This document shows, in pieces, positions 1-48,643 of a stretch of DNA of 48,643 nucleotides (positions are counted from its first letter, which is position 1; each line of letters starts with the position of its first letter). Position numbers and translations under genes: made by a program. The stretch is taken from NCBI GenBank assembly GCA_902631265.1, contig CACOXX010000006.1, positions 1 to 48,643 on the forward strand, written 5' to 3'. The notes beneath the pieces are model-generated. The model had not been told where the DNA came from. It searched no databases and saw only the letters and a list, made by a program, of their open reading frames with translations. Source of the DNA: an uncultured Pelagibacteraceae bacterium. Lineage in GTDB: Bacteria; Pseudomonadota; Alphaproteobacteria; Pelagibacterales; Pelagibacteraceae.

Positions 1-563
1 TTATTTTGATCAGTAATATTCTTCTTTAAAAATTGCGTATGTTTTTTAATGTTTTTATCAAATTTATCCTCCCAAAAACTTAAAATTTTATTAGATACAT
101 TGTTCAATTTGATATTTAGAAAATTTTTTAAAAGATATAATTCGAATGCTTCTGAGACATTTACATCTTCCCTTTTTTTAATATTACTTCCATTTTTTTT
201 TAAAATTTTATTATTATAATTTTCGTTGATGTTTTTTTTAATACCATCTAGCATATCAGAACCTAACAACTCGCACCTTATTTTTTCTGAAACTTCATAG
301 AATGTTTTGTATGATTGATTTTTTGGAAAATTTTTATTAAAAATATTTTTATCTGAAAACTTTTTTTTCAATGCATTAGAGTCAGTTAAGGCACGAAATT
401 TTATGTAATCTTCTCTAGAATATAAATTTGAAATTTTATAATCCTCCATGTCTTTTGGATTTTCTTTTTTACTTAAATTATGTAATTCTTCTGAAATAAC
501 TTTATATGTTGAGTCTAATGCTTGTTTAAATCTCTCTTTAAAGAATTCCTCTTTTTTAGTCAT
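1..563 (-). CDS. cobT: Cobaltochelatase-type CobT, N-terminal part (cut by window edge)
   Basis: This is the first 187 codons of a CobT-like protein; the rest lies beyond position 1. In the aerobic cobaltochelatase, CobT (with a C-terminal VWA domain) and the AAA+ ATPase CobS drive cobalt insertion by CobN. The visible segment matches the CobT N-terminal region in pattern: an 'IKFRALTDSNAL' block, then 'SEKIRCELLGSDMLDGI', which corresponds to the family's E-x2-R-x-E-x-x-G-x-x-x-x-G block. The ATG at 563-561 overlaps the cobS stop by 8 nt, so the two are translationally coupled. No cobN or other cobalamin gene is in the window, so the real substrate may not be a corrin. The family call rests on these blocks and on the cobS neighbour; the diagnostic VWA domain is not visible. 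Confidence 0.82.
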   Translation of the reverse strand, partial: MTKKEEFFKERFKQALDSTYKVISEELHNLSKKENPKDMEDYKISNLYSREDYIKFRALTDSNALKKKFSDKNIFNKNFPKNQSYKTFYEVSEKIRCELLGSDMLDGIKKNINENYNNKILKKNGSNIKKREDVNVSEAFELYLLKNFLNIKLNNVSNKILSFWEDKFDKNIKKHTQFLKKNITDQN

Positions 564-1536
564 TTGGTTGATTATTAATAACCGCTTCTGGCAAATCTTC
601 ACCAAAACATCTTTGATAATATTCAGCAATAATATTTTTCTCTACTTCATCACATTTATTCAAAAAAGTTACTCTAAATGAATACCCGAGATCCTTGAAT
701 ATAAGGTTATTTTCAGCCCAATGCATGACCGTTCGTGGACTCATTACTGTTGAAATGTCACCAGATACAAACCCCTTTCTAGTGAGGGAGGCGACTTTAA
801 TCATGTTGGCAATTTCTTCTTTACCTTTTGAATTATTATAAGATTTATTCTTAGCAAGAATTATTTCCATCTCTCTTTCCAAACTTAAATAATTAAGGGA
901 TGTAACTATGTTCCATCTATCCATTTGACCTTGGTTTATTTGCTGTGTACCGTGATATAGTCCGGTAGTATCACCTAGACCAACTGTATTTGAAGTTGCA
1001 AATAACCTAAAGTATTTATGTTGTTTTAAAACTTTATTTTTATCAAGAAGAGTAAAATTACCCTCTGCCTCTAAAACTCTTTGAATTACAAACATAACGT
1101 CAGGTCTACCAGCATCGTACTCATCGAAAACTAATGCTATAGGATTTTGTATAGACCAAGGTAAAATACCCTCTTGGAATTCCGTTATTTGCTTTCCATC
1201 TTTTATTGTAATCGCATCTTTTCCAATCAAATCAATTCTACTTATATGACTGTCCAAATTCACTCTTATACATGGCCAGTTTAATCTTGCTGCGACTTGT
1301 TCAATGTGAGTAGATTTTCCTGTACCATGATACCCTTGAACCAATACCCTCTTATTGAAAGAGAAACCGGACAATATTGCGAGAGTAGTATCTTTATCAA
1401 ATTTATAGTTTTTATCTATTTCTGGAACATATTCATTTTTTTTTGAGAATGCATCTACCTCAAGATTTGAATCAATTCCAAAAGTTTGCTTAACGGAAAT
1501 TTTTATGTCTGGTACCGTATTTATGTTTTCATTCAT
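556..1536 (-). CDS. cobS: CobS-type AAA+ ATPase (MoxR-like)
   Basis: The protein has 326 residues, the usual CobS length. It is the ATPase that forms a ring with CobT. The Walker A is 'GYHGTGKST' (about residues 68-76), Walker B 'LVFDEYD' (about 133-139), and a conserved 'FATSNTVGLGDTTGLY' segment with sensor Asn follows, then 'QMDRWNIV', typical of CobS. The N-terminal 'VKQTFGIDSNLEVDAFS' with 'YVPEID' also matches CobS. The start overlaps the stop of the upstream J-domain gene by 4 nt, and its own end overlaps cobT, giving a three-gene operon. Family membership is secure. Whether it serves cobalt chelation here is open, because SAR11-type genomes are generally thought to lack complete cobalamin synthesis (background knowledge). 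Confidence 0.93.
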   Translation of the reverse strand: MNENINTVPDIKISVKQTFGIDSNLEVDAFSKKNEYVPEIDKNYKFDKDTTLAILSGFSFNKRVLVQGYHGTGKSTHIEQVAARLNWPCIRVNLDSHISRIDLIGKDAITIKDGKQITEFQEGILPWSIQNPIALVFDEYDAGRPDVMFVIQRVLEAEGNFTLLDKNKVLKQHKYFRLFATSNTVGLGDTTGLYHGTQQINQGQMDRWNIVTSLNYLSLEREMEIILAKNKSYNNSKGKEEIANMIKVASLTRKGFVSGDISTVMSPRTVMHWAENNLIFKDLGYSFRVTFLNKCDEVEKNIIAEYYQRCFGEDLPEAVINNQPND

Positions 1537-2051
1537 TTTTTATAAGACCTTTTTAATTGTGTATAAGCCAATGTAATAATTTTCAATTTTTCTTCGAATT
1601 TTTTATTCCCAGAGTTTTTATCAGGGTGAAATCGTTTGACAAGTTTTTTAAATTTATCTCTTATAACAGTCCATTCTGCGCCTATATTTAAACTCAAAAT
1701 GTTGAAAGCTTTTAAATCATCATCCGAAAAGTTGAATTGTCGCAATTTGGAAGCCCTAATATTGTCGTTATTAATTCCATCCAAACTTTCCTTGAGAGTA
1801 TTGTTCCATAAAATCTTAAAAAAATTATCTTGCCCACTAAAATTTTGGGTTGGTTTGTGCCAAGTCATATCGGATTTAATAAACTCATTAATTTGATTAT
1901 CAGTCATATTTGCAAAGTAATTCCAGTTTTTATTAAATTCTTTTATATGCTCCAAACAGAGGTATCTAAAATCTTTGCTATTATCTTTTTCAATTGGAGC
2001 CTTGTACTCACCAATTTTATTGCAGTTATTCCAGTCGCATATAATTTTCAT
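1533..2051 (-). CDS. J-domain (DnaJ-like) protein of the cobS-cobT operon
   Basis: A 172-residue protein with a J domain at its C-terminus: 'RDKFKKLVKRFHPDKNSGN' holds the HPD motif that stimulates DnaK-type chaperones. The N-terminal part has a C-x4-C pair ('CDWNNC') and a later Cys-His ('CLEH'), suggesting a small metal site. Alphaproteobacteria commonly carry such a J protein directly upstream of cobS, so it may help assemble or target the CobS/CobT machine (inference). I chose the ATG at 2051 (MKIICDW) because the family begins near this segment; an in-frame ATG at 2072 would add seven residues. There is no clear ribosome binding site for either. It is divergent to bolA with only about 24 nt between start codons. 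Confidence 0.85.
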   Translation of the reverse strand: MKIICDWNNCNKIGEYKAPIEKDNSKDFRYLCLEHIKEFNKNWNYFANMTDNQINEFIKSDMTWHKPTQNFSGQDNFFKILWNNTLKESLDGINNDNIRASKLRQFNFSDDDLKAFNILSLNIGAEWTVIRDKFKKLVKRFHPDKNSGNKKFEEKLKIITLAYTQLKRSYKK

Positions 2052-2075
2052 TATAGTATTATTATAATACATTTT

Positions 2076-2336
2076 ATGGAAATAAATAAGTTAATTGAAA
2101 TAGTAAAAGAAAAAATTACAAAAGAGATTATTTTACAAGAAATAAATGTAGAGGACAAATCATTTTTACACAAGGATCATAAGAATAATTCTCCAAACAA
2201 ATTTCACATCAAAATTACGATTATTTCTGATGAGCTTAAGACTAAAAAAAAAATCGACTCTACAAAGAGAATTTACAAGATTTTAGAAAGTGAATTGAAG
2301 AAATATATTCATTCTCTTCAACTATTTATTAATTAA
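2076..2336 (+). CDS. bolA: BolA/IbaG family protein
   Basis: An 86-residue BolA-like protein. BolA proteins partner monothiol glutaredoxins in iron-sulfur cluster handling. Supporting signs are the short length, the N-terminal helix 'KLIEIVKEKI', a conserved 'HKDHKNNSPNKFHIKITIIS' strand region with candidate His ligands, and the C-terminal 'RIYKILESELKKYIHSLQL', which matches the family's R-x2-Y-x3-L-x3-L-x3-I-H-A-L block. The frame is open further upstream, but the ATG at 2076 gives the normal family length and avoids overlapping the divergent J-domain gene. Its 3' end overlaps the convergent aroB gene by 15 nt, one of several such overlaps in this compact genome. Confidence 0.88.
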   Translation: MEINKLIEIVKEKITKEIILQEINVEDKSFLHKDHKNNSPNKFHIKITIISDELKTKKKIDSTKRIYKILESELKKYIHSLQLFIN

Positions 2337-3416
2337 TTTTTTTAAAAACAATCTAATCTCATTTTCTTCAAATGATTTGTTTAAGATTGGTTTTGCTAAA
2401 CTCTTTAGTAGAATTAAATTTATTTTATTACCTTTATTTTTTTTGTCTTGTTTCATATAAAAAATAATTTTTGATATATCTTTTGATTTAAAATATTTGT
2501 TTAGATTGATATAATTTAATTTTTTTAAATGTTTGATAATTCGTTCATAATCGTCCTTATTTAAAATATTTTTTTGTCGACCAAATTTTACAGCTGACAT
2601 AATTCCTAGTAAAACAGCTTCACCATGATTAAGTCCTTTGTTGTAGCCAACTGTTGTCTCATAAGCGTGAGCAAATGTATGACCTAAATTTAGCATTTTT
2701 CTAATATTTTTTTCCTTTTCATCTTTCTCAACAACTTCTTTTTTGATTAAACAACTTTTGTAGATTGCATTTTCTAAAAAGTTTTTATTGTGATTTAATA
2801 TCTTGCTAAAATTTTTTTCTAAAAATTTAAAAAAAGCTTTATTTTTAATTAAAGAATGTTTTAGAATTTCAGCATATCCACAAATCATCTCTTTTTTTGG
2901 TAAACTTTTTAAAAAATCTATGTCTGAAACAACTAACGAAGGTTGATAAAAAGATCCTATCATATTTTTTCCTGATAGAGAATTAATTCCCGTTTTACCG
3001 CCAATTGAGGAATCAACCTGACTGAGTAAGGTTGTGGGTACATTAATGAAGTTTAGACCTCGTTTAAAAATACTTGAAGCAAATCCACATACATCTCCAC
3101 AAATACCACCTCCAACAGAAATTAAACAATCGTTTCTACTATAATTTTTTTTTTCAAGAATCTTTACAATAGAGGAAACAGTTTTTAAATTTTTACTTTT
3201 TTCGTTGAAAACAATTTTTTTCTCATCTATTCTTTTTTTATTAAATCTACTTACAATAGATCTTATCATTCGCTTTGGTACTTTACTATCGTAAACAAGC
3301 AAAAATTTTTGTGAGTTTATTTTTTCATTTGAAATAATTTTTTTTATCTTCGAGCAAAGATTTTTACCAATAATTATTGAATAATCATCTATATTAGTTT
3401 TAACTTTTAATTTCAT
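2322..3416 (-). CDS. aroB: 3-dehydroquinate synthase
   Basis: The 364-residue enzyme converts DAHP to 3-dehydroquinate with NAD+ and a divalent metal, the second step of the shikimate pathway. Motifs: 'DSKVPKRMI' near the N-terminus, the NAD-binding 'GGGICGDVCGFASSIFKRG' with 'VPTTLLSQVDSSIGGKTGIN' (about 102-145), metal ligands in 'GYAEILKHSLI' (Glu), 'LNLGHTFAHAYE' (His) and 'GLNHGEAVLLG' (His). Length is standard. The start overlaps aroK by 17 nt, so aroK-aroB form one unit, as in many proteobacteria. All expected catalytic blocks are present. Confidence 0.97.
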   Translation of the reverse strand: MKLKVKTNIDDYSIIIGKNLCSKIKKIISNEKINSQKFLLVYDSKVPKRMIRSIVSRFNKKRIDEKKIVFNEKSKNLKTVSSIVKILEKKNYSRNDCLISVGGGICGDVCGFASSIFKRGLNFINVPTTLLSQVDSSIGGKTGINSLSGKNMIGSFYQPSLVVSDIDFLKSLPKKEMICGYAEILKHSLIKNKAFFKFLEKNFSKILNHNKNFLENAIYKSCLIKKEVVEKDEKEKNIRKMLNLGHTFAHAYETTVGYNKGLNHGEAVLLGIMSAVKFGRQKNILNKDDYERIIKHLKKLNYINLNKYFKSKDISKIIFYMKQDKKNKGNKINLILLKSLAKPILNKSFEENEIRLFLKKLINK

Positions 3417-3930
3417 TTTCTTTTACTATTGAGATTATTTTATCTACAATTTCGTTTTTTTTTTGATTCTCACAATCTATTTTAAAATTTGATTTGGCAT
3501 AGTATTTATTTCTTTCCAACATCATCTTTTCAATTTCTTGGTCGTTTAGTCCCTGAATAAGAGGTCTTTTTGAGGATTTTCTAATCCTTTTGATAATAGT
3601 TGAGGGCTTCCAATTCAACCAAAATGACAATGAATTATTTTTAACATTTTTTCTTACTTTTTCATCTAGAAACGAACCTCCCCCCAAAGATAAAACTAAT
3701 TCTTTTTCTTTAGAATTTAGCATTGATAGAATTGTTTCAACTTCAATCCCTCTAAAATATTTTTCACCCTTAAGTTTAAAAATTTGGCTAATTGTTTGCT
3801 TTTCAATTGTCTCAATTTTACTATCTACGTCTATGAATTTCATATTCATTTTTTTTGATAATAATGCACCAATTGTTGACTTTCCCGATCCCATCATGCC
3901 TATTAAAACAATTTTTTTTTTTATTTTCAT
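3400..3930 (-). CDS. aroK: Shikimate kinase
   Basis: The 176-residue kinase phosphorylates shikimate at O3 using ATP. The P-loop is 'GMMGSGKST' (about residues 11-19). 'FIDVDSKIE' is the shikimate-binding Asp region, 'FRGIEVETI' matches F-R-x2-E, 'LSLGGGSF' the Gly-rich substrate loop, and 'KRPLIQG' the lid R-x-P-L motif. It is the first gene of the aroK-aroB pair. A 57-nt gap separates its start from the divergent small membrane gene at 3988, which must hold both promoters. Confidence 0.97.
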   Translation of the reverse strand: MKIKKKIVLIGMMGSGKSTIGALLSKKMNMKFIDVDSKIETIEKQTISQIFKLKGEKYFRGIEVETILSMLNSKEKELVLSLGGGSFLDEKVRKNVKNNSLSFWLNWKPSTIIKRIRKSSKRPLIQGLNDQEIEKMMLERNKYYAKSNFKIDCENQKKNEIVDKIISIVKENEIKS

Positions 3931-3987
3931 AATTTTCTAAGTTGAAAAAACACAAATATGTCTTAATTTGAATTTAATAAAAAATAT

Positions 3988-4173
3988 ATGCAATTTTATA
4001 AAAAGACAAGCATTGGGAGTTCCATAAATCCGCTTAAAATCATAATAAAAGTAGTTGTGATTTTGGCAATTATTTTTGTAATTTTAGTACTAGTTAGTAA
4101 AATAAATTTCCCTTCACCAAATCAGCTAATTGAAAAAAAAATCCCCCAAGAAAATCTTAAAATTGTTAAATAA
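3988..4173 (+). CDS. Small single-pass membrane protein, unknown function
   Basis: A 61-residue ORF with one strong membrane segment (about residues 19-42, 'IIIKVVVILAIIFVILVLVS') flanked by a short basic N-terminus and a 19-residue polar tail. I do not recognise the family. It precedes, and overlaps, the larger secreted protein that follows, suggesting coexpression. Codon use is like the neighbours. The ATG and the single clear transmembrane helix make it a believable gene. Confidence 0.6.
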   Translation: MQFYKKTSIGSSINPLKIIIKVVVILAIIFVILVLVSKINFPSPNQLIEKKIPQENLKIVK

Positions 4174-5893
4174 TTTTTTCATAATTTTTTTAATTTTAAT
4201 AGCTTTCACTAAATTTGCTTTTAGTAATGAGCCAACGGATATTTGGAGTCTTGAGAAAAAAGAAAATAGTGAAGTAAATGAAGTAATTGAAAATACCCCA
4301 AGTGAATTTGAAAGTAAAAAAATCAAAATTAATGCTGGTATTACAGATGACATTAAAGTTTCGGAAGAAAATTTTACTGAAAAAAATAATTTAGTTGTTG
4401 GTATATATGACCCAGAAAAATATGGTTTTGAATTAGATATGTGGACTAAATCAGACGGAAAAAAGATATATGAACTAAAAAAAAAAATAAACTCAATGAA
4501 TCTTTCTAAGGATGCAAGTGAGATTTATAAAAAAATTCTTCTTACCAATACTTTTCCACCAAATAATAATTTGGATAAAAAAAAGTTTTTCGACCTTAAA
4601 GCTGAGTGGTTAATTAAAAACGGAGACCTTGATTTAATAATTGATTATGTGACTAAAAATTTAGACATAATATCAAATGAAAACTTGATTAAATTTGTTT
4701 TAGACGAATACTTATCAAAGGCAGAAATAAAAGAGGCATGTAGCTTATTTAAAAAATTAAATCAAAATTTTACTGAAAATTATCTAAAGAACTTTTCAAT
4801 ATATTGCTTGATACATGGTAAGCAGAATGATCTTGCCATGATGCGTTTCGATTTAGAAAAGGAGACTGGTTATTCAGATCCTTTTTTTGAGAAAAAATAT
4901 AATTCATTAATGGGTCTTTCAAAAGATGACAATACTTCGTCAGATAAGAATCTATTAAACTTACATCTTTCATTTAATACAATTAAAGATTTTAAATACA
5001 TACCAACAAAAAAAACTTCAAAGTTATTTTGGACTTATTTAAGATCTAACAATTTACTAGACAGTACAAGCGATATCGATACTGCTGATGAAGAAAAAAT
5101 ATCGTTATTAGAAAAAGCTACGCACGAGAGAAACTATAATGAGAAAGATTTACTTAATATTTATAAAAAATTTCAATTTTCTGTGGATCAACTTCTTAAC
5201 ATAGATAGGGAAAAAGAGAATTTATCAAACATAAAGGCCAGAGCCTTGATGTATCAAGGTATTTTATTAAATGATGATCCTAACAAGATAACGAAACTTT
5301 CTAAAGATTTAAAATCTTCTTTTATTAATGATGGTTTAGAAGATGCCTTTAAAGATGAGTTAAGGTTTATTTTGGAGGGATTTGATGGAAGCGAATTAAG
5401 TTCAGATTTGACAGACTTTTATGTTTTTAACTCTAAAGCAGAAAATCCAAATAAAAAGATTAAATACAACAGTAAAATTTTGCATCAATCGAAAATTATA
5501 AATTATTTTATACAAGAGAAACCCTCTAAGAAAAAAACTGAAAAAGATCTAAATAATTTTTTGAAAAAAATTAAAAAAAGTAAAAAAAATTATTTAATAA
5601 CTAAAGATGTAATTGTTATAGAATCTTTAAAGTTTGATGGAATTGAAATTAATGAGGAATATAGTGATCTTTATACAATTAATGAAAATACTATGCCTAT
5701 AGATATGCAGGTTTTGATTAATGACGGGGAAATTGGTTTAGCAATGTTAAGAATTATAGAAATAATTGGTGAAGATGAACTTAAAAATCTTGGCTCAGAA
5801 ACTTTATATTTCTTAATAAATGCATTAAATCAAATGGACATAGATCTAATAAGAAATGAAATCCTTTCTGAAATCCTGCCAGTTAGAGTATAA
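4130..5893 (+). CDS. Predicted exported helical-repeat protein, unknown function
   Basis: A 587-residue protein with an N-terminal hydrophobic signal ('NNFFIIFLILIAFTKFAFS') followed by a charged, mostly helical chain, with phrases such as 'LKAEWLIKNGDLDLIIDYV' and 'YLSKAEIKEACSLFKKLNQ' that look like TPR or other alpha-solenoid repeats. It is probably periplasmic or membrane-tethered. No enzymatic motif is seen. The frame opens with TTG at 4130, overlapping the previous gene by 44 nt; a second TTG at 4163 would start just before the signal helix and overlap the upstream stop by only 8 nt or so, and may be the true start. It lies between aroK and def; I recall large unnamed proteins at similar places in alphaproteobacteria, but cannot name the family. 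Confidence 0.75.
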   Translation: MKKKSPKKILKLLNNFFIIFLILIAFTKFAFSNEPTDIWSLEKKENSEVNEVIENTPSEFESKKIKINAGITDDIKVSEENFTEKNNLVVGIYDPEKYGFELDMWTKSDGKKIYELKKKINSMNLSKDASEIYKKILLTNTFPPNNNLDKKKFFDLKAEWLIKNGDLDLIIDYVTKNLDIISNENLIKFVLDEYLSKAEIKEACSLFKKLNQNFTENYLKNFSIYCLIHGKQNDLAMMRFDLEKETGYSDPFFEKKYNSLMGLSKDDNTSSDKNLLNLHLSFNTIKDFKYIPTKKTSKLFWTYLRSNNLLDSTSDIDTADEEKISLLEKATHERNYNEKDLLNIYKKFQFSVDQLLNIDREKENLSNIKARALMYQGILLNDDPNKITKLSKDLKSSFINDGLEDAFKDELRFILEGFDGSELSSDLTDFYVFNSKAENPNKKIKYNSKILHQSKIINYFIQEKPSKKKTEKDLNNFLKKIKKSKKNYLITKDVIVIESLKFDGIEINEEYSDLYTINENTMPIDMQVLINDGEIGLAMLRIIEIIGEDELKNLGSETLYFLINALNQMDIDLIRNEILSEILPVRV

Positions 5894-5901
5894 ACTTTGT
5901 T

Positions 5902-6426
5902 ATGGCGAAAAGAAAAATCATACTGGTTCCAGATGAAATCCTCAGAAAAAAATCTGAAAAAATTGAGAAAATAACTAATAAAGAAAAACAATTAGCTGAC
6001 GATTTATTTGAAACAATGTACAATAATAATGGCATAGGTCTTGCCGCTGTTCAAGTTGGTGTTTTGAGGAGAATGATTGTAATTGATGTTTCAAAAAAAG
6101 ATGAAGAAAAAAAACCCTTTTGTTTAATAAATCCAACTATAAAATCTTTTGGTAAAGAAAGGTCCACATATGAAGAAGGATGTTTGTCGATACCCGAAAC
6201 ATTTATTGAGATTGAAAGACCAAAAACCTGTATTGTTGAATACGTTGATATTTCAGGAAATAAACTAAACATGGAATGTGATGGTTTACTATCTACATGT
6301 ATTCAGCACGAAATTAATCATTTAGATGGAAAGTTGATCATTGATTTTTTGTCAAAGCTGAAAAAAGATATTCTAATAAAAAAATTATCTAAAAACAAAA
6401 GTACATCTAGTAGAGTAATTGTATAA
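5902..6426 (+). CDS. def: Peptide deformylase
   Basis: The 174-residue metalloenzyme removes the formyl group from nascent proteins. All three family motifs are visible: 'GIGLAAVQVG' (G-x-G-x-A-A-x-Q), 'EEGCLSIP' (E-G-C-L-S, Cys metal ligand), and 'QHEINHLDG' (Q-H-E-x-x-H, two His ligands and catalytic Glu). The second residue of motif 1 is Ile, as usual. It starts 8 nt after the upstream stop and abuts fmt, the enzyme that installs the formyl group, in the classic def-fmt pair. Confidence 0.98.
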   Translation: MAKRKIILVPDEILRKKSEKIEKITNKEKQLADDLFETMYNNNGIGLAAVQVGVLRRMIVIDVSKKDEEKKPFCLINPTIKSFGKERSTYEEGCLSIPETFIEIERPKTCIVEYVDISGNKLNMECDGLLSTCIQHEINHLDGKLIIDFLSKLKKDILIKKLSKNKSTSSRVIV

Positions 6427-7356
6427 ATGTCAGATAATATTATTTTTATGGGTACTTCAAAATTTGCTGTGCCTATACTTGAAAAAATAAGTAAGAGTAA
6501 ACTCAATATTTCCGTTGTTTACACCCAACCGCCAAAAAAATCTAGTAGGGGAATGAAAGTTCAAAAAACCCCAATTCAAGTTAAGTCTGAATTACTTGGC
6601 TTACCAATAAGAACACCAAGTAGTCTCAAAAATAATATTGATGAATATAATTTTATAAAAAAGATAAAGCCTAGAATAGTTATAGTAATTTCTTACGGTC
6701 AAATTATACCAAAGGAATTTTTGGAACTTTCCGAAAAAGGTTTTTTTAATATACATGCATCTATTTTGCCTAAGTTCAGAGGTGCTGCCCCGATACAAAG
6801 AGCAATAATGAGTCAAGACACTGAGACAGGAATTAGCTTTATGAAAATAAATGAACATTTAGATACTGGCCCTATTCTTGAAACTTACAAAATTAAAATT
6901 GACTTAAATTTAAATGCAACTGAGCTTGAAAAAAAATTATCTCAATTGGCGGCTGAAAAAATAATTGAAAACATCAATAATATTATTAAAGGGAAAGTGA
7001 AGCTCAAAGAACAAGACCATTCAGAGGCAACATATGCTGAAAAAATAGATAAAAGAGAAGGGAAGATAATCTGGAATGATAGTTCCAAAAAAATTATTGG
7101 AAAAATAAATGGTTTATACCCTAATCCGGGTGCATACTTCATATTTAATGGAGATCGATATAAAATTTTAAAAGCTGAAATTGGAAATGGATCTGGACAT
7201 CCTGGTGAAGTTTTAAATGATAAACTTGAGATAGCATGCTCAAATAATAAAAGCATAAAAGTCATTGAAATTCAAAAAGAAGGAAAAAAAATTCAAGAGA
7301 TAAATGAATTTTTGAATGGTTCAAAAATAAATAAAGGCTGTACTCTTAATGAATAG
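6427..7356 (+). CDS. fmt: Methionyl-tRNA formyltransferase
   Basis: The 309-residue enzyme formylates initiator Met-tRNA using 10-formyltetrahydrofolate. Visible are the N-terminal Rossmann start 'IIFMGTSKFAVPIL', 'YTQPPKKSSRGMKVQKTPI', the formyl-transfer signature 'FNIHASILPKFRGAAPIQRA' (Asn-x-His and 'LPKFRGAAPI'), and the catalytic Asp region 'EHLDTGPIL'. The C-terminal OB-like tRNA-binding domain includes 'LYPNPGAYF'. The start follows the def stop directly, and its end overlaps truA by 8 nt, so the three are one operon. Confidence 0.98.
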   Translation: MSDNIIFMGTSKFAVPILEKISKSKLNISVVYTQPPKKSSRGMKVQKTPIQVKSELLGLPIRTPSSLKNNIDEYNFIKKIKPRIVIVISYGQIIPKEFLELSEKGFFNIHASILPKFRGAAPIQRAIMSQDTETGISFMKINEHLDTGPILETYKIKIDLNLNATELEKKLSQLAAEKIIENINNIIKGKVKLKEQDHSEATYAEKIDKREGKIIWNDSSKKIIGKINGLYPNPGAYFIFNGDRYKILKAEIGNGSGHPGEVLNDKLEIACSNNKSIKVIEIQKEGKKIQEINEFLNGSKINKGCTLNE

Positions 7357-8089
7357 ATATCAAATTCTTATTGAGTATGTAGGAACAAGTTATAGTGGAT
7401 GGCAAATACAAAAAAAAGGAAAAACAATTCAAGGTAAAATTCAAAAAGTTGTCTCTAAAATTTTAAAAGAAAAAGTAAGTATAATAGGATCAGGTAGAAC
7501 TGACTCAGGAGTACATGCTTTAGAACAATCAGCTCATTTCGATACAAGTGTAAAAATAAAAGATAATAATAAATTTTTAAAATCAATTAATCATTTTTTA
7601 TCTAGACACGGCATTAGTATTTTAGAAATAAAAAAAAGGGAACTCACCTTTCACTCTCGATACTCTGCAAAAGCGAGAATATATAGATATATTATTTTAA
7701 ACCGTAAATCTGGTTCTGTGTTAAAAAATAAAAGGTGTTGGCACATAATAAAAAAACTTAATCTAGAAATGATGAAAAAAGGAGCAAAAAAATTAGTTGG
7801 AACAAAAGATTTTTCGACATTTAGATCTTCAAGTTGTTCTGCAAAAACTCCAGTAAGAACAATTAAATCAATAAAATTTTTAACTAAAAAAGACATTATT
7901 GAGATTGAGATAAAAGCTCAGTCATTCCTTCAAAATCAAGTAAGATCGATGGTTGGTTGTTTGAAGTATGTTGGTGAGGACAGGTGGAGCATTCAAAAAT
8001 TTGACAAGATAATTAAATCAAAAAGAAGAATTAATTGTGCACCTCCCGCTCCAGCAGAAGGACTATATTTAACTAGAGTGATTTATTAG
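7349..8089 (+). CDS. truA: tRNA pseudouridine(38-40) synthase TruA
   Basis: A 246-residue TruA that modifies uridines 38-40 in the anticodon arm. 'YVGTSYSGWQIQ' is the N-terminal family block; 'GSGRTDSGVHAL' holds the catalytic Asp (about residue 52); 'AKARIYRYII' and 'FSTFRSSSC' and 'FLQNQVRSMVG' follow in family order. The start overlaps fmt by 8 nt. The 3' end overlaps the convergent SET gene by 4 nt, so no terminator separates them. Confidence 0.97.
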   Translation: MNRYQILIEYVGTSYSGWQIQKKGKTIQGKIQKVVSKILKEKVSIIGSGRTDSGVHALEQSAHFDTSVKIKDNNKFLKSINHFLSRHGISILEIKKRELTFHSRYSAKARIYRYIILNRKSGSVLKNKRCWHIIKKLNLEMMKKGAKKLVGTKDFSTFRSSSCSAKTPVRTIKSIKFLTKKDIIEIEIKAQSFLQNQVRSMVGCLKYVGEDRWSIQKFDKIIKSKRRINCAPPAPAEGLYLTRVIY

Positions 8090-8556
8090 TTCTTTTTTTT
8101 TCTAATAGCGAATTTTTTATTTATCCTAAACCTTGAACCTGCTCTTACAATATATCCACAACAATTTTTTGCACCACATTTACAAGGGAACTGTTTATAG
8201 TCTTTATCAAATCCAAAACCATAGTCGCAAGTAAGTTCTTCTCCTTTTTTAATATCTCTTATTGCTGATACCCAGACCTTAAAACCTTTTCCCTCATAGT
8301 CACAATTATTATTACATGAATGATTAATCAAACCTGCAGTGTTCCAATGAAAGTCTCCATCTAGTGTATATCTATTATTAAGTGTAAATAAATAGATTGG
8401 TTTATTATTGTCAAATTTTGCTGACTCTTCGACTTCTTTATTAGTAATGATTTTTCCAATATAATTAATTATTTTTGTTCCTTCTTTAATATCTTTTGCT
8501 GCATATAAACCTCGCTTGTTGTCTATTCTAGACTTTTTGATTTTATACAGTTTCAT
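8086..8556 (-). CDS. SET-domain protein (predicted lysine methyltransferase)
   Basis: A 156-residue protein with a nearly complete SET domain, the fold of S-adenosylmethionine-dependent protein-lysine methyltransferases. 'RGLYAAKDIKEGTKI' is the N-SET block, 'INHSCNNNC' (about 77-85) matches N-H-S-C-x-P-N-C with Pro replaced by Asn, 'EELTCDYGF' (about 106-114) matches E-L-T-x-D-Y, and 'PCKCGAKNCCG' (124-134) is a post-SET zinc cysteine cluster. A basic C-terminal tail follows. Its start shares a base with the stop of the upstream deacetylase-family gene, so they are coupled. The protein target is unknown. Confidence 0.88.
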   Translation of the reverse strand: MKLYKIKKSRIDNKRGLYAAKDIKEGTKIINYIGKIITNKEVEESAKFDNNKPIYLFTLNNRYTLDGDFHWNTAGLINHSCNNNCDYEGKGFKVWVSAIRDIKKGEELTCDYGFGFDKDYKQFPCKCGAKNCCGYIVRAGSRFRINKKFAIRKKKN

Positions 8557-9479
8557 TAATTATTTTCTACGAGAGCATTTACATGATGGAATGCACTATC
8601 TGCAAGGGCATTAAGGTCGTACCCTCCTTCTAACACTGATATAACTTTTCCATTAGTGAATTCGTTTGTTGCTTTAAGAGTTCTTTTTGTAATCTCATAA
8701 AAATCATCAGATTTTAATTCAAACTGCGCTAGAGGATCAGCAATATTTGCATCAAAGCCCATGCTTAGGATCAAAAATTCAGGTTTAAATTCAACTAGTT
8801 TATCTAAAACTCTATCCAAAGCATTCATATATTTTTCTGATGTAGTCCCAGCAGGAAGAGGCACATTGAAAATATTATTATGCTTACCTTTTTCTTTTTC
8901 GCTTCCAGTGCCTGGATAAAATGGATATTGATGTGTGGATAAGTATAAAACATTTTTATTATCGAAAAAAATATCTTGAGTTCCGTTTCCATGATGGACA
9001 TCAGGATCGAAAATTGCAATTTTTTTATATTTATACTTTTCCATGAGATAATGAGCGGCAACCGCACAATTATTATATATACAAAAACCCATCGCTTTAT
9101 CTTTTTCTGCATGGTGACCAGGAGGTCTCACTGCACAAAAAGCATTTCTAAATTTTTTTTGTTCGACACCGTCTATTGCTTTAATTACTGATCCTACTGC
9201 GTCTATTGTTGCATCTTCACTTCCAGGCGAAATTATAGTGTCGCCATCTAAAAATTTTAATCCTTGATTAGGAAAACTTTTTTTTACCATACTAATATAA
9301 TCTTCATTATGCGCTTTTTTTAGTATGCCATGATCAAAAGCGGCTGGCTTATCCCATATTAAATTTTTATTCTTCTTTAGCTTCTCGGTTATCGCTGTAA
9401 CTCTTTTAGGTTGCTCAGGATGACCATCACCTGTTAAATGATTCACAGAAGTTTTTGAGGATATTATTGCTGTTTTCAC
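8556..9479 (-). CDS. Histone deacetylase/acetoin utilisation family amidohydrolase
   Basis: A 307-residue zinc hydrolase of the arginase/deacetylase superfamily, which removes acyl groups from lysines or polyamines. 'RPPGHHAEKDKAMGFCIYNN' (118-137) holds the catalytic His pair; 'DPDVHHGNGTQDIF' (158-171) gives zinc ligands Asp160 and His162; 'SMGFDAN' gives the second Asp ligand; 'EGGYDLNALA' is the C-terminal block. Length fits the single-domain bacterial class. It overlaps dapE (4 nt) and the SET gene (1 nt). Adjacency to a SET methyltransferase suggests both act on lysine-rich proteins, perhaps DNA-binding ones (inference). A role in small-molecule deacetylation is equally possible. Confidence 0.93.
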   Translation of the reverse strand: MKTAIISSKTSVNHLTGDGHPEQPKRVTAITEKLKKNKNLIWDKPAAFDHGILKKAHNEDYISMVKKSFPNQGLKFLDGDTIISPGSEDATIDAVGSVIKAIDGVEQKKFRNAFCAVRPPGHHAEKDKAMGFCIYNNCAVAAHYLMEKYKYKKIAIFDPDVHHGNGTQDIFFDNKNVLYLSTHQYPFYPGTGSEKEKGKHNNIFNVPLPAGTTSEKYMNALDRVLDKLVEFKPEFLILSMGFDANIADPLAQFELKSDDFYEITKRTLKATNEFTNGKVISVLEGGYDLNALADSAFHHVNALVENN

Positions 9480-10633
9480 GAAAAATAGTTATCTAAAATA
9501 TTAGCATAAATCTTTGTTAATTTTTTTAGATCATTTAAAGATACTGCCTCATCGCATTGATGCATAGTTCGTCCCACAAGACCAAATTCTAAACATGGAG
9601 AAATATTTTTAATAAATCTGGCGTCAGAGGTTCCTCCAGTTGTTGAAAGTTTTGGTTTAATTTTCGTAATTTTTTTTACAACATTTTGTATCATACTTGT
9701 TGTGGCATTTTGTTTTGTTAAAAATGCTTCACCAGAAACTTTGTAATCAATTTTAAATTTTGATTTGTTTTTTTTGTTAATTCTACTTAAAATTTTATTA
9801 AGTCTTTTTTTGATCGAACTTGACGAGTGCTTATTATTAAATCTTATATTAAAAGTTGCATTAGCAGTCTTTGGAATAACGTTATCGGCATTATTATCAA
9901 TATTTATTTTTGTAATCTCTAAATTTGAAGGCTGGAAATTTTTAGTTCCCCTATCAAATTTTATATTTTTTAGTTCATTTAAAATTTTTACAAGTATTGT
10001 TGAGGGATTATTCGCTCTATGAGGATATGCAACATGTCCTTGCATACCAATTATTTCTATTTTTCCAGTTAAACTTCCTCTTCGACCAATTTTAATCATT
10101 TCTCCTAATTTATTTGGATTTGTTGGTTCACCAACCAAACAAAAATTTATTTTTTCTTTTTTCTTTTTTAAATAATCTACGACTTTTTTTGTACCGTTTA
10201 CCGCATCTCCTTCTTCATCACCTGTTATTAAAAGACTAATTGAACCATTAAAACTTTTATTATTATTCAAAAAAACACTTACAGCTGATACAAAAGCAGC
10301 AACTGAGCCTTTCATATCATTTGCACCTCTGCCAATTAAGTGACCTTTTTTGATAGAGGGTTTGAAAGGATTTACCGTCCAGTCTTTAATATTCCCAGGG
10401 GGGACAACATCTAAGTGGCCAGCAAAACAAAAATTAGGCCCCTTTTTTCCAAGCCTAGCATACAAATTCTTTACTGGTTGAAAGTTTTTTTCTTTAAAAT
10501 TTAAAATTTCAGTTTTGAAACCCATTTTCTTAAGTTTTTTTTCTAAAAACCTCATAACACCAGTGTCTTTAGGTGTTATTGATGGGAATTTAATTAGCTC
10601 TTTAGCTAATTGTAATTCATTTATTTTTTGCAT
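9476..10633 (-). CDS. dapE: Succinyl-diaminopimelate desuccinylase
   Basis: The 385-residue M20 metallopeptidase-family enzyme yields LL-diaminopimelate for lysine and peptidoglycan synthesis. 'FAGHLDVVPPG' carries the His-x-Asp zinc site, 'IGRGANDMKGSVAAF' the bridging Asp, 'ITGDEEGDAVNGT' the catalytic and ligand Glu pair, 'VGEPTNPNKLGEMIKIGRRG' the DapE-specific block, and 'STTGGTSDARFI' with 'TMHQCDEAV' the C-terminal active-site His. It follows dapD on the same strand with 2 nt between them, so the two consecutive pathway steps are coexpressed. Confidence 0.97.
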   Translation of the reverse strand: MQKINELQLAKELIKFPSITPKDTGVMRFLEKKLKKMGFKTEILNFKEKNFQPVKNLYARLGKKGPNFCFAGHLDVVPPGNIKDWTVNPFKPSIKKGHLIGRGANDMKGSVAAFVSAVSVFLNNNKSFNGSISLLITGDEEGDAVNGTKKVVDYLKKKKEKINFCLVGEPTNPNKLGEMIKIGRRGSLTGKIEIIGMQGHVAYPHRANNPSTILVKILNELKNIKFDRGTKNFQPSNLEITKINIDNNADNVIPKTANATFNIRFNNKHSSSSIKKRLNKILSRINKKNKSKFKIDYKVSGEAFLTKQNATTSMIQNVVKKITKIKPKLSTTGGTSDARFIKNISPCLEFGLVGRTMHQCDEAVSLNDLKKLTKIYANILDNYFS

Positions 10634-10635
10634 AA

Positions 10636-11460
10636 TTAGTCTCTTAACAAGTCATTAAGGCTAGTTTTTGATCTAGTCTTCTCATCTACTTGTTTAATTA
10701 TAACAACACAATATAAATTTGGTCCACCAGGTTTTTTTGATGGCAATGTTCCTGGCACAACAACACTACCCTCTGGTACTTCACCTGTAGTAATTTCACC
10801 AGTTTCTCTGTTTACTATTTTAGTCGATTTTCCGATTTGACAACCCATTGAAATGACACTTCCTTTTCTTACAATAACTCCCTCCGCTATCTCACTATTA
10901 GCCCCTATAAAAGTTTTTTCTTCTACAATTGTTGGTCTTGAACCATAAGGCTCTAGGATACCGCCTAGTGCTGCGCCGCCCGACAAATGACAGTCATTTC
11001 CCAGATAACTTCCTGACCCTAAACGTGCTCCCCCGTCTAGCATCGATCTTTCACCGAGATGCGAACCAATATTCATAAATGAATTTGGCATTATGACAGC
11101 GCCACGTCCTACAAAGCAACCATTTCTAACCACTGCATTTGGAATCAACCTGAAACCTGTTTTCTCAAATTCTTTTTCTGTCCATCCTGCTGTTTTTCCT
11201 GGCAAGTGTTCAAAATCGTTCCAAGCATTATAAGGTCCACTAATTATTTTTCTTTTATTAACTCTAAAAGAGAGAAGTATCCCTTTTTGAACCCAACCAT
11301 TAACTTTCCATTCATTACCTTGTTTTTTAACAATAGAAACTTTGCCTTCGTTTAGACCATCAATCATCTCTTTGATTGCTTGATTTAAATTCTTATCTGT
11401 TTCGGGTGTTATCTTATCTTTAATTTCCCAAGCATCATTAATTATTTTTTCTAAAGACAT
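10636..11460 (-). CDS. dapD: Tetrahydrodipicolinate N-succinyltransferase
   Basis: The 274-residue enzyme uses succinyl-CoA to succinylate tetrahydrodipicolinate. The C-terminal half is a left-handed beta-helix with hexapeptide repeats ('VVRNGCFVGRGAVIMPNSFM', 'GSYLGNDCHLSGGAALGGI'). 'LEPYGSRPTIVEEKTFIGAN' is the signature of the DapD class, and 'GWTEKEFEKTGFRLIPNAVV' is the linker region before the helix. Length is typical of proteobacterial DapD. It starts 3 nt after the upstream HAD gene ends, within the minus-strand run from rpmH to the SET gene. Confidence 0.97.
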   Translation of the reverse strand: MSLEKIINDAWEIKDKITPETDKNLNQAIKEMIDGLNEGKVSIVKKQGNEWKVNGWVQKGILLSFRVNKRKIISGPYNAWNDFEHLPGKTAGWTEKEFEKTGFRLIPNAVVRNGCFVGRGAVIMPNSFMNIGSHLGERSMLDGGARLGSGSYLGNDCHLSGGAALGGILEPYGSRPTIVEEKTFIGANSEIAEGVIVRKGSVISMGCQIGKSTKIVNRETGEITTGEVPEGSVVVPGTLPSKKPGGPNLYCVVIIKQVDEKTRSKTSLNDLLRD

Positions 11461-11463
11461 AAT

Positions 11464-12156
11464 TTATCTACTTTTTAATAACCTTATTTCTTTAAGAAAT
11501 AAAGACAGATTTTCAATTTTATGAGAAATATAATCTTTATCAGAGTCAATTTTTCCAAAATGCTCATCATTGATTAACCAAACAGTTGTACAGCCTCTTT
11601 CAAAGCCAATACTTAAATTTTTAGCTATATCTTCAATATAAATTGTTTCTTTGGGGTTTATGCCAAATTTTTTAACCATTAAATCAAATGTCTGTGCTTC
11701 TGGTTTGGGAACATATCCAGCGTCTTTTATATCGAAAACTTTTTCTTTTCCAAAAAGATCATAAATACCTAATCGAGTTAAAATATTTTGAGCATGTTCT
11801 GCGCTACCATTTGTAAAAATAAATTTTTCCATATCTAAGTTCTCTAGCTCATTTCTCATTATTTTGTCTTCTTTCATGAATGAAATATCTATATCATGCA
11901 CATATTTAAGAAACTCATCTCCAATAACATTATGATGTAACATTAGACCGTTGAGACTAGTATTGTATTTATAAAAATAATTTGTTTGAAGCTCTTTTGC
12001 CTTTTTTTCATCTAATCCGAGTTTTTCCTGAATAAAAAGCGTCATTCTTTTTGATACAAGACCAAAGACTTTTTCTAAAGGATAACCATTGTGAGAACCA
12101 TAGCAAACTCCATCAAGGTCCAAAAGAAGGTACTTCTTTTCTCTTAAATTTTTCAT
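11464..12156 (-). CDS. HAD-superfamily hydrolase, pyrimidine 5'-nucleotidase type
   Basis: A 230-residue HAD phosphatase. Motif I is 'LLLDLDGVCYG' (D-x-D near residues 13-15), motif II 'FTNGSAEHA' with its Thr/Asn, motif III 'KPEAQTFD' with the Lys, and motif IV 'IEDIAKN'. The helical cap with 'YFYKYNTSLNGLM' resembles the SSM1/pyrimidine 5'-nucleotidase subgroup commonly found beside dapD and argB in alphaproteobacteria. The usual 'FDLDNTLY' is here 'LDLDGVCY', a mild variant. The substrate is not determined by sequence; nucleoside monophosphates are likely from family knowledge. It overlaps argB by 4 nt. Confidence 0.9.
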   Translation of the reverse strand: MKNLREKKYLLLDLDGVCYGSHNGYPLEKVFGLVSKRMTLFIQEKLGLDEKKAKELQTNYFYKYNTSLNGLMLHHNVIGDEFLKYVHDIDISFMKEDKIMRNELENLDMEKFIFTNGSAEHAQNILTRLGIYDLFGKEKVFDIKDAGYVPKPEAQTFDLMVKKFGINPKETIYIEDIAKNLSIGFERGCTTVWLINDEHFGKIDSDKDYISHKIENLSLFLKEIRLLKSR

Positions 12157-13001
12157 TTTCTTATTAATGTTCCCGATCCTTTATCTGAAAATAATTCAAA
12201 CAAAACTGAACGAGGTTTACGACCGTCAATTATACCAACTGCAGTTACATCATTTTTAACAGCATCCAGACAAGTATTTATTTTTGGTATCATGCCTTCA
12301 GTAATCGTTTTATCCTCTATCATTTCTAATATCTTTGAAGAATTGATTTCCGAAATAAGTTTTTTCTCTCTGTTTAAAACACCTTTTACATTTGTCATTA
12401 AAAGGAGCCTTCTTGATTTAAGAGATTTTGCAACTGCTCCAGCCGCATGATCTCCATTAATATTATAGGTTTGTTTATTTTCCCCTAACCCCAAGGGAGA
12501 AATAATAGGAATTATATTATTTTTTAATTTTTCAAAAATAGTCTCTGTGTTAATTTTATTAGGAATTCCCACAAAACCAAGTTCTCTTTGTTCAGGAATA
12601 ATTTCTATAACATTGTCTTTTTTTGTATGTAGTGAGGCTGCCTGGGACCCAATTTTTTTTAGAGAATTTACAATATCTTCATTAAAGTCAATAAGGACTG
12701 TCTCAACGACATCTATAATTTTTTCATCAGTAACTCTAAGACCTCTTACAAATTTTGACTCAATATTTTGTTTAGATAGCTCTCTTTTTATTCTTGGCCC
12801 TCCTCCGTGGACAACAACTACTTGCAAACCAAGTTTGCTAAGTACACTTAAATCTTTGATAAAATTATCAAAAATTTCTCTATCAATAAATACATTGCCA
12901 CCATATTTTATAACTATTATTTCATTTTTGTATTTCTCAACATATTTCAAAACTTCTTCGACTGGCGGTCCGTCTGTTGGTAAGATCTTTTTTAAATCCA
13001 T
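12153..13001 (-). CDS. argB: Acetylglutamate kinase
   Basis: The 282-residue amino-acid kinase phosphorylates N-acetylglutamate, the second step of arginine synthesis. 'VIKYGGNVF' is the N-terminal Lys-Gly-Gly phosphate site, 'VVVHGGGPRIKREL' the acetylglutamate-binding block, 'VRGLRVTDEKIIDVVETVL' and 'NINGDHAAGAVAKSL' conserved core segments, and 'GMIPKINTCLDAV' the nucleotide-loop Lys. argD and argF of the same pathway lie together at 45783-47880. Start and yidC stop share one base. Alphaproteobacteria often have the GTPase gene engB (yihA) between yidC and argB; it is missing here. Confidence 0.97.
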   Translation of the reverse strand: MDLKKILPTDGPPVEEVLKYVEKYKNEIIVIKYGGNVFIDREIFDNFIKDLSVLSKLGLQVVVVHGGGPRIKRELSKQNIESKFVRGLRVTDEKIIDVVETVLIDFNEDIVNSLKKIGSQAASLHTKKDNVIEIIPEQRELGFVGIPNKINTETIFEKLKNNIIPIISPLGLGENKQTYNINGDHAAGAVAKSLKSRRLLLMTNVKGVLNREKKLISEINSSKILEMIEDKTITEGMIPKINTCLDAVKNDVTAVGIIDGRKPRSVLFELFSDKGSGTLIRK

Positions 13002-14686
13002 TATTGAGCGGTTTTCACAGTAGTTCTCTTCATAATGACGTACTGTTGAGCCATTGTAAGAATATTATTAGCCGTCCAATATAAAACCAGTCCCGAAGGG
13101 AAAGGTGCAAGTATCACAGTTAAAAAAACTGGAAAAAACATAAAAATTTTCTTTTGTATATCATCTTGTGGGGCTGGATTAAGTTTCTGTTGTGCCCACA
13201 TTGTTAAGCCCATCAACACTGGAAGCGCTCCTATAGTCATAAAATCTGGAGGTGTCCAGGGTATCAATCCAAATAAATTAAAAATGCTGGTCATGTCCTT
13301 CTCTGAAAGATCTTTTATCCATCCAAAGAAAGGCTGGTGTCTCATTTCAATTGTTACAAATAACATTTTATAAATAGCAAAGAAGAACGGTATAGAAATA
13401 ATTATAGGAACGCAGCCGCTAACAGGATTTACTCCTTCTTTCTTATAAAGTTGCATTATTGCCTGCTGAAGTTTCATCTTATCATCTTTATGTACTTCTT
13501 TAAGACGAGCCATTTCTGGTTGCAAAATTTTCATACGACTCATCGATTTAAATGCATAATTATTGAGTGGAAAGAAAACCAATCTTAAACAAACAGTTAT
13601 TAAAATAATTGCTACTCCGTAATTTCCTGCAAATTTAAAGAAGTAATCATTTAAAAAGAATAAAGGTTTTACAATCCAATAAAACCAACCCCAGTCAATG
13701 ACAAGGTCAAATTTTGATAATCCTAATTTTTCATTATACTCATCAATTACATCTACTTCTTTTGCAGCAATAACAATGTCAACTTTATTACTAATTTGCT
13801 TATTAGGTTGTGCCTCCAAAGCCTCAGTTTCTATGTAACTAATCTTAAATTTTTCACTATACTCAAAGTCTGCTCTAAAGTTTTTGTTCTTCTCAGGTAT
13901 TAAGCTTGTTACCCAATACTTATCAGTAACACCTAGAAAACCTTTTTCAGCATTTATAGAATATTTTTTATCTATTACATCGTCATAATCTTTTTCCACT
14001 AACTGATCATCAAACACACCAAGTGGCCCCTCATGTAAAATAAAAAAATTTACTATATCTTTAGGAATATTTTTTCTGATAATTTGGCTATAGGGATAAA
14101 AATTATATATTTTGTTAGTATTATTTTTTATTTTTTGATTAATAGTAAATAAAAATTTATTATCAATGCTAATAATTTTTTCAAAAGTGAGTCCTTGAGC
14201 ATTTTTCCATATTAATTTGACGTCATTTCCTGGAGAAAGTTTAGCGTTTCCCTCCACTTTCCATTTTGATTTATTATTCGGTAAATCAATATTTTTATTG
14301 TTACTAACCCAGCCTGTTTCTAAGTAATATGTATCAGAGGCGTTTCTTGGATTTAGTAGAACTACCTTCTTTGTACCCTCAAGTTTCTCATTGTAATTTT
14401 TAAAAAGTAAATCGTCTATAATTGCACCTTTTAAAGAAATTGAACCCTTAACGTTATCGTTTTCAAATATAATTCTTTTATCTTTACTTAGAGCCTCTTT
14501 TCTTGAAAGAAGGTTATTGGTTTCAGAATTTTCTATCTCTGGAGCATCTAAATTTTTAACCGAGTCTATTCTTTTTTGCTTTATTTTTTCTCGATCTTCT
14601 GGTGAAGGTGAAAAAAATAAGGCCCACAAAACAATTATGGCTGCACTAAGTGATATAGCTGCGATTATATTTTTATTTGAGTCCAT
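13001..14686 (-). CDS. yidC: Membrane protein insertase YidC
   Basis: A 561-residue inner-membrane insertase. Residues about 7-27 form the N-terminal anchor ('IIAAISLSAAIIVLWALFFS'), followed by the large periplasmic beta-supersandwich domain with the conserved 'YKYW-like' element 'GVTDKYWVTSLIP'. The five-helix core begins near 'DWGWFYWIVKPLFFLNDYFF'; 'GVAIILITVCLRLVFFPL' carries the catalytic-groove Arg, and 'CVPIIISIPFFFAIYKML' and 'FPSGLVLYWTANNILTMAQQ' are the other signature helices. It is the fourth gene of rpmH-rnpA-yidD-yidC, and couples to argB. Confidence 0.97.
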   Translation of the reverse strand: MDSNKNIIAAISLSAAIIVLWALFFSPSPEDREKIKQKRIDSVKNLDAPEIENSETNNLLSRKEALSKDKRIIFENDNVKGSISLKGAIIDDLLFKNYNEKLEGTKKVVLLNPRNASDTYYLETGWVSNNKNIDLPNNKSKWKVEGNAKLSPGNDVKLIWKNAQGLTFEKIISIDNKFLFTINQKIKNNTNKIYNFYPYSQIIRKNIPKDIVNFFILHEGPLGVFDDQLVEKDYDDVIDKKYSINAEKGFLGVTDKYWVTSLIPEKNKNFRADFEYSEKFKISYIETEALEAQPNKQISNKVDIVIAAKEVDVIDEYNEKLGLSKFDLVIDWGWFYWIVKPLFFLNDYFFKFAGNYGVAIILITVCLRLVFFPLNNYAFKSMSRMKILQPEMARLKEVHKDDKMKLQQAIMQLYKKEGVNPVSGCVPIIISIPFFFAIYKMLFVTIEMRHQPFFGWIKDLSEKDMTSIFNLFGLIPWTPPDFMTIGALPVLMGLTMWAQQKLNPAPQDDIQKKIFMFFPVFLTVILAPFPSGLVLYWTANNILTMAQQYVIMKRTTVKTAQ

Positions 14687-14689
14687 CTT

Positions 14690-14932
14690 TTAATTTTTAT
14701 TTTTTTTTACTGGTTCAAATCCCTCACCACCACCAAGGAATTTAATAGGATGACAACTTAAAACTCTTTTGGTGCCTTTAAAAAAACCTTTAATCAAACC
14801 ATACTCCTTTAAAGATTCTATAAAATATTCTGAACACGATGGTAAATATCGGCAGTTATTTCCCAGCAAAGGTGAAATAAAGTACTGATAAAACTTTATT
14901 ATCTTGATAATAATTTTGGTTAAAATCTTCAT
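14690..14932 (-). CDS. yidD: Membrane protein insertion efficiency factor YidD
   Basis: An 80-residue protein of the YidD family. The three conserved Cys are present: 'CRYLPSCSEYFIESLKEYG' holds C-R-x-x-P-S-C-S-x-Y, and 'RVLSCHPIKFLGGGEGFEPV' matches R-x-x-x-C-H-P-x-x-x-G-G-x-D-P-V with Gly-Phe-Glu for Asp. An amphipathic N-terminal helix ('IIIKIIKFYQYFISPLLG') is typical. It sits between rnpA and yidC with a shared start/stop base, the standard position. Confidence 0.96.
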   Translation of the reverse strand: MKILTKIIIKIIKFYQYFISPLLGNNCRYLPSCSEYFIESLKEYGLIKGFFKGTKRVLSCHPIKFLGGGEGFEPVKKNKN

Positions 14933-15273
14933 TAACTTATTTTTTCAAAACTTTTTTGTAATGCCTCTTTAATTTCATCGTATTTTTCCTCTAAAACACT
15001 TTTTTTTGCAAGAACTAAATAAGAAAAGTTAAGATTTAATTTAGCTATTTTAGTTATTGCATATGTCATATTTTTGAGCCTTCTTTTTATCTTATTTCTA
15101 TCAACAGCTTTACCCATTTTCTTTTTTGCCACAAAACTTATATTGAGACATGTATTTTTTTTATCAGGAATCTTTTTAAAAAAAATTGTGAAATAAGAAT
15201 TGGAAATTTTTCTTCCATGAAGAAGTTTTTTAAAGTCCTCATTCTTTGAGAGACTTTTGATTTTAATATTCAT
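14932..15273 (-). CDS. rnpA: Ribonuclease P protein component
   Basis: The 113-residue basic protein binds RNase P RNA and helps process tRNA 5' ends. The RNR signature appears as 'KKKMGKAVDRNKIKRRLKNM' (family pattern K-x-x-x-x-A-V-x-R-N-x-x-K-R-x-x-R/L), preceded by 'ISFVAKKKMG'. Size and basic charge are standard. Its ATG overlaps the rpmH stop in a TAATG arrangement, coupling it to L34 as in nearly all bacteria. Confidence 0.96.
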   Translation of the reverse strand: MNIKIKSLSKNEDFKKLLHGRKISNSYFTIFFKKIPDKKNTCLNISFVAKKKMGKAVDRNKIKRRLKNMTYAITKIAKLNLNFSYLVLAKKSVLEEKYDEIKEALQKSFEKIS

Positions 15274-15407
15274 TAAACAGTAAGTTTTTTTCGACCTTTT
15301 TTTCTTCTTCTGGCAAGAAGTTTTTTTCCACCTTTTGTTTTCATTTTTGATCTAAATCCGTGGCGTCTTTTTCTGACGAGTTTACTTGGTTGATAAGTTC
15401 TTTTCAT
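15273..15407 (-). CDS. rpmH: 50S ribosomal protein L34
   Basis: A 44-residue protein reading '[18 protein letters not shown]' and then '[20 protein letters not shown]', the universal L34 sequence, ending 'RKKLTV'. It is the first gene of the rpmH-rnpA-yidD-yidC-argB run and is followed by rnpA with a one-base overlap. The 56-nt gap to the divergent gene at 15464 must hold its promoter; the gap is almost wholly A/T and no convincing -35 element stands out. Confidence 0.98.
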
Positions 15408-15463
15408 AAGATTTAATTTTGTAGTATAAAAAATTTAAGTACTTATAATGTAAAATTTATAAT

Positions 15464-16186
15464 ATGCAAACTATGAAAAATGTAAAAATATGGTTAGGTT
15501 TAGCCTATATTGTATTCCTGGGATTGTTTTTATACTTCTTGTTAACTTATATTAGTATTGAGGAATTAACTTCATATAGTTTTCTCAAATCAAATAGTGA
15601 GTATTTAATTAATTTTAAACAAAATAATATAATATTTACATCTTTTATATTTATTATATTTGGAATTGTCTGGATTTCTTTACTTCAAGGATTTGGGTCT
15701 CCACTAGGGTTGATTTGTGGATATATTTTCGGGCCTTACTTTGGAACTTTAATTTTTTCATTAACTTTTGCTTTAGGATCTAGTGTAACCTTTATCGTTG
15801 CTAATTATTTTTTTAAAAACTACATCATTGAAAAAATACAAAATAAGTATCAATATCTTAATGATAAAATAAGAAACAATCAGTTTTTAGCGGTTGGCCT
15901 TCTTAGATTTCTTGGTGGTATCCCGACACAGATACAAAATTTAATTCCTGTATTATTTGATGTAAAATTAAAAAACTATTTTTTTGGAACCTTACTTGGA
16001 GTTATTATTCAAGCATTTATTGTTTGTTCATTAGGATCAGCTTTAGAAAAGAAAATATATGAAAATGATGAATTACCTAAAATATTAGATCTTTTAAAAA
16101 CTCAAGAAATTTATTTACCAATATCGGCTATAATATTTTTGTTTGTTCTGACGTTTATATTAAGAAAATTTTTCTTCAAAAAGTAA
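15464..16186 (+). CDS. TVP38/TMEM64 (VTT, DedA-like) membrane protein
   Basis: A 240-residue protein with about six hydrophobic segments. The VTT-domain core is visible: 'GFGSPLGLICGYIFGPYFG' (glycine-rich re-entrant loop) and 'RFLGGIPTQIQNLIPVLFDV', matching the family's R-x-x-x-x-P-x-x-x-x-N pattern near the second loop, then 'FFGTLLGVIIQAFIVCSLGS'. Members of this superfamily are implicated in lipid scrambling or small-molecule transport; no substrate can be read from sequence. It is a lone plus-strand gene between divergent rpmH and the convergent tRNA-Thr, whose 3' CCA end directly follows the stop. Confidence 0.88.
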   Translation: MQTMKNVKIWLGLAYIVFLGLFLYFLLTYISIEELTSYSFLKSNSEYLINFKQNNIIFTSFIFIIFGIVWISLLQGFGSPLGLICGYIFGPYFGTLIFSLTFALGSSVTFIVANYFFKNYIIEKIQNKYQYLNDKIRNNQFLAVGLLRFLGGIPTQIQNLIPVLFDVKLKNYFFGTLLGVIIQAFIVCSLGSALEKKIYENDELPKILDLLKTQEIYLPISAIIFLFVLTFILRKFFFKK

Positions 16187-16261
16187 TGGTGCCCTCGATG
16201 AGAATCTAACTCATGACTGACCCTTACCAAGGGCCTGTTTTAACACTAAAACTACAAGGGC
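16187..16261 (-). tRNA. tRNA-Thr (GGT anticodon), CCA encoded
   Basis: The minus strand folds as a full cloverleaf of 75 nt with encoded CCA. The acceptor GCCCTTG pairs with CGAGGGC (one G-U), the D stem is GTTT/AAAC, the anticodon stem GGCCC/GGGTC encloses loop TTGGTAA with anticodon GGT, and the T stem is ATGAG/CTCAT. A73 with G1-C72 and C2-G71 suits threonine identity as known in E. coli. The D-loop reads TAGTGTTA and the T-loop TTAGATT: the universal G19 and C56 appear as T and A, so a U19-A56 pair may replace the usual G19-C56. The D-arm resembles that of bacterial tRNA-Gly. Confidence 0.9.
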
Positions 16262-16353
16262 AGATTAATAAAAATAGTGTAAAAAACAATAAAATTCAAA
16301 TTTTTGACTTAATTTTTTATTTTATTAAGTCTATAATAATTTTTGGTAATTTT

Positions 16354-16548
16354 ATGGGAATTCATTACGATTATAAATCAACAAGAGGCGCGAAAGCCAT
16401 GGAGAAGCAAGCTAAAAGGGAAAAGAAATTAGCTGAGCGACGAGCTAAAAAACAATCTAAGCAGGGAATAAATAAATCTGAAGATAAGACATTACCAATA
16501 GATCAAGTTGTGACTTTGGAAATCCTTACCAATCCTGAGAAAAAATAA
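16354..16548 (+). CDS. Small basic protein, unknown function
   Basis: A 64-residue ORF starting 'MGIHYDYKSTRGAKAMEKQA' followed by a lysine/arginine/alanine helix and an acidic-to-neutral C-terminus. The frame is open upstream into the tRNA-Thr gene on the other strand; the ATG at 16354 is chosen because the region before it is low-complexity and antisense to the tRNA. I do not recognise the family, though the opening is reminiscent of small conserved alphaproteobacterial proteins. It lies 9 nt before a second small basic ORF and then dcd. Confidence 0.6.
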   Translation: MGIHYDYKSTRGAKAMEKQAKREKKLAERRAKKQSKQGINKSEDKTLPIDQVVTLEILTNPEKK

Positions 16549-16557
16549 TCTTTTTTA

Positions 16558-16671
16558 ATGAAATTAAAAAGAAAGCCTTCTAAGCTTGATCTCGAGAAAG
16601 CCCTTAGAAAAAATTTAAGAAAAAGAAAAATTCACACAAGAAAAAACCAAAAAAATGATTCTAAACGATAA
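16558..16671 (+). CDS. Very small basic ORF overlapping dcd
   Basis: A 37-codon ORF with ATG at 16558, starting 'MKLKRKPSKLDLEKALRKNL' and ending in a run of Lys and Arg. It overlaps the dcd start by 17 nt, an arrangement that allows coupling. It has the look of an RNA- or ribosome-binding peptide from charge alone, but there is no recognised family and it may be a chance reading frame. Support is limited to the start codon, position and coherent amphipathic segment. Confidence 0.35.
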   Translation: MKLKRKPSKLDLEKALRKNLRKRKIHTRKNQKNDSKR

Positions 16672-17206
16672 ACAAATTAAGGAACTTGCAGAAAAAGAGG
16701 AGATGATAAGTCCATTTGTAAGTGAAAGTGTATCTAAAGGCATTAGTCATGGACTTAACTCATTTGGCTATGACTTAAGATGCGGCTCTGAATTCAAAAT
16801 TTTTACAAATATTAAAGGAGCTACTGCTGACCCAAAGAATTTTAGTGAGGATAATTTTATAACTATTAAAGGTGAAGACTCTGTTTTAATCCCACCAAAT
16901 TCTTTTGCATTAGCAAGTAGTCTTGAATATTTCAAAATGCCTAGAAATGTGACTGGATTGGTTACCGCTAAGAGCACTTACGCAAGATGTGGACTTGGTA
17001 CTCCTCCCACAGTTTTAGAAGCAGGTTGGCATGGAAACTTAGTTTTAGAATTTTCAAATCATACAAGCAATTCTATAAAATTGTATGCAAATAGTGGAGC
17101 AGCTCAGATTTTGTTTTTTTCTGGTGATCAACCAGAGGTATCCTATTCTGATAGAAAAGGAAAATATCAAGGTCAAGTTGGTATAACTTTAGCAAAATCA
17201 AAATAG
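16655..17206 (+). CDS. dcd: dCTP deaminase
   Basis: A 183-residue enzyme of the dCTP deaminase/dUTPase fold that makes dUTP for thymidylate synthesis. 'GLNSFGYDLRCGSEFKIF' is the N-terminal block, 'VTAKSTYARCGLGTPPTVLE' carries the catalytic Ser-x-x-x-Arg segment, 'AGWHGNLVLEFSNHT' the substrate loop with catalytic Glu, and 'GAAQILFF' and 'SDRKGKYQGQVGI' the C-terminal closing segment. Length equals the usual alphaproteobacterial dcd. It is followed by murA after 1 nt. Confidence 0.96.
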   Translation: MILNDKQIKELAEKEEMISPFVSESVSKGISHGLNSFGYDLRCGSEFKIFTNIKGATADPKNFSEDNFITIKGEDSVLIPPNSFALASSLEYFKMPRNVTGLVTAKSTYARCGLGTPPTVLEAGWHGNLVLEFSNHTSNSIKLYANSGAAQILFFSGDQPEVSYSDRKGKYQGQVGITLAKSK

Positions 17207-17207
17207 T

Positions 17208-18476
17208 ATGAAAAGATTTATAATTACTGGCCCAAGTAAAGCCGTAAATGGAACAGTAGATATAAGTGGTGCAAAAAATTCATGCCTACCTCTTATGGCG
17301 GCATCTATTCTTTTTAAAAAAGAAGTAATTTTAAGAAACGTTCCTTTAGTTCAAGATGTTCTCACAATGAGAGATCTTTTAATTTCACTAGGATCTAAAG
17401 TAAAAATTTTAGAGAAAAAAAAGATTATGATTATTACAAATAAAAAAGATCATAAATTGACTGTTCCCTATAACTTGGTATCTACAATGCGAGCAGGAGT
17501 TCTGACCATGGGTTCTTTACTTGGAAGGTACTCAAAGAAAAAAATAAGAGTTGCTCAAGGAGGAGGTTGCGCATTAGGAATTCGTGATACATCTTGGCAT
17601 CTTGAAGGTTTTAAAAGTTTAGGTGCAGAACATGTTTTGGAAAAGGGATATGTAAAAATATCTTCCAAGAATGGTTTGGTAGGTAAGAGCTATAAATTTC
17701 CAAAAATTACAGTTACAGGCACTTCAAATTTAATTATGTCTTCAGTTTTTGTAAAAGGTTCTCATGTTTTAAGAAATATATCCTTAGAACCTGAGGTAAT
17801 AGATCTTATAAAATTCCTAAACAATTCAGGCGCAAATATAAGGTTTATTGGTAAAAGATCTTTAAGAATTAAAGGTGTTAAAGAGTTATTAAGTGGTAAT
17901 CATAAAATTATTGGTGATAGGATAGAAGCATTTAGTTATCTTTGCGTGGGAGCAATTACTAAAGGTAGTGTAAAGGTGGCAAATATAAATCCTAGATTTT
18001 TACCTTCAGAATTAAAGGTGTTAAAAAAAATAGGTTTTAAAATTGGTGTTAGTAAAAATTCTATAAAATTAAATACAATAAAAAAATTAAAACCTATAAA
18101 CGTCAAAACTGGACCATGGCCTGGATTTGCAACGGATTGTTTGCCTATTTTAATACCTGTTTTGACAAGAATTTTCGGGCAAAGTAAAATTAAAGAGACA
18201 ATTTTTGCAAATAGATTTATGGCTGTACCTGAACTAAATAGAATGGGTGCAGATATAAAAATTAAAAAAAACTTTGCAGTAATTCAAGGAGAAAAAAAAT
18301 TGAACTCTGCTGATTGTATTTCATCAGATCTTAGAACTACTTTTTCAATAATATTGGGTGCAATTGTAGCAAAGGGATCATCAACAATATCAAGAGTTTA
18401 TCATGGATTGAGAGGGTACTCAAATCTTCAACTTAAACTAAGAAAACTAGGTATTAAAGTAAAAATGAAAATATAA
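17208..18476 (+). CDS. murA: UDP-N-acetylglucosamine 1-carboxyvinyltransferase
   Basis: The 422-residue enzyme transfers enolpyruvate to UDP-GlcNAc, the committed step of peptidoglycan synthesis. 'VDISGAKNSCLPLMAASIL' has the substrate Lys-Asn pair. The flexible loop 'VAQGGGCALGIRDTSWHLEG' contains Cys at the catalytic position (G-G-C-A-x-G). 'GDRIEAFSYLCVGAIT' and 'GPWPGFATDCLPILIPVLT' hold the conserved Arg-x-Glu and Asp, and 'ADCISSDLRTTFSIILGAIV' ends the core. Its last base overlaps the start of the DUF2948 gene, as in other alphaproteobacteria. Confidence 0.97.
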   Translation: MKRFIITGPSKAVNGTVDISGAKNSCLPLMAASILFKKEVILRNVPLVQDVLTMRDLLISLGSKVKILEKKKIMIITNKKDHKLTVPYNLVSTMRAGVLTMGSLLGRYSKKKIRVAQGGGCALGIRDTSWHLEGFKSLGAEHVLEKGYVKISSKNGLVGKSYKFPKITVTGTSNLIMSSVFVKGSHVLRNISLEPEVIDLIKFLNNSGANIRFIGKRSLRIKGVKELLSGNHKIIGDRIEAFSYLCVGAITKGSVKVANINPRFLPSELKVLKKIGFKIGVSKNSIKLNTIKKLKPINVKTGPWPGFATDCLPILIPVLTRIFGQSKIKETIFANRFMAVPELNRMGADIKIKKNFAVIQGEKKLNSADCISSDLRTTFSIILGAIVAKGSSTISRVYHGLRGYSNLQLKLRKLGIKVKMKI

Positions 18477-18869
18477 TGGTAAAAAATTTTTTATCCAAAA
18501 TATTAGCAAGGGATCTCAATGGTTTAAATATAATTTCTACATACTGTGAGGATTCAACCACAAGCGTTTCAGAGATTAAATATCTTAAAAAAAACAAAAT
18601 ATTTTTACTGTCTCTAACTCGAAAATCTCTTAAAGATAACAAAAAAAGCAACATTATAAGTGTTTGTAAATTTGAATTTATAGAAGATGTAGTAGCAAAA
18701 AAATATAGATCAAAAAGATGTTAACTTGAAATTAAAGTTGATAGGAATAGATCTAATGAAAATAGATAAACAATATGAAATTAATTTGTTATTTTCAGAT
18801 AATCGTTTTATAACCCTACGTTCTGAAATTATAGAAGTAACATTGGAGGATTTAAAAAAGAAAAAATAA
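18476..18869 (+). pseudogene. DUF2948 family gene with a +1 frameshift in an A7 tract
   Basis: The first 82 codons ('MVKNFLSKILARDLNGLNII') match the N-terminal half of the DUF2948 family and stop at 18724. Removing one A from the run of seven at 18697-18703 joins this to a second frame ('VVAKNIDQKDVNLKLKLIGI' to '[13 protein letters not shown]', stop 18867-18869), giving a near-complete family member. Position between murA and hisD is the standard one for DUF2948. Causes could be a sequencing or assembly error in the homopolymer, a real mutation, or polymerase/ribosome slippage on A7. The C-terminus also looks a few residues short. The function of the family is unknown to me. Confidence 0.8.
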
Positions 18870-20082
18870 ACTTCGATCAGATTACATTTCAGTAAAAAAA
18901 ATAATTAAAGATGTAAGGAAAAATGGAGACAAAGCCTTAGTAAAATATGAGAAAAGATTTAATAAAAATAAAACAATTATTTCGACCCCAAAAAAAATTA
19001 AAGACTCCATTAAATCCTTAGATCCAAAAGTAAAAAAAGCGATAGATGCAGCTTATAACAGAATTTATAGATTCCATTCACTTCAAAAGTTTAAAGATGT
19101 TTCATATATTGATAAATATCAAAATAAAGTGAAATATAAATATGTTCCACTTGAGTCAGTTGCGATCTACGTTCCAGGTTCAAAGGTTTCTTATCCATCC
19201 AGTGTTTTAATGTGTACAATTCCTGCAATCGTAGCAGGAGTTAAAAGAATTGTGATGATTAATCCTGGTTACAAGGGAAAGCAAAATGCTGCAGTTTTGT
19301 ACGCTGCAAGAAAATGCAAAATTAAAGAAATTTATTCAATTGGTGGTCCTTCAGCAATTGCAGCCGCTGCATATGGAACTAAATCAATTAAACCTGTGAA
19401 TAAAATTGTAGGACCAGGGAATTCGTATGTCGCTTCAGCAAAAAAAGAGGTCTTCGGGGATATAGGTATTGAGGCAATGACGGCTGGACCTTCAGAAGTT
19501 TTAGTTGTTTGTGACAATAAATCTAATCCAACATGGTTAGCAAGTGATCTAATTGCTCAAGCTGAACACGATTCTCTTGCACAGTGTATTTTAATTTCAA
19601 AAGATAAAAATATTCTAAACAAAACTAAGAATGAAATATTTAAACAACTTAAAGATATTTCAAGAAGCTCAATTGCAAAAAAAAGTTTAATAATGAATGG
19701 TATATTAATCTATGAAAAATCTGAAAAAAAAATTGTAGAAATAATTAACAAGGTGGGTCCAGAACACTTAGAACTAAATATAAAAAATTACAAATCTTTA
19801 ATACCAAAAATTAAGAATGCCGGTTCTATTTGCTTGGGAAAATATGCGGTGATGGCAATGACGGATTATGGAGTACCGGGCACCAATCATGTTCTTCCAA
19901 CAAATACGACCAGTAAATACTCAAGTGGATTAAGTGTTTCAGAGTTCATTAAAAAAATTTCATACATAAATTTATCAAAAAAGGGTATTGAATCTCTCGG
20001 TCCATCAGTTATAACTCTTGCAACTAATGAAGGTTTAGATGGACATGCTAAATCAATTAAAAAAAGATTAGGAGAATTATAA
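18856..20082 (+). CDS. hisD: Histidinol dehydrogenase, 5' end unclear or truncated
   Basis: This enzyme makes the last two oxidations of histidine synthesis with NAD+ and Zn2+. Conserved blocks: '[20 protein letters not shown]' at the start, '[20 protein letters not shown]', '[11 protein letters not shown]', '[14 protein letters not shown]' (zinc Gln/His), 'VGPEHLELN' (catalytic Glu-His) and '[10 protein letters not shown]' (zinc His). The frame is open from 18856, after a TAA at 18853, yet contains no ATG, GTG or TTG before GTG 19129, which would remove the conserved N-terminus. About 25 residues of a normal 430-residue HisD are missing. Either a rare start (ATT 18886) is used, or a deletion or assembly collapse in the A-rich junction with the DUF2948 gene removed the true start. 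The given left edge is the limit of the open frame, not a start codon. Confidence 0.85.
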
Positions 20083-20084
20083 AT

Positions 20085-20300
20085 TTGTCAAAACAAGACT
20101 CTTTAGAATTTAAAGGAAAGGTAATAGACCTTTTGCCCAATGCAATGTTTAGGGTCAAATTAGAAAATAATCACATTGTTACAGCGCATACAGCTGGAAA
20201 ATTAAGAAAAAACAGAATTAGAGTTTTGCAGGGAGACAATGTTACTGTAGAAGTAACTCCATATGATCTTACAAAGGGTCGTATAACATTTAGATTTTAA
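20085..20300 (+). CDS. infA: Translation initiation factor IF-1
   Basis: A 71-residue OB-fold protein that binds the A site of the 30S subunit during initiation. The sequence '[19 protein letters not shown]', '[19 protein letters not shown]' and '[12 protein letters not shown]' is the universal IF-1. The start is TTG at 20085, two bases after the hisD stop; the protein would otherwise begin inside the conserved fold. The murA-DUF2948-hisD-infA order is typical of the class. It is followed directly by tRNA-Phe. Confidence 0.97.
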
Positions 20301-20301
20301 T

Positions 20302-20376
20302 GGCCTTGTAGCTCAGTAGTAGAGCAGTACCCTGAAAAGGTATGTGTCGTTTGTGCGATTCAAACCAAGGCCACCA
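20302..20376 (+). tRNA. tRNA-Phe (GAA anticodon), CCA encoded
   Basis: A 75-nt cloverleaf with encoded CCA, starting 1 nt after infA. Acceptor GGCCTTG/CAAGGCC, D stem GCTC/GAGC, anticodon stem GTACC/GGTAT with loop CTGAAAA (anticodon GAA), variable GTGTC, T stem GTTTG/CAAAC. The D-loop is AGTAGTA (only one G of the usual GG) and the T-loop is TGCGATT, with G at position 55 where U (pseudouridine) is almost universal. Aligned to seven-base D-loops, position 18 is A, so an A18-G55 contact may replace G18-Psi55. The same combination occurs in the tRNA-His of this window. Confidence 0.95.
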
Positions 20377-20515
20377 TCCCCTTGAAACTTTGTCACTCCT
20401 CAATTATTTAGTGAATTTATCTTGCATTAACTTTCAAAATCATTTAACAACAACGCAACTAAGTTTACATAAGTTGATTTAGTTAAGTTAACAATAAGAA
20501 GAAAGAGTAAAAAGT
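20377..20515 (+). other. cspA leader region
   Basis: A 139-nt gap between tRNA-Phe and cspA. The stretch is A/T-rich with direct echoes of 'AAGTTTACATAAG' and 'TTAGTTAAGTTAAC', and a purine-rich AAGAAGAAAGAG just before the ATG that may act as a weak ribosome site. Cold-shock genes often have long structured leaders, but I see no strong hairpin or convincing -35/-10 pair here. Confidence 0.3.
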
Positions 20516-20731
20516 ATGAGTACAAAGTTAAAAGGAAAAGTTAAGTGGTTCAATGGTAAGAAGGGCTACGGCTTTATAGAAAGAGAAGATGGTGAAAAGG
20601 ACTGTTTCGTACATGCGAGCGCGGTCCGTGATGCCGGGCTTCGATTCCTTAATGAAAATGATCCCGTCGAGTTTGAGATCGAAAATGGTGAAAAAGGACC
20701 ATCTGCGATTAACATTAGCAAGACAAGTTAA
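20516..20731 (+). CDS. cspA: Cold-shock domain protein (CspA family)
   Basis: A 71-residue single-stranded nucleic-acid-binding protein that melts RNA structure. '[18 protein letters not shown]' contains RNP1 (K-G-Y-G-F-I) and '[10 protein letters not shown]' RNP2 (V/F-H). The remainder, '[20 protein letters not shown]', is typical of alphaproteobacterial CSPs. A patch in the middle (about 20600-20670) is richer in G and C than its surroundings, as often seen in highly expressed genes of low-GC genomes. It is monocistronic, bounded by tRNA genes on both sides. Confidence 0.96.
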
Positions 20732-20962
20732 TTTTTGTTAATATTTGTTTAGGGATACGTACCACTTAACAATAAGTATATTTATCCCTACTCAAACCCC
20801 TTGCATTTTAAGATTTAAGTGTTATCTACTTCACAATGACAAAAAAGTTTAATTTCTCTGTAAACTCAAAAAGACACCACGTTTTCCATGGTAGCTTCAC
20901 GCTATCAAATTAATCATATAAAAATTTAAATTTAATAATATTTAGTATAAAAGAAAGGATAC
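20732..20962 (+). other. Intergenic stretch between cspA and tRNA-His, with an inverted repeat
   Basis: The longest gene-poor stretch here (231 nt). An inverted repeat AGGGATA (20751-20757) and TATCCCT (20783-20789) encloses 25 nt and may form the 3' end of the cspA transcript; there is no T-run after it. Smaller palindromes lie near 20876-20905 (ACCA/TGGT, TAGC/GCTA). A 25-codon ORF at 20836-20913 shows no family resemblance. A small RNA is possible but not demonstrated; relatively G+C-rich bits suggest some constraint. Confidence 0.35.
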
Positions 20963-21036
20963 GCCCGATTGGTGTAGTAGAAGCACACGAACCTGTGGAG
21001 TTCGGGGGCCAGTTGCGAATACTGGATCGGGTACCA
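20963..21036 (+). tRNA. tRNA-His (GTG anticodon), without G-1, with A73
   Basis: A 74-nt cloverleaf with encoded CCA: acceptor GCCCGAT/ATCGGGT (G1-U72), D stem GTGT/GCAC, anticodon stem CGAAC/GTTCG with loop CTGTGGA (anticodon GTG), T stem CCAGT/ACTGG. The base before G1 is C, and position 73 is A, so the otherwise universal G-1:C73 pair of tRNA-His is absent, a known trait of many alphaproteobacteria. The D-loop AGTAGAA and T-loop TGCGAAT repeat the A18/G55 combination seen in tRNA-Phe. The gene ends 7 nt before hisS, so tRNA and synthetase may share a transcript. Confidence 0.95.
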
Positions 21037-21043
21037 AATTAAA

Positions 21044-22432
21044 ATGGAAAAAGAAAAAAGATTAATACCGGGCCTTCCTAAAGGATTTCAAGATAGGTGG
21101 GGTCAAACTTTATTTTTAAAAAAAGAGTTGTTAAGAATAATTGAGAAAAATTTTATAAAATTTGGATATAGTCCTTTAGAGACTAGTCCGATGCAACTAA
21201 GCTCAATAATTGGCAATACATTGTCAGAGGATGAAGAAAACCCAATGTCAGATATCTATGCATATTCTGATGATGGAACCAATGTTTCTCTTAGATATGA
21301 CTTATCTCAAGGTTTTTTAAACTTTTATAAACAAAACTATATGAATTTACCAAACCCAATAAAAAGATACGAAATTGGCACAGTTTTTAGGAGAGAGAAA
21401 CCAGGGAGTAATAGATATAAATCTTTCGATCAGTGTGATGTCGACGTAATTGGTAATTTTGATGCTAAACAAGCTAATGCAGATTTATGTTCTATTATTG
21501 GAAGTATTTTTACTGAGTTTCTTAAAAAATCAGAATTCGTAATCAATGTAAGTAATAGAAAAATAGTCCAAGGCTTAATGGATCAATTAAAAATTGTTGA
21601 TCAGAAACAAAAACAGAAAGTTTTACGGGCTATAGATAAACTCGACAAACCTGGGTTTGGTTTAAAAGGTGTTGAAGATTTATTAAAAAAAGAAAGGCGT
21701 GATAATAGTGGAGCAATTACCAAGGGTGCAGATTTAAATGATGAACAATCGACTAAAATCATAGAATTTTTAAAAATAAAAGATATTAAGCAACTTAAAC
21801 AAAAAATTGACAATCCAATTACAAACGAGGGGATTAAAGAAATTGAGGAGTTATTTGAAGTTTTGAGTTATGGAAAATATGCAGATCAGGTAAAATTTAA
21901 TAGCTCAATTGTTCGTGGGATGGATATGTACACAGGATGTGTAATTGAGACAAATTTGAAATTTGAAGTAAAAAATTCTAAGGGAAAAGTAATAGATCCA
22001 GGGGCTGTTTGTAGTGGTGGAGAATATTTAATCTCGAAATTTAAAGGAGATCCTTTTCGAGGAACTGGAATTTCTGTTGGGATAGATAGACTAGTCTTCT
22101 GTTTGTCGCAAAGAAATAATATTAAATATGAAGAAAAAAAACCGATATTAGTTTGTATGATAGAGGAGACAAAACAAGAAAACTATTATGAGATATTAAA
22201 CATTTTGAGGGAGAATAATATTAATTCAGAAATTTATTTAGAACCAAAAAAAAAACTCTCTAAACAACTTGAATTTGCTTCAAAAAGAGGTCTACCATTA
22301 GCTATTATTTGTGGTGATAACGAATTTAAAGATAATACCATTACTCTTAAAAATCTCCAAGGTATTAAAGGAGAAAACCAAATTACTATCCCTAGAGAAG
22401 ATTTAATCAATGAAGTTAAAAAATATATCTAA
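21044..22432 (+). CDS. hisS: Histidyl-tRNA synthetase
   Basis: A 462-residue class II synthetase. Motif 2 region 'YEIGTVFRREKPGSNRYKSF' and 'QCDVDVIG' with the preceding 'SLRYDLSQGFLNFY' mark HisRS; 'VRGMDMYTGCVIE' is the HisA-type substrate block and 'GTGISVGIDRLVFCL' motif 3. The C-terminal anticodon-binding domain ends 'IKGENQITIPREDLINEV'. Length and segment order fit the alphaproteobacterial HisRS lineage that has coevolved with tRNA-His lacking G-1. Expected Gln-x-Asp and 'R-x-R-Y-x-Q' elements are present in modified form ('R-R-E-K' and 'NRYKSFDQCD'). hisZ starts inside its last 23 nt. Confidence 0.95.
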   Translation: MEKEKRLIPGLPKGFQDRWGQTLFLKKELLRIIEKNFIKFGYSPLETSPMQLSSIIGNTLSEDEENPMSDIYAYSDDGTNVSLRYDLSQGFLNFYKQNYMNLPNPIKRYEIGTVFRREKPGSNRYKSFDQCDVDVIGNFDAKQANADLCSIIGSIFTEFLKKSEFVINVSNRKIVQGLMDQLKIVDQKQKQKVLRAIDKLDKPGFGLKGVEDLLKKERRDNSGAITKGADLNDEQSTKIIEFLKIKDIKQLKQKIDNPITNEGIKEIEELFEVLSYGKYADQVKFNSSIVRGMDMYTGCVIETNLKFEVKNSKGKVIDPGAVCSGGEYLISKFKGDPFRGTGISVGIDRLVFCLSQRNNIKYEEKKPILVCMIEETKQENYYEILNILRENNINSEIYLEPKKKLSKQLEFASKRGLPLAIICGDNEFKDNTITLKNLQGIKGENQITIPREDLINEVKKYI

Positions 22433-23450
22433 TATTCTAAAATTAAGCGGATTTAAGAATATTGAGCTTGATAGCATTATAGAGTCTAATCAAGTTTTAA
22501 AAAGATCTGGTGGAAATTTTAGACAGTATTTATTCTCTTTTTATGATCAAAATTATAAAGAATGGACCTTAATTCCTGATCTCTCATTGGCTAGTGTAAA
22601 AAAATACATTGAAAAAAAAACTAATAAAAAAACAAAATGGTCATACATTGGTGAAGCATATCGTAAAAGAGACAAAAGCAATAAATCACCTATTATAAAG
22701 CAGTTAGGATACGAAATTTTTGGCTCTTATAACAAAGCCAAAGATGATAATGAAATTGTACAAACATCTTTAAAAATATTTAGAAAATCAAATTTTAAAA
22801 GGTGTGAGGTAAATTTAAGCAACATGGAAATATTTCACGTCCTTGTTGATAAACTTTCATTACCACTTAGATGGCGAGAAAAGATTAAAAGACATTTTTC
22901 TAGGAAAGAATATTTTGAGGAATTATTAAAAAAACTATCAGATGATAAAGATATAAATCCCAAAATAGTTGAAGCTGATAAGAGATTAGCTGAAAATTTA
23001 AAGAAAAAAAATTTGCATAAAACTTACTCAGGACGAAATTTAGCAGATATTTTAAGCAGATTTGATCTGAAAAATTATAGGGATGTGCGTGGCAAGTCTA
23101 ATAAAAGAGATATAAAAATTATTAGAGAATATTTAAAAATTTCATGCCCAATTGAGAAAGCACCACGGATTTTATCAGATTTTTTTTATAAATATAATAT
23201 GAATATTTATATTAGTCCTGATTATTTTCCTATTAAAAAAAATAATATTAAAAATGTAAAAGTTTTATTTACCAGTAACATAAATAGAACTTTAGAATAC
23301 TATACTGGAATGAATTTTAATTTAACAGTAGATGTAAAGAAAAAGAGGCATATTCTTTTGAGCGGAGGGAGATTCGATAAATTAATTAAAGACCTCGGTT
23401 ATAAAAATATTCCAGCAGTAGGAGCTGCATTAAATTCAGACATTTTATGA
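22410..23450 (+). CDS. hisZ: ATP phosphoribosyltransferase regulatory subunit
   Basis: A 346-residue HisRS-like protein lacking the anticodon domain. HisZ forms a hetero-octamer with short HisG and gives it histidine feedback. 'FRQYLFSFYDQNYKEWTLIP', 'DLSLASVKKYIEK', 'WSYIGEAYRKR' and 'QLGYEIFGS' are the degenerate synthetase-like motifs typical of alphaproteobacterial HisZ; 'RTLEYYTGMNFNLTV' and 'LLSGGRFDKLIKDLG' follow. It overlaps hisS by 23 nt and hisG by 4 nt. The presence of a short HisG supports HisZ rather than a second synthetase. Confidence 0.92.
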   Translation: MKLKNISNILKLSGFKNIELDSIIESNQVLKRSGGNFRQYLFSFYDQNYKEWTLIPDLSLASVKKYIEKKTNKKTKWSYIGEAYRKRDKSNKSPIIKQLGYEIFGSYNKAKDDNEIVQTSLKIFRKSNFKRCEVNLSNMEIFHVLVDKLSLPLRWREKIKRHFSRKEYFEELLKKLSDDKDINPKIVEADKRLAENLKKKNLHKTYSGRNLADILSRFDLKNYRDVRGKSNKRDIKIIREYLKISCPIEKAPRILSDFFYKYNMNIYISPDYFPIKKNNIKNVKVLFTSNINRTLEYYTGMNFNLTVDVKKKRHILLSGGRFDKLIKDLGYKNIPAVGAALNSDIL

Positions 23451-24130
23451 GAAAAGAAAAAATAAATATTTTAATACAATCCAAAGGAAGAATGGCGGCT
23501 GACGTAGAAAAAATATTCAAAAAAAATAATCTTAAAATTTTAAAAAAAAAAGAAAGGTCTTTAATTGGATATGTTAAAGGCTATCCTAACATAAATATAT
23601 TATTTATGAACACATCTGAGATATGTGAGGCCTTGGCTAAAAATGTGGGTGATATTGGCATAAGTGGAAAAGATTTATGGAAAGAAAGTGAGCCAAGTGT
23701 TCAATCAAAAATTTCTCTTGCTAAAGAATATAGTTTTGGCAAAAGTTCGCTAGTTGTCGCTGTAGATAAATTTTGGTTAGATTGTGTAAACTCTGGAGAT
23801 CTAGAAGATATTTCTTATGAATTTTATCAAAAAAAAAAAAGATTAATGAGAGTAGCAACTAAATTTAAAAATTTAACTCGTGAGTGGTTTGCTTCTAAAG
23901 GTATCACTCAATATGAAATAATAAACTCTAAGGGAGCTACTGAAGGTACGATTGCAGCTGAAATTTCTGACATGTGTACAGATCTAACATCCTCTGGTGA
24001 AACATTAAGACAAAACAACCTGAAAATTATTGGAACGATTCTCGAGTCATCTGCTTGCTTGTTCTACTCAAAAAAGTCGTTGAAAAAAAAAGGTGTAAAA
24101 AAAATATTAAAATTACTTTCTAAAAATTAA
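23447..24130 (+). CDS. hisG: ATP phosphoribosyltransferase, short form
   Basis: A 227-residue catalytic subunit for the first step of histidine synthesis (ATP plus PRPP). 'ILIQSKGRMAADVEKIFKK' is the N-terminal block, 'DIGISGKDLW' the substrate site, 'RVATKFKNLTREWFASKGI' the family signature, and the PRPP loop is 'GATEGTIAAEISDMCTDLTS', close to the usual E-x-A-P-x-x-G-x-A-D-x-I-x-D-x-V-x-T-G. The ACT regulatory domain of long HisG is absent, consistent with neighbouring hisZ. Its end overlaps a small minus-strand ORF. Confidence 0.95.
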   Translation: MRKEKINILIQSKGRMAADVEKIFKKNNLKILKKKERSLIGYVKGYPNINILFMNTSEICEALAKNVGDIGISGKDLWKESEPSVQSKISLAKEYSFGKSSLVVAVDKFWLDCVNSGDLEDISYEFYQKKKRLMRVATKFKNLTREWFASKGITQYEIINSKGATEGTIAAEISDMCTDLTSSGETLRQNNLKIIGTILESSACLFYSKKSLKKKGVKKILKLLSKN

Positions 24131-24238
24131 GTCCATAAGGTAAATAATAATTATTCTTATAACATCTAAATTTCTTAGAAAAGCAAAGATAGCCAATAGA
24201 AAAATACTTAATAAAAAAATCATTATCAAAAATTCCAT
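24113..24238 (-). CDS. Putative 41-residue single-pass membrane peptide
   Basis: A 41-codon ORF beginning 'MEFLIMIFLLSIFLLAIFAF', almost wholly one hydrophobic helix, then a short polar stretch and a second weakly hydrophobic segment. Its ATG lies 1 nt after the stop of the upstream minus-strand gene, a coupling distance like the rest of that operon, and it would be the operon's last gene. It overlaps hisG's 3' end by 18 nt. Tiny membrane peptides are often effectors or stabilisers, but no function can be assigned. It could be a chance frame. Confidence 0.4.
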   Translation of the reverse strand: MEFLIMIFLLSIFLLAIFAFLRNLDVIRIIIIYLMDLIFRK

Positions 24239-24239
24239 T

Positions 24240-24746
24240 TTATTTTAGTTTTTCCTCAGCTAGACGAATATAATCTGCTGTTCCAGACTTATTATCATCC
24301 TTTCGATCATTTAATTCTTTATTGATTATATATTGCGCTTCAATCTTTGAGTTTCCATCTTTTAACAACTTCACAGCTCTATTAATTTTTTTCTTGAAAG
24401 CTTGCTTTTTTTCTTTTGAAACGGCTTCTTTGTCTATTCCAAATTTAACACCCACTTTATGAATATTAGGATTTCTAGTGTTACCTATCATGTCTTTCTT
24501 TTTTTTTTCCTTTAAATAGATTGTTAATTTATGTCTTTCCTCAAGGGCTTTTTTCGCTTCATTTTTACTTGCGTAATACTGAACACCTTGAAATTTTTTT
24601 GGAATATTTGTTTTTGATTTTGGAGGGGGTTTATAAAAAACAATTTTAAATTTTGCATCTTTTGGTGCTTTTTTTTTATTAGGATAATCTACAAAATCAA
24701 ATTTAGACACCTCTCTGATGATGTTTAAGATTACTTCTTTTCCCAT
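24240..24746 (-). CDS. Lysine-rich protein of accessory operon, unknown function
   Basis: A 168-residue, strongly basic protein. The middle has 'FQGVQYYASKNEAKKALEER', which resembles the Arm/AP2-like DNA-binding segment found at the N-terminus of some integrases (weak inference), followed by highly charged helices and 'IRLAEEKLK' at the end. No catalytic motif is seen. The start overlaps the upstream gene by 16 nt and the stop abuts the small membrane ORF. Likely a nucleic-acid-binding partner of the nucleases in this operon, judged only from charge and context. Confidence 0.6.
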   Translation of the reverse strand: MGKEVILNIIREVSKFDFVDYPNKKKAPKDAKFKIVFYKPPPKSKTNIPKKFQGVQYYASKNEAKKALEERHKLTIYLKEKKKKDMIGNTRNPNIHKVGVKFGIDKEAVSKEKKQAFKKKINRAVKLLKDGNSKIEAQYIINKELNDRKDDNKSGTADYIRLAEEKLK

Positions 24747-25243
24747 AAACTTTTAAATATCTTAATTTTGTTATTGGTGACATTTTTAAATACCCAAACT
24801 TTTCTTTTATGTATAATTTGCTCAAAGTGGATATCAGATTCCTCTAAACATTTTATAAAATGCATTCCTTTTTTTTTTCGCCCAACTCCTCTTTTATCAC
24901 CCTCATTAATTGGTAAGACTGCTCTTTTTAATAACATGCTAATATACTCTTTTCCCCCTAAACCAGTTTTTTTTCCAAATTCCTCAGTACTTGTATGTTC
25001 TGGATCTAATGATGAGTCATTTTTATGTTCGTAGTTTCCTTTACCTATAAAATTATTTTTTTTTATAATCTTTAATTCTTCAATAGATTTTGCAAAAAAT
25101 TCATGGGGTTTCCCATTTTTTCTTCCTTTCCAGAACCATAGATTTTCTGTTGATTTATAATAAAACCCATCTTTGGTATAAGATTTAAATTCTTTTACTT
25201 CATCATTTATTATGAATGCCTTCCTTCTTTGATAGTTCTTCAT
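24731..25243 (-). CDS. Unknown protein of accessory operon
   Basis: A 170-residue basic protein. The N-terminal half has a compact aromatic patch ('DGFYYKSTENLWFWKGRKNG') that may form a small beta-rich nucleic-acid or ligand-binding fold; the second half has 'EEFGKKTGLGGKEYISMLLK', plausibly a helix-turn-helix-like segment, followed by 'GVGRKKKGMHFIKCLEES'. I do not recognise the family. It overlaps both neighbours (16 nt downstream and 4 nt upstream), so it is made from the same transcript as the PD-(D/E)XK nuclease. Confidence 0.65.
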   Translation of the reverse strand: MKNYQRRKAFIINDEVKEFKSYTKDGFYYKSTENLWFWKGRKNGKPHEFFAKSIEELKIIKKNNFIGKGNYEHKNDSSLDPEHTSTEEFGKKTGLGGKEYISMLLKRAVLPINEGDKRGVGRKKKGMHFIKCLEESDIHFEQIIHKRKVWVFKNVTNNKIKIFKSLWEKK

Positions 25244-25941
25244 ATACTCTTACTAATTAATTGGTGATAATGTTCAACTCTTTCCAAAGCTTCTTTTTGT
25301 AGATCCATAAACTCTTGACCTTCTATCTCAAATTTTTGAAAAATAAGATTTGGTGTACACATTAAAATTACACTTGATTGAATTTTTGTTCCATGAATTT
25401 CGTTATGTGCAATCGCATATAGAATACATTGAGTAAAATAATTTCGTATCGAACTATATTCTCGTTTTGCAGGAGAGTTCTTCTGCTTGAAATCACAGAT
25501 CTGCAATTTATTTTCTTGAGTACTTATAAGAGCATCCATAGTACCTGCATATTTGTATTTTAAGGAATAAACACATTCCTCACTGGCATAGACTTCTTTT
25601 ACGTAATCATTTAATCCATGTGAAATAATTGTTTCTGCCATTTTTTTTGGTAAATTTACTTCCTCAATAAGTTCACCATTCATTTTACCCATCAACATTT
25701 CTGAAAGGTAGCCATGCATAAGTGTGCCACGATTTGAAGACTCTTTTAAAATAATTTCGCTATCTTTATTTTCTCTTTTCCATTTTTCTAAAGCTTCTTT
25801 TTCTTCAGTTTTTTTTGTCATGGATATAATATTTGTAACTGAGGGCAATCTCTCCCCATCAACTAAATAATGCCTTGATCCATTATAAATAGACCTAGTA
25901 GATTTCGGATAAGTAAATTTATTGTTAATACTCCATTTCAT
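25240..25941 (-). CDS. PD-(D/E)XK superfamily nuclease (RecB/phage exonuclease-like)
   Basis: A 233-residue protein with the ordered catalytic elements of this superfamily: 'RLPSVTNIISMTK' (the S-V-T-x-I opening of phage-type exonucleases), His76 in 'RGTLMHGYLS', Glu121/122, Asp136 in 'KYAGTMDALIS', Asp150-Phe-Lys152 in 'LQICDFKQ' and Gln171 in 'YFTQCILYAIAHNE'. This matches RecB-family and viral exonucleases that process DNA ends in recombination. It lies between the ExoI-like gene's small partner (3 nt away) and a basic unknown protein. Similar exonucleases occur in marine podoviruses infecting SAR11, so phage ancestry is possible. Confidence 0.85.
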   Translation of the reverse strand: MKWSINNKFTYPKSTRSIYNGSRHYLVDGERLPSVTNIISMTKKTEEKEALEKWKRENKDSEIILKESSNRGTLMHGYLSEMLMGKMNGELIEEVNLPKKMAETIISHGLNDYVKEVYASEECVYSLKYKYAGTMDALISTQENKLQICDFKQKNSPAKREYSSIRNYFTQCILYAIAHNEIHGTKIQSSVILMCTPNLIFQKFEIEGQEFMDLQKEALERVEHYHQLISKSI

Positions 25942-25944
25942 GAG

Positions 25945-26145
25945 TTATTTGATAGTTTTATCAATTACAATTATACCATTATCTTCTGAGTGTTTGATGA
26001 CTGGTTTTTTGTTTGAGGAAAATATTCTTAGTATATTTTGATTTTCATTTTCAGATTTTATTAAAACAAAGTATTTAGATCCTGGTTTATGCATTGTTTG
26101 TTCTTGAATTTCTATTTCTAACTTTTTTACTTTTAAGATTGCCAT
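25945..26145 (-). CDS. Small protein between two nuclease genes, unknown
   Basis: A 66-residue mixed-charge protein beginning 'MAILKVKKLEIEIQEQTMHK'. Alternating hydrophobic and charged residues predict beta strands ('YFVLIKSENENQNILRIFSS', 'NGIIVIDKTIK'). It starts 1 nt after the ExoI-like gene stops and ends 3 nt before the PD-(D/E)XK gene starts. Its position between two nucleases suggests a subunit, inhibitor or adaptor, but sequence gives no direct clue. Confidence 0.6.
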   Translation of the reverse strand: MAILKVKKLEIEIQEQTMHKPGSKYFVLIKSENENQNILRIFSSNKKPVIKHSEDNGIIVIDKTIK

Positions 26146-26146
26146 T

Positions 26147-27592
26147 TTATTTTAAAAATTTTTCGTGATCTTTTGCAACAATATCTAAATGTGCGTTTAT
26201 ATTCTCTAATATTTCAAGTTTTTTCGTATCATCTTTATTTTGATCTCTTAAGGTATCAATTCTTTCCATTGCCTCTGGAATAGTTGGAAAAGCCTCTTTA
26301 TTTGTTGAAAGCAATCTCCTGCTTATAGTTGATCTAACTGTCTTATATTCAGCATCTGTAAAACCGTCTTTACCGTACTTGTCTAATAAAGCCATATCAG
26401 ACAAATGTTTTATAGGTCCTGTAAACTTTTTGTGAATTTTAAATTGTTCTTCTTGATTACTCCAAACATATCTGTCCATTAATGATTTTTCCTCAGGGGA
26501 AGGTTTTAAAGAAAATATCATTTGCTCAGGTTCTAAGGGCGTTTGATCAATGTTATCTTCTTGAAATTTATAACTAATAATTTTGCAAAGTCTTACAGCA
26601 ATTTTATCTCTATTTTTTCTTATAAATTCAGCTCTACTTTTTAATGTTTGATCACCTAGTTTTGAATATTCATCATTAAAATTTGTAGCAATATTTTTTT
26701 CCATAATTAAAGGGTTTTTCTTAGCTTTAATTGTACGATATTTTTTTGGGGGTGAATTTAAAACCTTATCAAGAACTGTATCAGATGTTTCTTGAAAAAA
26801 TTTTTCCCAATCATGTTTTAAATCAGCAACTAGATAGTAACTTTTATAAATAGGGTGTTCGCATATAAAGCTTGAAACAAAATTTCTTGTGCGACCAAAA
26901 AAAGTTTCCGGGTGGCAAAAATAATCTTCATTTTTCATTTTTGTTACAACATCATTTGGATCAGTAAAATTTGTAACTTTTTCAAAGAACTTCGGATGTT
27001 TTTTTTTTAATAAAGTAAAAAGCTTGATACAGCCGTGCGTATCTCCGGAGGCTGTATGGCTCGCTTTTCCGATGTCGAAACCATTCATTCTACAGATGCT
27101 CGAGAGTTTGTAGATTTTGTTACCCTTTGAATTTAATTCAGTAGCAATCATATTAGGTTGATAAAAATCGAAGTTTTGAACAATTGGAAGTGAATCTAAT
27201 TTTTTTGCGTTACCAGACCCAAAAATCCATGGCCAAGTAAAAAGATTAGCGAACAGATGCTGAGAAAAAAGCATATAATCAAATTGTTCACCATTATGTG
27301 CAACAAATTTAACAGGTCCTTTGGCTATCCAAGATTTAAGTTTGTCATAAGTTTTTTTTGTTAGATCAAAATTAGAATTTTCATATTTGTCAACGTCAAA
27401 TGGATTCAAGCCGTTGACTAAAAAACTATCAATTTCATAAATTCTTGACTTTCTTAGACGCGCTGTGCAATTAAATTCCTCAATAACATTGAAATTAGAG
27501 TCGCAAAGAATAGCACATATATCTAAAATACTAGCAGTCATTCTACCACTATCTGTTTCTGTATCTAGGAAAATATAATTCGTTTTAGACAC
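26147..27592 (-). CDS. sbcB: DEDDh 3'-5' exonuclease, exonuclease I (SbcB)-like
   Basis: A 481-residue protein, close to the E. coli ExoI length (475). The exonuclease core is complete: Exo I 'YIFLDTETDS' (Asp10, Glu12), Exo II 'FVAHNGEQFDYML' (Asn100, Asp105), Exo III 'SHTASGDTHGCIKLF' (His179, Asp184), the DEDDh arrangement. The C-terminal 250 residues carry an SH3-like and helical extension resembling ExoI ('RLCKIISYKFQEDN', 'YGKDGFTDAEYKTV'). ExoI degrades single-stranded DNA 3'-5' and helps in mismatch repair and recombination. It lies 1 nt from its upstream and downstream genes, inside the accessory operon rather than alone as in enterobacteria. Confidence 0.9.
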   Translation of the reverse strand: MSKTNYIFLDTETDSGRMTASILDICAILCDSNFNVIEEFNCTARLRKSRIYEIDSFLVNGLNPFDVDKYENSNFDLTKKTYDKLKSWIAKGPVKFVAHNGEQFDYMLFSQHLFANLFTWPWIFGSGNAKKLDSLPIVQNFDFYQPNMIATELNSKGNKIYKLSSICRMNGFDIGKASHTASGDTHGCIKLFTLLKKKHPKFFEKVTNFTDPNDVVTKMKNEDYFCHPETFFGRTRNFVSSFICEHPIYKSYYLVADLKHDWEKFFQETSDTVLDKVLNSPPKKYRTIKAKKNPLIMEKNIATNFNDEYSKLGDQTLKSRAEFIRKNRDKIAVRLCKIISYKFQEDNIDQTPLEPEQMIFSLKPSPEEKSLMDRYVWSNQEEQFKIHKKFTGPIKHLSDMALLDKYGKDGFTDAEYKTVRSTISRRLLSTNKEAFPTIPEAMERIDTLRDQNKDDTKKLEILENINAHLDIVAKDHEKFLK

Positions 27593-28726
27593 TTAAGCTA
27601 TTTCTTTCTTGTCTGTTTCTAAAAATTCTTTTGATAAAAATAAATTTGGTTCTGACATATTATGTTTAAGAAATTCAATATCTTTAAAATTATTTGATCT
27701 CCATACAACTTCTCCATAAATCATAGGAAGTAATTCAAAAAAATCTATTTCATCGTCCCTATATTTTTTATTATCTGAAATAATATGGACCACTGTTTTC
27801 TTTGGTAATTCAAGAAATTGAAGTCTTCTAATGCTTATCTTACCTTTTAAATTAAGTGCATAAATTCCGTTCTTAAAGGCTACTTCATTAATTTTTTTGT
27901 TATGAAATTTAATAATTAAAGCAAGATCTCCAAAATTTATTGTTCCCTGCATATTATCCTCTGTTACATTAAACAAGATAAGATCATCATATTTATTTAA
28001 ATCTAAATTTCTTTTTACAAAATCTTTTGAGAATAATATTTTTTCATCAGAATTGACTACTGGTAGTCTAAAAGTTTCATTAGGCGCAATAAAATTAGGC
28101 ATATACTTTTTTCTCAATATTTCTAAATGGGGGTAAAAATTTTTTAAAGACTCAATTAATATTTTTGAATTAACAGATTTTATGGCCTCAGAAACACTCT
28201 CTCTCACTATGCCATTTATGTCTTCCTCATCTGTTGGTTCCCAATTTTCGTACTCTTCAAGATATTCCCTTACACCTGGTATCATTTCGTCGATATACTC
28301 TTCCAAAAAATTTTTTTCATCGTGAATAAATCGACTATTAGACAGCTTAATTAAAATCGAACAGTGATGTTCAAGACATGGCAATATTAGTTTATTTTTA
28401 ACATCCAAATTTTCATATTTATTTAAAATTTTGTGAAAGCTATTTTTTTCTATTTTTGTAAAATCCTCCAAGTAAGCATACTTTTTTGATTTACTACGAC
28501 TATTATCGGGAAGTGGTTTATGACTAGCGATGGCATTCAAAAAAAAATATGAAAAGCTAGCTGGAAATGATGGAGAAGAGTATTTATAAAGGTAACTGTC
28601 CAGACTGTTTTTATGATTAAACAAATATGGCTTACATTGAAATTTAGAAATTTGGGCAGATTTTAACATTTTTAGCAATAATTCCGCAGAAGCCTTGTTA
28701 AATGCATTTTTTTTAGGACGTTTCAT
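27593..28726 (-). CDS. LexA/CI-like S24 protein lacking the catalytic Ser and Lys
   Basis: A 377-residue protein; first gene of the minus-strand accessory operon. Residues about 250-345 follow the S24 (LexA/phage CI) fold: 'ILFNVTEDNMQGTINFGDLA' aligns with V-x-G-D-S-M-x-P-T-L-x-x-G-D, 'NGIYALNLKGKISIRRLQFL' with D-G-I-Y-x-x-x-x-x-x-x-x-V-K-R-L, then 'VVHIISDNKKY' and 'IYGEVVWRS'. The nucleophile Ser is Asn258 and the Lys is Arg300, so self-cleavage should be lost. The N-terminal 250 residues show no clear helix-turn-helix, have an acidic stretch near 160-170 and are unfamiliar. It could be a non-cleavable regulator, or a sensor reusing the fold. Confidence 0.75.
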   Translation of the reverse strand: MKRPKKNAFNKASAELLLKMLKSAQISKFQCKPYLFNHKNSLDSYLYKYSSPSFPASFSYFFLNAIASHKPLPDNSRSKSKKYAYLEDFTKIEKNSFHKILNKYENLDVKNKLILPCLEHHCSILIKLSNSRFIHDEKNFLEEYIDEMIPGVREYLEEYENWEPTDEEDINGIVRESVSEAIKSVNSKILIESLKNFYPHLEILRKKYMPNFIAPNETFRLPVVNSDEKILFSKDFVKRNLDLNKYDDLILFNVTEDNMQGTINFGDLALIIKFHNKKINEVAFKNGIYALNLKGKISIRRLQFLELPKKTVVHIISDNKKYRDDEIDFFELLPMIYGEVVWRSNNFKDIEFLKHNMSEPNLFLSKEFLETDKKEIA

Positions 28727-28783
28727 ACTATATATATATACTTCTTATTCCTTTAATCAAGATAAAAAAAACATTTTTTTTAC

Positions 28784-28811
28784 TTGACTTTCCAGTATAT
28801 AATATTATATT
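28784..28811 (+). promoter_or_regulatory. Predicted sigma70-type promoter for the plus-strand accessory genes
   Basis: TTGACT (28784-28789) and TATATT (28806-28811) are separated by 16 nt, a good match to the housekeeping consensus. Transcription would start near 28818 and run through the long hairpin at 28831-28893 into the gene at 28907. In this A/T-rich genome -10-like words are common, so the match rests mainly on the -35 element. Confidence 0.5.
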
Positions 28812-28830
28812 AGAAACAATGTTAATATTA

Positions 28831-28893
28831 ATTGAAATGCTAGGTCCTATCCTTTCTTTCTATAACCTTCATGTTAAGGGCCTAGCTTTCAAT
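28831..28893 (+). promoter_or_regulatory. Long leader hairpin upstream of the gene at 28907
   Basis: The arms ATTGAAATGCTAGGTCC (28831-28847) and GGGCCTAGCTTTCAAT (28878-28893) pair over 16 positions with one bulged T and one G-U, enclosing a pyrimidine-rich 30-nt loop. It lies between the predicted promoter and the start codon, so it should form in the 5' leader. Its free energy must be well above chance in such an A/T-rich region. It may be an RNA switch, an attenuator or a protein-binding site. A 26-codon frame (28837-28917) starts inside the left arm and overlaps the next start codon, so a leader peptide is possible. Confidence 0.6.
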
Positions 28894-28906
28894 TTTAAAG
28901 GGAATT

Positions 28907-29236
28907 ATGAAAGATAGATATTTTTATGCTTTAAGCGATTGTCTCGCACGAAGAAAAGAATGGGTGAGGGATGTAGAAATTTTTTTTAGATTTAGAGAAT
29001 TAAGAGAAAAAGCCGAAAAAGAAACATTTAAAAACAATCTTATAATTTATTTAATTTATAAAACAATAAATTTACCAACTAATTTTTTAAATTTCCTCTC
29101 TAAGATAAGACAATACTCTGAGTATAACAAAACTTTAGCAGAGATTAAAGTCATCAGCCTGGAAATGAGCAAATATAACAAACCCCAAATAACCAATAGG
29201 AGTGAAAACAATGCCGAAAATAAAAAAGATACGTAA
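28907..29236 (+). CDS. Unknown protein, first gene of plus-strand accessory set
   Basis: A 109-residue basic protein, 'MKDRYFYALSDCLARRKEWV' and onward, predicted helical, with a moderately hydrophobic 'NNLIIYLIYKTINLP' segment in the middle. No known family. A GGGA motif lies about 4 nt before the ATG. The long leader hairpin precedes it. Its end overlaps the next gene by 26 nt in a different frame. It may be membrane-associated, but this is uncertain. Confidence 0.6.
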   Translation: MKDRYFYALSDCLARRKEWVRDVEIFFRFRELREKAEKETFKNNLIIYLIYKTINLPTNFLNFLSKIRQYSEYNKTLAEIKVISLEMSKYNKPQITNRSENNAENKKDT

Positions 29237-29594
29237 GAAAAAAAGTAAAAAACTTTCTAACGTTGTTCCGCTTAGGAAAGATCTTAAGCTTATTGAAAAA
29301 GATGAGCCTATATTAAGTGTTGAGGAACAGGAAAGAGAAAAAACAAATGCCTTTGCTAGAAAGATTTGTGATGAAATTGATAATTTCATAAAAGAAACTA
29401 AACTTACGGCTGATTATGCTTATTATCATTTTTTATTTCATTTAAAGCAGAGAACAATTTTTAATGTTTCTTATCCTCTATTTAAAGAGGCTAATGATGC
29501 TTCAACTAATGAAATAACCAGAAACTTGGCTAATTATTTAAAAGATAAATGTCCTGAACTTAAAACTGACACTGACAACCATACTATAAACTAG
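29211..29594 (+). CDS. Unknown basic protein upstream of rmuC
   Basis: A 127-residue protein starting 'MPKIKKIRKKKSKKLSNVVP'. An AGGAG at 29198-29202 lies 8 nt before ATG 29211 and fixes this start; an in-frame GTG at 29202 overlaps the AGGAG itself and is unlikely. After a very basic tail-like N-terminus comes a helical region 'FARKICDEIDNFIKETKLTA' and 'YYHFLFHLKQRTIF'. I recognise no family. It precedes rmuC by 12 nt and is probably cotranscribed with it. Confidence 0.65.
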   Translation: MPKIKKIRKKKSKKLSNVVPLRKDLKLIEKDEPILSVEEQEREKTNAFARKICDEIDNFIKETKLTADYAYYHFLFHLKQRTIFNVSYPLFKEANDASTNEITRNLANYLKDKCPELKTDTDNHTIN

Positions 29595-29606
29595 AAAGGA
29601 AAATAA

Positions 29607-30800
29607 ATGAACATATTTCACATTTTAATAACTGTAGTTATAACATCTGCTGCATGGTTAATTTACATTAAGTTTTTTTATAAGAGAGATAATTTCTCTG
29701 AAAAAGAAGCTTTGAGAATAAAAGACGACCAAATAAAAGATAAAGACCATGAGATTGAAAAAATTAAAATAGCTCATGATAGTGAAATTAAACTTTTAAA
29801 CGAAAAATATGCAAGTGTTGAAAAAATAAAAGAAAATTTAGAAGATACACTGTCCACAGAAAGAGCAAATTCTAAAACTACTCTTTCAACTTTGAAAAAT
29901 GTTGAAACATTTAAAAATACTGTCACTAAGAATATGCAAGACAATACAGACAAGATGCAAAAACAACAAGAATTTATCGATAAACTTACTGGCAATGCCA
30001 AATATCAAGGAAATTTTGGAGAAAAGTTTTTAGAACAATCCTTGCAGTTTCATGGATTTAAAGAGAAGGTTGATTACACAAAACAAAAAAAGGAAGAGGT
30101 ATATAACCTTGATAAAGACAATATTGAAGGTAGTAATCCCGATATATATATAAATTTAACCGGAGAAAATTATATAGTTTGTGACTCAAAGGTTTCTCTT
30201 GATAACTGGAGAAAATTTTGTAACGCAGAAAATGAACAAGAAAAAGACAGTGAATTTAAAAAACATGCAAACAGTGTAAAGAAACACATCGATACACTTT
30301 CAAAAAAAGACTACATGAAAAATGTTAATAAGAAAGTTTTTTCAAAAGTCATAATGTACATGTGTCATGAAGCTTCATATTTAGCTGCATTGGAACATTT
30401 CCCAGATCTCTATGAATATGCTTACAAAAAAAATATATTACTTGTGGGTCCAAAAAATTTGTTTGCAATTATTTCAATTATTCAAACAATTCAAGATAAA
30501 GAAAAACAAATAAAAGGTGTCAAAACTATTACAGACCTGGCTACAAATTTAATGGATAAATATTCATTAGTTAAATCCCACCTCATTAAAACAATGTCCA
30601 GTTTTAACGCTCATGGAAAAAACCTTCAAAATGTTATTAAAGGTACATGGCAAGGGCAGGGAAGCTTGGAGCAAAGAATTACAAAACTGCAAGACCAAGG
30701 GATAAATCCAAAAAATCCAATTCCTAAAACCAACGAAATTGAAGACCAATTAATGAGGTTTGAGGGAAATGATGAGCCAGAGAATAAAGATTTAAACTAA
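29607..30800 (+). CDS. rmuC: DNA recombination protein RmuC
   Basis: A 397-residue RmuC-family protein, linked by family knowledge to limiting DNA inversions and in some contexts to defence or genome stability. Residues about 4-22 form a membrane anchor, then a long coiled coil (about 30-130), then the RmuC nuclease-like core: 'GNAKYQGNFGEKFLEQSLQF' and 'NPDIYINLTGENYIVCDSKV' (D and D-S-K matching the restriction-endonuclease-like fold), 'SKVIMYMCHEASYLAALEHF' and 'ILLVGPKNLFAIISIIQTI'. AAGGA precedes the ATG at 8 nt. It ends 82 nt before trxA. Alphaproteobacteria often have addA before trxA; here this accessory block occupies that place. Confidence 0.92.
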   Translation: MNIFHILITVVITSAAWLIYIKFFYKRDNFSEKEALRIKDDQIKDKDHEIEKIKIAHDSEIKLLNEKYASVEKIKENLEDTLSTERANSKTTLSTLKNVETFKNTVTKNMQDNTDKMQKQQEFIDKLTGNAKYQGNFGEKFLEQSLQFHGFKEKVDYTKQKKEEVYNLDKDNIEGSNPDIYINLTGENYIVCDSKVSLDNWRKFCNAENEQEKDSEFKKHANSVKKHIDTLSKKDYMKNVNKKVFSKVIMYMCHEASYLAALEHFPDLYEYAYKKNILLVGPKNLFAIISIIQTIQDKEKQIKGVKTITDLATNLMDKYSLVKSHLIKTMSSFNAHGKNLQNVIKGTWQGQGSLEQRITKLQDQGINPKNPIPKTNEIEDQLMRFEGNDEPENKDLN

Positions 30801-30882
30801 AATTAAATTCAAAGTTGTTTTATATTATATAAAAGTACAATTTTAGTGTTGATTTCTAAGTCATACTTTTTTATAAAAAAAA

Positions 30883-31276
30883 ATGCCAACAATAAACATA
30901 ACAGATGAGAATTTTGATGGAGAAGTCCTTAAGAACAGTAAGCCTGTTCTCGTGGACTTCTGGTAGCCCTTAGGGGCTACAATTAAAATGCGCTGAATGG
31001 TGTGGTCCTTGTAAACAAATCGGACCAATTTTAGAAGAAATTTCAAATGAAATGCCCGATGTGGTCATTGCAAAACATAACATAGATTCGGAGCCTAACG
31101 TCCCGACTCGGTACGGCGTGCGTGGGCGCTGGCGCCCCAATCTTTAAGATTGGGGCGACCAGTTTTAAATTGGAATTCCTACTATGTTATTATTTAAAGA
31201 TGGTGAACTAAAAGCTACAAAAGTTGGCGCGACTACTAAATCTAATATTGTCTCTTGGATTAAAGAAAATACTTAA
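30883..31276 (+). CDS. trxA: Thioredoxin, interrupted by two short palindromic inserts
   Basis: Three segments, 30883-30963 (27 codons), 30992-31126 (45) and 31175-31276 (33 plus stop), join to a perfect 105-residue thioredoxin: 'VLVDFW' then '[14 protein letters not shown]' with the redox Cys pair, then 'YGVRG' and '[18 protein letters not shown]' with the cis-Pro. No residue is missing or extra. Between them lie 28 and 48 nt that cannot be read through: TAG follows the first Trp codon at once and shifts the frame, and the second holds an in-frame TAA at 31145. The gene sits in its ancestral place beside folC, with which it converges over 4 nt. Twelve codons before insert 2 (31091-31126) are unusually G+C-rich for this genome. 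Whether a full protein is made is unknown: bypassing, splicing, decay and artefact are all possible. Confidence 0.85.
30964..30991 (+). repeat. 28-nt palindromic insert 1 in trxA
   Basis: The insert begins with TAG, a stop directly after TGG (Trp27), which is also the 5' arm of a hairpin: TAGCCC (30964-30969), loop TTAG, GGGCTA (30974-30979), extended by G30963-C30980. A 3' tail CAATTAAAATGC of 12 nt, A/T-rich, ends at Ala28 (GCT 30992). Boundaries are unique if the family sequence W-A-E-W-C is kept; 28 is not a multiple of three. There is no target duplication. It lies immediately before the active-site codons. Confidence 0.8.
31127..31174 (+). repeat. 48-nt palindromic insert 2 in trxA
   Basis: The insert lies between GGG (Gly72, 31124-31126) and ATT (Ile73, 31175). 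Its core is a 12-bp palindrome, CGCCCCAATCTT (31133-31144) with AAGATTGGGGCG (31146-31157), extended by TGG/CCA around a bulged A. An alternative hairpin GGGCG/CGCCC with loop CTGG (31124-31137) includes the Gly codon. The tail AGTTTTAAATTGGA ends in GGA, also a Gly codon, so either GGG or GGA may be the retained codon; the length is 48 nt in all cases. An in-frame TAA (31145) lies in the palindrome centre. Confidence 0.8.
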
Positions 31277-32541
31277 TTTAAATTTAAGACTTCCCCAATC
31301 AAATAAAGCGATCCACACACTAAGGTAATAGTATTTATATCTTTTGAGTTTGAACGAATTGCACTATCGATACTATCGGATATTTTTAATGTAAAATTGA
31401 GACCGCTTATTTTTTCCTTTAATTCTTTTTTGGAAATTCCTCCATCTTGATTAGGAATATCAATTATAGTAATTGAGTTTACTAGACCTTCAAAAGATTT
31501 CATAAATTCTTTATGCTCCTTATCTTTCATCATAGCTACAACGAGATTAACTTTTTGAGTTTGGCTTTTAATCCAGTTTGCAATAACATAACTGCTAGAA
31601 ATGTTGTGGCCTCCATCAATTACTAATCTATTATTACCCGCAATCTTTTTGAGTTTTCCTGACTTAATTTCCTGTAATCTTCCTTTAAGAGAGATATTTT
31701 GAATACCTGATTTGATATCCTGATCCTTAACATTAAATATTTTCCTAGATGCTGCAATTGAAGTACTAATATTAAAAAGTTGATGGTCTCCTAGAATATT
31801 GGGTTCTGGCAATATTAATTCACCAATATCATCTTGATATTGAATGAAACTATTATCTGATCTTGAGATGTTGAAGTTTTTTCCGAAAAAATATTTGTTT
31901 GATGTATTTTGTCTTAAAGATACCTCTACTTTTTTTCTTATTTCATCAGTTACTTGTTTGTTTACAAAAATATTAGAGTTTAAAAGCTTATTTGTTTTTT
32001 CATATATAACTCCATCAATACTCTTGTTTTCTAACCATTGAAAATGATCATTATGTATTACACCAATCAATGTCATTAAATTTTTTTTGAAAACATTGGT
32101 ACTATCGAATTGGTGAAACAATCCAGCTTCAATTATATTGACATTGTTTTTGAAGCTTTCCGCATATTTTAAAAAAGCACATGTAAGTATTTCAAAAACA
32201 GTCGCATTATCATCTCCTAAGACTTTTTCTGTATCCTCTAACAATTTAAAAAGATTTTCTTCATCAATTTCAGTATCATTAAATACAAAACGTTCAGTAT
32301 AGGATTGAAGATGTGGGGAGGTATACATATTACACTTTAATCCAGCTTGATTAAGGATTGCCTTTAGACTGTATGACATACTTGCCTTAGCATTCGTGCC
32401 TACTATCGTAATTATATTATTAAGTTTGTCTTGAGGGTTCCCAAGTTTTTTTAAAAGATTAAAAGTTCGACCCAGGGATAGGTCTAATTTCTTTTTATGA
32501 TGCTTCTCTAGTTCCGATATTAAATTCTGGAGTTTGTTCAT
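31273..32541 (-). CDS. folC: Folylpolyglutamate/dihydrofolate synthase (FolC)
   Basis: A 422-residue Mur-ligase-family enzyme that adds glutamate to folates. '[20 protein letters not shown]' is the family opening, '[20 protein letters not shown]' the substrate block, '[14 protein letters not shown]' the second ATP/metal segment, '[20 protein letters not shown]' and '[14 protein letters not shown]' the C-terminal ones. The P-loop reads 'GTNAKAS' (48-54) rather than the usual G-T-N-G-K-G-S, keeping Lys52 and Ser54. The 'D-G-A-H-N' block is 'DGGHN'. It is the last gene of the run from pyrF; its start overlaps accD by 47 nt. Confidence 0.9.
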
Positions 32542-33424
32542 TATTCTCTGAATTTACTTCAGAATTTTTCTTTAGCAATATAGATAATACCTGACCAATT
32601 TTTTTGGATAAATCTTTACGAGGTATAATGTTATCTACAAATCCACAATCAAGAACATGCTCAGCTTTTTGAAAATTTTCAGGCAATTCTTCTTTTACCG
32701 TTCCTTCTATAACTCTTCTTCCTGCAAATGCAATTAATGCTCCAGGCTCAGATATTTGAATGTCTCCAAGCATCGCAAAAGAAGCAGTGATCCCTCCAGC
32801 AGTTGGATCTGTGAGACACACTATGTAAGGTAATTTATTTTCTTTTAAATCATTAATAGCCATAGTTGTTCTCGTCATTTGTGCGAGGGCTAGGGGACTC
32901 TCATGCATTCTTTGACCACCACCACAAGTAAAAATCACAAAAGGTTTTTTTTCCTCAACAGCTTTTTGAATACCAAAAATAATTGCTTCACCTTCACTTG
33001 TTGCTATTGAACCGCCCATGAAAGCAAAGTTGATTGCACCAACTATAGCATCTATGTTTCCAATTTTACCTTTAGCAATCATGACTGCACAATCTTGATT
33101 TGTTTTTTTTCTCGCAGAATTTAACTTCTTTATATATGGAGAAGAGTCTTCAAATTCTAAAGGATCATCCGCAGGTATTGGGGTTTTTAATACTTCATAA
33201 TTGTTTTTACCAAAAATTATATCAAATCTTTGAATACAATTTATTCGATGATGTTTTCCACACGCATTACAGACCCATAAATTTTCCTCTAAATCTTTTT
33301 TTAAAACTGGACCTTTGCAACATGAAGTCCAATCACTATTTTCTATATCACTCTTTGATGGTCTTTTCTTTAATAACTGTTTTATCTTTTCACCGAATCT
33401 AAGAGTTTGTTTTAACCAATTCAT
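32495..33424 (-). CDS. accD: Acetyl-CoA carboxylase carboxyltransferase beta subunit, variant
   Basis: A 309-residue carboxyltransferase beta subunit by family: 'ADDPLEFEDSSPYIKKL', 'FAFMGGSIATSEGEAI', 'LTDPTAGGITASFAMLGDI' and 'EPGALIAFAGRRVIEGTVKE' follow AccD order. AccD with AccA makes malonyl-CoA. Two departures stand out: the oxyanion block is 'CGGGQRMHESPLALAQMTRT' instead of S-G-G-A-R-M-Q-E-G-x-x-S-L-M-Q-M, and the zinc ribbon is 'SCCKG' plus 'VCNACG' instead of two C-x2-C pairs. Its position between trpA and folC is the ancestral alphaproteobacterial one, so it is probably the true gene, modified in this lineage. Confidence 0.88.
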   Translation of the reverse strand: MNWLKQTLRFGEKIKQLLKKRPSKSDIENSDWTSCCKGPVLKKDLEENLWVCNACGKHHRINCIQRFDIIFGKNNYEVLKTPIPADDPLEFEDSSPYIKKLNSARKKTNQDCAVMIAKGKIGNIDAIVGAINFAFMGGSIATSEGEAIIFGIQKAVEEKKPFVIFTCGGGQRMHESPLALAQMTRTTMAINDLKENKLPYIVCLTDPTAGGITASFAMLGDIQISEPGALIAFAGRRVIEGTVKEELPENFQKAEHVLDCGFVDNIIPRKDLSKKIGQVLSILLKKNSEVNSENNEQTPEFNIGTREAS

Positions 33425-34221
33425 ATAATCTTGTTTTTTAGTTTCCTTACTAATTTACTTACATTTGTGACAGGATTTTGTCTATCTTTTAAACTTCTTG
33501 TTATTTCTCGACAAATTGCACTACCAACAACTAGACCGTCAGCAGATCTCAGATTCGAAATAGTTTTCTCGGTAATACCAAAACCTATAACAACATTTTT
33601 TGATGGCTTGATTTTTTTTATAACATTATAATTTTTTATAATTCTTTTTATACTATATTTTAATGCAGACCCAGTAGTTGATATACTTGAAATCATATAA
33701 ATCATTTCATGTGAACTCTTTATTATCTCTTTCATTCTTTTTACAGTTGTAGTTGGCGCAATTAATTGAACAAAACAAATAGAATTTTTCTTACACAATT
33801 CGGCAAAATTTTTATTATCAGGAAATGATAAATCAACAACAATTAACCCATCAACACCGACCTCTTTACATTTTCGAATAAATTTTTTATCTCCATAATT
33901 AAATATCATTTGGTAGTAACCCATTAATATCATTGGTTTTGATGGTTTTGTTTTCTTAAATCTTTTTACAAGTTTAAAAATATCATTTAATCGAATACCA
34001 TTTTGCAAGGCTCTGTAAGAACTATTTTGAATATCTTTTCCATCAGCAGTTGGGCAATTATGAGGTATTCCCCATTCTGCAATATCCAAATCCTTTGATA
34101 TTGAATTTAGTATTTGTAGTGATTTGTCCTTAGTATTATCACCACAAACTGTATAAGATATCAATGCAGGTCTATTTTCTTTTTTTGCAACCTTAAAGGC
34201 GTTGTTAATTGAATTTTTCAT
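33421..34221 (-). CDS. trpA: Tryptophan synthase alpha chain, divergent
   Basis: A 266-residue TIM-barrel protein that by family cleaves indole-3-glycerol phosphate. Catalytic Glu49 ('AEWGIP') and Asp60 ('TADG') keep exactly the Salmonella numbering, and phosphate sites 'TTGSAL' and 'VIGFGITEKTI' and 'DGLVVGSAI' are present. But loop 2, normally P-F-S-D-P-x-A-D-G-P, is 'PHNCPTADGK', and 'DLSFPDNK' replaces D-L-P-x-E-E. Loop 2 contacts the beta subunit, so the alpha-beta communication may be changed. It overlaps accD and trpB by 4 nt each. Identity is secure; the altered loops may be lineage features. Confidence 0.9.
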   Translation of the reverse strand: MKNSINNAFKVAKKENRPALISYTVCGDNTKDKSLQILNSISKDLDIAEWGIPHNCPTADGKDIQNSSYRALQNGIRLNDIFKLVKRFKKTKPSKPMILMGYYQMIFNYGDKKFIRKCKEVGVDGLIVVDLSFPDNKNFAELCKKNSICFVQLIAPTTTVKRMKEIIKSSHEMIYMISSISTTGSALKYSIKRIIKNYNVIKKIKPSKNVVIGFGITEKTISNLRSADGLVVGSAICREITRSLKDRQNPVTNVSKLVRKLKNKII

Positions 34222-35432
34222 TTTGGATAATATCCTAATTGCTCAATATAGATTTTTTTATCTTTGTAGCCTTTTCCACAATTATTGACTACGAGCACAT
34301 CACTTTTTTTCAATTTTGGAGCTAAACGAATACATTCGCTCCATGCATGCGCTGGTTCCAAACTTGGTCTTATGTCTTCTAACTTAGTGATTAACTTGAA
34401 AGCAGCTAATGCCTCTTTATCTGAAGCATTAGTGTATCGCGCTCTTCCAGAGTCTTTTAATAACCCATGTAATGGACTCGAACCTGGATAATCTAAACCT
34501 GCACTCAATGAATGGGTTTCTGCTATTTGACCTTCTTTATCAGTCAAACAATATTGTGCAGCCCCATGTAGAATAGCTACTTTTGCATTTGTAGATAAAG
34601 GTGCAGCATACTTTGCTTCAACACCAATTAGTTCAACATGTTTTTTATCAAAGTCAATGAACTCATTCCAAAATCCTAGCGCACTACTTCCCCCACCTAT
34701 GACATTTATTAATTTTAGTTTTGGTATTTCACCGAACTCTTTTATTAATTGTTTTTTTAATTCTCTTGAAATTTGAGAAGTTGACCACGCACAAATTTTT
34801 AAAAAAATATTGCACCCAATTGCTGAGCCTACGGCGAGATGAGTATTATCACAATTTGAAACATAGTGGCGCATACACTCAGAAACAGCATCTACTAAAG
34901 TCTTTGAACCTGAGTCAACAGGCACAACTTCAGCACCTGCGTCACGCATAAATTTTACATTAGGTGCTTGTCTAGAAATATCTTTTGTACCCATAAAAAT
35001 TTTGCATTTGAGATTCATTTTTTTTGCTGCCATTGCAAGATTTTTCCCAAACATTCCTGCACCTGTATCACCTGCAATATAGCGTTTACCACTTTCTTTA
35101 CAAATTAGTGCATTTACAGTTGCATGATATGCCTTGTGAGCATCACCGTTTATAGCTGACACGTCTTTACACCAAATTTGAGCTCCACCTAAGTGTCTAG
35201 TTAAATTTTCTAATTTAAAAAAGGGTGTTTCACCACCAAGATAATGTTTAAAATAATGATCTCTTTTTTTAAGAAATTTCCTATCTCTTCTTAATTTTTC
35301 AAAAAGCCTAGATAAATCTTCAATTGGTTTTCGCATTGTTTCTGCACAATAGTTTCCACCAAATTTATTTCCGTAAAATCCAAACTTATCGTGCTGGTCA
35401 ATAAGAGGGGTTTTTTTCTTTAATTTAATCAT
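34218..35432 (-). CDS. trpB: Tryptophan synthase beta chain-like PLP enzyme, divergent
   Basis: A 404-residue fold-type II PLP enzyme. PLP Lys100 in 'NGDAHKAYH' (usually H-T-G-A-H-K-I-N), 'HSLSAGLDYPGSSPLHG' (usually D-Y-P-G-V-G-P-E-H) and 'RPSLEPAHAW' fix the family. Unusual are 'GDTGAGMFG' in place of A-E-T-G-A-G-Q-H-G, so the catalytic Glu109 equivalent is Asp122; 'GGGSSA' for G-G-G-S-N-A; 'GCNIFL' for the G-P-H-P-Y-P segment; and 'CGKGYKD' for S-G-R-G-D-K-D, giving Cys385 at the PLP ring nitrogen. The gene holds the ancestral slot between trpF and trpA. It may remain a tryptophan synthase with altered chemistry or use another substrate. Confidence 0.88.
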   Translation of the reverse strand: MIKLKKKTPLIDQHDKFGFYGNKFGGNYCAETMRKPIEDLSRLFEKLRRDRKFLKKRDHYFKHYLGGETPFFKLENLTRHLGGAQIWCKDVSAINGDAHKAYHATVNALICKESGKRYIAGDTGAGMFGKNLAMAAKKMNLKCKIFMGTKDISRQAPNVKFMRDAGAEVVPVDSGSKTLVDAVSECMRHYVSNCDNTHLAVGSAIGCNIFLKICAWSTSQISRELKKQLIKEFGEIPKLKLINVIGGGSSALGFWNEFIDFDKKHVELIGVEAKYAAPLSTNAKVAILHGAAQYCLTDKEGQIAETHSLSAGLDYPGSSPLHGLLKDSGRARYTNASDKEALAAFKLITKLEDIRPSLEPAHAWSECIRLAPKLKKSDVLVVNNCGKGYKDKKIYIEQLGYYPK

Positions 35433-36042
35433 TTAATTTTTTAACGTTGTCTAAGAAAATTTTTACTTTAGAAATGTCTTTTAATCCAGATGTCTCTACG
35501 CCCCCAGATATATCAATATAATTACAAATTTTTATAAACTTATCAAGATTATCGTTGTGTTTAATGTTTCCAGCTATCATCCTATTAACATTGACTGGCA
35601 CATTTTCCATTAAAGTGTGGTCAAATTCTAATGATTTTTCATACCCCTTACTGTCAAATAATATTATATCAGAACAATCCTCGTATTTCTTATATTTTAG
35701 AATATCTTCTTTAGTTTCTACGGTAATTGCAGAAATTATTTTTTTATTATATTTCTTTTTTATTGATTTTATTTCATCAGGTGTACAGTCATAAATTTGA
35801 AAATAATCAAAATTTAGTTTTTGCATTTCGTTTAAAATAAATTCATCAGGTTTTACCATTACAGATACAAATTGAGACTTTTTATTATCAATTTTGAGAA
35901 GTTTCTGAAGTAAATTTATATCAACAAATCTTTTAGATTTTGGATAATTACAAATAAAACCAATTAATTCAGGAGGATATTTATAGTTTATTAAAAAATT
36001 TAATGTTTCGGTATCCTTGACTCCACAAATCTTAGATTGCAT
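35425..36042 (-). CDS. trpF: Phosphoribosylanthranilate isomerase, divergent
   Basis: A 205-residue TIM barrel. 'SKICGVKD' carries the catalytic Cys6, 'NYPKSKRFVD' matches P-x-S-x-R-x-V, and 'IILFDSK' carries the catalytic Asp. The rest differs from the family: 'FQIYDCTPDE' stands for V-Q-L-H-G-x-E, 'KGYEKSLEFDH' for the phosphate-binding G-G-T-G-x-x-F-D-W, 'IAGNIKHNDN' for L-A-G-G-L-x-x-x-N, and 'DISGGVETSGLKD' for D-V-S-S-G-V-E-x-x-P-G-x-K-D. Catalytic residues remain but the phosphate grip is altered. It overlaps trpB by 8 nt and abuts pyrF, the standard order. Confidence 0.85.
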   Translation of the reverse strand: MQSKICGVKDTETLNFLINYKYPPELIGFICNYPKSKRFVDINLLQKLLKIDNKKSQFVSVMVKPDEFILNEMQKLNFDYFQIYDCTPDEIKSIKKKYNKKIISAITVETKEDILKYKKYEDCSDIILFDSKGYEKSLEFDHTLMENVPVNVNRMIAGNIKHNDNLDKFIKICNYIDISGGVETSGLKDISKVKIFLDNVKKLND

Positions 36043-36719
36043 CAGTCCTCTAAAATTTCCAATAAATTCTTAATATTCTTTTTAATATTACCATTTGTTA
36101 TTGATCTACCAATTACCAACCAATTGCTTCCTGCAGCAAAAGCATCAGTGGGTCTCATAACCCTTTTTTGATCATTTTTTGTATTGTGTATTTTAATTCC
36201 AGGTGTAATTATTTCTTTTTTAAAAACCCTCCTTACTGATCTTACTTCATGTCCACTACAGACTATCGCATCTAATTTTGCTTTTACCGCAAGTTTTGCT
36301 TGATGCCTAACCAGTTCATTTACTTTTTTATTATATCCAATCTCCTTTAAATCCTTATTATTCAACGAGGTCAAAGTTGTGACCCCAGCAATTTTTATGT
36401 TCTTACAATCCTGCTTTAAAGTTTTTAAAGCACTTAATCCCGAGCTTAGATGAACAGTTAAATAAGAGATTTTGAGATCCTTTAAAGATTTCATAGCTGA
36501 TCTTACAGTATTTGGAATATCATTGAGCTTTAGATCTAAGAAAATCGTTTGATTTTTTAAACTTGAAAGAAATTTTCTACCATTTTTAGAGTAAAAAAAC
36601 TCAAGACCAAACTTGTAGCCAACTTTAATTTTATTTGTTCGTGAATTCCTTATAATCTTTTTTGCTTTCGAAACTTTATTTGTATCAATGGCGATAAATA
36701 TTTTTTTTTTATTCATCAT
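36042..36719 (-). CDS. pyrF: Orotidine 5'-phosphate decarboxylase
   Basis: A 225-residue TIM barrel that makes UMP from OMP. 'IKVGYKFGLEFF' has the first Lys, 'IFLDLKLNDIPNTVRSAM' the catalytic Asp-x-Lys-x-x-Asp array (His of the usual K-L-H-D-I replaced by Asn), 'TPGIKIHNTKNDQKRVMRPT' the phosphate-binding segment, and 'NWLVIGRSITNG' the C-terminal Gly-Arg. Length is slightly short, as usual here. It overlaps ihfB by 11 nt and shares a base with trpF. Confidence 0.95.
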   Translation of the reverse strand: MMNKKKIFIAIDTNKVSKAKKIIRNSRTNKIKVGYKFGLEFFYSKNGRKFLSSLKNQTIFLDLKLNDIPNTVRSAMKSLKDLKISYLTVHLSSGLSALKTLKQDCKNIKIAGVTTLTSLNNKDLKEIGYNKKVNELVRHQAKLAVKAKLDAIVCSGHEVRSVRRVFKKEIITPGIKIHNTKNDQKRVMRPTDAFAAGSNWLVIGRSITNGNIKKNIKNLLEILED

Positions 36720-36996
36720 TTATTTCGTTAAATAAATCTTTTGACATTTTGAAATTTATACTTTTTTTTTTATCAACTATTACTTTCTCACCGGTTTTTG
36801 GATTTCTTGAGGTTTTGCTTTTTTGGTTTTTAGTGGAAAAAACACCCCATCCACGAAGTTCAACTCTCTCATTATTTTTAAGAGCTGATTTTATTTCATC
36901 AATAAATATATCAAAAAATTTTTCTAAATCTTTTTTAAGTAAATTAGGATATGTTTTTGACAGCTGCTTGACTAATTCTGACCTAGTTATCGGCAA
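36709..36996 (-). CDS. ihfB: Integration host factor/HU-type DNA-binding protein
   Basis: A 95-residue DNA-bending protein of the HU/IHF family, with 'ITRSELVKQLSKTYPNLLKK' as the N-terminal helices, 'VELRGWGVFSTKNQKS' and the DNA-intercalating beta arm 'RNPKTGEKVIVDKKKSINFK' with its Arg-Asn-Pro tip. The 'G-W-G-V-F' in place of 'G-F-G-S-F' is typical of IHF beta. Directly downstream of rpsA, as in most proteobacteria, which supports the beta subunit. Confidence 0.94.
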   Translation of the reverse strand: MPITRSELVKQLSKTYPNLLKKDLEKFFDIFIDEIKSALKNNERVELRGWGVFSTKNQKSKTSRNPKTGEKVIVDKKKSINFKMSKDLFNEINDE

Positions 36997-37008
36997 TTTA
37001 ATATTTAC

Positions 37009-38736
37009 CTATTTTTTTTCTTTATCTTTCTTCTTTAGTTTATCAGATAAAGTCGAAAAAGGTAGATTTTTTCCTGACAAAGGTGAGCTGAACTTCGTTA
37101 CAGCTTCTTTGTTTTGGATTTCCTCAAGCAATTTTATACTTAGAGATACTTTTCTTTTCTCTAAGTTTAGGTCTGCTATAGCGCAGTCTATCCTCTCACC
37201 ACCAACAAATCTTGATGGCCGAGCATCACTTGCACTTACGGCAATTTGTGATTTCTTAATTAAAATATTCATTTCACAGCCCTCTGGTTGAACAACTAAA
37301 CCTTTGTTATCAGAAGATATAATTTTTACAGTGATAGTTTCGTTATTTTTTTTGTTCTTAAAGTAATCAAAAGGGTCTTTTTGAGTTTGTTTTAAACCAA
37401 CTCTTATTTTCTGTTGATCTTCTTTAATTTCTAAAATTTTTACTTTAATTTTATCTCCAATTTTATAATTTTTTAATTCATCCTCTGGATCTTTTGTATA
37501 ACTGAGATCATTACAATGTAAAAAAGCATCTATGTCATATCCATCAAGTTTTACGTAAAGTGCGTAATCATTTGAACTACTTATTGAACCCTCAATTATG
37601 CTTCCAACTGGACTCTTTTCACTTAATACCTTGATAGGATTATCAATGGTAAGCTTATGAGATATAGCAATTCTTCTTTTTTCTTTGTCAATTTCGGTAA
37701 TCACACACATAATCTTGTCACCTACTTTAAAAGTTTTTTTTGGAGACACATTTTTTCTTGTCCAACTAATTTCGCTTGAATGAAGTAAGGTGGTGAGACC
37801 CGGTTCCAATTCACAAAATGCACCAAAATCCATCAGTTTAATTACTTTAACCTCATACTTCTTATTGAGTTCGTAATTGGTTATTTTTTCAAATGGATCA
37901 GGCGACAGCTGTTTAATTGAACAACCAACTTGTAGCTTTTCCTTGTCTACAGAAATTACTAATAAATCATGCTTGTCCCCTATAGTAAAAATTTCTTCAG
38001 GATGACTCACTCTTGAATAGCTTATCTCCTGGAGATGTACTAGACAATCGATTTCATTGTTCACATTAAAAAAACATCCAAAAGAGCTGTAACCTTTTAC
38101 TATTGCATTTTTTATAACATCTCCAACTTTATACTTTTCAATAATTTTAGCCTTATCTTCTTTTTTGTTAGATGATATTATTTGTCGTCGTGATACACAC
38201 GCATTACCTCTCACTTTATCCATCTTAATTAATGCAAATTTTTGTGGTTCATTCATTAAATGAGAAATATCTTTTAAAGGTGTATCAGAAATTTGTGATC
38301 CAGGACAAAACATCAAAGAACCTGTGTCTAAATGTTCAACAATAACTCCACCTTTACACTTACTTGTAATCTTACCAATAATAGGCTCATTCTTCTCAAA
38401 TGCTTCAACCAAAATATCCCAACCTTTTATTTTCTGAGCTTTGCTTGCAGAAACAACAATCTCTCCATTTCTGTCTTCAAGTCTTTCTAACAAAACTGGG
38501 ATTTTACCACCAACTTCAATTTTCTTTTCAAGACCAATAGTTTTTAATTCGTTAATATCGATGATTGGTTCCGATTTAAGACCACAGTCTAAAAAAACAA
38601 ATTTTTCAGTTATTTTACTTACAACACCTTCAATAACCTTACCTTCAATAAGACTTTGGTTTTTAGAAAATTGGGTATCTAGTAGCTTTTCGAATTCTTT
38701 AGATGCTTCAGTTTTAACAGTTTTAAATATTTCCAT
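37009..38736 (-). CDS. rpsA: 30S ribosomal protein S1
   Basis: A 575-residue protein with six S1 repeats, for example 'GKVIEGVVSKITEKFVFLDC' in the first and 'EVKVIKLMDFGAFCELEPGL' in the third or fourth, each an OB fold that binds mRNA. The final repeat and a lysine-rich tail 'LSDKLKKKDKEKK' follow. S1 recruits leader RNAs to the ribosome, notable here because clear ribosome binding sites are rare in the window. Alphaproteobacteria usually have cmk between aroA and rpsA; the 100-nt gap here contains no such gene. Confidence 0.96.
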   Translation of the reverse strand: MEIFKTVKTEASKEFEKLLDTQFSKNQSLIEGKVIEGVVSKITEKFVFLDCGLKSEPIIDINELKTIGLEKKIEVGGKIPVLLERLEDRNGEIVVSASKAQKIKGWDILVEAFEKNEPIIGKITSKCKGGVIVEHLDTGSLMFCPGSQISDTPLKDISHLMNEPQKFALIKMDKVRGNACVSRRQIISSNKKEDKAKIIEKYKVGDVIKNAIVKGYSSFGCFFNVNNEIDCLVHLQEISYSRVSHPEEIFTIGDKHDLLVISVDKEKLQVGCSIKQLSPDPFEKITNYELNKKYEVKVIKLMDFGAFCELEPGLTTLLHSSEISWTRKNVSPKKTFKVGDKIMCVITEIDKEKRRIAISHKLTIDNPIKVLSEKSPVGSIIEGSISSSNDYALYVKLDGYDIDAFLHCNDLSYTKDPEDELKNYKIGDKIKVKILEIKEDQQKIRVGLKQTQKDPFDYFKNKKNNETITVKIISSDNKGLVVQPEGCEMNILIKKSQIAVSASDARPSRFVGGERIDCAIADLNLEKRKVSLSIKLLEEIQNKEAVTKFSSPLSGKNLPFSTLSDKLKKKDKEKK

Positions 38737-38836
38737 AATTTTAAAAATCTCGATGTTTTAGATAAAAAATGAGAATTAATCAAGCTTCAATTAATTTAAT
38801 CAATTACATATATTAAGGGGTTTTTTAAGTGAATAA

Positions 38837-40171
38837 CTAAATAAGTTTAAATTTATAACCAAGTTTTTTTATAATATTTAAAAAAGATGGAAACGAGCTT
38901 TTATAAGAATCTATGTCATTTATTATCCATTTACCACCAAATGTAAATGCCGCAATTACTGCAGTCATAAATATTCTATGGTCTCTATAATAATTTTTGA
39001 TGTTTAAAGTTTTATTTAAATTAAGAGTGGGATTTCCAAAAATTTTAATCGAATTATTTGTTAATTTAGTCTTTATACCTAATTGATTTAATAGTTTAGA
39101 TCCTAATTTTAACCTTGGGCTTTCTTTTTTGTTTAGTTCACCTAAATTTGAAAAACTTGAAACACCTTTCGCTTTTGCAGCAGCTAAGAATATAATTAAA
39201 AACTCATCAATTAGATTGCTGTTAAGTCTAGGTGAGCAATTTATCTTTTTTAAGCTGGGTTGACTCTTGACATGTATGTCAGCTTGCTTTTCACCATATT
39301 TTGTTTTTACATTTTTTATTTTAATTTTAGCTCCCATCTTATTTAAGATTTCTATATATCCAATTCTAGATTTATTCACATTTACATCTTTAATTTTTAA
39401 CTCTGAGTTTTTCGACAAAAGTGTAAGAACTATAAAAAAAGCACATGAACTTGGGTCAGAAGGAACTTTATATCTAAAAGATTTGAAAGCTTTTTGGCCT
39501 CTAATTTTAATTATATCATTATTCTTTTTTTTTTGAACCATGATAGGAATACCCAAATATTTAAAAATATTTTCAGTATGGTCTCTTGATTTTTTTGCAT
39601 TTATTACTGTTTGGCCAGGTGAATTTAAGGCAGCTAACATCACGGTACTTTTGCATTGTGCAGATCCTCTATTCTCATAATAGTGAATAGGATTTGTAAA
39701 ATAAGATCCAATAATTTGTAGAGGTAAAGTTTTTTTATTATTAACTTTAAAATTTGCACCAATTTTTTGCAATGGCAATATTACTCTTCCAAAATCTCTT
39801 TTCGATAAACTTTTATCACCTATTAATCTAATGTAAAAGGGCGACTTTACCAAAAGTCCTAAAATTAATCTAGCAAATGTTCCTGAATTCCCGGCATTTA
39901 AAATAATATCTTTTTTGAATTCAAATCCATTTAAGCCTTTCCCCTCAATAAAACAATTTTTTTTGTTTACGGAAATCTTAACACCTAATTTTTTTAAGCA
40001 ATTTATTGAATTTATTATATCTTCTGACAAAAGTATATTTTCTATAAACGTTTTACCAAAAGCTTGAGACCCAAGTAGCAACGTTCTTATTGATATACTT
40101 TTATCTCCATCAACTAAAATTGTTTTTTTAAATGAATTATTTTTATTTTTTATAAATAATCTTTTTCCCAT
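38837..40171 (-). CDS. aroA: 3-phosphoshikimate 1-carboxyvinyltransferase (EPSP synthase)
   Basis: A 444-residue enzyme that joins PEP to shikimate 3-phosphate. 'VDGDKSISIRTLLLGS' carries the substrate Lys-Ser, 'LNAGNSGTFARLILGLLV' the G-N-S-G-T PEP loop, 'IGDKSLSKRDFGRVILPL' corresponds to G-D-x-S-L-x-x-R-P-M with Pro-Met replaced, 'SRDHTENIF' the catalytic-site block, and 'IDEFLIIFLAAAKAKG' the Asp-Glu. 'YYRDHRIFMTAVIAAF' is the C-terminal block. The modified R-P-M segment resembles class I variation, and Gly-Ala differences at the PEP loop are not seen. Six nt separate it from lptB. Confidence 0.94.
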   Translation of the reverse strand: MGKRLFIKNKNNSFKKTILVDGDKSISIRTLLLGSQAFGKTFIENILLSEDIINSINCLKKLGVKISVNKKNCFIEGKGLNGFEFKKDIILNAGNSGTFARLILGLLVKSPFYIRLIGDKSLSKRDFGRVILPLQKIGANFKVNNKKTLPLQIIGSYFTNPIHYYENRGSAQCKSTVMLAALNSPGQTVINAKKSRDHTENIFKYLGIPIMVQKKKNNDIIKIRGQKAFKSFRYKVPSDPSSCAFFIVLTLLSKNSELKIKDVNVNKSRIGYIEILNKMGAKIKIKNVKTKYGEKQADIHVKSQPSLKKINCSPRLNSNLIDEFLIIFLAAAKAKGVSSFSNLGELNKKESPRLKLGSKLLNQLGIKTKLTNNSIKIFGNPTLNLNKTLNIKNYYRDHRIFMTAVIAAFTFGGKWIINDIDSYKSSFPSFLNIIKKLGYKFKLI

Positions 40172-40176
40172 TAGAC

Positions 40177-40953
40177 TTAATTGAATTTAAAAGAATCACC
40201 AAAATAAGCTGATTGAGCATTGGGATTTTTTACAAGTTCTGAAGGGGTTCCTTTTGCTATTACTTTTCCGTTTGATAAAACTACTGCCACATCAACACAG
40301 CTCAGTAGATCTCTTGCCTGGTGATCACATATACAAATAGTAATTCTATTTTCTGACTGTAGATTTACTATAATTTGTTGTAACATTTTAATTGTCATCA
40401 CATCCAAAGCTGCAAAACATTCATCTAATAAAAGTAATTCAGGATTCCCAAGGAGTGCCATAGCAATTACTAATTTCTTCTTTTGTCCGCCTGATAGAAA
40501 CTTTGCTTTAATATCTCTTATCGACTCTAGATCGAATTTAGAAGTTAAGAAATTTATTTTTTCTATTCTTTCTCTTGATTCACTGATAAGAATTTCACCA
40601 ACTGCTTTAAGGTTTTCAAATAAAGTTAGATCATAAAAATAACCACCGTACTGTGGCACGTAACCAATTTTAAATTTAGTGGTACGAAGGTATATTGGAA
40701 AATTGTTTACTTTTTCCCCACCAATATAAATTGATCCTTTCTCAGGTGAAATTAACCCCGTGACTAAATTAAAAATTGTAGATTTTCCAACACCATTTGG
40801 TCCAAGCATGCCAAATATCTCACCCTTATTTATTTCGAAATTTATGTTTTCCAAAATCTGTCTTTTTCCGAAAGATAGAGAGATATTCTCCAATTTTAAA
40901 ATTGGTTTTTTTTGTTTAAAGCTCTTTATCCTAAATTTTTTAATTATTGCCAT
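40177..40953 (-). CDS. lptB: Lipopolysaccharide export ABC ATPase LptB
   Basis: A 258-residue ABC ATPase that powers LPS extraction with LptF/G. Walker A 'GMLGPNGVGKST', Q-loop 'VPQYGGYFYDLTLFENLKAV', signature 'FLSGGQKKKLVIAMALLGNP', Walker B 'LLLLDECFAALDV' (Asp-Glu-Cys instead of Asp-Glu-Pro) and H-loop 'ICICDHQ' are present. The start overlaps lptC by 14 nt; lptA, normally between these genes, is missing here, so the periplasmic bridge must come from elsewhere or be provided by LptC. Confidence 0.93.
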   Translation of the reverse strand: MAIIKKFRIKSFKQKKPILKLENISLSFGKRQILENINFEINKGEIFGMLGPNGVGKSTIFNLVTGLISPEKGSIYIGGEKVNNFPIYLRTTKFKIGYVPQYGGYFYDLTLFENLKAVGEILISESRERIEKINFLTSKFDLESIRDIKAKFLSGGQKKKLVIAMALLGNPELLLLDECFAALDVMTIKMLQQIIVNLQSENRITICICDHQARDLLSCVDVAVVLSNGKVIAKGTPSELVKNPNAQSAYFGDSFKFN

Positions 40954-41530
40954 TTTTTGATAAATTATTTATTACAACTTTTTTATCAGGATTTTCCATA
41001 AAAATTTTTGTTTTTTTATTCAATATATCTATCTCAGCTTTATCAGCTTTTAAGGATGAAATTCCACTTAAATAACGTACATTATCATATATAGAAACTA
41101 AATTTTTTTCAAAAGATAAATCTAAAAATTCACTTTTTAAAACATGTTCACCATAATCAACAGAGACTGAATTATTGAATAGGGTATCAAAATTTTTTGT
41201 GTTATATTTTGCAAATTTTGATGCAATAGATATAGAGTCAGAATTTTGGAATAAAATAACAGCTTCTACATTTTCTAAATAAATTATATCGGGATTATCT
41301 TTATCTATATTTCCTTTTTTTGCACTTATTTTGTATTCATTACCTTTTTTGTCAATTGATAGGTATGTTAGATCCTCTATTAAACTTTTATTGGTATTTA
41401 TGGTCTGTTCTGTGCTTAATTTAAGGTCCTTTTTGAAGCCAGTTTTGTAAAAATATTTAAAAAATATTATTAAAGATATACCAATTAAAATGAGTATTAA
41501 AAAAAATTGTATATATATTTTCTTAATCAT
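40940..41530 (-). CDS. lptC: LPS export system protein LptC
   Basis: A 196-residue protein with an N-terminal membrane anchor ('FFLILILIGISLIIFFKYFY') and a periplasmic beta-jellyroll of repeated strands such as 'YKISAKKGNIDKDNPDIIYL' and 'DSISIASKFAKYNTKNFDTL', typical of LptC/LptA. It receives LPS from the LptBFG complex. Position between kdsD and lptB is standard. Sequence conservation in this family is low, so context carries weight. Confidence 0.88.
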   Translation of the reverse strand: MIKKIYIQFFLILILIGISLIIFFKYFYKTGFKKDLKLSTEQTINTNKSLIEDLTYLSIDKKGNEYKISAKKGNIDKDNPDIIYLENVEAVILFQNSDSISIASKFAKYNTKNFDTLFNNSVSVDYGEHVLKSEFLDLSFEKNLVSIYDNVRYLSGISSLKADKAEIDILNKKTKIFMENPDKKVVINNLSKNGNN

Positions 41531-42511
41531 TTACTGAATATTATTCTCTAAAATATTATGAATGTGAATTACTCCTATTGTTTTATTTTTTTGGTTTTCT
41601 TTATGAACACACAGAAAAGTAATTCTGTTCGAATTCATTAAAGACAAAGCTTTAGCTGCCAAAACATCAGCTTTAATTGAAATTGGATTTTTTGTCATGA
41701 CATCTTTAACTTTTAGTTGTTGTAGGCTTCCTTTCTTTTCACTTGTACGTCTTATCTGTCCGTCAGTAATTATACCCGTAGTCCTTTTTTTACCGTTTCT
41801 TGCCACTAGAACTCCAAGTTTTTTTTGGGAAATAAATTTTAGTGCATTTTTCATGTTAGAATTTTCGCTAATGAATGGTATTTTTTTTCCCGTTAACATT
41901 AGGTCTTCTACTGACTTTAATTTAGATCCTAAACTTCCCGAGGGATGAAATTTTTTGAAATCTTTTTGACCAAATTTTTTTTGCTTCATTGTAGCTATAG
42001 CGATTGCATCTCCTATTGCTAATTGAACAATAGTCGAGGAAGTTGGGACTATACCACCTGGTCCAGCCTCCTTTACTTCTGGAGTTAGAATTTTAATATC
42101 AGATGCTTTGTAAAGTAGTGAATTTTTTTTTGAAACTATCCCGATTAGTGTAATATTCTTATTTCTATTTGCAAATTGTATTATATTTTTCAATTCAACA
42201 GACTCTCCACTATTACTAATCAATATTAAAACATCATTTGAACTAATTTGTCCAAGATCTCCATGGGAGCATGAACTCGCATCAACAAAAAAAGATGGAG
42301 TACCAACCGATGATAAGGTGGAAGAAATTTTTTTTGCAATAATTCCTGATTTTCCAACTCCAGACAAAATAATTTTTCCTTTTTTACAATTTAATATTTT
42401 TTCTACTACTTTTTTAAAATTTATATCTAGTGAATTTTTTAATCTAATCAAAGAGACTATCTCAGTATTTATTACATCTTTTGCGATTCTTTTATAAATA
42501 TCTTTTTTCAT
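41531..42511 (-). CDS. kdsD: Arabinose-5-phosphate isomerase
   Basis: A 326-residue SIS-domain enzyme with two C-terminal CBS domains, which makes arabinose 5-phosphate for Kdo. 'ILSGVGKSGIIAKKISSTLS' and 'SSCSHGDLGQISSNDVLILI' form the sugar isomerase site, and 'PTSSTIVQLAIGDAIAIA' the core; 'GILVARN-like' and 'VKDVMTKNPISI' lie in the CBS pair. I start at ATG 42511, which overlaps the rnd stop as TAATG; an in-frame upstream ATG at 42523 would add four residues. kdsB, the next enzyme in Kdo activation, begins at 48503. Confidence 0.95.
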   Translation of the reverse strand: MKKDIYKRIAKDVINTEIVSLIRLKNSLDINFKKVVEKILNCKKGKIILSGVGKSGIIAKKISSTLSSVGTPSFFVDASSCSHGDLGQISSNDVLILISNSGESVELKNIIQFANRNKNITLIGIVSKKNSLLYKASDIKILTPEVKEAGPGGIVPTSSTIVQLAIGDAIAIATMKQKKFGQKDFKKFHPSGSLGSKLKSVEDLMLTGKKIPFISENSNMKNALKFISQKKLGVLVARNGKKRTTGIITDGQIRRTSEKKGSLQQLKVKDVMTKNPISIKADVLAAKALSLMNSNRITFLCVHKENQKNKTIGVIHIHNILENNIQ

Positions 42512-43116
42512 TAATGTGACCAAATATCATCCGAAAATGATGCTAAATCTAAATTAACCCGGGTATTGATAAATCTTAAACAATCTTCATAAAGATGATA
42601 CCTTTTTTCCCTTTTAAGAATTTTTGTTAATGCATCATTTATTTTATGTAAATACAAAACATCATTAGCACAATATTTAATTTGTGCTTGTGATAACTCA
42701 CCCCCGAAATCTGAACTCTGGTATTGTTTACTTATGTCAACACCAACAAATTCTTTAATTAAATCTTTCAATCCATGTTTATCGGTATATGATCTTGCTA
42801 ATTTTGATTGAAGTTTAGTATCCTCAATATTATTTACATCTACTAGGAGATATTTCTTAATAAAAGTAAGGTCTGCTCTCGCGAAGTGAAAAATTTTTTT
42901 AATTGATTTATCAGACAAAATTTTTTTAAGTACTGGAGCTTTGTATTCACCACGATCAAGTTGAACTATATGTGCATCAGAATTTCCAGAAGAAATCTGA
43001 ACTAAACACAGTTTGTCTCTTTGAAAATTTAATCCCATAAATTCACAGTCAACAGCAACCCTATTGCCAATATTAAGATCTTCTGGTAAATCTATTTTGT
43101 GAACTTTTATATCCAT
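42511..43116 (-). CDS. Ribonuclease D-like 3'-5' exonuclease
   Basis: A 201-residue DEDDy exonuclease domain without the C-terminal HRDC domains of full RNase D. 'RVAVDCEFMGLNF' has Asp-x-Glu, 'IFHFARADLTFIKKYL' the second Asp, and 'QIKYCANDVLYLHKINDAL' the Tyr-x4-Asp of the third motif. Short forms like this are common in alphaproteobacteria beside kdsD, and act in tRNA or RNA 3' trimming. Only 20 nt separate its start from the divergent gene at 43137. Confidence 0.93.
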   Translation of the reverse strand: MDIKVHKIDLPEDLNIGNRVAVDCEFMGLNFQRDKLCLVQISSGNSDAHIVQLDRGEYKAPVLKKILSDKSIKKIFHFARADLTFIKKYLLVDVNNIEDTKLQSKLARSYTDKHGLKDLIKEFVGVDISKQYQSSDFGGELSQAQIKYCANDVLYLHKINDALTKILKREKRYHLYEDCLRFINTRVNLDLASFSDDIWSH

Positions 43117-43136
43117 AAATTAAGAATTATATATAT

Positions 43137-44090
43137 ATGAAACCAAAAAATTGTCTAATTTTTGGCGCAAGTGGTCAAATCGGGAGAAATTTGATTAGAA
43201 GTTTAACCAAAAATAATATTAAAGTTACAGCATTAACAAGAAATATTCATCAAAAAGGCTATATACTTAAAACCCAAGCTAATCCTGGCTTCCTTGAAAT
43301 AGTTGAGGGAAGTATTTTTGATTATGAACTAATAAAAAAGTTACTTAAGAACACTGATTTATGTGTGAATCTAGTTGGAATATTATTTGAAAAAGGAAAA
43401 AATACTTTTAATAATATTCATGTTGAATTTCCGAAAATGATTTCGAAGTTAGCATCGATTTACAAAATAGAAAAACTTATCCATTTATCTGCTCTTGGTA
43501 TTGAAAGTGCAGAAGACTCTATTTATGCCCAAAGTAAATTAAAAGGGGAAAAAGAAATTTTCAACAATTTCGACAAAACTGTGATTGTAAGACCCTCTAT
43601 AGTATATTCAGTTGATGATAATTTCACTACCCAATTAATGACCTTATTGGGAATCCTACCCATTTTTCCAATTTACTATAATGGCAAAACAAAGTTTAGT
43701 CCTATTCACTGCGCTGACTTAACAAATTCTATTACCAAGATAATCACTGATGACATTAGGGAAAATATTATTGAATTTGCTGGACCAGAGGAAATGTCTT
43801 TTAGGGATATTTTAGAGAAACTACTTTCTTTGATAGATAAAAAAAGACTGTTACTTCCGATGCCAATTTCAATTGCTAGGGTCACTGCGCATTTTTTCGA
43901 ACTTTTGCCTAAACCACTTATCACAAATGATCAGCTTAGATTATTAAAATATGATAATATTTTATCTGGGAAATACAAAAATAATAATGATTTTAATTTT
44001 AATTGTTCATCAAGATTTGAGGATGAGGTAAATAAATATTCTTATATGTGGAAGAGAGAAGGAGAATATTCAAAAAAAGAGGTAAGTTAA
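43137..44090 (+). CDS. NAD(P)-binding NDUFA9-like (atypical SDR) protein
   Basis: A 317-residue Rossmann protein related to the 39-kDa accessory subunit of complex I. 'LIFGASGQIGRNLIRSL' is the nucleotide-binding loop, 'LCVNLVGILFEKGKNTFNNI' with 'IHLSALGIESAEDSIYAQSK' follow family order, including the 'Y-x-x-S-K' of this class, and 'VIVRPSIVYSVDDNFTTQLM' and 'FSPIHCADL' are further signatures. Its job in bacteria is unclear; a quinone or lipid-related role is proposed for relatives. Its start is embedded in an alternating TA stretch. Confidence 0.9.
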   Translation: MKPKNCLIFGASGQIGRNLIRSLTKNNIKVTALTRNIHQKGYILKTQANPGFLEIVEGSIFDYELIKKLLKNTDLCVNLVGILFEKGKNTFNNIHVEFPKMISKLASIYKIEKLIHLSALGIESAEDSIYAQSKLKGEKEIFNNFDKTVIVRPSIVYSVDDNFTTQLMTLLGILPIFPIYYNGKTKFSPIHCADLTNSITKIITDDIRENIIEFAGPEEMSFRDILEKLLSLIDKKRLLLPMPISIARVTAHFFELLPKPLITNDQLRLLKYDNILSGKYKNNNDFNFNCSSRFEDEVNKYSYMWKREGEYSKKEVS

Positions 44091-44094
44091 TTTT

Positions 44095-44346
44095 ATGATT
44101 ACATCTATAGTCTATACTTTGATTGGTTTAATATTGTGCTTTGTTTTGTATATTGCATTCAGGGCTATTAATACTGGGATGGAAGCAAAAAAAGCTATCA
44201 AAGATTTAAAGAATTCAAATAATATCAATTTGGACAATCAAGAGGATTTAGTAAAAAAGCTTACTGAATTAAAAGAATTGCACGAGAAAAAAATACTTAG
44301 CGATGAAGAATTTAATGCAGCAAAAAAAAAAATATTAGACGAATAA
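44095..44346 (+). CDS. Small membrane protein with a C-terminal SHOCT domain
   Basis: An 83-residue protein: one membrane helix ('SIVYTLIGLILCFVLYIAF') followed by a linker and 'LTELKELHEKKILSDEEFNA', a good SHOCT pattern (L-x-x-L-x-x-L-x-x-x-G/K-x-I-S/T-x-E-E-F). SHOCT domains occur in many membrane and phage proteins; their function is mostly unknown. It follows the NDUFA9-like gene by 4 nt and ends 1 nt before the convergent gcrA stop. Confidence 0.8.
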   Translation: MITSIVYTLIGLILCFVLYIAFRAINTGMEAKKAIKDLKNSNNINLDNQEDLVKKLTELKELHEKKILSDEEFNAAKKKILDE

Positions 44347-44347
44347 C

Positions 44348-44848
44348 CTAAGCTGACTTTATCTTTCTTTTAATAAATTTGGGCACTTCATTGTCCTTAT
44401 CTTTATCCAATACATCCTCTTTTCTATTTTTTGGTTGGAAAGCATATAACAAATGAAGTTTGCAATATGAAAAATCCTTCAATGAAGTTCTGCCACAAAA
44501 GTAAAAATTATCCTCATTAGGATGTCCAATTGGCCATTTGCAAGAATTTTCATCAAGCTCCTCAAGCTGTTTAGGATTTTCAGGTTCAAAATCTTTGTCT
44601 ATTATTAAAGATTTAAACTTACCTCTTCTAAAATTTTTGCTAGAAATTTTATTTTGATTATCTGTATTATTATTTGGTATAGATGAACCTTTTTTTGTCT
44701 GAATTTTCCCTGATAAATTCAATCTGTGGGCTTTACCAATTACAGCATTCCTAGTTACACCCCCAAGTATTTGAGCAATTTCATTTGCAGTACTTCCTTT
44801 ACCCCATAATTCCTTGAGTTTTTCTACTTTTTCAGGCGTCCAGCTCAT
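44348..44848 (-). CDS. gcrA: GcrA-family cell cycle regulator
   Basis: A 166-residue protein with the GcrA start 'MSWTPEKVEKLKELWGKGST' and 'NEIAQILGGVTRNAVIGKAH', a helix-turn-helix that in Caulobacter binds methylated promoter DNA with sigma70. The C-terminal 'CKWPIGHPNEDNFYFCGRTS' matches the conserved C-x-W-P-x-G...F-C-G block. GcrA is restricted to alphaproteobacteria, supporting the taxonomic call. Its usual partner, the CcrM methylase, is not in this window. Confidence 0.94.
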   Translation of the reverse strand: MSWTPEKVEKLKELWGKGSTANEIAQILGGVTRNAVIGKAHRLNLSGKIQTKKGSSIPNNNTDNQNKISSKNFRRGKFKSLIIDKDFEPENPKQLEELDENSCKWPIGHPNEDNFYFCGRTSLKDFSYCKLHLLYAFQPKNRKEDVLDKDKDNEVPKFIKRKIKSA

Positions 44849-44969
44849 TACAATATTTAGTCAATATTAATTATATAATACTAAATATAGTAATTCATAT
44901 TATACTTATTAAAACAAGCATTTTCTTTAATTTCTTAACAATTTATTAAAAAGAAAATTATAAATACTT

Positions 44970-45782
44970 ATGGTTGAACTTAATAAAAAATACAAAATTG
45001 GTGTCCGGCGTTTTGGTTTTATAAACTGGATAGGCTTTTACTCTTTGTATAAAAAGGAAACACTGCGTTTTTTAATTGTATCTGGCCAAACAATCTTAGG
45101 ACCAGTAGTGACAGCAATTTTATTTTTAATGGTCATTTCTCTTGCATTAGGTGAAAATAGGGGAATGGTTCTTGGAGTTCCTTTTATTGAATTTTTAGCT
45201 CCTGGATTAATTAGCATGCAAATCATTCAACAATCTTTTGCACACTCTTCATCATCAATACTATCAGGAAAAATGATGGGAAACATTGTAGATTTGGCAG
45301 GAAGTCCACTTTCTGCACTCGAAGTAACGCTCGCTGTAATTTTTGCCTCAATTACAAGGTCTATTATGATAAGTTTTTTATCAATCTTAATATTCAGTGC
45401 TTTTATAGAAATCCGTCTTGAAAACTTTTTGTATTTTGCAGTTTTCTTATTTGTGTCATCTTTTTCTATGGGAGCAATGGGGTTTATAGCAGGTATGTGG
45501 TCTGATAAATGGGAAAATATGGCAACTGTAACCAACTTTGTAATTGTTCCAATGTCCTTTTTGTCTGGTACTTTTTACTCAATAAATAGACTGCCCGAAA
45601 TCTTACAAAAAATAAGTTTTTACAATCCTTTTTTTCATATGATTGATGGGTTGAGATTTTCCTTTATTGGAAGCAGCGACGGTTCAATTAAATTTAGTCT
45701 TATATATTTATTTTTATTTAGTTTAATTATATGGTTCATATCATTTCTCCTTTATAAAAAAGGATACAAAATTAGAAATTAA
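44970..45782 (+). CDS. ABC-2 type transporter permease
   Basis: A 270-residue permease with six membrane helices. 'FIEFLAPGLISMQIIQQSFA' and 'GSPLSALEVTLAVIFASITR' are the typical ABC-2 segments, and 'MSFLSGTFYSINRLPEILQK' with 'NPFFHMIDGLRFSFIG' is the conserved loop before the last helices. It is of the lipid/polysaccharide/drug export type. The matching ATPase is not adjacent: it is preceded by gcrA on the opposite strand and followed 0 nt later by argD. Substrate unknown. Confidence 0.9.
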   Translation: MVELNKKYKIGVRRFGFINWIGFYSLYKKETLRFLIVSGQTILGPVVTAILFLMVISLALGENRGMVLGVPFIEFLAPGLISMQIIQQSFAHSSSSILSGKMMGNIVDLAGSPLSALEVTLAVIFASITRSIMISFLSILIFSAFIEIRLENFLYFAVFLFVSSFSMGAMGFIAGMWSDKWENMATVTNFVIVPMSFLSGTFYSINRLPEILQKISFYNPFFHMIDGLRFSFIGSSDGSIKFSLIYLFLFSLIIWFISFLLYKKGYKIRN

Positions 45783-46946
45783 ATGACATTTTTAGCGAAC
45801 AATTATAACAGAAAAAAAATTTCTTTTAAAAAGGGCGTTGGAAGCTATCTAGTTGCCAAAAATGGTAAGAAATATTTAGATTTTTGCTCGGGAATTGCTG
45901 TTAATAGTTTAGGGCATGCAAATCCAAGATTAATAAAAGCATTATATAAACAAGCAAAAAAAGTTTGGCATGTTTCAAATGCATTTACAATTCCCGAGGG
46001 AGAGATTTTAGCAAAAAAATTGGTCAAAAAAACTTTTGCAGACTCGGTGATATTTCAGAATTCTGGAACTGAAGCAACGGAAGTTGCTATAAAAGTTGCA
46101 AGACGATACTTTTATTCAATTGGAAAACCGAAAAAAAATAGAATTCTCTGCGTTAAGAATTCGTTTCATGGTCGGACTATAGCTGCAATTTTTGCCAGTG
46201 GATCAAAAAAAATGACCGAAGGCTTTGGTCCTAAAGTAAGTGGATTTGATCATTTTACTTTTGGGGATCATAATTCTTTAAAAAAAAGAATCACGAAAAA
46301 TACTGCAGCTATTATGGTTGAGACAATTATGGGAGAAGGTGGAATAAAAGTAATACCTGATTGGTGTTTAAGAGATTTGAGAAAATTATGTAATAAGAAA
46401 AAAATATTACTAATACTCGATGAAGTTCAATGTGGAGTTGGAAGATCAGGCGATTTTTTTGCTTTTGAAAGTTCAAAAGTAAAACCAGATATTGTGCCTA
46501 TAGCAAAAGGTATAGGTGGAGGATTTCCTATTGGGGCAGTATTGATGAATAAGAAGGTCAGCAAAGCAATGGTGCCTGGAACTCACGGATCAACATTTGG
46601 AGGCAATCCCTTAGCCATGTCTGTTGGAAATGAAGTAATGGATATAATTTCAAATAAAAAATTTTTGAATAATGTCAAAAATTTATCAAAATATTTTTTA
46701 AAAAATTTAAATATTATAAAGGATAAATATCCTAATATTATTAAACAAATAAGAGGAAAAGGTTTGTTAATAGGAATTCAATTACATAAAGATCAAACCT
46801 TATTCATAAAAAAACTAATGGAAAAGAAATTATTGACTATTAAAGCTGCTGAAAATGTTATTCGTATTTTACCACCCCTAAATGTAAAGAAGAGTGAAAT
46901 CGATGTAGCATTAAAAGTTATTAATAAAGTTTGCTTAGAATTTTAG
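45783..46946 (+). CDS. argD: Acetylornithine aminotransferase
   Basis: A 387-residue class III PLP transaminase in arginine (and possibly lysine) synthesis. 'FCSGIAVNSLGHANP' is the N-terminal block, 'NSGTEATEVAIKVARRYFYS' the PLP phosphate region, 'SFHGRTIAAIFASGS' the aromatic stacking segment, 'ILDEVQCGVGRSGDFFAFES' the Asp for the ring nitrogen, and 'PIAKGIGGGFPIGAVLM' the Schiff-base Lys. It is followed by argF after 4 nt, the known argD-argF pair. The upstream permease ends at the base before its ATG. Confidence 0.96.
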   Translation: MTFLANNYNRKKISFKKGVGSYLVAKNGKKYLDFCSGIAVNSLGHANPRLIKALYKQAKKVWHVSNAFTIPEGEILAKKLVKKTFADSVIFQNSGTEATEVAIKVARRYFYSIGKPKKNRILCVKNSFHGRTIAAIFASGSKKMTEGFGPKVSGFDHFTFGDHNSLKKRITKNTAAIMVETIMGEGGIKVIPDWCLRDLRKLCNKKKILLILDEVQCGVGRSGDFFAFESSKVKPDIVPIAKGIGGGFPIGAVLMNKKVSKAMVPGTHGSTFGGNPLAMSVGNEVMDIISNKKFLNNVKNLSKYFLKNLNIIKDKYPNIIKQIRGKGLLIGIQLHKDQTLFIKKLMEKKLLTIKAAENVIRILPPLNVKKSEIDVALKVINKVCLEF

Positions 46947-46950
46947 TTTA

Positions 46951-47880
46951 ATGAGACATTTTATAAATTTAAAGGATATATCTTCAAAAGATCTCAGAAA
47001 GATTATCGCTGACGCTAAAAACAGAAAAAGATTAAGGAAAAAACTTAGCACTCTTGAAGTTGACAAAGGATCTCCGCTTAAAGGAAAAATATTGATACAA
47101 ATGTTTGAAAAACCAAGTTCAAGAACAAGAATAAGTTTTTATTTGGCAATCAAGCAGTTAGGAGGAGGAACTTTAACGTTAAGATCTAATGAGCTTCATT
47201 TAGGCCAAGGAGGAGAAAGTATTACCGATACTGCCAAAATTCTCTCTACTTATGGGGATGGTTTTATGTTGAGAACTGATAGTGAAAAAAAAATGGAAGA
47301 TTTTAAAAAATATTTATCAATACCTATAATAAATGGTTTAAGCCCTTTATCACATCCAACACAAGTATTGTCTGATATTTTCACCGTTGAAGAAATTAAA
47401 AGAAAACCTATTTCAAAATTAAATATTTGTTGGATTGGTGACTCAAACAATGTTTTGAATAGTTTAATTGCCGCCTCAGTGAAATTTTCTTTTAAGCTAA
47501 GCATTGGCTGCCCAAAAAAATTTGAACCTGGAAAAGAAGTTAAAAACTGGGTCAAAAAAAATAATAAGAAAATTTATATTTATAATGATCCAAAAAAAGC
47601 AGTTTCTGGTGCTGACGTAATATTTTCAGATAAGGTAATTTCACTTAACGATAAAGTGAATAAAAAAAAAAAGATCTATGCGTTTAAAAATTTTAAGATA
47701 GATAAAAAGTTAACTAGATTAGCGAAAAAGGATTTTATTTTTTTACATTGTTTGCCAAGAGGAAATGAAGTTTCGGAAGACGTTTTCTTGAGTAAAAACT
47801 CACATGTCTGGCAACAAGCGCTTAATAGAGTTCATGTTCAAAAAAGTATTTTATTATACTGTTTTGGAAAATTAAGGTAA
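46951..47880 (+). CDS. argF: Ornithine carbamoyltransferase
   Basis: A 309-residue enzyme making citrulline from ornithine and carbamoyl phosphate. 'FEKPSSRTRISFYLAIKQLG' holds the carbamoyl phosphate loop (S-x-R-T-R), 'INGLSPLSHPTQVLSDIFTV' the H-P-x-Q-x-x-x-D block, 'ICWIGDSNNVLNSLI' the ornithine site, and 'FLHCLPRGNEVSEDVF' the catalytic Cys segment (H-C-L-P). It ends overlapping the convergent cytochrome gene by 9 nt. Confidence 0.97.
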   Translation: MRHFINLKDISSKDLRKIIADAKNRKRLRKKLSTLEVDKGSPLKGKILIQMFEKPSSRTRISFYLAIKQLGGGTLTLRSNELHLGQGGESITDTAKILSTYGDGFMLRTDSEKKMEDFKKYLSIPIINGLSPLSHPTQVLSDIFTVEEIKRKPISKLNICWIGDSNNVLNSLIAASVKFSFKLSIGCPKKFEPGKEVKNWVKKNNKKIYIYNDPKKAVSGADVIFSDKVISLNDKVNKKKKIYAFKNFKIDKKLTRLAKKDFIFLHCLPRGNEVSEDVFLSKNSHVWQQALNRVHVQKSILLYCFGKLR

Positions 47881-48411
47881 CGGTAAAGGGCTATCCGAAT
47901 TTTTGTTTAAATATAAAATAACTGATGCTCTATCTTTCTCTTTTCTTAAACCAGCGAATGCCATTTTAGTACCTTTTATCCAAGCTTGAGGTTTGATTAA
48001 ATAGCCATTCAATTCTTCAAAAGTCCAATTTTTTTTGTGAGCAACAAGTGCTTTTGAATATTTGTAATCTTCGACTGCAGCAACTTTTCTTCCCACAACA
48101 TTGTATAAAGCTGGTCCAATTTTGTTTCCCCCACCTGCTTGTATTGAGTGACATGCTGAACATTTTTTAAAGATTTTTTCGCCATGCGCTAGATCAGCTT
48201 GGGCCATTAAAGCCGATATATCAACTTCGACCTTTTCCTCTTTTTGAGCCACAGATTTTTTTGAAACTTCTTCAGATACCTCAACTTTATAACCAGAAAC
48301 CTCTGGCTTTTCTACACTGAATAATAAGTTTGAGATTTTTCCAATACCAATAACCAAGAGCGCAACTAACAATACAGCTGCAACTATTTTATTTATTTCA
48401 AAAGAATCCAT
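47872..48411 (-). CDS. Membrane-anchored class I c-type cytochrome
   Basis: A 179-residue cytochrome c with an N-terminal anchor ('KIVAAVLLVALLVIGIG') and one haem site, 'CSACHSIQAGGGNKIGPALY' (Cys84-x-x-Cys87-His88), with Met150 in 'GTKMAFAGLRK' as the second axial ligand and 'LYNVVGRKVAAVEDYKYSKA' between, typical of mitochondrial-like cytochrome c and of CycM, which shuttles electrons between the bc1 complex and cytochrome oxidase in alphaproteobacteria. A charged, Pro/Val-rich linker (about 33-70) tethers the haem domain. It faces kdsB divergently across 91 nt. Confidence 0.94.
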   Translation of the reverse strand: MDSFEINKIVAAVLLVALLVIGIGKISNLLFSVEKPEVSGYKVEVSEEVSKKSVAQKEEKVEVDISALMAQADLAHGEKIFKKCSACHSIQAGGGNKIGPALYNVVGRKVAAVEDYKYSKALVAHKKNWTFEELNGYLIKPQAWIKGTKMAFAGLRKEKDRASVILYLNKNSDSPLPLP

Positions 48412-48473
48412 TATTTTTTCTTAAGAACTCATATAACATGTTAATATTAAAATAAACTAATTAAAAAATTATT

Positions 48474-48490
48474 TGCGTCTGTAAGACGCA
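48474..48490. promoter_or_regulatory. Small perfect hairpin before kdsB
   Basis: TGCGTC (48474-48479) and GACGCA (48485-48490) form a perfect 6-bp inverted repeat with loop TGTAA, 12 nt before the kdsB ATG in an otherwise A/T-only gap. It could be an operator or a leader structure. No T-run follows on either strand, so a terminator is unlikely; both flanking genes read away from it. Confidence 0.4.
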
Positions 48491-48502
48491 TTAAACTTTA
48501 AA

Positions 48503-48643
48503 ATGAATAACACAATTATCTTGATACCGTCTAGAATGAGCGCATCAAGGCTTCCTGGAAAACCTTTACTAAAAATAAATGGAATAAGCATTATTCAGCA
48601 CGTATACAACAAAGCTAAGGCGACGAATTTGGGCAAAGTTTAT
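48503..48643 (+). CDS. kdsB: CMP-Kdo synthetase (3-deoxy-manno-octulosonate cytidylyltransferase), N-terminal part
   Basis: The first 47 codons of KdsB; the gene runs off the right edge. 'IILIPSRMSASRLPGKPLLK' is the nucleotide-binding signature (P-A/S-R-x-x-S-x-R-L-P-G-K-P-L), and 'INGISIIQHVYNKA' follows the family pattern G-x-P-x-I-x-x-V. KdsB activates Kdo for lipid A assembly, the pathway to which kdsD at 41531 contributes. The ATG at 48503 has no clear ribosome binding site. Confidence 0.95.
   Translation, partial: MNNTIILIPSRMSASRLPGKPLLKINGISIIQHVYNKAKATNLGKVY

Follow-up and report, generated by a model that had tools for sequence, protein, structure and literature searches.

The thioredoxin gene trxA of an uncultured Pelagibacteraceae bacterium is interrupted by two short hairpin inserts, and programmed translational bypassing of these and related inserts is, judged from the sequences, their best explanation, with a probability of roughly 0.7. 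The DNA stretch analysed here (48,643 nucleotides, henceforth called the window) carries both inserts within a single otherwise conserved gene. By sequence comparison, they are members of a family of hairpin elements in conserved Pelagibacter genes, for which 29 alleles with 26 distinct sequences of 28–53 nt were collected from 11 sites in four genes, i.e., trxA, infA, a nuclease gene, and an exonuclease gene (sites A and A' lie one codon apart, likewise B and B', and all four are counted within the 11).

The interrupted trxA gene of the window

Joining of the three exons (30883–30963, 30992–31126, and 31175–31276) yielded a thioredoxin of 105 aa free of any further lesion, as a preliminary description of this DNA had claimed for the removal of 28 nt (30964–30991) and 48 nt (31127–31174); both lengths and positions held. 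Its statements that both inserts carry hairpins and in-frame stops and that the cuts lie beside the WCGPC active site and the cis-Pro loop were likewise borne out; TAG stands directly after TGG in insert 1, the first in-frame stop of insert 2 is TAA at its codon 7, and the junctions are DFW/AEW and RG/IPT. The DNA of intact relatives has the same two junctions and the same folC–accD synteny. All features are listed in Table 1.

Table 1. Positions of trxA, its inserts, and the intact homologues of other interrupted genes in the window
Feature	Position	Strand	Remark
infA (IF-1)	20085..20300	+	intact in window
Phage-type exonuclease-family gene (PHROG 298)	25240..25941	-	intact in window
Exonuclease I-like gene	26147..27592	-	intact in window
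trxA segment 1, 27 aa	30883..30963	+	matches intact relatives
Predicted take-off codon TGG (Trp27)	30961..30963	+	final codon of segment 1
Insert 1 (site A), 28 nt, hairpin and tail	30964..30991	+	AATTAAAATGC
Insert 1 hairpin, stem 7 bp, loop 4 nt	30963..30980	+	folding
In-frame TAG of insert 1	30964..30966	+	abuts take-off codon TGG
Predicted landing triplet TGC	30989..30991	+	final three bases of insert 1
trxA segment 2, AEWCGPC...RYGVRG	30992..31126	+	
Predicted take-off codon GGG (Gly72)	31124..31126	+	
Insert 2 (site E), 48 nt, long hairpin and tail	31127..31174	+	TTTTAAATTGGA
Insert 2 hairpin, -28.1 kcal/mol	31128..31163	+	folding
In-frame TAA, first in-frame stop of insert 2	31145..31147	+	insert codon 7
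Predicted landing triplet GGA	31172..31174	+	end of insert 2
trxA segment 3, IPTMLLF...KENT and stop	31175..31276	+	

Folding energies were -9.9 kcal/mol (z -2.36) for insert 1 and -28.1 kcal/mol (z -6.77) for insert 2, in host DNA with a GC content of 29%. GC-rich hairpins as strong as these are scarce in the own genome, where by the criterion applied 11 were detected in 437 kb, against 6, 1, and 3 in three shuffles; as two of these 11 are the trxA insert hairpins, the latter are more than chance would give. When 648 open reading frames, taken from parts of three relatives with redundancy among the three, were compared with the same 437 kb, 259 were matched, and trxA was the only one split by hairpin inserts. 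A second intact trxA of the same type was not found in the own assembly (43 contigs, 72% complete), which contains two other thioredoxin-fold matches, weaker and distant. Insert 1 occurs identically in L216, with one difference in L223, and as a 29-nt variant in L146, and insert 2 has a 49-nt relative in L220. Upstream of trxA the gene order varies, as the window has rmuC at 29607–30800 (the upstream sequence of G093 looks similar) and loci of the same genus, such as L005 to L007, have the exonuclease gene there.

Several further observations were made in the window. At 18473–18860, a gene with open frames of 136–139 aa in relatives is broken, close to an A7 run (~18697), into two frames that overlap; this split was rejected as an insert case, being a frame change without a hairpin, and is attributable to sequencing error, decay, or frameshifting. 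The adjacent frame (~18890–20082), which we take to be histidinol-dehydrogenase-like, extends upstream of its first standard start (19129), with no obvious ATG, GTG, or TTG at the expected start. Two adjacent frames at 24240–25243 (168 and 170 aa), beside the nuclease gene, had no match in Pfam, PHROG, or NCBIfam.

Recurrence, anatomy, and spread of the inserts

Across 399 Pelagibacter genomes, trxA was split by inserts in at least nine, counting that of the window; among the matches listed, 337 of these genomes were represented, many only by more distant thioredoxins. A hairpin pattern search identified interrupted infA genes in three genomes (one of them interrupted twice), a covariance model added two more (G247 and G298), and 297 genomes of the order, when searched, contributed a further infA case and two further cases in trxA. 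In four genomes with inserts, screening of ~390 kb (297 gene places) added one more gene, of the phage-type exonuclease family. In total, the inserts were recovered from 22 genomes (counted as loci, with two coinciding genome pairs merged). The interruptions of infA lie at GKLR/KNR and/or LQG/DNV (L224, L225, L229, L514, L456, and L457), those of the exonuclease I-like gene at WSNIG/FDDE (L152/L218 and L179), and that of the PHROG 298 gene was found in G182 (L505). All 11 matches of covariance model R1 at ≥40 bits in 300 genomes were located in trxA or infA, nine of them being sequences used to build the model and two, G247 and G298, being new; among matches from 35 bits down, the six inspected (L458 to L463) showed no insert in a gene. 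In the 297 genomes of the order, the covariance model returned G513, G557, and G558 as new and genic matches, and the match in G588 (33 bits, another genus) was not an insert.

A FolC-guided scan of named genomes covered 80 loci, with an insert-bearing trxA in six and no trxA interruption in 74, one of which (L181) is cut by a contig end. The exonuclease gene was interrupted in one of the six insert-bearing loci and in one of the 74 others. Two of seven named insert-bearing records are titled MAG, and genomes with AG names are presumably single-cell genomes. The best 120 TrxA relatives from 5.8 billion proteins reached at most 86% identity, and FolC had 23 clusters at 90–94%; by itself, this ceiling shows only an unusual trxA allele. 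The idea that the absence of intact TrxA above 86% reflects interruption of the whole clade was wrong, as sister genomes with 92–95% identical FolC carry intact TrxA at 84–86%. A search with the middle trxA fragment retrieved truncated thioredoxins from ENA and JGI contigs (P0241 to P0244 and P0299) that enter site E inserts of other sequence. The same search retrieved a 93-aa protein of an ENA contig (P0289), which reads through trxA inserts A and D and has Q where L223 and genomic relatives have TAG, perhaps owing to a gene caller with a code reading TAG as glutamine. In another predicted protein (P0001, 175 aa, 870-bp ENA contig), two near-complete thioredoxins are fused head to tail.

The infA, nuclease, exonuclease I-like, and trxA families all lie within ~11 kb in the own genome (window 20085–31276), and G182 has three inserts between ~C1:55110 and 59730. 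Scans of 437 kb of the own genome and ~390 kb of four relatives gave no inserts outside the infA–trxA neighbourhood. Several leads were followed and discarded. A tail-motif search in the own genome produced 18 matches versus one in the reversed control, and the 12 inspected folded only weakly (-1.4 to -8.3 kcal/mol), none of them with a hairpin resembling those of the inserts. The pattern TAGCCCC...GGGGCTA was present in three of 399 genomes; the match in G182 is in infA, and those in G024 and G137 are intergenic hairpins, not gene inserts. A split candidate in L096 was discarded because the query runs through a tRNA gene, and L497 and L511 at 13.8 kb contained no hairpin insert. Loss of ribosomal protein L9 as an enabling change showed no pattern, with L9 detected in 14 of 17 genomes and not found in the incomplete assemblies of G000, G243, and G119.

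Every insert consists of a hairpin and an A/T-rich tail in sense orientation. The hairpin begins at, or within a few bases of, the insert start, next to the take-off codon, and in the tail the junction is commonly preceded directly by a run of TTAAA or TAAAA. Insert lengths (28, 29, 38, 43, and 46–53 nt) include all three residues (0, 1, and 2) modulo 3; hence, the inserts are not simply translated. In 18 of the 26 distinct inserts, the first in-frame stop comes at codon 1 or 2, and the site E insert of L220 has no in-frame stop. The boundaries have no conserved bases and no splice-site-like 3'-end sequence common across sites. When 11 inserts (infA plus trxA sites B, C, and D) were aligned by structure, 98.6% of cells paired and both partners had changed in 8 of the 13 helix pairs; the covariation score of 0.52 compares with 0.18 after shuffling (0/500 as high; the shuffles ignore relatedness) and at most 0.13 for slid structures. 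In the insert of L222 the TAG is gone and the opposite hairpin arm has changed to compensate (CTTG...CAAG where relatives read CTAG...CTAG), and infA of G247 and G298 has CTAA...TTAG where others read CTAG...CTAG. These paired changes indicate that the helix is kept even when its stop codon is lost.

At 28 of 28 positions, insert A of the window matches that of G345, and the FolC proteins of the two genomes share 63% identity; such identical inserts in distant species indicate horizontal movement. Over codons 8–27, upstream of the insert, nucleotide identity was 90–100% in the four pairs sharing insert A versus 63–90% in six non-sharing pairs. Downstream of site A, codons 28–48 gave no clear difference (82–97% in sharing pairs versus 67–97%), and over codons 49–73 the sharing pairs dropped to 53–71%. 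Codons 74–83 show no difference in the pair with insert E in common (67–80% identity in non-sharing pairs), and L222 and L223, which share insert D, are 87–90% identical over codons 64–83 versus 57–67% before. Insert spread resembles a transfer in which the flanks are co-converted, as happens in homing, though the tracts are short. A homing endonuclease was not recognised in the scanned window genes between hisG and trxA (Pfam, PHROGs, NCBIfam). A viral source of the inserts was dropped, as the best thioredoxin in phage records is 54% identical and viral contigs contained no exact insert patterns; in the loci checked from a broader viral hairpin scan, no trxA lay by a hairpin, the one distant thioredoxin (L277) being far from it.

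Probable bypassing and competing explanations

The preliminary description had left the choice between bypassing and RNA removal undivided. Recurrence, covariation, continuous proteins, and selection lend support to this pair of readings, and the sequences favour bypassing within it, because early stops occur in 18 of 26 inserts, all inserts are ≤53 nt, landing and take-off agree at two or three positions in 18 of 19 pairs, and common 3' ends are lacking. We infer a hop, tRNA re-pairing, and a role of stop and hairpin as follows. The ribosome would reach the take-off codon (TGG or GGG in the window), where the peptidyl-tRNA would detach; the insert hairpin would refold as the ribosome slides across the gap; the tRNA would re-pair with the final insert triplet (TGC or GGA); and decoding would restart at the codon after the landing triplet.

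Of 19 distinct site/codon pairs, 18 have a landing triplet that agrees with the take-off codon at two or three positions when wobble at the third position is accepted. A permutation over the 11 sites, which treats them as independent, gave p = 0.00034; for the five non-glycine sites alone, 10 of 120 permutations were as good, i.e., the agreement there is weak. In the site-B allele of L219 the two agree at one base only, and in L220 the middle base of the pair is mismatched. For insert 1, the preliminary description had regarded TGG and TGC as an incomplete match; the match is indeed not full, two of three bases agree, and this is common across the insert family. The GG...GG agreement at glycine sites could reflect boundary placement or a short target duplication. 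The codons upstream of inserts are similar within insert groups, a similarity that co-transfer would also give.

The main rival to bypassing is RNA excision, in which a putative endonuclease and ligase would cut the hairpin from the mRNA and rejoin the ends before or during translation, in the manner of a mini-intron. It accounts for the exact protein junctions, the arbitrary lengths, and the sense-oriented covarying hairpin, and under it early stops need not matter (as in L220 site E and L222 site D). However, boundary bases are not conserved across sites, a match to an Rfam intron is absent from the window, and excision gives no reason for the agreement of landing and take-off or for stops clustered in codons 1–2. 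We consider it unlikely.

That palindromic insertions destroyed trxA, infA, and the other genes, the cells using other proteins or representing dying lineages, would be in line with frames broken by stops and frame changes, yet the evidence makes this very improbable. The protein is continuous after insert removal in all 24 interrupted gene copies (trxA 15/15, infA 6/6, exonuclease 2/2, nuclease 1/1), without other lesions, and the hairpin helices covary. L156 and L157, with an identical insert, differ by seven synonymous and two replacement codons (dN/dS 0.10), and the infA genes L456 and L457 (G247 and G298), with an identical 50-nt insert, by six synonymous and no replacement codons; codon comparison shows these two close pairs to be under purifying selection. 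More distant pairs sharing an insert site had ratios of 0.04 (L156/L217) and 0.06 (infA L224/L225) at a dS near 1, where part of the divergence may predate the insert, as it may in the other insert-sharing pairs (dS near 1 or more). Furthermore, the only infA found in G077, G129, G182, G247, and G298 is the interrupted copy (assemblies 52–88% complete, with a second infA possible elsewhere). The relaxed selection and further lesions expected of pseudogenes were not seen in the sequences.

Even less probable is a split thioredoxin, whose fragments would be translated separately from internal starts and then assemble. Positions 30977 to 31144 form an open middle frame, but it has no ATG, GTG, or TTG between 30977 and the conserved start at 30992, the cuts adjoin the WCGPC active site and the cis-Pro loop, and the same solution would be needed alike at 11 different cuts in four genes. 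An assembly or amplification artefact making hairpins is the least credible of these explanations: chimeric hairpins occur in amplified DNA and the own assembly is fragmented (43 contigs) and 72% complete, but the same 28-nt insert recurs base for base in two genomes with 63% identical FolC, the ENA and JGI proteins (P0241 to P0244 and P0299) enter site E inserts, and sites and junctions recur. Assembly error, like a pseudogene, is disfavoured as far as sequence allows. Self-splicing introns, which are far longer than 28–29 nt (a group I/II core takes hundreds of nt, the inserts 28–53 nt) and of which no Rfam match was found in the window, where matches at the gathering threshold were to tRNA only, and inteins, given that most alleles have internal stops and lengths indivisible by 3, were rejected.

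Beyond bypassing itself, we lean towards a wider reading in which SAR11 chromosomes host horizontally moving minimal ribosome-bypass elements, spread by homing-like gene conversion into the codons of highly conserved residues. Each such element would comprise a single hairpin, in most cases containing its own stop, and a landing tail, and would reside in trxA, infA, and neighbouring nuclease genes. If this reading is true, ribosomes of a bacterial group that is among the most abundant in the ocean would routinely hop 28–53 nt, at times twice per mRNA. The 26 distinct inserts at 11 sites, together with empty-site alleles in sister species, would form a natural library that makes testable the minimal take-off and landing needs, the driver (stop, hairpin, or peptide), and the mode of spread. 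Gene callers shorten conserved SAR11 proteins at insert sites, e.g., P0241 to P0244.

Comparison with known bypassing systems

Programmed bypassing so far rests on one well-studied phage gene and yeast mitochondria, and these two, T4 gene 60 and the Magnusiomyces byps, had rightly been chosen as analogues in the preliminary description. Among open-licence papers, none were found on SAR11 or Pelagibacter with translational bypassing or ribosome hopping, and among the papers listed, those on Pelagibacter or thioredoxin did not mention ribosomal bypassing, and those on hairpins, insertions, and infA did not mention Pelagibacter.

In T4 gene 60, the ribosome is described as leaving a GGA next to UAG in a take-off stem-loop, sliding 50 nt, and re-pairing at GGA (PMC11194080, PMC5009743). 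Sliding is reported to be processive up to 56 nt, with a small A-site hairpin as part of the stalled state (PMC11194080); all 26 distinct inserts fit this range, as each is <56 nt. T4 gene 60 reads GGA TAGCC TTCG GGCTATC and lands at ATTGGA; insert 1 reads TGG TAGCCC TTAG GGGCTAC, and insert 2 lands at ATTGGA after GGG. The likeness to T4 comprises, for insert 1, a UAG after the take-off codon inside a TAGCC...GGCTA stem and, for insert 2, a landing GGA within the same ATTGGA tail, across gaps below 56 nt. Two coding segments split by a gap that give one conserved protein (on sequence) and a take-off stem-loop are also present as in T4. A stop directly 3' of the take-off codon occurs in insert 1, but that of insert 2 comes only at codon 7, and 18 of the 26 distinct inserts have one at codon 1 or 2. 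T4 gene 60 is a single phage gene with matched GGA/GGA codons, an upstream stem-loop, and a nascent-peptide signal, whereas the inserts lie in four cellular genes, have several take-off codons and often imperfect landing triplets, and are as short as 28 nt. The T4 insert may have protected against a homing nuclease (PMC5009743). The similar flanking coding tracts of inserts at sites A, A', D, and E recall such homing; in contrast to T4, the window genes scanned held no recognised homing endonuclease.

The byps of Magnusiomyces (and Saprochaete) mitochondria are many short skipped blocks in essential genes, with imperfect take-off and landing codons for which two-out-of-three pairing is discussed (PMC5009743). 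They occupy 81 positions in one genome and are seemingly independent of mRNA context in that account (PMC5009743). Both systems comprise mobile inserts of tens of nt in several conserved genes of one lineage, here four genes and 11 sites. The mobility of byp elements is reportedly treated by Nosek 2015. Unlike the mitochondrial byps, the Pelagibacter inserts are chromosomal, number one to three found per genome, and have strong GC-rich covarying hairpins in 29% GC DNA. The Prevotella loescheii adhesin, with a claimed 29-nt hop given in PMC5009743 as a single case that was not followed up, is similar in being a cellular bacterial gene with a gap size close to that of insert 1, but it is without the family, covariation, and spread of the Pelagibacter inserts.

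By analogy, the insert system would work like T4 gene 60 and the byps, descent from either being a separate matter. Apparently new are the cellular bacterial host, the presence in several conserved genes (infA among them), the short hairpin as a self-contained element, and the horizontal spread.
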